Source: a virus. From it: a stretch of 29,380 nucleotides of DNA. The position numbers were made by a program, and so were the translations under genes. The stretch is taken from positions 1-29,380 of the IMG/VR virus record IMGVR_UViG_3300038463_000127; one strand, written 5' to 3'. The notes below the pieces were generated by a model that worked only from the letters and a program-made list of their open reading frames with translations, was not told where the DNA came from and did no database searches. How positions within the stretch are numbered: the first letter of the stretch is position 1; every line of letters begins with the position of its first letter. Shown here one piece after another: positions 1 through 29,380 of this stretch.

Positions 1-3000
1 CCACTAAATCCAGAAATACCCGAGAAGCCGCTGTAGCCGGATATACCAGAGAATCCAGAATAACCTGAGATGCCACTGAACCCTGAGTAGCCAGAAACTC
101 CACTGAATCCGCTATAACCACTTATGCCGCTAAATCCACTGAAACCTGATATTCCTGAAAATCCAGAGTATCCTGAAATACCCGAGAACCCTGAATATCC
201 ACTATAACCAGAGATTCCTGAGAAGCCACTAAATCCACTTACTCCACTGAATCCAGAAATTCCAGAAATTCCACTAAAGCCACTATATCCGCTAATACCG
301 CTGAATCCAGAATAACCACTAATTCCGGAGAAACCGGAATATCCAGAGATACCGCTGAATCCGGAGAAGCCACTATATCCTGAGATGCCGCTAAATCCTG
401 AATAGCCAGAAATTCCAGAGAATCCAGAAAAGCCGCTTACTCCGCTAAAACCAGAGAAGCCACTTACACCACTAAATCCAGAGAACCCGGAAATACCAGA
501 GAAGCCGCTATAACCGCTAATGCCGCTAAATCCACTATATCCTGAGATACCAGAGAATCCAGAATAACCGGAGATGCCGCTAAATCCTGAAAACCCGCTA
601 ACTCCGGAGAAGCCACTAAATCCTGATACCCCGGAGAATCCACTATACCCAGAAATGCCACTAAATCCTGAGAAGCCAGAGACTCCACTGAATCCAGAAT
701 AACCTGAAATACCTGAGAATCCACTATATCCACTTATCCCAGAAAATCCTGAAAAGCCGCTTATGCCACTGAATCCAGAGAATCCTGAAATTCCTGAATA
801 GCCGCTATAACCAGAAATTCCAGAGAAGCCAGAATAGCCTGAAATACCAGAGAAACCTGAGTAGCCACTAATTCCTGAAAACCCACTATACCCACTAATG
901 CCGCTGAAGCCAGAGAATCCGCTTATGCCACTGAATCCAGAGAATCCGCTTATGCCACTGAATCCAGAGAATCCAGAAATGCCTGAGAATCCGCTGTAGC
1001 CACTGAAGCCAGAGAAACCAGAGAATCCACTTACTCCTGAGAATCCCGAGTAACCACTTATTCCAGAAAATCCTGAGTAACCCGAAATTCCAGAGAAGCC
1101 ACTAAAGCCACTTACTCCGCTAAATCCGGAAAAGCCAGAGTATCCACTAACTCCAGAGAAACCGCTATAACCAGAATATCCTGAGTAACCAGAGATTCCG
1201 CTAAATCCTGAATATCCGGAAATGCCACTGAAACCCGAATAACCAGAGATACCTGAGAACCCAGAGAAACCAGAAATGCCGCTAAATCCGCTAAATCCAG
1301 ACACGCCCGAGAAGCCACTGTATCCGGATATACCTGAGAATCCAGAATATCCAGAGATTCCACTAAATCCTGAATAACCAGAAATACCAGAGAAACCACT
1401 GTAACCACTTACTCCACTGAAGCCCGAGTAACCCGAAACTCCTGAAAATCCACTGAATCCTGATACCCCCGAGAAACCACTAAATCCAGAAATACCCGAG
1501 AAGCCGCTGTAGCCGGATATACCGGAGAAGCCTGAGTAACCAGAAAGCCCCGAGAAGCCACTATATCCACTAATGCCACTGAAACCGGAGAAGCCTGAAA
1601 CTCCGGAAAATCCACTGAATCCTGAAATACCAGAGAAACCTGAGTATCCTGAAATACCAGAGAAACCTGAGTATCCTGAAATACCTGAGAAACCTGAATA
1701 GCCACTAATACCGCTGAAGCCAGAGTATCCTGAAATTCCGGAAAATCCCGAGAATCCTGATACTCCGCTAAATCCAGAAAATCCAGACACGCCCGAGAAG
1801 CCACTGTATCCGGATATTCCAGAGAAACCAGAATATCCAGAGATTCCGCTAAATCCTGAGTAACCAGAAACGCCGGAAAATCCACTGAATCCCGAAATAC
1901 CGGAGAATCCTGAGAATCCTGATACACCGCTAAATCCTGAGAATCCACTTATGCCAGAGAATCCAGAGTAACCTGAAGTTCCAGAGAAGCCACTATAGCC
2001 ACTGAAACCAGAATAGCCTGAAATACCAGAGAAGCCACTAAAGCCACTTACTCCGCTAAAGCCACTGAACCCACTAATTCCAGAGAAACCAGAATACCCA
2101 CTTATTCCGGAAAAGCCTGAGAACCCGGACACTCCACTAAAACCACTGAATCCTGATGTTCCTATTCCCGAGAAGCCGCTATAGCCAGAATAACCTGAGA
2201 TTCCTGAAAATCCACTAAATCCAGAAACGCCAGAGAATCCCGAGAATCCACTTATGCCAGAGAAACCGCTAAAGCCTGATGTTCCTGCTCCAGAATATCC
2301 ACTAAATCCACTAAATCCCGAGAATCCTGATACTCCGCTAAAGCCTGAGAATCCTGATAATCCACTGAAACCGCTAAACCCACTTATTCCAGAAAATCCT
2401 GAGAAGCCACTATAACCAGATGACGCGGCAGATCCATTTAATCCAGAAAATCCGGAGATTCCGCTAAATCCAGAAAATCCACTAATGCCGCTAAATCCTG
2501 AGAAGCCTGAAATACCAGAGAATCCAGAATAACCAGAAACTCCTGAGAAGCCACTAAATCCTGAGATACCAGAGAACCCCGAGAACCCAGAAATTCCGCT
2601 AAACCCACTGAACCCAGAAAGTCCAGCACCGGAGAAGCCACTAAATCCTGATGTTCCTGAAAAGCCAGAGTATCCGCTAATACCACTGAAACCAGAGTAA
2701 CCAGAAATCCCAGAAAATCCGCTGAAACCTGATAAGCCAGAAAATCCAGAGAAGCCACTTACACCACTAAATCCAGAAACGCCGGAGAATCCAGAATAGC
2801 CTGAAATGCCAGAGAACCCAGAAATTCCACTGAAGCCTGAGTAACCACTGATACCGCTGAAACCAGAATATCCGGAAACTCCTGAGAATCCAGAGAATCC
2901 ACTAAATCCAGAAATGCCAGAGAATCCTGAATAACCGGAGATGCCGCTAAATCCTGAATAACCACTGATGCCAGAAAAGCCACTAAAACCACTCACTCCG

Positions 3001-3850
3001 CTAAATCCAGAGAACCCAGAAACACCAGAGAAGCCAGAATATCCAGATGCCCCCGAGTAACCAGAGTACCCAGAAATGCCACTATATCCGCTAACTCCAG
3101 AGAATCCGCTGAAGCCGCTTATTCCACTAAACCCAGAGAACCCACTATAACCAGAGAATCCAGAGAATCCGCTGAACCCACTGAACCCAGACTTTCCAGA
3201 GAAACCAGAATAACCTGAAATTCCTGAGAAACCAGAGTAGCCGCTTATTCCTGAGAAACCTGAATAGCCTGAAACTCCTGAGAAACCCGAGTAACCAGAT
3301 ACTCCGCTAAATCCAGAGAATCCTGAAATGCCGCTGAAACCACTAAAGCCGCTGATACCAGAGAACCCACTATAGCCTGAAATACCGCTGAAGCCGCTAA
3401 ATCCACTTACTCCCGAGAATCCTGATACGCCAGAAAATCCACTGTAACCTGAATAGCCTGAAATGCCGCTAAATCCTGAAAATCCACTTTGACCAGAATA
3501 TCCAGAAGTTCCAACTCCGGAATAACCACTTATTCCAGAGAATCCGCTGAATCCTGAAATTCCTGAGAATCCAGAGAATCCGCTAACTCCATTACTTCCT
3601 GTTCCTCCACTGTAACCAGAAAATCCACTTATACCAAGACCACTAAATCCTGAAAACCCGCTAATACCGTTATTTCCAGAATATCCAGATACTCCTGAGA
3701 AACCGCTAAAGCCAGAAGAACCAATATTACCACTAAACCCGCTAATTCCTGAAAATCCTGAAACCCCGCTTATCCCGCTAAAACCACTGAATCCAGATAT
3801 TCCCAACCCACTAAACCCAGAGAATCCACTTAGCCCCATAAATCCGGAAC
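1..3850 (-). repeat. Degenerate 9-bp repeat array encoding Gly-X-Ser
   Basis: The unit is three codons (Gly, X, Ser) with free use of synonymous Gly and Ser codons. Higher-order copies exist: 1-47 is identical to 1477-1523, and the segment around 1310-1400 closely matches that around 1785-1875. A block reading GCTTATGCCACTGAATCC recurs near 750, 920 and 945. This indicates growth by segmental duplication as well as point divergence. All indels keep the reading frame. Confidence 0.9.
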
Positions 3851-4094
3851 CACTTGCACCTGTACTGAAAATTACCCAGGCGCTTCCGTTCCATTGCCAC
3901 GTGTTGCCATCAACAGAAGTAGTACATAACATACCAGTAACTTTTCTGATATCTGGAATTGCATCTCTATCAGAAGTTAACGTTACATTGTATAGACCAC
4001 CAATACCCTGATTAGCATAATGAGTTCCATAAGTGTCATTTGTATCCGGCTGAATTATTGGAGCAATTATTATCGTACCTATATTAGCTGTCAT
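1..4094 (-). CDS. Giant Gly-X-Ser collagen-like fibre protein (C-terminus beyond window)
   Basis: An open frame runs from the ATG at 4094-4092 to the left edge (1364 complete codons); I checked the frame at many points and found no stop. Residues 1 to about 80 are a non-repetitive head, probably for attachment or trimerisation, containing TWQWNGSAWV (65-74), a motif type common in phage fibre proteins. From about residue 80 the protein is a continuous Gly-X-Ser repeat in which X is nearly always Phe, Tyr, Ile or Val. Interruptions (GTSG, GLG, NNG, NIGSSG, SAASSG, single Lys, Gln or Ala at X) cluster toward the N-terminal end. The ATG overlaps the upstream stop (ATGA), indicating translational coupling in a two-gene late operon. 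Collagen-like repeats are known in tail fibres, but this one lacks proline and charge, so a standard triple helix is uncertain. Fibre role is inferred; the open frame and repeat are seen directly. Confidence 0.85.
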   Translation of the reverse strand, partial: MTANIGTIIIAPIIQPDTNDTYGTHYANQGIGGLYNVTLTSDRDAIPDIRKVTGMLCTTSVDGNTWQWNGSAWVIFSTGASGSGFMGLSGFSGFSGLGISGFSGFSGISGVSGFSGISGFSGNIGSSGFSGFSGVSGYSGNNGISGFSGFSGLGISGFSGYSGGTGSNGVSGFSGFSGISGFSGFSGISGYSGVGTSGYSGQSGFSGFSGISGYSGYSGFSGVSGFSGVSGFSGFSGISGYSGFSGISGFSGFSGISGFSGFSGVSGYSGFSGVSGYSGFSGISGYSGFSGISGYSGFSGKSGFSGFSGFSGFSGYSGFSGFSGISGFSGFSGVSGYSGISGYSGYSGASGYSGFSGVSGFSGFSGVSGFSGFSGISGYSGFSGISGYSGFSGISGFSGFSGFSGVSGYSGFSGISGYSGFSGISGFSGISGYSGFSGVSGFSGVSGFSGFSGLSGFSGFSGISGYSGFSGISGYSGFSGTSGFSGFSGAGLSGFSGFSGISGFSGFSGISGFSGFSGVSGYSGFSGISGFSGFSGISGFSGFSGISGFSGLNGSAASSGYSGFSGFSGISGFSGFSGLSGFSGFSGVSGFSGFSGFSGYSGAGTSGFSGFSGISGFSGFSGVSGFSGFSGISGYSGYSGFSGIGTSGFSGFSGVSGFSGFSGISGYSGFSGISGFSGFSGVSGFSGFSGISGYSGFSGYSGFSGTSGYSGFSGISGFSGFSGVSGFSGFSGISGFSGFSGVSGYSGFSGISGYSGFSGISGYSGFSGVSGFSGFSGVSGFSGFSGISGYSGFSGISGYSGFSGISGYSGFSGISGYSGFSGISGFSGFSGVSGFSGFSGISGYSGFSGLSGYSGFSGISGYSGFSGISGFSGFSGVSGFSGFSGVSGYSGFSGVSGYSGFSGISGYSGFSGISGYSGFSGISGYSGFSGVSGFSGFSGISGFSGFSGISGYSGFSGISGYSGFSGISGYSGYSGYSGFSGVSGYSGFSGFSGVSGFSGFSGISGYSGFSGISGYSGFSGVSGFSGFSGFSGYSGFSGISGFSGFSGISGFSGFSGISGFSGFSGISGYSGFSGISGYSGFSGISGYSGFSGISGYSGYSGISGFSGFSGISGFSGFSGISGYSGFSGISGYSGFSGVSGFSGFSGISGYSGFSGVSGFSGFSGVSGFSGFSGISGYSGFSGISGYSGFSGISGYSGFSGISGFSGFSGVSGFSGFSGVSGFSGFSGISGYSGFSGISGYSGFSGFSGISGYSGFSGISGYSGFSGISGYSGFSGISGISGFSGVSGFSGFSGISGYSGYSGFSGISGYSGFSGISGFSGFSGISGYSGFSGVSGYSGFSGISGYSGFSGISGYSGFSGISGFS

Positions 4095-4879
4095 GATACA
4101 CTCACTTGTATTCCGACGCCATATTGAACATAAGTAGATCTATAACAGTCATATGAAAGAACTAATGAATAAGTATTTGTATAGGAAATAGTTGTTTTCA
4201 CCCAGGCAGTATTCAACAATCCGTTCACAGTAAATGTAGGAGTTCCAAAAGAACTTGGCCATGCAAAGTAAATATATTGGCCGCTAGCAGATATTGTTTG
4301 TGATTGATGAAAGTTCAGAGATAGGTAATTTGAAAGACTATTCACTGTTGCTTCATTAGGAGTTACATCAGAAGATACGCCGTAGAACACAGGGTATTCA
4401 AATACAACTCCTGCTGATGACGTTGCTCCGTTAGTTCCGTCACTTCCAGAAATTGTCCATGTTTGAGATGATGTAAGTCCAAGACTTGTTAGATTATCAG
4501 TTCTTTGGGCTGCTGGCAGAAATCCTATTCCATTGTTTATCTCTTGTGCTATTATATTTTTATTCCAAGTCCAAGAAAGAGTTAGAGAGTTAATTGTTTG
4601 GCCAGTTGTCGCTACTGTTACGCTCGAATTCATCGAAACTGTAGGGGCGACATAAAGAAGTTGATCTAATGCTTCTTGTACGTTGGCTAATAACGGGTCA
4701 CTTGGATTCGTATAAGAGACTTCCGAGGCTGTTATTGGGCCACCGCCAGGGGTCAGCTCGGACACTTTTATGCTCTTATTTTTACCTTGACTTACGCTAA
4801 AAAATGGAATCAAGTCATCGGGATTAGCCGACAATACTTCAGGTAAATGTTGAATATCCATTGGAGGGAGTACTGCCAT
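4091..4879 (-). CDS. Phage structural/fibre-associated protein with SWTWNK-type domain
   Basis: 262 residues. The N-terminal part (about 7-45: DIQHLPEV, DDLIPFFSVSQGK, IKVSEL) resembles the leading segment of many phage neck or fibre proteins. The middle and C-terminal parts carry a pattern I recognise from tail-fibre-associated virion proteins: LSWTWNKNI, a segment after AAQRTDNL, WTISGSDGTNGATSS, then FYGVSS. A C-terminal beta-rich segment ends in GVGIQVSVS. It is the first gene of the operon with the collagen-like fibre and overlaps its start by ATGA. It may link the fibre to the baseplate or assist trimerisation. A TATAAATA box lies 39-46 bp upstream of the start; the Shine-Dalgarno is weak. 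The virion role is inferred from similarity of pattern and context. Confidence 0.7.
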   Translation of the reverse strand: MAVLPPMDIQHLPEVLSANPDDLIPFFSVSQGKNKSIKVSELTPGGGPITASEVSYTNPSDPLLANVQEALDQLLYVAPTVSMNSSVTVATTGQTINSLTLSWTWNKNIIAQEINNGIGFLPAAQRTDNLTSLGLTSSQTWTISGSDGTNGATSSAGVVFEYPVFYGVSSDVTPNEATVNSLSNYLSLNFHQSQTISASGQYIYFAWPSSFGTPTFTVNGLLNTAWVKTTISYTNTYSLVLSYDCYRSTYVQYGVGIQVSVS

Positions 4880-4917
4880 TGAGGTAAAATCTTGTCCTTG
4901 TTGTTCTTTACTTCATG

Positions 4918-4925
4918 TATTTATA
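4918..4925 (-). promoter_or_regulatory. T4-like late promoter (TATAAATA) for the fibre operon
   Basis: The plus strand reads TATTTATA, so the minus strand has an exact match to the T4 late -10 consensus TATAAATA. It is correctly oriented for the 4879 start and would give a leader of about 30 nt. A divergent TATAAT box for the plus-strand glycosyltransferase lies 30 bp away. Confidence 0.65.
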
Positions 4926-4954
4926 AAAGTTGTGATTTTGGCTTTCATTTCTTG

Positions 4955-4960
4955 TATAAT
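4955..4960 (+). promoter_or_regulatory. TATAAT box 6 bp before ATG (possible leaderless start)
   Basis: An exact TATAAT ends 6 bp before the ATG at 4967, so transcription starting at the usual distance would begin at or next to the A of the start codon. No Shine-Dalgarno is visible. A weak TTGTGA (4930-4935) lies 19 bp upstream, and GGCTTT occurs in between. Confidence 0.5.
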
Positions 4961-4966
4961 ATCCTA

Positions 4967-6145
4967 ATGGCTAAAAAGTTCTCTATAATTATACCAACAT
5001 TTAATCATTGCTCCGATTGTCTCCAGCCGGCCATCGAGTCCATCCTAAAATACACAGACCAATCAATCATAGAAATTATCATCGTCTCAAATGGTTCTAC
5101 AGACGGGACTGACGAATACCTAAAAACTCTTCCCAAAGATATTTTTACAACTCTCTCCTTCCCAGAACCTCTTGGCTATACTCGTGCTACTAATGAAGGA
5201 ATAAAAATTGCCAATGGAGAGTTCGTAATTCTCTTCAATAATGATAATCTTCTACTTCCGCAACCAACGAATGAATGGCTGAATTATCTTCATAAACCAT
5301 TTATAACGGACCCTAAATGCGCTATTACTGGTCCTCTTCGGCTTCAAGATGTTTATGTTAATTGCGGAGTTATTATCTTCTTCTGCGCAATGATACCTCG
5401 AAGGCTATTCCAGGAGTTAGGATTATTGGATGAAATATTCTCTCCAGGAGGGTGCGAAGATATTGATTTTACTATGAAATGTATAAATGCTGGTTATACA
5501 ACACATCAAGTTCCTTCTAATGAAAAGGCTCAATTTACCGAAACCAATACGACAATTTTTATGATATGGCACAAGAATAATAAAACATTTGGAGAGATAC
5601 CAGAATATTCTTCACATATTATCAAGAGGAATGGAATGGTTGTATTGAAGAGATATAATAAGAATATAAAATTGAATATAGGTTCTGGTTCTATTCATTT
5701 ACAGCACTATGGATTTATTAGTGTAGATGATAAAAATCCTACTGCTGACTTGGTTGGAGATATTTGCGAAGATTTAGTTTTTGATGATAATTCCGTTAGT
5801 GAGATTTATTGTGGTCATGTCATCAATCATTGTGAAGATGCTGTGAGATTTTTGGAGACGTGTTATAGGATATTGAAACCAGGAGGATTTATCGCTGTGG
5901 AAATGCCTGATATGTGGAGACTTTGTGAAGAATATCTCAAAGGCAATTTGGAGAGGCGTCAGGAAGTAATGAAGTGGCTTTTTGACGGATATGATATTGA
6001 ATGGAAAAAGTATTCGGCTATGTCTGGGTGGGATTGTGAGAGTATGAAAAATCTTATGGAGAAAATAGGATTTAGGAATATAATGATAGGAAGTGAAGTA
6101 ATGAAGAGAAGTGGAATTAATTTTAGATGCCAAGGAAATAAATGA
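4967..6145 (+). CDS. Family 2 glycosyltransferase fused to SAM methyltransferase-like domain
   Basis: 392 residues from the ATG at 4967; an in-frame ATG at 4892 is rejected because MAKKFSIIIPTFNH is the natural start of a GT2 domain. Residues 5-225 are a GT-A fold: SIIIPTFNH, VSNGSTDGT, nucleotide/metal motif FNND (NND at 91-93 in place of DXD) and CEDIDF (163-168). Residues about 233-350 are class I methyltransferase-like: glycine motif LNIGSG (236-241) and LKPGG (303-307). The whole protein is paralogous to the first roughly 430 residues of the 985-residue protein at 7666. It lies divergently beside the fibre operon and ends with an ATGA overlap into the next gene. It probably transfers and perhaps methylates a sugar on a virion or host glycan; acceptor unknown. 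Confidence 0.85.
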   Translation: MAKKFSIIIPTFNHCSDCLQPAIESILKYTDQSIIEIIIVSNGSTDGTDEYLKTLPKDIFTTLSFPEPLGYTRATNEGIKIANGEFVILFNNDNLLLPQPTNEWLNYLHKPFITDPKCAITGPLRLQDVYVNCGVIIFFCAMIPRRLFQELGLLDEIFSPGGCEDIDFTMKCINAGYTTHQVPSNEKAQFTETNTTIFMIWHKNNKTFGEIPEYSSHIIKRNGMVVLKRYNKNIKLNIGSGSIHLQHYGFISVDDKNPTADLVGDICEDLVFDDNSVSEIYCGHVINHCEDAVRFLETCYRILKPGGFIAVEMPDMWRLCEEYLKGNLERRQEVMKWLFDGYDIEWKKYSAMSGWDCESMKNLMEKIGFRNIMIGSEVMKRSGINFRCQGNK

Positions 6146-6633
6146 CACAACACATATACGATACTAATATAGGACAATATAGAAGGCTCGAATGGGAACT
6201 TATATCAGCAAGAATAAAGAATAAAAGTTGCGATACAGAAGATGAACATAGAATAGCAGATCAAATAGATGTAGTTTGGGATGCTTGTTCTGCTGAGGAA
6301 ATAGATGACATAGAGAATAATGCTCCAAGATATTATGACTTCCTTTATGAATGGAATAAATCATATTTGAGTATCTATGAATGTGCTCAATATTTTATAG
6401 ATCAGCATCCTAAATTACTTGAATGTGATAAAAAGAATTGGAAGATAAAAACCACACAATCAAGTCTCTTCGGAACGGAATGGAAGGAAAATGATGCGTT
6501 TTTGTATTGTATTATCCAAGAAGGTTCGAATTGTATGGTGAAAACATTGTGCGATAGAGATTTTGAGAGATTGAATAAGGAATATACGTTTGATAGGTAT
6601 GCTTCGAATGCTCCTATATTTGTGAGAAAATAG
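6142..6633 (+). CDS. Hypothetical protein, 163 residues
   Basis: I do not recognise this protein. It starts with ATG overlapping the stop of the glycosyltransferase gene (ATGA), so it is probably translationally coupled to it. It is soluble, with an acidic helical segment at about 33-60 (DEHRIADQIDVVWDAC, EEIDDIE), aromatic-rich stretches, and no signal peptide or membrane segment. The C-terminal half (TEWKENDAFLYCIIQEGSN) looks beta-rich. Sequence composition and the tight overlap support a real gene. Its position between two glycosyltransferases suggests an accessory role, but that is only context. Confidence 0.65.
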   Translation: MTQHIYDTNIGQYRRLEWELISARIKNKSCDTEDEHRIADQIDVVWDACSAEEIDDIENNAPRYYDFLYEWNKSYLSIYECAQYFIDQHPKLLECDKKNWKIKTTQSSLFGTEWKENDAFLYCIIQEGSNCMVKTLCDRDFERLNKEYTFDRYASNAPIFVRK

Positions 6634-6658
6634 TTCCTAATATTTACTGAAAATGATA

Positions 6659-6675
6659 TATAATGGATATAAATA
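6659..6675 (+). promoter_or_regulatory. Overlapping TATAAT (6659-6664) and late TATAAATA (6668-6675) boxes
   Basis: Two promoter-like boxes lie nearly end to end in the 59-bp gap after the 163-residue gene: TATAAT, then an exact late-type TATAAATA. They are followed by AGGAGG (6682-6687) and the ATG of a small ribbon-helix-helix gene. This suggests both host-type and late-type transcription of the endonuclease pair. Confidence 0.5.
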
Positions 6676-6692
6676 GTATATAGGAGGTATTT

Positions 6693-6836
6693 ATGATGTT
6701 CGCAAAGAAAAAAGATATAGGAATATTAGTAAGAACTACGAAGGAAGAGAAGGCAAGATTTATTGAAGTGGCTAAAAAGAGTGGATGCCCAAGTCTTACC
6801 GCTTGGGTCCTGATGGTATTGAGGAAGGAGAAATAA
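6693..6836 (+). CDS. Small ribbon-helix-helix-like DNA-binding protein
   Basis: 47 residues from the ATG at 6693 (a second ATG at 6696 is equally well placed for the strong AGGAGG at 6682-6687). The sequence shows the ribbon-helix-helix pattern: a short beta strand (DIGILVRTT), helix 1 (KEEKARFIEVAKKSG) and helix 2 (SLTAWVLMVLRKEK). This resembles Arc/CopG or MobC-type regulators. It ends 1 nt before the GIY-YIG start, so the two are almost certainly co-transcribed. It could repress its own promoter or modulate the endonuclease. The family call is by pattern only. Confidence 0.6.
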   Translation: MMFAKKKDIGILVRTTKEEKARFIEVAKKSGCPSLTAWVLMVLRKEK

Positions 6837-6837
6837 A

Positions 6838-7656
6838 ATGGAAAGTGAATTGGAAATAGATGCTATTGTAAGTAAAGATTTATGGGAAGTAAATATAGAG
6901 AAAATTGTTGAGGTTCTGAATAAAATAGAGAGATTTTATACATTCGAAGAGGCTGTTGGAAAAGGGGCTATCTATTTACTAATAAGTCCTTCCGGTAAAT
7001 GTTATGTGGGTCAGAGTTGGCGAGTAAAAGAAAGAATACACGAATATAAAGTAATAAACAGTAATATCAAAGGTCAGCCGGCTATTTACAGAGCTTTATT
7101 GAAATATGGATCGAATAACCTCATTTACAAAGTTATAGATATATGTATAACACAGTCTCAAGAAGAATTAGACAGTAAAGAAATATTTTATATTAATTTT
7201 TTTAATAGTCTTATAGAAGGTTATAATTTAAATGCTGGTGGCCACAACAGCAAACCAACGGCAGAAACCAGAAAAAAACAGAGCGAGGCAGGTAAAGGAA
7301 GAATACAATCGCCGGAACATCGTAAGAAAAGAGCGGCCGCACAATTAGGCAGTAAAAATCATCAATACGGAATACCAAGAACTTCAGAACAGAAGAAGTT
7401 TATAAGCGATGCTAATTTTGAACGGCATAGAAATAAAAAATGGAAATATCTAAATATTTTGATAAATCCTATTGGTGAAATAATATATATAAAAAATCTT
7501 TACTATTATTCTAAAAATAATAATTTAGATACATCTCACATTTATAGTGTGATGACAGGAAAACTTAAAAGTCATAGAGGTTGGACAGGTAGAAGAGAAT
7601 TAATAACTGATGATAATAGCCATTTAGCACAAGATAAAGATATGTTCCCTAATTAG
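6838..7656 (+). CDS. GIY-YIG homing endonuclease (Seg-like) with NUMOD-type DNA-binding repeats
   Basis: 272 residues. The nuclease core is at about 42-135: GAIYLLI (AIY 44-46 in the GIY position), YVGQSW (56-61), catalytic-type Arg in WRVKERI (62 or 66), Glu 115 in SKEIFYINFF, and the closing YNLNAGG (129-135). Downstream are NUMOD3-like segments (RKKQSEAGKGRIQSPEH; KKRAAAQLGSKNHQYG) and a C-terminal DNA-binding segment ending in SHRGWTGRR. This architecture matches free-standing T4 Seg proteins, which cut one strand or both and drive their own spread. About 40 residues precede the nuclease core. The start follows GAGGAAGGAG and the upstream regulator by 1 nt. The pair splits the glycosyltransferase block, as expected for a homing insertion. 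Confidence 0.85.
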   Translation: MESELEIDAIVSKDLWEVNIEKIVEVLNKIERFYTFEEAVGKGAIYLLISPSGKCYVGQSWRVKERIHEYKVINSNIKGQPAIYRALLKYGSNNLIYKVIDICITQSQEELDSKEIFYINFFNSLIEGYNLNAGGHNSKPTAETRKKQSEAGKGRIQSPEHRKKRAAAQLGSKNHQYGIPRTSEQKKFISDANFERHRNKKWKYLNILINPIGEIIYIKNLYYYSKNNNLDTSHIYSVMTGKLKSHRGWTGRRELITDDNSHLAQDKDMFPN

Positions 7657-7665
7657 AAAGTAAAA

Positions 7666-10623
7666 ATGTCTAAAAAAATAAAATATTCCGTCGTTATTCC
7701 GACATATAATCACTTCCGCGATGCACTACTACCGTGTATCGAGTCAATTATAAAATATACCGACTTCTCTGAAACAGAAATTATCGTAGTGGCTAATGGT
7801 TGTGTTGATGAGACCAAGGATTATCTCGCTACATTACCTAAAAATATATTCAAGACTATATGGATTGATGCTCCTTCCGGATACACTGTCAGCACCAATA
7901 GAGGCATAGACGAAGCAGAAGGCGATTACATTATATTGCTAAACAATGATACTGCTCTACTTCCACAGCCAATAAATCAATGGCTTCATATGCTGGAAGA
8001 GCCATTTACTAAAGATCCGTTGGTTGGGGCATCTGGACCCATGCTCAACTACTGTCCCCATTCAGAGAGAAACTTCCTTATCTTCTTCTGTGTTATGATA
8101 AAAGTTGAAATGTTCGAGAAGTTCGGATTACTTGATGAAATATTCAATCCTGGCTTTGGAGAAGATACTGACTTTTGTATAAAACTTCAGGATGCCGGTT
8201 ATAAGTGTATTCAGGTTCCAATAGAAGGACCATTGATAGCCGATTCCAATCAAGAGAGAATGACAGGATTTTATCCAGTCTGGCACGCTGGAGAAATAAC
8301 TCTCGGTGTAATGCCTGAAGGAAATGCTCTACTCGCTAAAAATCGTAAAATACTCGAAGATAGATATAAAAATAAAAAGCCTAATTATGAAGTAAAACCA
8401 CAGTATCACATATTCAATGCCACAACAGCAACAATAAAAGAAGAGCCTAAAACTACTTCTGATCCATTCACCCACCTTACGAAACTCAATATTGGTTGCG
8501 GAGACGCTTTACTTCCTGGATATCTCAATACTGACTTATATAATCCTAATGCTCAAGTGAAAGCTGATGCTACTAAGCTTCCGTTCCCTAATGGAAGATT
8601 CGAAGAAGTAATATCTATACAGGTATTCGAGCATCTCCCCTGTCAGGAAGCTATGAATATCCTTACAGAATGGAAAAGAGTTCTAAAACCAGGCGGAAAA
8701 CTCGTTATTGAAGTTCCTAATATTCAAGAACTATGTAAAAACTTCGAATCAGCAGATAAACAAGCCAGATACCGTATTCTTGATTGTATTTACGGCACGA
8801 CTTTCCCGAAAACGCCCCACCTCTACGGCTGGTATCCTGAAATCCTCAATGATCATCTCATCTATATTGGGATGGAGAAAATCATATTCAGTCCTGCCCA
8901 AGTCTATCATTGGGGGTATAATATGAGAGTTGAATGTTATAAGTCAGACGGCAAACCTAATCCAGAACCGGAGAAAAGTCAAGAAATGAAAAATATTCTC
9001 AATGATGTGGAGACGATAAAGTTGTCTGACATTCCCAACACAAAGGACTTGAATGCTAATGGGGCGAAGTGGGCAGAAGATAAAGACCTGATTGTACCTA
9101 CAGAATTGCCAGAAGGGTATTTTAGCACGGAAGATATTCAAGTATATAGAAGTCTTGTTAGTAATTTGCCAGATAATGGTTCTATGGTTGAGATAGGAGT
9201 ATGGAAAGGAAAATCTCTCTGTTCAATAGCCGATATTATTCGCAGCAAAAACATAAAAGTATATGCTATCGACACATTTAAAGGAACTGATAATATTGAT
9301 GAGCAGTTTTTAGCGAATGAAGCAAAAGAACACAATATTCGTGTTATTTTTGAGGAGAACATTCGTAGGTTCGGAATAAAAAATAATGTCGTGATTATGG
9401 AGATGGATAGTATAGAAGCGGCGAAGTGTATAAAATTGAAACCGGAACCGTTTATTGATTTTATTTTTATTGATGGCGATCATATGTATGAGAATGTGAA
9501 AAATGACATTAATGCTTGGATGCCTCTGATGAAAGACGGGAAGGCGCTGGCTGGCCATGATATAAAATGGAACGGAGTTATGAGGGCAGTTCAAGAGATT
9601 TTTAGTGCTCCCGATATCTATGCTATCGATAATCTGTGGTGGAGTAAAAAGATATCCCACAATAGGGGAAGAATAATTGACGGGTTCATATTCTCTAACG
9701 AACTTGACATTATTGAGATGAGATTGAATATATTGGATGATGTTGTAGATAAGTTCGTCATTGTTGAGAGCACTAAAACTCATACCAATAAAGATAAGCC
9801 ACTTTACTTCAACGAAAATCTCGGTAGGTTCAGGAAGTTTTTACATAAGATTGAGCATGTCATTGTTGAGGATAATCCAGATAACAACGACGATCCATGG
9901 AGCCGCGAGAGACACCAAAGAGACTGTATTATGCGTGGTTTGAAAGATATGCGCGATGATGATATTGTAATGATTAGTGATGCCGATGAAATAGCCAATC
10001 CGGAATTATTGAAGATATATAGTGCTTCTATGGGCCCTAAAATGCTCTGTATGAAGTTGTTCTATTATGCTCTCAATGTTCTTGCTCCTGAAAATAAATG
10101 GCAGTGGCTAAAAATAGTTCCTTGGAAAGTCATAAAAGATAATAATATGACATGTTGCCAGATACGTTATACAGAGTTTCCGCAATTCGGAGAAGATTTT
10201 GCTGGAGGCTGGCATTGGTCCTATGTCGGTAATAAAGACTTCATAAAAAATAAAATAGAGAGTTTTGCCCATACCGAGCACGATAAACCAGAAATAAAAA
10301 ACACCATAGAAGATAAGATAAAAAATAATAAAGATTTGTTCGGAAGAGATATAACATTTGAGACAGTAATGATAGACGAAAGTTATCCAGATTACGTCAG
10401 ATATAATTTTGATACTCTCTATAAAAAAGGGTTTATCAAGGATGGACTAAAAGATGCTTCCGTTGACAATGATATACAACAATTCAACTATCAAAACCAA
10501 CAAAGAAATATGACAATTCTTCCGCAACACTGGATATCATTACAACAACCATCAATATATCAGAGCCTCATGGCTGCTAATTCAGATAAGACGCAGAAAG
10601 TTTATGAGCATACAATAAGATAA
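7666..10623 (+). CDS. Four-domain GT2 - methyltransferase - methyltransferase - GT17 fusion
   Basis: 985 residues with four enzymatic modules. Residues 5-245: GT2 (YSVVIPTYNH, ANGCVDET, LLNNDT near 91-96, GFGEDTDF). Residues about 270-430: class I methyltransferase (LNIGCG at 275-280, ADATKLPFP, LKPGGKL). Residues about 485-660: a second methyltransferase of the MTase_24 kind (MVEIGVWKGKS near 507, AIDTFKG, FIDGDHMYENV near 600, GHDIKW). Residues about 670-920: glycosyltransferase family 17 (IIDGFIFSNELDIIEMRL, VIVESTKTHT, ISDADEI near 769). GT17 members add GlcNAc to mannose in eukaryotes and occur in bacteria and large viruses. One chain could build and cap a methylated glycan. The first two modules are paralogous to the protein at 4967. 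A weak AGAAAG precedes the ATG. It ends abutting a convergent HNH gene with no obvious terminator. The true acceptor is unknown. Confidence 0.88.
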   Translation: MSKKIKYSVVIPTYNHFRDALLPCIESIIKYTDFSETEIIVVANGCVDETKDYLATLPKNIFKTIWIDAPSGYTVSTNRGIDEAEGDYIILLNNDTALLPQPINQWLHMLEEPFTKDPLVGASGPMLNYCPHSERNFLIFFCVMIKVEMFEKFGLLDEIFNPGFGEDTDFCIKLQDAGYKCIQVPIEGPLIADSNQERMTGFYPVWHAGEITLGVMPEGNALLAKNRKILEDRYKNKKPNYEVKPQYHIFNATTATIKEEPKTTSDPFTHLTKLNIGCGDALLPGYLNTDLYNPNAQVKADATKLPFPNGRFEEVISIQVFEHLPCQEAMNILTEWKRVLKPGGKLVIEVPNIQELCKNFESADKQARYRILDCIYGTTFPKTPHLYGWYPEILNDHLIYIGMEKIIFSPAQVYHWGYNMRVECYKSDGKPNPEPEKSQEMKNILNDVETIKLSDIPNTKDLNANGAKWAEDKDLIVPTELPEGYFSTEDIQVYRSLVSNLPDNGSMVEIGVWKGKSLCSIADIIRSKNIKVYAIDTFKGTDNIDEQFLANEAKEHNIRVIFEENIRRFGIKNNVVIMEMDSIEAAKCIKLKPEPFIDFIFIDGDHMYENVKNDINAWMPLMKDGKALAGHDIKWNGVMRAVQEIFSAPDIYAIDNLWWSKKISHNRGRIIDGFIFSNELDIIEMRLNILDDVVDKFVIVESTKTHTNKDKPLYFNENLGRFRKFLHKIEHVIVEDNPDNNDDPWSRERHQRDCIMRGLKDMRDDDIVMISDADEIANPELLKIYSASMGPKMLCMKLFYYALNVLAPENKWQWLKIVPWKVIKDNNMTCCQIRYTEFPQFGEDFAGGWHWSYVGNKDFIKNKIESFAHTEHDKPEIKNTIEDKIKNNKDLFGRDITFETVMIDESYPDYVRYNFDTLYKKGFIKDGLKDASVDNDIQQFNYQNQQRNMTILPQHWISLQQPSIYQSLMAANSDKTQKVYEHTIR

Positions 10624-11748
10624 TTATTTTTTCTTTTTAGGAAGAATCGACCATCCTTTTTTATGGTCATTCCATTTTCTTCTACTAAAATCTTCAGGTA
10701 AAGTGTCGTTTTTTATTTTATTGTCCAATTCCCACATAGGTTGTATATTAGTATAATGGAAGCACATCTGTTGACCTTCAAGGGTTCTTATAATTTTTAG
10801 AACATTCTTGAAGTAGTCGCAAGGAATGATGTGATCATAATTCCATTTACCTGGACCTTTACCGTGGTTTTCCCAAGTCATTCCTGGCAAAAATTGCTTC
10901 TCTATCCATCGATAAAAACAATCCAGAGAACACCCTAATAACTTGAAAGCACTACTTTTTTTGTCTTTTCTTTTTACATGATATCTAAAAGCGCCTCTTA
11001 ATTGGCTCATTGTTCTATGATTTTTATCCTTTTTTCTTCTATCTCTGGCCCTTTTATTAATTGCCGGCCTGTTATTTTTAGAATATTCTTTATCATATTC
11101 TTGGAGATGTTTTTTATTCTTTTTTCTCCATCTTTTCATATAATTAGGATCTTTTTTCCTTCTTTTTCTATTATTTTTTGCTACTCTTTTTTTATTTTTT
11201 TCGTACCACTCTTTTCCTTTTCCATTAGAACACAGTTTGCACCAGCCAGCTTTACCATCTTTACTATTTTTATTATTATAGAAATCCTCTATTGACTTAT
11301 CTTCTCCACAAGGCCCCTGACATATTTTATGTGTTCTGTTCATCATCTCTTCCGTAACAATTCTATCCTTACATTCATCGCAGCACATCATTTTATCTAT
11401 ATTACGTTTTATTCTTTGGATAATAGCATTAGGAGATACCAACCATTCCGCAGTACAACCTTTATTTTTACAATAGAACAATGTCGGCGTGTTGCTGTTT
11501 ATAATTTCCCCTTTTATTCCTATATTAGTATCTTTTAGAAATATATCTTCATAATCCTTTTTTGATCTTTTTATTTTGCCTCGTCTTTTTTTAGGTATTT
11601 CTGGTATTTTATCGGCTAATTTTTCCATAGTTGGAACGATAGTAGAATATTTTATATTTTTTATTTTATTAACTTGAGACTTTGGTAATTTAGTCTTTAT
11701 TACCTCTTCTTCGCTATGTTTATGATTACAATTTGGTTTATCGCACAT
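10624..11748 (-). CDS. HNH homing endonuclease with Cys-rich N-terminus and zinc ribbons
   Basis: 374 residues. The N-terminus has a Cys/His cluster (C2, C7, H9, H11). A first ribbon uses C93/C98 and C122-C126; a second is of the recombination-endonuclease-VII-like kind seen in many phage HNH proteins: C143-x3-C147, then DFYNNKNSKDGKAGWCKLC (C170, C173). A very basic linker (185-265) follows, then the HNH core: GMTWENHG, YDH (D305, H306), and NIQPMW (N334) with DNKIKND. It is probably a DNA-cutting selfish gene. It is convergent with the 985-residue gene, with stops side by side. Its start codon lies within the structured leader shared with the gene at 28904, with which it also shares N-terminal features (MC..., EEE, the ETM/MEKLADK-like segment and TNIG). 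Confidence 0.88.
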   Translation of the reverse strand: MCDKPNCNHKHSEEEVIKTKLPKSQVNKIKNIKYSTIVPTMEKLADKIPEIPKKRRGKIKRSKKDYEDIFLKDTNIGIKGEIINSNTPTLFYCKNKGCTAEWLVSPNAIIQRIKRNIDKMMCCDECKDRIVTEEMMNRTHKICQGPCGEDKSIEDFYNNKNSKDGKAGWCKLCSNGKGKEWYEKNKKRVAKNNRKRRKKDPNYMKRWRKKNKKHLQEYDKEYSKNNRPAINKRARDRRKKDKNHRTMSQLRGAFRYHVKRKDKKSSAFKLLGCSLDCFYRWIEKQFLPGMTWENHGKGPGKWNYDHIIPCDYFKNVLKIIRTLEGQQMCFHYTNIQPMWELDNKIKNDTLPEDFSRRKWNDHKKGWSILPKKKK

Positions 11749-11895
11749 ATAAGATATCCTATGGCCCCAGCAATGGTTTGTTCCCGTTAGAATGGTTTGC
11801 TATTACCATTCTGGGAGCACAGGATATAAAATTGGTTCTTGTCTAACGGGAACAATTATATAGCCTAATACATATACTATTTATATCACAAGGGA
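11742..11895 (-). ncRNA. Structured leader, copy A (covarying 14-bp stem, anti-SD, alternative helices)
   Basis: Minus-strand 5' leader of the HNH gene. Stem P1: TTGTTCCCGTTAGA (11855-11842) pairs perfectly with TCTAACGGGAACAA (11791-11778). An inner hairpin AGAATGGT (11812-11805) / ACCATTCT (11796-11789) has loop AATAGCAA. Alternative helix S2: CCAGAATGGT (11814-11805) with ACCATTGCTGG (11777-11767), one bulge. Anti-SD: ATATCCT (11827-11821) is complementary to the Shine-Dalgarno segment AGGATAT (11760-11754), 5 nt before ATG. The same elements recur in copy B with compensatory changes in P1. It resembles no RNA class I can name. Structure is strongly supported by comparison; switch function is inferred. 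Confidence 0.75.
11855..11885 (-). promoter_or_regulatory. Late TATAAATA (11878-11885) and TATAAT (11855-11860) boxes of leader A
   Basis: On the minus strand TATAAATA lies upstream of the whole stem. TTAGGCTATATAAT follows, with the TATAAT box abutting the stem. A start about 7 nt past TATAAT would fall inside the 5' arm and remove half of it. Both boxes are conserved in copy B. Confidence 0.6.
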
Positions 11896-11914
11896 GAAGT
11901 TTTTAGAATAAATC

Positions 11915-11943
11915 TTGATATTTTAGATAAATGATGATAAAAT
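11915..11943 (+). promoter_or_regulatory. Sigma70-like promoter TTGATA-N17-TAAAAT
   Basis: TTGATA (11915-11920), a 17-bp spacer and TAAAAT (11938-11943) lie directly upstream of the glycosyltransferase start at 11962. The expected start site is near 11950, beside AGGAA, which would serve as the Shine-Dalgarno. Confidence 0.5.
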
Positions 11944-11961
11944 AGCACTAGGAACTAAATT

Positions 11962-13005
11962 ATGAATAATGCTGATGTGACTGCTTATATCTCTACGAAG
12001 GATAGGTATGGAACCACTCTACCTCTCGCAATGGCTTCTATAATAAATCAGACAGTTCTTCCAAAAAAGTTTATCATGTTCCAAGATAGCGAGCCAGTAG
12101 ATATTAGAACCAATAGCCTATATCTTCACTTACTTCATCTTCTTGACGAAAAAAAGATAGAATGGGAAATTGTCTTCGGTCCTAAAAAAGGCCAGAGTTG
12201 GAATCATCAAGCGGCAATTACAAAAGCGAAAACTGAATGGCTTTGGAGACTTGATGACGATAATATAGCAGAGCCTAATGTCCTAGAAGAATTATTGAAA
12301 AGCGCCGATGATAAAACAGGAGCAGTAGCAGGATTGGTTATCGATCCATCCCAGATAAAAACAACCGATGATAGGAACTTGAAAAATGACATAGCGCACA
12401 TTTATGACCAACCTAATACGCAGTGGTTCAAGCACGTTCGTAAAGATGTCTTCGATGTAGAGCATTTATATTCTTCCTTCATTTATAGGAAGAAAGCAAG
12501 CGAGCACGGATATTGTTTATCTCTATCTCCCGTTTGTCATCGCGAAGAAACTATATTCTCCCACGAAATGTTCAGAGCAGGATGGAAATTGAAGATAAAT
12601 CCTAATGTAATTACTTGGCATTTGCGTGAACCGACAGGCGGCATTAGAAGTTATACTGATAAATCGTATTGGGATCATGACGAAGCCATTTTTACAGAAA
12701 AGATGAAATTGTGGCAGACTAATATAAAAGATGATAACTTCTATGTGATTTTAGACGCAGGGCTAGGAGACCACTGGGCATTCAAGCATATTCTCCAAGA
12801 ACTAAAAGAAAAATATAAAGATAAGTTAGTTATTGCCTGTTGTTATCCTGCCGTCTTCTCGAACGATAATGTAAAACTTATTAGCATTCAAGATGCTAAA
12901 AATAAGTTCAACAATATAGAAAAATATAATTTATACCAGTGGATGGGAGAGAACAACTGGAAGGGAACTCTCATTGATGCTTATCGGAAAATGTATTTAT
13001 CGTAA
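11962..13005 (+). CDS. Family 2-like glycosyltransferase with C-terminal extension
   Basis: 347 residues. The GT-A part (about 6-225) begins TAYISTKDRYG and contains the DXD metal motif in WRLDDDN (98-100), an acidic motif VCHREET (192-197) and ITWHL. Residues about 255-347 form a separate segment starting FYVILDAGLGDHWAFKHIL, which resembles the N-terminal glycine loop of GT-B heptosyltransferases and may be a remnant of one. Unlike the GT2 modules at 4967 and 7666, this one has a standard DXD. AGGAA lies 7 nt before the ATG. It is separated from the other glycosyltransferases by the HNH cassette, which may have inserted between them. Substrate unknown. Confidence 0.8.
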   Translation: MNNADVTAYISTKDRYGTTLPLAMASIINQTVLPKKFIMFQDSEPVDIRTNSLYLHLLHLLDEKKIEWEIVFGPKKGQSWNHQAAITKAKTEWLWRLDDDNIAEPNVLEELLKSADDKTGAVAGLVIDPSQIKTTDDRNLKNDIAHIYDQPNTQWFKHVRKDVFDVEHLYSSFIYRKKASEHGYCLSLSPVCHREETIFSHEMFRAGWKLKINPNVITWHLREPTGGIRSYTDKSYWDHDEAIFTEKMKLWQTNIKDDNFYVILDAGLGDHWAFKHILQELKEKYKDKLVIACCYPAVFSNDNVKLISIQDAKNKFNNIEKYNLYQWMGENNWKGTLIDAYRKMYLS

Positions 13006-13016
13006 GCATTTTGTGC

Positions 13017-13022
13017 TATAAT
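13017..13022 (+). promoter_or_regulatory. TATAAT box upstream of 13039 gene
   Basis: TGCTATAAT sits 16 bp before the ATG, and AAAGGA (13028-13033) serves as Shine-Dalgarno. This would give a leader of only about 10 nt. Confidence 0.45.
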
Positions 13023-13038
13023 ATCATAAAGGATCATT

Positions 13039-13308
13039 ATGCTCGTAGATTTTACTACTTCTAAAAAACCAATTCCTGACGACGAAGACTGGACATTACT
13101 AACTCCACAACAGCGACAGAATATTCATCCTATGTTCTCTTCTATAAATGACTTACCTTGTGAGATATTTTATAACCACTCTCTAAAATGCTTCCATGCG
13201 CTCTACGACTATGAAGATACTAATGATACTTACTTGAAAGGTTCTCTATCCCCTTCTGCTCCAAGAATTGTAGAAGATATAACGGAATACTACAACGATG
13301 TCAAGTAG
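13039..13308 (+). CDS. Hypothetical protein, 89 residues
   Basis: I do not recognise this protein. It has a good Shine-Dalgarno (AAAGGA, 6 nt before the ATG) and a TATAAT box just upstream. It is acidic and aromatic-rich, with LLTPQQRQNIHPMF and IFYNHSLKCFHALYDYED. No membrane segment or signal is visible. It overlaps the next gene by 11 nt, suggesting an operon 13039-14004. The large baseplate genes begin 3.8 kb downstream, but no baseplate similarity is evident. Confidence 0.65.
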   Translation: MLVDFTTSKKPIPDDEDWTLLTPQQRQNIHPMFSSINDLPCEIFYNHSLKCFHALYDYEDTNDTYLKGSLSPSAPRIVEDITEYYNDVK

Positions 13309-13744
13309 TCGGTTGGGGTTATTGATTGATATCCAGACATTATTGAAGTTAGTGAAGTTCAACGATGACTTCCGTAATCTCTTCTACGCTCTCTCATTCT
13401 GGACTTCCGAACACAAGAGACTTATTGAAAATTATGTGGTAAATACAGACGTTTTAGCCAAGGAAACGATATGGAAGGAACTCTCTACGTCTGATTTTAT
13501 TCCAGAGATAAACTATATAATCAAGAAGTGGAGAGAATTACACGTCAATTACCAAGATATTGAGAAGCAGGTAGAATTGATGAAAGAAGGTAAAAAAGGA
13601 CATTCTCTTGTTGGTAAAGTAATAAAGTTTGATAGCCTATATAAATACCCCGAAGTCGTAAAATACGTAAAGTCCCAGGATATGGCGTATAATGGGTTCA
13701 AGTTGCTTCCGGTAAAATCTGGCTTCCTTCAGATGTTCTTCTAG
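13298..13744 (+). CDS. Hypothetical protein, 148 residues
   Basis: Unrecognised. It overlaps the end of the preceding gene by 11 nt and ends 8 nt before the next start. It is predicted largely helical, with LLIDIQTLLKLVKFNDDFRNLFYA at the N-terminus, then NYIIKKWRELHVNYQDIEKQ and a basic segment EGKKGHSLVGKVIKF. T4 has small baseplate and hub assembly proteins near its wedge genes, but I see no diagnostic motif to link this one to them. A TATAAATA at 13640-13647 falls inside the coding sequence (codons Tyr-Lys-Tyr). Confidence 0.6.
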   Translation: MSSSRLGLLIDIQTLLKLVKFNDDFRNLFYALSFWTSEHKRLIENYVVNTDVLAKETIWKELSTSDFIPEINYIIKKWRELHVNYQDIEKQVELMKEGKKGHSLVGKVIKFDSLYKYPEVVKYVKSQDMAYNGFKLLPVKSGFLQMFF

Positions 13745-13752
13745 GAGTTTTT

Positions 13753-14004
13753 ATGCTACAAGTTTTTACAGATGCTAATGAAGAGTTCTCGTTCGGTATT
13801 TTTATAATTGATGAGCGTCTCTGTAAAAAAACCATATTATTCATTAAACAGAACTTCGGATATGAATTAGAAGCCACCGATGACGATGAAGATTTTACAG
13901 AGATTGGCGAGTTCCTTGTTGATACTTTACTCATACGATACAAAGACTTCTCGGAAGACTGGTTGGAATTAGGTAGTAAGATAAACCTTCATATCATTCC
14001 GTAG
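13753..14004 (+). CDS. Hypothetical acidic protein, 83 residues
   Basis: Unrecognised. A strong AGGAG (13743-13747) overlapping the upstream stop codon sets the start. The protein is strongly acidic in the middle (ATDDDEDFTEIGEF) and has beta/alpha-like segments (FSFGIFIIDERL, KTILFIKQNFGY). There is no cysteine pattern beyond C25 and no membrane segment. It is the last gene of the short 13039-14004 run. Confidence 0.65.
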   Translation: MLQVFTDANEEFSFGIFIIDERLCKKTILFIKQNFGYELEATDDDEDFTEIGEFLVDTLLIRYKDFSEDWLELGSKINLHIIP

Positions 14005-14014
14005 TTCTTGGCTT

Positions 14015-14020
14015 TATAAT
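14015..14020 (+). promoter_or_regulatory. TATAAT box 6 bp before ATG (GGCTTTATAAT)
   Basis: TTGGCTTTATAAT ends 6 bp before ATG 14027, and no Shine-Dalgarno lies between. The geometry is the same as at 4955 and 14820, implying an essentially leaderless mRNA. Confidence 0.5.
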
Positions 14021-14026
14021 CTCTCA

Positions 14027-14809
14027 ATGAATGATGAAGAATATCTAAAAAAGTCCAAGTTAGCATTCAATTTATCGCATAGTTCCATAGAGTTATTAGA
14101 CAAGTGTAGTTATGCTTTTTACTTGCGATATGTCTTGAAGTTTTATCCAGAAGGGTTGCCCCCGAATTACTCTACGGAATATGGCCAATTATTCCACGAT
14201 GTCTGCGAGGTCTACACAGGAACAGGAGAACAAGAAGTTTATAATCTCATTGCTAAATATAAACCTAAATATCAGATAAATGACGAATATGAGAAGAAGA
14301 TACCGTTAGGGGTGAGGAACTTTTTGTTTTTTTGGAATAAGTATTTGGTCGGAGCCAAGAAGATTTACAGAGAGAAGAAGATCCAAGTATTCCTGAATGA
14401 GTTTTTGGGTCTCAATGGTTTATTAGACGTTTTATATAGATTAAATGATGGTTCTTGGATTATAGCCGACTGGAAATCCTCAAAGAAGCGTTCTAATTAT
14501 TCAGCACAACTCTCCTGTTATTTTTATCTTCTGTCGCTTATTAGTAAAGAACCAATGGATAAAATAAAATGCCAAGTTGTTTATCTATGTGCGGAGAAGG
14601 AGAGCGGTATAACGGAGGAATATAATCTTACCATTGACGATAGAGATGATTATGAGAATAGGATTTTATCAGCAGTGGACAGATTATCTAAAATGAATGT
14701 AGAAGATCCGAAGGTTTGGAGAATGAAGCCTGGACCACTATGCCCTTGGTGCGACTACTATTTGGAACGTGGGGGAATATGTGAAGGTAATAAAAACTTG
14801 GAGAAGTAG
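14027..14809 (+). CDS. Cas4/RecB-like PD-(D/E)XK nuclease with Fe-S cysteines
   Basis: 260 residues. All RecB-family nuclease motifs are visible: GQLFHDVCEVY (H57), GLLDVLYRL (D134), ADWKSSK (D148, K150) and QLSCY (Q161). Four cysteines fit an iron-sulphur cluster of the Cas4/AddB kind: C27 in LLDKCSYAFYLRY, plus C239, C242 and C252 in LCPWCDYYLERGGIC. These enzymes degrade or trim DNA ends, often 5' to 3', in recombination and phage DNA metabolism. No CRISPR array or cas1/cas2 is in the window, so a general DNA-processing role is more likely than spacer acquisition. A methyltransferase and an HNH protein follow, so a DNA-modification group is plausible. It is preceded by a TATAAT box and no Shine-Dalgarno. 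Confidence 0.85.
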   Translation: MNDEEYLKKSKLAFNLSHSSIELLDKCSYAFYLRYVLKFYPEGLPPNYSTEYGQLFHDVCEVYTGTGEQEVYNLIAKYKPKYQINDEYEKKIPLGVRNFLFFWNKYLVGAKKIYREKKIQVFLNEFLGLNGLLDVLYRLNDGSWIIADWKSSKKRSNYSAQLSCYFYLLSLISKEPMDKIKCQVVYLCAEKESGITEEYNLTIDDRDDYENRILSAVDRLSKMNVEDPKVWRMKPGPLCPWCDYYLERGGICEGNKNLEK

Positions 14810-14819
14810 TTTTAGGCTT

Positions 14820-14825
14820 TACAAT
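14820..14825 (+). promoter_or_regulatory. TACAAT box 7 bp before ATG (GGCTTTACAAT)
   Basis: TTAGGCTTTACAAT precedes ATG 14833 by 7 bp. A weak TTGGAG (14798-14803) is 16 bp upstream. The GGCTTT part matches the box at 14015 and the two structured leaders. Confidence 0.4.
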
Positions 14826-14832
14826 AAATAAA

Positions 14833-15717
14833 ATGTCTAATATCTCCCATCTTATCAATAAAAATCATCTCGGCAATAATGTAGAAGTTCTTCGTCAGTT
14901 CCCAGAAGAATGTATTGATCTTACTGTATCTTCTCCTCCTTATGACTTGATGAGAACATATAAAGGTAAAGTTGATAAAGATAAAATATACGATGGCTAT
15001 TATTCATTCCCATTCGAAGATTTAGCCAAGCAACTTTATCATGTGACGAAGCCGGGGGGGGTTGTCGTATGGGTAGTAGCAGATGGAACGAATGATAAAG
15101 GCGGAGAGACAGGAACTTCTTTTAGACAGGCTTTATACTTCCAATCTCTTGGCTTCAATATTCACGACACCATGATTTATGAGAAGAATGGTTGTGCCTT
15201 CCCTTCCAATAATCGCTACTACCAAGTCTTCGAGTATATGTTCGTTTTTAGTAAAGGGAAACCTAAAACCGTAAATCTCCTAAAAGACAGGAAGAATAAA
15301 TGGGCTGGAACGTCTGGATGGGGGAAGCAATCACACAGGAACGAAGATGGGGTTCTTATTGAATGTGAAAACCATATTACTCCTGATGTTGGCGTTCGCT
15401 TCAACATCTGGAAAATAAACAACGGAAAAGGATTTACTACCAAGGACGAAAATGCCTTCCAACACCCAGCAATGTTCCCAGAGAAGTTAGCGGAAGATCA
15501 TATCTTGTCATGGAGCAATGAAGGAGATGTCGTGTTGGATCCATTTATGGGAAGCGGAACTACTGGCAAAATGGCTTACCTCAATAAAAGGAATTGGATA
15601 GGCTGTGAGATAAATGAGGAATATTGTAAGATAATTGAAGAGAGAATAAAAAAGGCTAAAAAAGATGCCCCAAATATATCTGATAATGTCTTCGAGGAAC
15701 TAGCATCCGACCCTTGA
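14833..15717 (+). CDS. Type II DNA methyltransferase, beta class, probably N4-cytosine
   Basis: 294 residues. The catalytic motif SSPPY (33-37) precedes the SAM-binding motif LDPFMGSGTT (235-244), the order of beta-class amino-methyltransferases. HPAMFPEKLA (211-220) and the tail WIGCEINEEYC are also typical. A serine before PPY favours N4-methylcytosine over N6-methyladenine. Length is normal and all motifs are intact. No obvious restriction partner is present, so it could be a solitary enzyme protecting phage DNA; the HNH protein 54 bp downstream is a possible but unproven partner. The start is 7 bp after a TACAAT box, with no Shine-Dalgarno. Confidence 0.88.
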   Translation: MSNISHLINKNHLGNNVEVLRQFPEECIDLTVSSPPYDLMRTYKGKVDKDKIYDGYYSFPFEDLAKQLYHVTKPGGVVVWVVADGTNDKGGETGTSFRQALYFQSLGFNIHDTMIYEKNGCAFPSNNRYYQVFEYMFVFSKGKPKTVNLLKDRKNKWAGTSGWGKQSHRNEDGVLIECENHITPDVGVRFNIWKINNGKGFTTKDENAFQHPAMFPEKLAEDHILSWSNEGDVVLDPFMGSGTTGKMAYLNKRNWIGCEINEEYCKIIEERIKKAKKDAPNISDNVFEELASDP

Positions 15718-15741
15718 CATCCTCTCAAAAATCCTTACCAT
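15714..15741 (+). promoter_or_regulatory. Sigma70-like promoter TTGACA-N16-TACCAT
   Basis: A consensus TTGACA (15714-15719) overlaps the methyltransferase stop codon. A 16-bp spacer and TACCAT (15736-15741) follow. The expected start is near 15748, leaving room for the Shine-Dalgarno AGGAAGG before ATG 15771. This is the only consensus -35 box I found in the window. Confidence 0.55.
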
Positions 15742-15770
15742 AGTCTTTATTCCCAGGAAGGGTTCTATAA

Positions 15771-16304
15771 ATGCGTTGTCTTGAATTGAATGCGGATTAT
15801 ACTTATCTCTCTATAAAGGGTTGGTATGAGGCTTTATGCCTTGTTATTGCCGAAAAAGCCCATACTGTTGAGACATACAATAAGGATATCAGGTCTCAGT
15901 ATTTAACATTCAAGATGCCTGCCATAATAGTGATGAATGATTTTAAGAAAGTTAAGAAGCGTAAGAGGAACTTCGCGGCTAATACCAAGAATATCCTTAT
16001 CCGAGATGGGTTCAAGTGTGCCTATTGTGGATGTAAACTCACTCTCGGAACAGGAACTAAAGACCATATTACTCCGGAGTCAAAAGGTGGCAAAACGTCT
16101 ATGATGAACTTGGTTGCTTGTTGTAAGCCTTGTAATTCTAAAAAAGACAATCACTCGTGCGAAGAAGCAGGTATGTGGCCTCAGATAAAGCCTCGGGAAT
16201 TATCTAATGAGGAGCGTTTACAGTGCCTAGTGAAAACCATGCAGTCGAAGGAACGTATGGTATGGAACAATTGGCTAAAAGAGAATAACGTAGTTCTCTG
16301 GTGA
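15771..16304 (+). CDS. HNH endonuclease (CxxC/CxxC zinc type)
   Basis: 177 residues. The HNH core is at about 73-126: ILIRDGFKCAYCG (C83, C86), KDHITPESKGGKTS (D98, H99), NLVACCKPCNSKK (N113, C118, C121). This is the widespread HNH-5 type pattern with intact zinc ligands and active-site residues. The first 70 residues (LELNADYTYLSIKGWYEAL) match the N-terminal part usual in this bacterial and phage HNH family. It has its own promoter and a good Shine-Dalgarno (AGGAAGG). It may be a homing or nicking enzyme, or act with the methyltransferase next door; nothing in the sequence decides which. Confidence 0.85.
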   Translation: MRCLELNADYTYLSIKGWYEALCLVIAEKAHTVETYNKDIRSQYLTFKMPAIIVMNDFKKVKKRKRNFAANTKNILIRDGFKCAYCGCKLTLGTGTKDHITPESKGGKTSMMNLVACCKPCNSKKDNHSCEEAGMWPQIKPRELSNEERLQCLVKTMQSKERMVWNNWLKENNVVLW

Positions 16305-16318
16305 AGGCTTTTATCTGG

Positions 16319-16324
16319 TATAAT
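16319..16324 (+). promoter_or_regulatory. Extended -10 TGGTATAAT 7 bp before ATG
   Basis: TGGTATAAT ends 7 bp before ATG 16332, and the intervening AAGGGA is too close to ATG for an ideal Shine-Dalgarno. GGCTTT occurs 11 bp upstream of the box. Confidence 0.45.
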
Positions 16325-16331
16325 AAGGGAT

Positions 16332-16619
16332 ATGAATGAACTTCTATCCATTTTTATATTCCTTCTTATAGCACTCTCTATTACAGATTTATGGATATCC
16401 TCCTACTTCTTCCGCAATCTAAAAAATAGAGTATCTCGACTTCCTTATACTCACATTTTTGCCTGTGCGGAGTGCTTCTCGTTTTGGGTTGGATTGGGAT
16501 TATCGTTCTTCCTCAATCCTCTATTGACATCCTTCCATTTTACTTCACTCTCCCATATATTCTGCGGGAGCATTACCTATCTTATCGCTCGTCTCCTATA
16601 CAGCAAAGGAATATTATAA
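16332..16619 (+). CDS. Small membrane protein with CxxC-x3-W-x-G motif
   Basis: 95 residues with about three hydrophobic segments: 4-25 (LLSIFIFLLIALSITDLWI), about 48-63 (FSFWVGLGLSFFLNPLL) and about 72-90. The motif FACAECFSFWVGLGL resembles small phage and bacterial membrane proteins of the DUF1360 kind, but that is a pattern match only. It overlaps the next start by one base (TAATG). It probably sits in the host inner membrane; function unknown. Confidence 0.65.
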   Translation: MNELLSIFIFLLIALSITDLWISSYFFRNLKNRVSRLPYTHIFACAECFSFWVGLGLSFFLNPLLTSFHFTSLSHIFCGSITYLIARLLYSKGIL

Positions 16620-17101
16620 TGTATTCTGTTCATCACTTCCTCGAAGGCATCACCAAGGACAAGAAGTTCTCCGATTTTGTGATAAATAAACGTAAAGAAA
16701 TTGAAGCAGACGTAAGAAGTTTTAGAGCAGATCCGAATTGTTCCTGTAAAAATAGATTGATGAAGTTCTATGACACGAACAAGTCCCTGTGCGATTTAGA
16801 TATGGATTTATATTCAGAGAACAATGGCATCAACTTCAATAACTTCGTAAAAATAGAACAAGAGATAAATAACAACTATAAGAACCTTCTAAAAACTTCA
16901 TTACCTCCAAGCGAATGGCATAAATATAAAGATGTCATAGGAGAGATAGTAGAGATAAGTCCAGATCCGAATGAATATAAGAGAGTTATAACTATTGCTC
17001 GGGAAGAATGGTTATATAACGGATTGAATATTTTAGAGACTGGGAAGTTAGACCCGCAGACAGGAGAAGAGAAGATAGTATGGCTGTTATTGTTTTATTG
17101 A
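16619..17101 (+). CDS. Hypothetical protein, 160 residues, just upstream of the baseplate block
   Basis: Start chosen at ATG 16619 (TAATG overlap with the upstream gene; AAAGGA 9 nt before) rather than an in-frame ATG at 16472 inside the preceding gene. The sequence has a helical N-terminal half (SVHHFLEGITKDKKFSDFVINKRKEI), a cysteine pair region (DPNCSCKNRLMKFYDTNKSLC) and a C-terminal part (HKYKDVIGEIVEISPDP, IAREEWLYNGLNIL). It lies 9 bp before the spike gene and so is probably a tail or baseplate assembly protein, but I do not recognise the family. Confidence 0.65.
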   Translation: MYSVHHFLEGITKDKKFSDFVINKRKEIEADVRSFRADPNCSCKNRLMKFYDTNKSLCDLDMDLYSENNGINFNNFVKIEQEINNNYKNLLKTSLPPSEWHKYKDVIGEIVEISPDPNEYKRVITIAREEWLYNGLNILETGKLDPQTGEEKIVWLLLFY

Positions 17102-17110
17102 GGAATATAG

Positions 17111-18751
17111 ATGAGTAGTAGCGCATTAATCGATTGGAGCCAATTCAAGGGCGATGACGCATATTTTATCGGAAACCACAGAGCAATCGTAGAAGATAAT
17201 GATGATCCGCAAAAAGCAGGTCGAGTTCGCGTGAGAATATATGGCCTTCATTCTCCATTTTCGGAAGAGACACCCACCCCACATTTGCCTTGGGCTCAGC
17301 CGTGCTTATCTATCGGATGGAGTGGCGGGCATAATATCTATAATAAAGAAAGCGTCGATATTACTACTCGTTATAGACCAGGCAATCAGAGCGATCAGAC
17401 ACTTCCAGCAAAAAACTCTACTTTTTTACAGCCGCCTTCCGTATCTAATGTAAGTTCATTCGTAGATCCGGTAGAGGATGATTGTGGAACAGGGGGAATA
17501 TTTACGGTTCCAAGAAAAGGCACAATAGTATGGGTATTTTTCGAAGGTGGAGATCATACTTCTATCCATTACTTCTGCGCATCCCCGAAAAAGAAGGACT
17601 GGCAAGATCAGCAAGTAAAAATAACTGGCGATGTAAAGGATAAAATTGATCAGGTAGCATCATTAAGAGATAATTTTACGCCTGACAGAGAGTTATATTC
17701 TGGATCTGCTCCTGCTAATAATGCCGGAGTTCAGACGTGGTGCTCTAAACCAAGAATGTCTATATATCCCATAGACAATATCCCGCAACAGAATATTACT
17801 TCGTTCACGTCAGCCACAGGAACAACATTTATTATAGTAAATGATGCTGGACATGAGCGCATCTACGTTGTTAATAAAGGTTATATATCGCAAGTAGATG
17901 AATACGGACATAAAAAAGAATTGGTTGGGCCTACATCAACTGGCAACTCTAATAACACAATAAACTCCAATGACGAAAAATTAGTAGCAGGGCATAGCGA
18001 ACTTCATATTATGGGAGACTATAATGTCTTTACTGATGGTAATTGCTTCTTCCAAGTTCAAGGAAATGCCCAATTCAATGTCAGTCAAAATGTTGGAATA
18101 GTATCTCAATCTGGAGACGTTGATGTTGTTGTAAAATCTGGAAATTGTAATCTTGAACTCACCCAGGGAAATATGAATGCCCACGTTGCCGGCAATCTTC
18201 AAGCTCAGATAGATAATAGTATGATAGCGAAGGTAGGTAGTAATGTAGATCTATCGGTTAGTGGAAATCTTACGGCTGAAGTAGAGGGGAGTACATCTAT
18301 TCAATCAGATGGCGGAATAGTTCTATCTTCATCTGGTGGAGATATTACATTGGATGCCGGAGCAGGTAATCTCAATCTTCTCTGTACGTCCTTCATGTTA
18401 TCTGCTAATTCTGATGTAAATATAACTGCTCCTGCTGGCGTAGATATTGATGCTGGTAGTTCCTTTGCTATTGATGCTACTGGGTTCGGTGGGGATGTAT
18501 CAATGAATGCTCCTATATCAAATGCTCTTCATACTGGTTGTTATCCTGGTCCTGGTGCCGGGCCGCCAACTCCTTTTATTGCTGTTCCTAATCCTGCCGT
18601 TCCTGCTACTCCTGTTCAATCCACACAATTTTCCGATAGTCCTAAGTCGGAAACTGTTCAAGCAAATGTAAGTGATAATGAGCAAACTGATGACGTTGAT
18701 GCTCCCGACAATCCCCAAGATACAGTAGATCCAAGTAGCCTCCATGGATGA
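17111..18751 (+). CDS. 5: Baseplate central spike (gp5/VgrG-like), no lysozyme domain
   Basis: 546 residues. N-terminal OB-fold with AGRVRVRIYGLHSP (37-50), HLPWAQPC and PRKGTIVWVFFEGGD (134-148), the standard pattern of gp5/gpV/VgrG spike proteins. Residues about 240-475 are a repetitive beta-helix-like region (NVSQNVGIVSQSGDVDVV, VSGNLTAEVEGS, GDITLDAGAGNLNL), forming the trimeric needle that pierces the outer membrane. Unlike T4 gp5, no lysozyme domain lies between OB-fold and needle. The C-terminus is unusual: a Pro/Gly-rich stretch (GPGAGPPTPF), then an acidic, probably disordered tail. GAGGAA precedes the ATG. It is the first gene of the spike, gp25, gp6, gp7 run. Confidence 0.85.
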   Translation: MSSSALIDWSQFKGDDAYFIGNHRAIVEDNDDPQKAGRVRVRIYGLHSPFSEETPTPHLPWAQPCLSIGWSGGHNIYNKESVDITTRYRPGNQSDQTLPAKNSTFLQPPSVSNVSSFVDPVEDDCGTGGIFTVPRKGTIVWVFFEGGDHTSIHYFCASPKKKDWQDQQVKITGDVKDKIDQVASLRDNFTPDRELYSGSAPANNAGVQTWCSKPRMSIYPIDNIPQQNITSFTSATGTTFIIVNDAGHERIYVVNKGYISQVDEYGHKKELVGPTSTGNSNNTINSNDEKLVAGHSELHIMGDYNVFTDGNCFFQVQGNAQFNVSQNVGIVSQSGDVDVVVKSGNCNLELTQGNMNAHVAGNLQAQIDNSMIAKVGSNVDLSVSGNLTAEVEGSTSIQSDGGIVLSSSGGDITLDAGAGNLNLLCTSFMLSANSDVNITAPAGVDIDAGSSFAIDATGFGGDVSMNAPISNALHTGCYPGPGAGPPTPFIAVPNPAVPATPVQSTQFSDSPKSETVQANVSDNEQTDDVDAPDNPQDTVDPSSLHG

Positions 18752-18755
18752 AAAT

Positions 18756-18763
18756 TATAAATA
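18756..18763 (+). promoter_or_regulatory. T4-like late promoter (TATAAATA) before gp25-like gene
   Basis: An exact TATAAATA lies 24 bp upstream of ATG 18788, just after the spike stop codon. AAGG (18774-18777) is the likely Shine-Dalgarno. It probably drives the wedge genes 18788-28742. Confidence 0.65.
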
Positions 18764-18787
18764 CTTGAATAATAAGGTTCATCAATA

Positions 18788-19177
18788 ATGACGACACCAG
18801 TCCAATCAATTTTTTACTCTGACCTCCCCTATCAACCAGGGCTTACGCAGCTTGGAGATATTTCCCTTATTACTAATTTAGCGGATATTAAGCAGGCTAT
18901 TTTAACAATAGTTTATACTCCACAAGGCTCAAGGCTTTTCGAACCTACCTTCGGGGTTGGCATAGAGAGATACCTTTTCGAACCTTTTACCAAGGCAACA
19001 GCGCAAAATATAGGAAAAGCCATAGAGAATGGATTAAGAACATATGAACCGAGAATATCTCTACAGTCTGTGAATGTATCTATGGAAAAAGATGTTAGTT
19101 ATAATGTATCAGTTCAATATCTTGTGATTGATAGTCAGTCCAACGATTCCATCAACGTTCAACTCACAACGTCCTAA
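18788..19177 (+). CDS. 25: Baseplate wedge protein gp25-like
   Basis: 129 residues, close to T4 gp25 (132). The fold family (GPW/gp25, related to T6SS TssE) is shown by DISLITNLADIKQAILTI, the core motif TPQGSRLFEPTFGVGIERYLFEP (spread over about 47-69) and the helix NIGKAIENGLRTYEPRI. Gp25 joins gp6 and gp53 in the baseplate wedge and helps nucleate sheath assembly. It is intact, sits between the spike and gp6-like genes as expected, and has its own late promoter. Confidence 0.92.
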   Translation: MTTPVQSIFYSDLPYQPGLTQLGDISLITNLADIKQAILTIVYTPQGSRLFEPTFGVGIERYLFEPFTKATAQNIGKAIENGLRTYEPRISLQSVNVSMEKDVSYNVSVQYLVIDSQSNDSINVQLTTS

Positions 19178-19196
19178 AAATAGAGAATATATAAAA

Positions 19197-22100
19197 ATGG
19201 GTTCCACGCAGCAACCATCTACGCAGATAACACAAAAGAGAACTATTGATTACATTAGTTTCGACTTCGACTCCCTTCAACAGGACATGATCAACTTCCT
19301 GAACGAAACTGGCTCATTCAAGGATGCTTCTCTTGTTCAGTCCAATATCAATACTCTTACTGGACTTTTCGCTTATATTGGGGCTCTTTTTGGGTATTAT
19401 ATCAATTCTGCCGCTAATGAAGTCTTCCTATCTACTGCCAAGCGCTATAAGAACCTCAATAAGATAGCACAAATGCTCCGCTATGATCCACGTGGAACCG
19501 AAAGCGCCTCTGTCAATGTCGTTGGCTCTCTTGTTGATAATTATGTATTCGGTAAGGCAGGCGAATATATCGAGATACCAGCATATTCAACATTCCCTGC
19601 TGTTCTTGCTTCTAATACTGGGACCAATTTTAGTTTTACCAATCCTCAATCCCTTGTTCATCTTGTTCAAGGCTTCGGTATCTCACAATTCAATATTACC
19701 AACCTATCTTATAACGGATATCCTCTCCCTTTTACTGCTCCCGCTAACTTTTTTTATAATAATGTCAATCAAGTCTATATAAATCCTCTCAATATCTCTA
19801 TTCCTCTATCTCTTCAGAAGCCTTTATCAATAATCAATGTCAATACAGTAGATAATTACTACGGCTTCGATACAACTAATTATCCACAGTTCAATCCAGA
19901 TGACAGCAATTCAGTAGGTCAGCCATTTATAGAGACTGTTTTCGGAACTGAATATGCTCAAACGATGGTTCCTAATACACCTTATTATCTTGTCTTCAAC
20001 TGGGACTCGAATACATCAACTCCGTTCATAAGTGTAGTCACCGATCCTACTATCCTTGGAATAAAAGAAGAGGACGTGCTCTGTGCTATTATTCTTCAAC
20101 CTACCGACAATACCAATACGAATTACACTCTTCAACAATATGAGACTGGTCAATTCAATAGGTTCTTTTTAGGTGTTCTAGGAATTGAGAACCTGACCAG
20201 CGCGTCTCTTCAATACTCATTCTTCCCGGACAATCTTCAAGCAATTCAACAAATAAATCTAGTAATAAACCAAGATGGCGAAAGTCCTCCAATGACTATT
20301 CTGATATCTGGCGTCTATTATACATTTAGTAGTGGCACAATATCAAGTCAGATGTTCGATGAAAACTTTTTTAGTTCCGATGCCGCCGAATATTTCGTGA
20401 ACTTCGCTATTACTGACCCATCAAATCCATTGACGAATTACGGCGCCACTCTCAATGTCACTACGCTACCACCTGTTGCTAATGAAGTCACCATAGCAAC
20501 CATCACCACCAACTATACAGACTTGGCGAGTGGAACATCGGCCCTAGCAACATCCAACAACAGCCGCTTCGGCAACATTCAAGTTATTCCTACTATTCCA
20601 GTTCAGACATCTACGCAAATAGCCGGCAGAGCATTTATATCTCCTGGGCAAACCTATCAGACTATTACATTCCAAAATCCACTTACTATCCAGCCAGGAG
20701 AATCGCAAGTCAATTACAACGTCAATCTTACTCCTGATGGCAACGTAAGAGTATGGTATGGGCTTGCCGATGCTAATGGATTTACAATTTATGTAGAACC
20801 AAATACCCAATATACCGGATATGTCTCTTGGATAGCCACAGTAATAAACAATGATAATATCCGTCAGCAGAATGTTGTCTTCAATACTCCAATTCCATTA
20901 GGCATATCCGAAAATGGTCTCACGTCTAATTATATGGTTCAATTGACGCCTAACGAGAACATCCAAGTATGGTATGAAAATCCGACTACTACTGGCTTCA
21001 CTATTCAGACAGAGAAGTCATTTACGGGTAAAGTATCTTGGAGTGTTTATAATTATTTCGCAGATGATACCGTTCCGACAGAGCCAGATAGCGGATACAG
21101 ACAGCAGGGACAAGTACTATTACCAGCCGGAGTATTCTCACAGGCAATAGTTCTTGATACCCCAATTACCGATATAAATTATGCTATTCAGTTAGTTCCT
21201 AATACGAACATTAACGTCTTCTATACGAACAAATCATCGAAAGGATTTACTCTCAATATAGAACCTGGCGTTGCTAATACCATTACTACTGTGAATTGGT
21301 ATGTCGATAGTAGCATTGGATATACATTCCAACAGCACGGCGAAATTGATTTTTCAGGTAGCCTCACTGGACAAGCAACTATTCCAGGATTTAGGTTTTC
21401 GAATGTTCCAGAGACATTTACAATACAAAACCTTCTTCAAGGCTCTGTCGCCTTCACATCAATAAACGCAAATACTATTATAGACACGAGCAATAATGGC
21501 TTACAGATATCGGTAGACCCAACAAGATTGGCAGAAGATGATGTAAGATATATAGTCAATAATAATTCAATATCAACTAATAGCATCAGAGTATTCATTA
21601 AGAACTCTTCCGGAACTTGGGACGAATGGCAGAGAGCCGGAACTGGTTATGATATTAGTACGGCAGTTGGTCAAAAAGTATTCTTCGTCAGAGTAAATCC
21701 CGAACAACTTATTCTTATCGAGTTCGGAGATGGCGAAACGTATGGGACTTCTCCACTCAATCAGGAAACTCTTATTATTGGGCTGAATAGCGTAGGAGAT
21801 CAGGGCAATATTAATAAAGGCGTCATCAGTCCTAATCCAATAGTCTCACAATATATTCTTGGTAATGACAATACTGATATTAACTTCGAGGCTAACTTCG
21901 TCGCTTTACTCGGACTAAAATCTCAACAATACTTCGATGGTAATACGCCTTCTACATCTATTATAGATAGCGCAGGAACAGCGCTTCATCAAGGCGATCT
22001 CACAATTCTACAAAATGTTAGTGCCGCTGGAGGAAATGTTGTTGAAACCCCAGATGAATTGAGAAAGAATGCCAGCAATTACTTCGTCACTCAAGGAAGG

Positions 22101-22856
22101 AATGTCTCTACAAATGACGTTCTTCTCTATGTTCAGGAAGTATTTACTGATTATATTCAGGCAGCCGACGTGCTTACCTATAACGATATTCAGTCTGCCG
22201 GACTTCTCTCTCCAACCCAATTAGCACAATACTTCTTCAATTACATTTTTATTGTTGCTCTGAATAAAGACGGATCCAATATTATCAGTAAAAATCTCAA
22301 TGATACAATAGTTAGTCAATTAGAGAACTCGGCAATAAGTATGATCGGACAAGCATATGCCGTTGTTCCTGCTACGTGGGTTCCTATTGATATTCTTATT
22401 CGCTATACAAGTGTCAAGAGTTCTAATCCAGAGACAATCGAATCCCAGATGAAGCAGAATATTAGTAATTGGTTCGATCCTAATAATCATATGCTCGGTG
22501 AAACTATCAATGCTTCTGATATTATCTCTCTTGTCAATTCGCCAACAGTTCCTAATGTGACAGCAGTGGAAGTCATGCTCAATAAAGATCCAGGAGAGCA
22601 ATTCACTGTTGCTGATTATACTCCTTCCGTGTCGCCTCAAGCAACAGAACAGGAAGCAATCCAAGCACGTAAAAATAGGCTCATGCAGTTGGTGAGTAAG
22701 AACCCATCTCTTGTAAAGGTGTTCCAACCTCTCTTCAATTCTCTCCAAAGTGATGGGACGGTTCATTACGATTATACGCTGAATGTTCAATTACAGCGCT
22801 TCGAGTTCCCTCAACTTGGACAAATCATTATTGAACAAGATTTATCAGGCTCATAA
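19197..22856 (+). CDS. 6: Baseplate wedge protein gp6-like (baseplate J), with lectin-like insert
   Basis: 1219 residues from ATG 19197; an in-frame ATG at 19128 would overlap gp25 by 50 nt and is less likely. The N-terminus (DYISFDFDSLQQDMINFLNE, FAYIGALFGYYINSAANEVFL, LNKIAQMLRYDP) and the C-terminal half (RVNPEQLILIEFGDGETYG, then TPDELRKNASNYFV near 951 and GRNVSTNDVLLYVQEVF) match gp6/baseplate-J proteins, which form the ring tying wedges together. T4 gp6 has 660 residues. The excess is largely a central region (about 480-720) with three tandem beta modules of about 80 residues. No strong Shine-Dalgarno is visible. Confidence 0.88.
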   Translation: MGSTQQPSTQITQKRTIDYISFDFDSLQQDMINFLNETGSFKDASLVQSNINTLTGLFAYIGALFGYYINSAANEVFLSTAKRYKNLNKIAQMLRYDPRGTESASVNVVGSLVDNYVFGKAGEYIEIPAYSTFPAVLASNTGTNFSFTNPQSLVHLVQGFGISQFNITNLSYNGYPLPFTAPANFFYNNVNQVYINPLNISIPLSLQKPLSIINVNTVDNYYGFDTTNYPQFNPDDSNSVGQPFIETVFGTEYAQTMVPNTPYYLVFNWDSNTSTPFISVVTDPTILGIKEEDVLCAIILQPTDNTNTNYTLQQYETGQFNRFFLGVLGIENLTSASLQYSFFPDNLQAIQQINLVINQDGESPPMTILISGVYYTFSSGTISSQMFDENFFSSDAAEYFVNFAITDPSNPLTNYGATLNVTTLPPVANEVTIATITTNYTDLASGTSALATSNNSRFGNIQVIPTIPVQTSTQIAGRAFISPGQTYQTITFQNPLTIQPGESQVNYNVNLTPDGNVRVWYGLADANGFTIYVEPNTQYTGYVSWIATVINNDNIRQQNVVFNTPIPLGISENGLTSNYMVQLTPNENIQVWYENPTTTGFTIQTEKSFTGKVSWSVYNYFADDTVPTEPDSGYRQQGQVLLPAGVFSQAIVLDTPITDINYAIQLVPNTNINVFYTNKSSKGFTLNIEPGVANTITTVNWYVDSSIGYTFQQHGEIDFSGSLTGQATIPGFRFSNVPETFTIQNLLQGSVAFTSINANTIIDTSNNGLQISVDPTRLAEDDVRYIVNNNSISTNSIRVFIKNSSGTWDEWQRAGTGYDISTAVGQKVFFVRVNPEQLILIEFGDGETYGTSPLNQETLIIGLNSVGDQGNINKGVISPNPIVSQYILGNDNTDINFEANFVALLGLKSQQYFDGNTPSTSIIDSAGTALHQGDLTILQNVSAAGGNVVETPDELRKNASNYFVTQGRNVSTNDVLLYVQEVFTDYIQAADVLTYNDIQSAGLLSPTQLAQYFFNYIFIVALNKDGSNIISKNLNDTIVSQLENSAISMIGQAYAVVPATWVPIDILIRYTSVKSSNPETIESQMKQNISNWFDPNNHMLGETINASDIISLVNSPTVPNVTAVEVMLNKDPGEQFTVADYTPSVSPQATEQEAIQARKNRLMQLVSKNPSLVKVFQPLFNSLQSDGTVHYDYTLNVQLQRFEFPQLGQIIIEQDLSGS

Positions 22857-22865
22857 AAGGATACT

Positions 22866-25800
22866 ATGGCATTTAGCGCCCAGATAGTTGTAGATAATAT
22901 CAATGCTCTGATTTATGTGAACGACAAAGTATCTGTCAGTTCAGAGATAACGTATGGTCCTCTACTTTTATCAACTCTTCAATCTTCTGGAATGGTTATC
23001 TGTTCCGCAAATAATGCCGTCATTCTTGCTGATATTCTCCCAGTTTATGCCAATTATTCTATTACCAGCATAACAAAACAAACGTGGCAGACGGAAGATG
23101 GATATTTTTATAATGGAGATAATTTTTCTCACATATTCAGAGCAGCAGGAGATCAGCAGATAACGACGACCGTATGGAGTAATGAGATGCTCTATAATGG
23201 CATTCCATTCACATTCCAATTTACCACATATCAAGTTATTAATCTCACGTCATATTTTCTGAAGTTTATGACTACCAGACTACCGATGTTGGCTAGAAAT
23301 CAGAACCAGGAGATGATTGATTTACTTACAGCAGGTGCCAACTTCTTCGATGTCATGTATACGAAGGTTCGAGATATCTATACTCTTATTGATATCGAGA
23401 AGATAGATCCGACATTCTTCGAAGAATTATCTCTTACCTTCGGACATTTAGATCAATATGCGAAGAAGGTGGCCGGGGATGCTACCAATGCTTCCTTCGA
23501 TACCTATGATATTTTCGATATGATCAAGAACGGAACAGCAACTTCAGATCAGATTAGGAAGTTCAGATATTTCCTCTTATATAGCACCCAACTATTCAAG
23601 ACAGGAGGAACTCCAGACAATATAACCAAGTTCCTCTCCTTCTTCAATATTGATGGCTATACTGTTGATTTATGGACAGAGACGTGGGGACTTACTCCTG
23701 TTGGTATTACCTCTGATGACTTCTCTGGCTACTGCGATTTCGCTAAAAACGCCTTGGGACTTATCTGGAACGATTTATTGGTAATCGGCAATGATAATGA
23801 TGATGGGCATTTCGTAAAGAACTTCAATACCATTACCATTGATAACTACCATACCTCACAAAAATTAGAGTTCGACAATGACATCATTGGCTACGATCCT
23901 ATTACTGGCTGGGCCCAATTCCCTATTCTTTACAATGCTCCAATTTTTATTGAAGTTCGTAATGAGAATGGACAAGAATTAGTTCCCACAGATCAAGTCC
24001 AAGAATGGTATGATATCGTTCCTAATACAGACCCGAATACGAATACTACGTCTCCTTGGTTGCTCGATATCAATCCATTCTTCCTTACTCCTGGAATGAG
24101 ATTATCAGTTCTTTATCAGGTCTCTAACGAAAACACTGTTATCGATTCAATGGTAAGCAATCCAACTCTTCAAGTTCAGAATTGTGATATCTGCGTCAAG
24201 TTCAAGATAGACGATATTCCCTATAACTACAAGCAAACCAATCTCTCTCTCCCAGAATATGATACCTTTGTCGTATTCCGTGGTGCTCTCAATCTCGTCA
24301 ATAACACGAACGAGAATACAGTTTATAATAACTTCAATGAGTATTATCGTGTTGATGTCGATGCCAGACGTTCCACAGTATCTCTCTGTAAGGTTGTTCA
24401 AGATCCGGATACCTTGGGGCTCGTCACTCAGCAAATCAATCTCAATGTTGGTTCAGATACCAAGATTTATGATGTTGGTATTGTTCCTTGTAGTGGAGCA
24501 GATCTTTACCAGTTCAAGACAAATAACCTCTATGAGTTAAAGGTTCAGATTGCTGGCTCTACTGTCTCTGCTTATTTTAGAGATGCGATAGAAGATAATA
24601 TTATTCAGACAAAAATTGATGGGGATGAAGGTAATATTCAATGGGGAAATCCTCCTTGTAATAATTGGATAACGCTCTTCCAAAATATCAATATAGACGT
24701 GCCGGATTCGGAAGTGCTCTCTACGGATGTTGATGGAGATACTATTCCTTCCTATCCTTATACTCCCCTTCTCAATGCTGGATATTATGGAGTTGGTGGA
24801 AGGAATACTGTATTAGAGATAAAAGAACTTACCATAGATAATCTTGACCCAGACAATACGTATTACAGCACAGACCAAAAAGAATTGACGATAAAACCAA
24901 AATATCAGGAATGGGCTAATCAAAATCTTATTCAATATAATAACTATCCAATGGGCGAAGAGAGCGCATTCTCCTATACGATTGCTCCAAACTTCAATGC
25001 CCAGACTACGACATATCAATTAGATCCGAATGTCGTCAATTCCTTCAAGTCTTTTTACTTCGATAACGCCAATGTCACCGAAGAGATAGCAAGCCGATAT
25101 ACAGTCATCTTCAACCAAGAATGGGTAGAGAGCACCTTCGAGAATGCCCAAGACCTAATGAATAAAATCATTGTTCCTATTGGTTCTCAGCCTGCGTGGT
25201 TCTCCGTGGAAAGCAGAATATATGATGTAGATTTTTATGGAAACTACTACGGAGAGACGACCACTAATCATAACTTCGGGACAGAGACCAATCCAAATGT
25301 AATGAATGCTCCTGGCTTCTTCTCCTATAATCTCTCAACGCCATTGGGATTGTATAAGACTGAACCATTAGATGAGTTCTCTTCATTAGTCAGAACGGAT
25401 AATTATAATGCGACTACTGATGCCTTCATAAATACTACTTTTACATTCGGCAAGAGAATACAACAATATAAGTTATCCAATAATTCCTTCCTCATCAATG
25501 GACTATTCGAGGAAGTATGCCCCAACTCCAATATCTTCTCAAATGCTGAAATATGCGGTAATCTTGATGAAAATGGTATTGCTCTCGCTAATCCACTCTT
25601 CTTCCCAGTGGTTGTTCAAGATCCAGGCAACCAAAGAGTTGTTGGTGTTCGCTTCAAGAATTGTTCAGATATCAATGACATCATTACCAGAATTACCGGA
25701 GCAGCAACTTCTCAAGCGCAAGTCCTTCTTTACGGTTCCTATATCGTTCAACTACCAATACAAGCCGTTCAATTCAGACCAGACTTGACATATGCCTTGG

Positions 25801-28742
25801 AAATCCTCGAAAGCAATCCTTCTACGGTTGTTGTCAAGATGTTCGTTCCATTAGGCATCCTCAATAGTCAGATACAAAATTATTCATTGAGCACAGAATA
25901 TCTCCATCAGATTGAGAACTCTGGCGGAACTTCCATTGTTCTTGATGGTGTCTATATTCTTGTTCCTCGTGCTCTGACAATTTATATGGATAGTGCTAAT
26001 CAGATCCAACTTACGTCTCCTAATGCCTATGAAAATCTCTCAACGGGACTTCTTGCTCGTTATTATCTCTCTGCGCAACTTCAACTCGCAACCAACTTGA
26101 ATGATTACGAGAATATCAATACTGCTAATCAGATACCCTACAAGTATATGATGAACTACGATTTTAGAAAACTCTTATCTAATCTCAAAGCAAATGGTGG
26201 AAATTATGGGGACGATTATCTCTGGTGGCTCCCAAGAGAAATATGGAGAAAAAGAGACTTCGTAGTTCAGAGTTTAGATCCTCAAAATGACGTAGCCTCT
26301 GGAATAAACTATGATCCCAATAAAGACATTACGAAGATATTCTATGGTAATGACTTCAATCCATCAGATATCAACCAGCATAGTTCCTTACAGATAAAAC
26401 TTACTGATGGTCCAATTACTCCATATACTCTTTACTATGCCAAAGTTCAATTCAAGATGTCTTACAATGGCTATGACGAACTTTATTTAGGAAACGCAAG
26501 CCCAATAGATGGAACGACACAATCATCGAGACCACTCACAGGAACAGAGGCAGCAGAAGTTATTACAGTTGGAGGAGAAGCAACAAAGTATCCTAATTCA
26601 ACTCTATCAGCCCCAGTAGCACAATGCCTTGATTTTTACGTGCCTATTGCGTGGTATCCTGAGAGCGATATTCCAACCAATAATAATCTTGCTTGGGGAA
26701 ACTATATCAAAGGAGTAGTTGGTGATGATAATGCTCCTACAGTATCTCTCACTCCCTATGGATTGATGACGTGGCTCCTTGCTCATGCTACTGATGCCGA
26801 TGCGAATATTCAGAACATCAATCAGATAACCCAAGGATGGACTATTCAAGACTGGAATCAACGCTTCTTGACATTCGTAAATATTCAATACATCGCTGAA
26901 AAAGTTCCTGCTGCGAATTATTCACTTTATGACGAGTTCGGGTTCTTGAGTAAATATGCTACGACATCGGGAACAGAAGTAAGTGTAAATTATGATGCCG
27001 GAGAAATGCCGTGGGTGGTTGAAGATACTGCTATTCTATCGTCATATGGATTTAGTTCGTATTACTTCGCCCTGCCAATAGAAGTATATCGTTTGGTAAA
27101 TTGGTTCGAAGATGTTCAGAGTATTACAGCAGATAGTCTTGTGATAAACCAAAATCTTTACACTCTCGCAGATAATACACTGACATTGAATGCTGATAAT
27201 CTCTTCAATACAATAGGCTCAGAAGCACAATTCAATGCTCTGTTATCGTTCGAATTATACAACGATTTTACTAATACAGAGACACTTGTAGATAACTTCA
27301 ATGATATAAATCAGTTGTCGTGGATAAATTACGAAGAGAATACTACTCCTGATATCTATGAATTGGCTGTAAGGGCTCCGAGTAGTAATTTATTTTTAAG
27401 TGGCTCAGATCCGGCATTTACCACAACGACTTATCAGAACCAAATTGTTTATCAAAAAGTTCAGGGGAAATCGACAAATACCTTTAATCCGATGACTAAT
27501 GGAGCGGGAACTACTACTCCTATTGTGAAGAAGAACGATAATGCTGGGTTTACAAAGACCATATCTCTGATTAATAATAAGAACAGTGTATATGAAATAA
27601 CTGCTAATGTAATATTCGACCCTGCTCTCAATCTTATAAAAAACTATGATGGTAAAAAGTTCGAGTTAATATTGAATGCGGAAGTAGGATTTAGCGGAAC
27701 GACTAATGATTTTATACTAACCAGTTATTACTTCGTTGGGATAAAAACGTATAATTTTACAATCGCATTAGGAGTAGCGAAGTTCAATCCTACTACTGGT
27801 CTAATGGAAAAAACCATATTGGCAGGTTATGGAAACTACAATGGTCGTGACATAGTAGCAAACCAATACTATACGCTCGGAGCACAAGTAGATGGGAATT
27901 ACCTTCGCGTGTCATTCAATAATATGGGTGAAGATAAACAGACCGTAATAAATTATAATATCAATTCAAGAAACGCAGGAGATCCCAATAGATACCTTAC
28001 TGGTGGGTTCGAAGAGTTATGTTATCTGGTGACAGGACTATCCAATCTTGGTATTACCTATCCAGATAATCTAGCATCAATCACAGGAACTACCGTATAT
28101 AACCAAATATGGGACGAGCAATGGGCTATAAACTTCAAACCAGTTGGCCAATATTCTGGAATAAAGGTGTTCAATAATTTAACATATCTTGGCGAAGTGT
28201 CTTTGACTGGCTCCGTCCAAGACGCTTACACCTATACAAATGCCTACGACACCACTAATTGGAACGCCGTTATACTCGAAATACAGAACACTTATGGACC
28301 GACAGGAAATATAACAAATATTGGTAAAACCACAAACGGAACTCTTGTTGTTCTTTATGGAAATACAGTGTTCTATAAGTCTGGTGATAACATTACAAAA
28401 CAATATATCTCGGACGTGTCTCAAATGTTCGTTGTTGGAGAGTTTATAGTTGTTGAGTTCCTTCCAGATAATGATTTAGTATTGGGAGTTATAGATCAAT
28501 TTTTTAGTAATATACAGGCAATTTATATAAAGGACAATTCGTTCAATAGCGACAATTTATATCGCTACCAAGAATATACTGGCCGGTCAATATCTGGTGT
28601 CTTCTGCAATAACCAGAAACTTTACCTTACCTTTGAGAATAGTCCTCTCCCATTCTCCCTTACAAGTTTTAGAATTAATGAGGCTGCCGACTCGTTCCTA
28701 ATTACGGAGGATCAGCAGAGTTACCGAGTTATTGAGTTGTAA
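22866..28742 (+). CDS. Giant baseplate wedge protein, gp7/tail-protein-I-like N-terminal part
   Basis: 1958 residues, almost twice T4 gp7 (1032). The recognisable part is at about 155-280: NLTSYFLKFMTTRLP, IEKIDPTFFEELSLTFGHL (about 178-196), RKFRYFLLYSTQLFKTGGTPDNITKFLSFFNIDGY (spread over about 232-266), the helical core seen in gp7 and tail protein I. The rest is beta-rich and low in motifs, with many Asn/Thr-rich stretches and repeated NLTYL/ITGTT-type strands, probably fused fibre-like or ligand-binding modules. The Shine-Dalgarno AAAAGGA overlaps the gp6 stop. Its place after gp25 and gp6 matches gp7 in T4. Membership of the wedge is likely; the function of the C-terminal 1600 residues is unknown. 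Confidence 0.75.
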   Translation: MAFSAQIVVDNINALIYVNDKVSVSSEITYGPLLLSTLQSSGMVICSANNAVILADILPVYANYSITSITKQTWQTEDGYFYNGDNFSHIFRAAGDQQITTTVWSNEMLYNGIPFTFQFTTYQVINLTSYFLKFMTTRLPMLARNQNQEMIDLLTAGANFFDVMYTKVRDIYTLIDIEKIDPTFFEELSLTFGHLDQYAKKVAGDATNASFDTYDIFDMIKNGTATSDQIRKFRYFLLYSTQLFKTGGTPDNITKFLSFFNIDGYTVDLWTETWGLTPVGITSDDFSGYCDFAKNALGLIWNDLLVIGNDNDDGHFVKNFNTITIDNYHTSQKLEFDNDIIGYDPITGWAQFPILYNAPIFIEVRNENGQELVPTDQVQEWYDIVPNTDPNTNTTSPWLLDINPFFLTPGMRLSVLYQVSNENTVIDSMVSNPTLQVQNCDICVKFKIDDIPYNYKQTNLSLPEYDTFVVFRGALNLVNNTNENTVYNNFNEYYRVDVDARRSTVSLCKVVQDPDTLGLVTQQINLNVGSDTKIYDVGIVPCSGADLYQFKTNNLYELKVQIAGSTVSAYFRDAIEDNIIQTKIDGDEGNIQWGNPPCNNWITLFQNINIDVPDSEVLSTDVDGDTIPSYPYTPLLNAGYYGVGGRNTVLEIKELTIDNLDPDNTYYSTDQKELTIKPKYQEWANQNLIQYNNYPMGEESAFSYTIAPNFNAQTTTYQLDPNVVNSFKSFYFDNANVTEEIASRYTVIFNQEWVESTFENAQDLMNKIIVPIGSQPAWFSVESRIYDVDFYGNYYGETTTNHNFGTETNPNVMNAPGFFSYNLSTPLGLYKTEPLDEFSSLVRTDNYNATTDAFINTTFTFGKRIQQYKLSNNSFLINGLFEEVCPNSNIFSNAEICGNLDENGIALANPLFFPVVVQDPGNQRVVGVRFKNCSDINDIITRITGAATSQAQVLLYGSYIVQLPIQAVQFRPDLTYALEILESNPSTVVVKMFVPLGILNSQIQNYSLSTEYLHQIENSGGTSIVLDGVYILVPRALTIYMDSANQIQLTSPNAYENLSTGLLARYYLSAQLQLATNLNDYENINTANQIPYKYMMNYDFRKLLSNLKANGGNYGDDYLWWLPREIWRKRDFVVQSLDPQNDVASGINYDPNKDITKIFYGNDFNPSDINQHSSLQIKLTDGPITPYTLYYAKVQFKMSYNGYDELYLGNASPIDGTTQSSRPLTGTEAAEVITVGGEATKYPNSTLSAPVAQCLDFYVPIAWYPESDIPTNNNLAWGNYIKGVVGDDNAPTVSLTPYGLMTWLLAHATDADANIQNINQITQGWTIQDWNQRFLTFVNIQYIAEKVPAANYSLYDEFGFLSKYATTSGTEVSVNYDAGEMPWVVEDTAILSSYGFSSYYFALPIEVYRLVNWFEDVQSITADSLVINQNLYTLADNTLTLNADNLFNTIGSEAQFNALLSFELYNDFTNTETLVDNFNDINQLSWINYEENTTPDIYELAVRAPSSNLFLSGSDPAFTTTTYQNQIVYQKVQGKSTNTFNPMTNGAGTTTPIVKKNDNAGFTKTISLINNKNSVYEITANVIFDPALNLIKNYDGKKFELILNAEVGFSGTTNDFILTSYYFVGIKTYNFTIALGVAKFNPTTGLMEKTILAGYGNYNGRDIVANQYYTLGAQVDGNYLRVSFNNMGEDKQTVINYNINSRNAGDPNRYLTGGFEELCYLVTGLSNLGITYPDNLASITGTTVYNQIWDEQWAINFKPVGQYSGIKVFNNLTYLGEVSLTGSVQDAYTYTNAYDTTNWNAVILEIQNTYGPTGNITNIGKTTNGTLVVLYGNTVFYKSGDNITKQYISDVSQMFVVGEFIVVEFLPDNDLVLGVIDQFFSNIQAIYIKDNSFNSDNLYRYQEYTGRSISGVFCNNQKLYLTFENSPLPFSLTSFRINEAADSFLITEDQQSYRVIEL

Positions 28743-28762
28743 TAATTATTCCAAAAAACAGT

Positions 28763-28910
28763 TCCCTTGTGATATAAATAGTAAGTGTATTAGGCTGTAT
28801 AATTGGATCCGTCGAAAAGAACAATTTTATATCCTGAGCCGCCAGAATGGTAATAGCAAACCATTCGACGGATCCAAACCATTGCTGGGGCCAGGGTATC
28901 TATATGTGCG
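28763..28910 (+). ncRNA. Structured leader, copy B (covarying 14-bp stem, anti-SD, alternative helices)
   Basis: Plus-strand homologue of the leader at 11742-11895. Stem P1: TTGGATCCGTCGAA (28803-28816) pairs perfectly with TTCGACGGATCCAA (28864-28877). Inner hairpin GAATGGT (28845-28851) / ACCATTC (28860-28866). Alternative helix S2: CCAGAATGGT (28842-28851) with ACCATTGCTGG (28878-28888). Anti-SD ATATCCTG (28829-28836) pairs with CAGGGTAT (28892-28899), one G-U pair, covering the AGGG Shine-Dalgarno. Nearly all unpaired or alternative segments are identical to copy A, whereas P1 differs in six fully compensated pairs. Confidence 0.75.
28773..28803 (+). promoter_or_regulatory. Late TATAAATA (28773-28780) and TATAAT (28798-28803) boxes of leader B
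   Basis: Same arrangement as in copy A: GTGATATAAATAGTA, then TTAGGCTGTATAAT running into the stem. A TATAAT start would fall near 28810, inside the 5' arm of P1. Confidence 0.6.
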
Positions 28911-29380
28911 GAATAAATTGTAATAATCCAGAACATCATCATGAAGAAGAGATAGTAAAAGTAAATATATCACTATCTTCTAAAACAGAAATAAAAGAAG
29001 ATAAGAAGATTGATATTCCTATTGTAGAAACTATGATAAAAGTTGCCGACAAGGCGGAAGAAGTAAGACAAGCAAAAAGAAGAAAAGCATTTACTACAAA
29101 AGAAGACTTCAATAGAAGATTGATAGAAAAAGGCATTCCTGTTGAAATGACAAGCGAATATATCGATATGCGATATGTCTCCCAATTTAGATGCCTAAAT
29201 GAAAATTGTAAGCATTGTTGGCTAGCGATAACTAATAATGTCTGGCAAAGAACCAGTAAATGCGAGATGTGTGACGATAAGAGAAAGACAACGACAGAAG
29301 AATATGAGAATAATTATCTAAAAGGAACTAATATCGGCGTAATGGAAGAATATGCCGGCTTCAAAGTTCCAATAAAACAC
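28904..29380 (+). CDS. Cys-rich zinc-ribbon protein, probable homing endonuclease (C-terminus beyond window)
   Basis: 159 residues are visible and the frame is open at the right edge. ATG 28904 lies inside the structured leader, 7 nt after AGGG, at the same place as in the HNH gene at 11748. The N-terminus has a Cys/His cluster (C2, C6, H11-H13) like that of the HNH protein. A zinc-ribbon-like segment is at 96-123: FRCLNENCKHCWLAI (C97, C102) and SKCEMCDD (C120, C123). The tail LKGTNIGV parallels LKDTNIGI of the other protein, which there precedes its first ribbon, so ribbons may be repeated here. The HNH core, if present, is outside the window, so the nuclease call is inferred from the shared cassette. 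Confidence 0.7.
   Translation, partial: MCGINCNNPEHHHEEEIVKVNISLSSKTEIKEDKKIDIPIVETMIKVADKAEEVRQAKRRKAFTTKEDFNRRLIEKGIPVEMTSEYIDMRYVSQFRCLNENCKHCWLAITNNVWQRTSKCEMCDDKRKTTTEEYENNYLKGTNIGVMEEYAGFKVPIKH

Follow-up and report, generated by a model that had tools for sequence, protein, structure and literature searches.

What stabilises a collagen triple helix that has neither proline nor hydroxyproline is a long-standing question, and it is raised by a gene at one end of the window, the whole stretch of DNA analysed, which with its 29,380 bases is an entire virus record. The preliminary description had placed at 1-4094 a proline-free Gly-(Phe/Tyr/Ile/Val)-Ser fibre of more than 1300 residues and had asked whether it forms a collagen triple helix, a polyglycine-II bundle or a beta structure. 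An open reading frame of 1364 amino acids is indeed present, but it lies on the minus strand, the plus-strand frame across 1-4094 being stop-rich, and the repeat accounts for only 1286 residues. As the frame runs from 4094 to 3 without a stop, the C-terminus of the fibre lies beyond the contig end. The features at this end of the window are the following:

3..4094, minus strand: Gly-X-Ser (GXS) fibre gene, 1364 aa, ATG at 4094, open to base 3
3861..4094, minus strand: N-terminal domain of the GXS fibre, residues 1-78, non-repeat
3..3860, minus strand: Gly-X-Ser array, residues 79-1364, 1286 residues, 422 triplets
4091..4879, minus strand: upstream fibre/tip gene, 262 aa, overlapping the start of the GXS gene

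The described composition was confirmed. The X position is occupied by F (201), I (85), Y (79), V (37) and L (6), so that 66% of the triplets are aromatic there, the Y position is Ser in 416 of 422 triplets, Pro is absent from all 1286 residues and the single charged residue is a Lys. About 420 consecutive triplets had been claimed and 422 were counted, although they are interrupted by eight short breaks, seven G-X-G slips and one GSAASS; the longest unbroken run has 239 triplets. The array thus has Gly at every third place over a long run, as collagens do, while the Pro/Hyp-rich composition that is typical of collagen, if not strictly defining, is absent. The HMM comparison with collagen gave a match to Pfam Collagen PF01391 with an E value of 6.8e-181, a match carried by the Gly spacing. 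Matches of the repeat to solved structures were rejected as evidence for the fold, since collagens were matched through Gly spacing only; the third structure match, 8zxl, is a Pro-containing repeat and uninformative on the GXS fold.

The X residues of the window array follow a 9-residue order with an aliphatic residue in each third triplet (autocorrelation 0.73 at lag 3; identity z = 14.6). The synonymous codons of Gly, Ser and X are almost without periodicity, and Ser is encoded by a mix of TCN and AGY codons. The repeat is therefore neither a chance product nor the result of recent DNA duplication. Purifying selection keeps the GXS arrays, with a pooled pN/pS of about 0.07 in those of the relatives. 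Adjacent aliphatic X residues are avoided 12-fold, and this avoidance is the sole general order rule across relatives. Because the 9-residue order varies among relatives, we dropped the idea that it reflects a left-handed beta-helix or an RTX-like repeat.

The GXS repeat was also found in hundreds of viral contigs and in one isolate, the Methylophilaceae phage P19250A, the only isolate found to carry an aromatic GXS array. One very long example, L010, has 936 triplets and would measure about 0.8 micrometre if extended. Over 30,885 GXS triplets, aromatic residues make up 52.7% of X and 0.31% of Y, the same one-sidedness as in collagen alpha-1(I), where Phe occurs 11 times in X and never in Y over 300 triplets. 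Among the breaks in the relatives' arrays the G-X-G slip is the commonest (1381 of 1917). Furthermore, three relatives (L050, L065 and L118) contain uninterrupted, in-register runs mixing GXS with GPT or GPQ triplets. An S74 chaperone ends 32 of the 113 distinct C-termini of GXS relatives (Pfam 1.5e-16), and its closest solved structure is the S16 gp37 chain, present in three copies (6f45_A). The earlier view of Pro or polar residues as the norm in collagen-like phage fibres was borne out in a control set of viral arrays chosen by their GPT pattern, with 50% Pro and 1.2% aromatics in X. Literature searches on GFSG, GYSG or GISG repeats and on phage collagen lacking proline retrieved no paper describing the GXS class.

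With respect to the fold, a collagen-like trimeric fibre is the best supported prediction, because aromatics are specific to X, the arrays slip by G-X-G, GXS and GPT/GPQ triplets share one register in the mosaics and relatives carry S74 chaperones. AlphaFold2 runs on single chains reached a mean pLDDT of 29 for residues 1-300 alone and of 23 for a 120-residue repeat block with 35 relatives, with no strands in the repeat, no bundle and no confident fold, so fold searches with these models would be meaningless. Of the folds that had been proposed, a polyglycine-II or PPII bundle made from one chain has some appeal for a Gly-rich, proline-free protein, since phage fibres with PPII bundles have been described (PMC13243192) and S16 gp38, which is on a phage fibre, and the snow flea antifreeze protein are both Gly-rich PPII chains. 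Such bundles, however, are made of GGX triplets, with loops connecting their 6-11-residue helices (PMC13243192), in a chain folded on itself, whereas the window array has Gly at X in 1 of 422 triplets, at Y in none, and runs unbroken for 239 triplets; with no bundle folded by AlphaFold2 from a single chain either, we regard this fold as scarcely credible here. Hardly more probable is a sticky, beta-rich fibre driven by its aromatics, even though aromatics fill two thirds of the X positions and the array resembles FG repeats and silks in composition: the three-residue period mismatches the two-residue alternation of beta structure, neighbouring aliphatic X are avoided, and the two single-chain models contain no strands in the repeat.

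Genes for putative modifying enzymes lie next to the fibre genes in the window:

4892..6145, plus strand: GT-A homologue, family-2 glycosyltransferase fused to a methyltransferase (Pfam PF00535 4.1e-20, PF08241 1.9e-9)
7666..10623, plus strand: long multidomain protein, glycosyltransferase family 2, methyltransferases and glycosyltransferase family 17
11962..13005, plus strand: GT-B homologue, family-2 glycosyltransferase

The neighbourhood of this array thus holds enzymes of both the GT-A and the GT-B family. Homologues of GT-A adjoin 78 GXS arrays, and the first domain of the 7666..10623 protein matches the same 78 loci, while GT-B forms one family with P19250A_0025 and with enzymes adjoining 118 GXS arrays (41% identity between the window enzyme and the L124 homologue). 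Taken together, homologues of the window family-2 glycosyltransferases adjoin 125 of 210 GXS loci versus 1 of 120 GPT loci (Fisher p = 3e-32), a contrast for part of which lineage could account, as the GPT arrays used as control belong to different phage lineages (GC 48% vs 42% in GXS). All 125 linked enzymes are on the array's strand at a median distance of 60 bp, and none of the glycosyltransferase matches, when checked, was an array ORF. Among GXS loci with enough flank, an enzyme was found within 4 kb downstream at 59 of 69, leaving 10 arrays without a nearby one, and upstream at 5 of 68. Unlike this usual downstream order, the window glycosyltransferases are upstream of the array and on the opposite strand, the region downstream of the array being off the contig. 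The reciprocal search from GT-B yielded 80 loci, which are close relatives of the seed enzyme, with a GXS array upstream in 46 of the 51 that have at least 3 kb upstream. Among 50,697 phage records, GT-B was found only in P19250A, which itself bears an array, and the cassette enzymes of P19250A had no homologue in the GPT control. The glycosyltransferase family linked to GXS arrays is absent from PHROGs; one PHROG match of GT-A is GtrB-like (O-antigen conversion). Phage glycosyltransferases can also act on DNA or on host surface sugars.

A large class of viruses therefore shares GXS arrays with dedicated glycosyltransferases, a result beyond the preliminary reading of the sequence alone, and their side-by-side position suggests sugar-coated, proline-free collagen fibres. 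With slightly better than even confidence, we propose a dedicated fibre and glycosyltransferase module, in which sugars on the Y-position Ser of a collagen-like trimeric shaft would replace Pro/Hyp as the stabiliser. Phe and Tyr at X, like Ser at Y, do comparatively little to stabilise a collagen, and without modification a GXS triple helix may therefore be unstable altogether; lacking Pro and Hyp, the rod is proposed to need sugars. The GXS gene would encode the long shaft of a tail fibre, in which the N-terminal domain fixes three identical chains to the virion and their Gly-X-Ser triplets wind into a collagen-like rod that, fully extended, would measure at least about 370 nm (1286 residues x 2.9 Å), with Gly toward the axis and the bulky X and Ser outward. 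The trimer would be nucleated by a C-terminal domain, here off the contig and in relatives an S74-type trimeric chaperone or a small beta domain. Enzymes of the same module, namely GT-A, GT-B and a family-9-like protein, would add the sugars to the Y-position Ser, which may both stabilise the rod and keep it soluble, and the rod would bring the tip to the host surface.

Two other readings share part of this evidence. The shaft might be a collagen-like trimer without sugars, with long repeats and strong C-terminal trimerisation sufficing, hydrophobic X residues packing laterally and the linked enzymes serving the host surface or DNA. The collagen-like grammar fits it just as well, Hyp-free bacterial collagens of sufficient length are stable (PMC7824840), and both the arrays without a nearby enzyme and the GtrB-like match of GT-A agree with it; we nevertheless consider it unlikely, as the enzymes accompany GXS arrays across differing gene orders (gp6/gp25 baseplate genes in the window, protein J in P19250A), are absent beside Pro-rich arrays and, in the case of GT-B, occur in no phage record without a GXS array. 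More doubtful still is a heavily glycosylated brush of single extended, sugar-coated chains, akin to mucins or glycofibrils, to which Ser in almost all triplets, the linked glycosyltransferases and the unfolded single-chain AlphaFold2 models would be suited. A mucin-like chain requires neither strict Gly at every third place nor one-sided aromatics nor an order of X, and many relatives end in trimeric S74 chaperones.

For the glycosylated triple helix there are precedents: in Riftia cuticle collagen, glycosylated Thr assumes the stabilising role of Hyp (PMC6953826, PMC10141479), and sugars are also carried by the bacterial collagen BclA of Bacillus and by the collagen of Mimivirus, which the virus glycosylates itself (PMC8968730). 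Unlike the GXS fibre, on which sugars are predicted, all three contain Pro. Their acceptors are Thr or Lys. We hold it possible, at a little short of even, that the GXS fibres represent a phage collagen class without any proline, in which phage-encoded glycosyltransferases sugar nearly every Y-position Ser, the sugar layer holds the triple helix and a portable module builds very long glyco-collagen tail fibres. Hundreds of phages may then embody a natural experiment in which long aromatic Gly-X-Ser arrays are paired with glycosyltransferases of the phages' own, and since the cultured phage P19250A bears the module, the question is directly testable. If true, the module would be a self-contained gene set for long glycosylated collagen-like rods, the GXS class would explain unannotated or misannotated fibre genes, and the enzyme family missing from PHROGs would gain a likely substrate.

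Among known systems, EPclA of E. coli O157 prophages, which forms a true triple helix, and other phage and bacterial Gly-X-Y proteins (PMC3368898) resemble the GXS fibre in having a stalk between virion-end and tip domains, a trimerisation domain and short interruptions. EPclA-type fibres, however, use Pro/Thr and polar residues, and Pro occupies 19% of X positions in collagens of all bacteria and 31% in Gram-positives (PMC8968730). P19250A_0023 (KX815270) carries an array of the same type, with the same enzyme families encoded behind it; it differs from the window array in its charged triplets, its internal domains and its annotation as tape measure, and the phage differs in its siphovirus-like gene order and in a GT-A cut down to the methyltransferase half. 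The GTS/GSS array of LR756501, a 735-kb uncultured phage, is likewise proline-poor with Ser in Y over 779 triplets but has Thr/Ser at X, and no cassette homologue was found within the 12 kb read.

The N-terminal domain is presumed to be the virion-attachment end; its residues 17-75 share about 40% identity with hypothetical proteins of Bacteroides and Vibrio phages. A viral-contig search with this domain, a 1958-aa protein and gp25 retrieved no relative holding the missing C-terminus. Residues 188-261 at the C-terminal end of the upstream gene product match, at about 40% identity, the tip in which Pro-rich collagen-like phage fibres end, a likeness that speaks for the collagen-like reading. 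Further along the window, baseplate genes were recognised:

17111-18751, plus strand: gp5-like
18788-19177, plus strand: gp25
19128-22856, plus strand: gp6-like

By these gene assignments, the virus is classified as a contractile-tailed phage.

The window, which is the entire virus record of 29,380 bases, has a GC content of 30-46%, and no tRNA genes were found in it. The baseplate genes gp5, gp25 and gp6 are present, thus the phage is contractile-tailed. The features in and around the fibre region are:

start at 4094, running off the contig at base 3, minus strand: fibre ORF with the proline-free Gly-X-Ser (GXS) repeat; its C-terminus and the downstream genes lie beyond the contig end
residues 1-78 of this ORF, minus strand: non-repeat N-terminal domain
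4091-4879, minus strand: upstream gene, overlapping the start of the repeat gene
adjoining the fibre genes, plus strand: three family-2 glycosyltransferase genes
7666-10623, one of these three: 985-aa protein with family-2 and family-17 glycosyltransferase domains and two methyltransferase domains
plus strand: exonuclease gene
plus strand: DNA methylase gene and HNH nuclease gene
plus strand: baseplate genes gp5, gp25 and gp6

Over residues 17-75 the fibre shares ~40% identity with hypothetical proteins from phages of Bacteroides and Vibrio. The last 74 residues encoded by the upstream gene match the C-terminal tip of collagen-like, Pro-rich fibres of phages (loci L130-L133) at ~40% identity.

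The array occupies residues 79-1364 and comprises 422 Gly-X-Y triplets with Phe (201), Ile (85), Tyr (79), Val (37) and Leu (6) at X, Ser at Y in 416 triplets, no Pro and a single Lys. Aliphatic X recurs at each third triplet (autocorrelation 0.73; z = 14.6). The synonymous codons do not share this order, the Gly, Ser and wobble positions being nearly aperiodic, thus the order of X is maintained at the protein level; the Ser codons are divided between TCN and AGY. Selection is also seen among near-identical arrays of relatives, with a pooled pN/pS of 0.07, a rough figure as the pairs overlap. With the stretches used for locus selection masked, consecutive aliphatic X is rare in 103 of 103 arrays (89 observed versus 1095 expected, a 12-fold avoidance), as it is in the window (2 versus 38) and in the Methylophilaceae phage isolate P19250A, whose locus was not found by pattern (3 versus 12). 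Furthermore, across all GXS arrays Tyr stands more often after Ile, Val or Leu than before them. Our guesses at the cause of the aliphatic-pair avoidance are lateral packing of the knobs-into-holes type or a need to keep beta structure from nucleating. The one constant of all GXS arrays is Ser at Y, at about 89%.

In IMG/VR at least 119 stretches match a five-triplet pattern. A seven-triplet pattern yielded 116 stretches in viral contigs versus a single stretch across 257 Gb of archaeal and bacterial genome sequence, and the contig of this sole match encodes phage-like proteins adjoining the array, thus the class is essentially viral. Using blastn with three different arrays against 50,697 phage records, we matched one isolate, P19250A, and the uncultured 735-kb phage LR756501.1. 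The relatives referred to here are:

L128:92-2995 (JAHEYD010000010.1): array in a MAG called Candidatus Nitrosotalea, the only one in the genome collection
L229:21390-24995 (KX815270.1): P19250A_0023, GXS fibre gene annotated "tail length tape-measure protein"
L227:2898-11345: array ORF of LR756501.1, 2816 residues with 779 triplets, mostly GTS/GSS
L010:2526-12351: longest relative, ~936 triplets in a 3272-residue protein with both ends complete

The MAG contig, with a tail-like protein and a small fibre protein adjoining the array, is probably a mis-binned virus. P19250A_0023 is very likely misannotated, since gene 0015 is already annotated as the tape measure. The LR756501.1 array resembles GXS arrays in its scarce proline and Ser at Y but carries Thr/Ser rather than aromatics at X, and no cassette enzyme was found in the 12 kb read around it. 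Text searches of the literature found no description of the GXS class; one paper on freshwater Nanopelagicales phages notes a variable island, adjoining the tail fibre, that encodes two collagen-like proteins (PMC10202952).

Homologues of the window glycosyltransferases (median E 1e-43 to 1e-71) were found in 125 of 210 GXS loci, which are pattern-selected and redundant to some degree, always on the strand of the array and at a median distance of 60 bp. Where 4 kb or more of sequence follows the array (69 loci), such a homologue lies within 4 kb downstream in 59; one lies upstream in only 5 of 68 loci. Unlike at these loci, the window enzymes are divergent from the array, whose downstream region lies beyond the contig end. 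Among 120 viral control loci with canonical Pro-rich GPT arrays, unlike the GXS loci in lineage and GC, one held a homologue, a weak match (Fisher p = 3e-32). Reciprocally, we searched viral contigs with an alignment of GT-B, the family-2 glycosyltransferase whose window copy lies at 11962-13005; among the best 80 of 472 relatives, close to the seed enzyme, a GXS array lies upstream in 46 of the 51 new loci with at least 3 kb of upstream sequence and in all of those with more than 5.2 kb. GT-B has no PHROG, and its Pfam family-2 match is above threshold in the window copy and sub-threshold in that of locus L124. Among the 50,697 phage records it occurs only in P19250A, where the array is followed by a methyltransferase (0024), GT-B (0025) and a family-9-like enzyme (0026). 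The linked enzymes fall into 20 clusters at 70% identity, those of the window being at best 50% identical to another; with this diversity, the linkage is old.

Five lines of evidence point to a collagen-like trimer: the Gly spacing, aromatics almost confined to X, G-X-G slips, mixed register and the S74 chaperone. Over 30,885 triplets aromatics occupy 52.7% of X versus 0.31% of Y, the same one-sidedness as in collagen alpha-1(I) (Phe 11 times in X, never in Y). G-X-G slips, a break type known in non-fibrillar collagens, make up 1381 of 1917 array breaks (7 of 8 in the window). In several proteins GXS and GPT/GPQ triplets alternate within a single uninterrupted register, and a Pfam-supported S74 intramolecular chaperone ends 32 of 113 distinct relatives and matches the three-chain S16 gp37 structure. 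AlphaFold2, run on single chains only, yielded nothing for the fold, which fits a chain whose folding requires trimerisation or modification but proves neither. The polyglycine-II bundle raised in the preliminary description failed its test: its signature is GGX (PMC13243192), and Gly stands at X just once in the window array. EPclA shows that triple helices are formed by collagen-like sequences of phages, and gives 2.9 Å per residue (PMC3368898). At this rise the fibre, presumably on the virion, would measure at least 370 nm in the window and ~800 nm (~0.8 micrometre, fully extended) in the longest relative.

In animal collagen Y is the position where Hyp stabilises the helix. The constant Ser at Y, the linked glycosyltransferases and the fused methyltransferase suggest, as the most economical reading, that the phage puts sugar on the Ser residues of its own fibre, and that this sugar would both stabilise the rod and conceal the aromatic X residues. 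In a vent-worm collagen glycosylated Thr, not Hyp, serves as stabiliser (PMC6953826, PMC10141479). Glycosylation of a bacterial collagen has a precedent in BclA, and modification by a virus of its own collagen has one in Mimivirus (PMC8968730).

Two further ORFs, at 10624-11748 (minus strand) and 28847-29380 (plus strand), appear paralogous: their N-termini are rich in Cys and His, they resemble each other in the middle, and neither has a Pfam match. Lying between glycosyltransferase genes, one of them may represent a nuclease-like mobile element.
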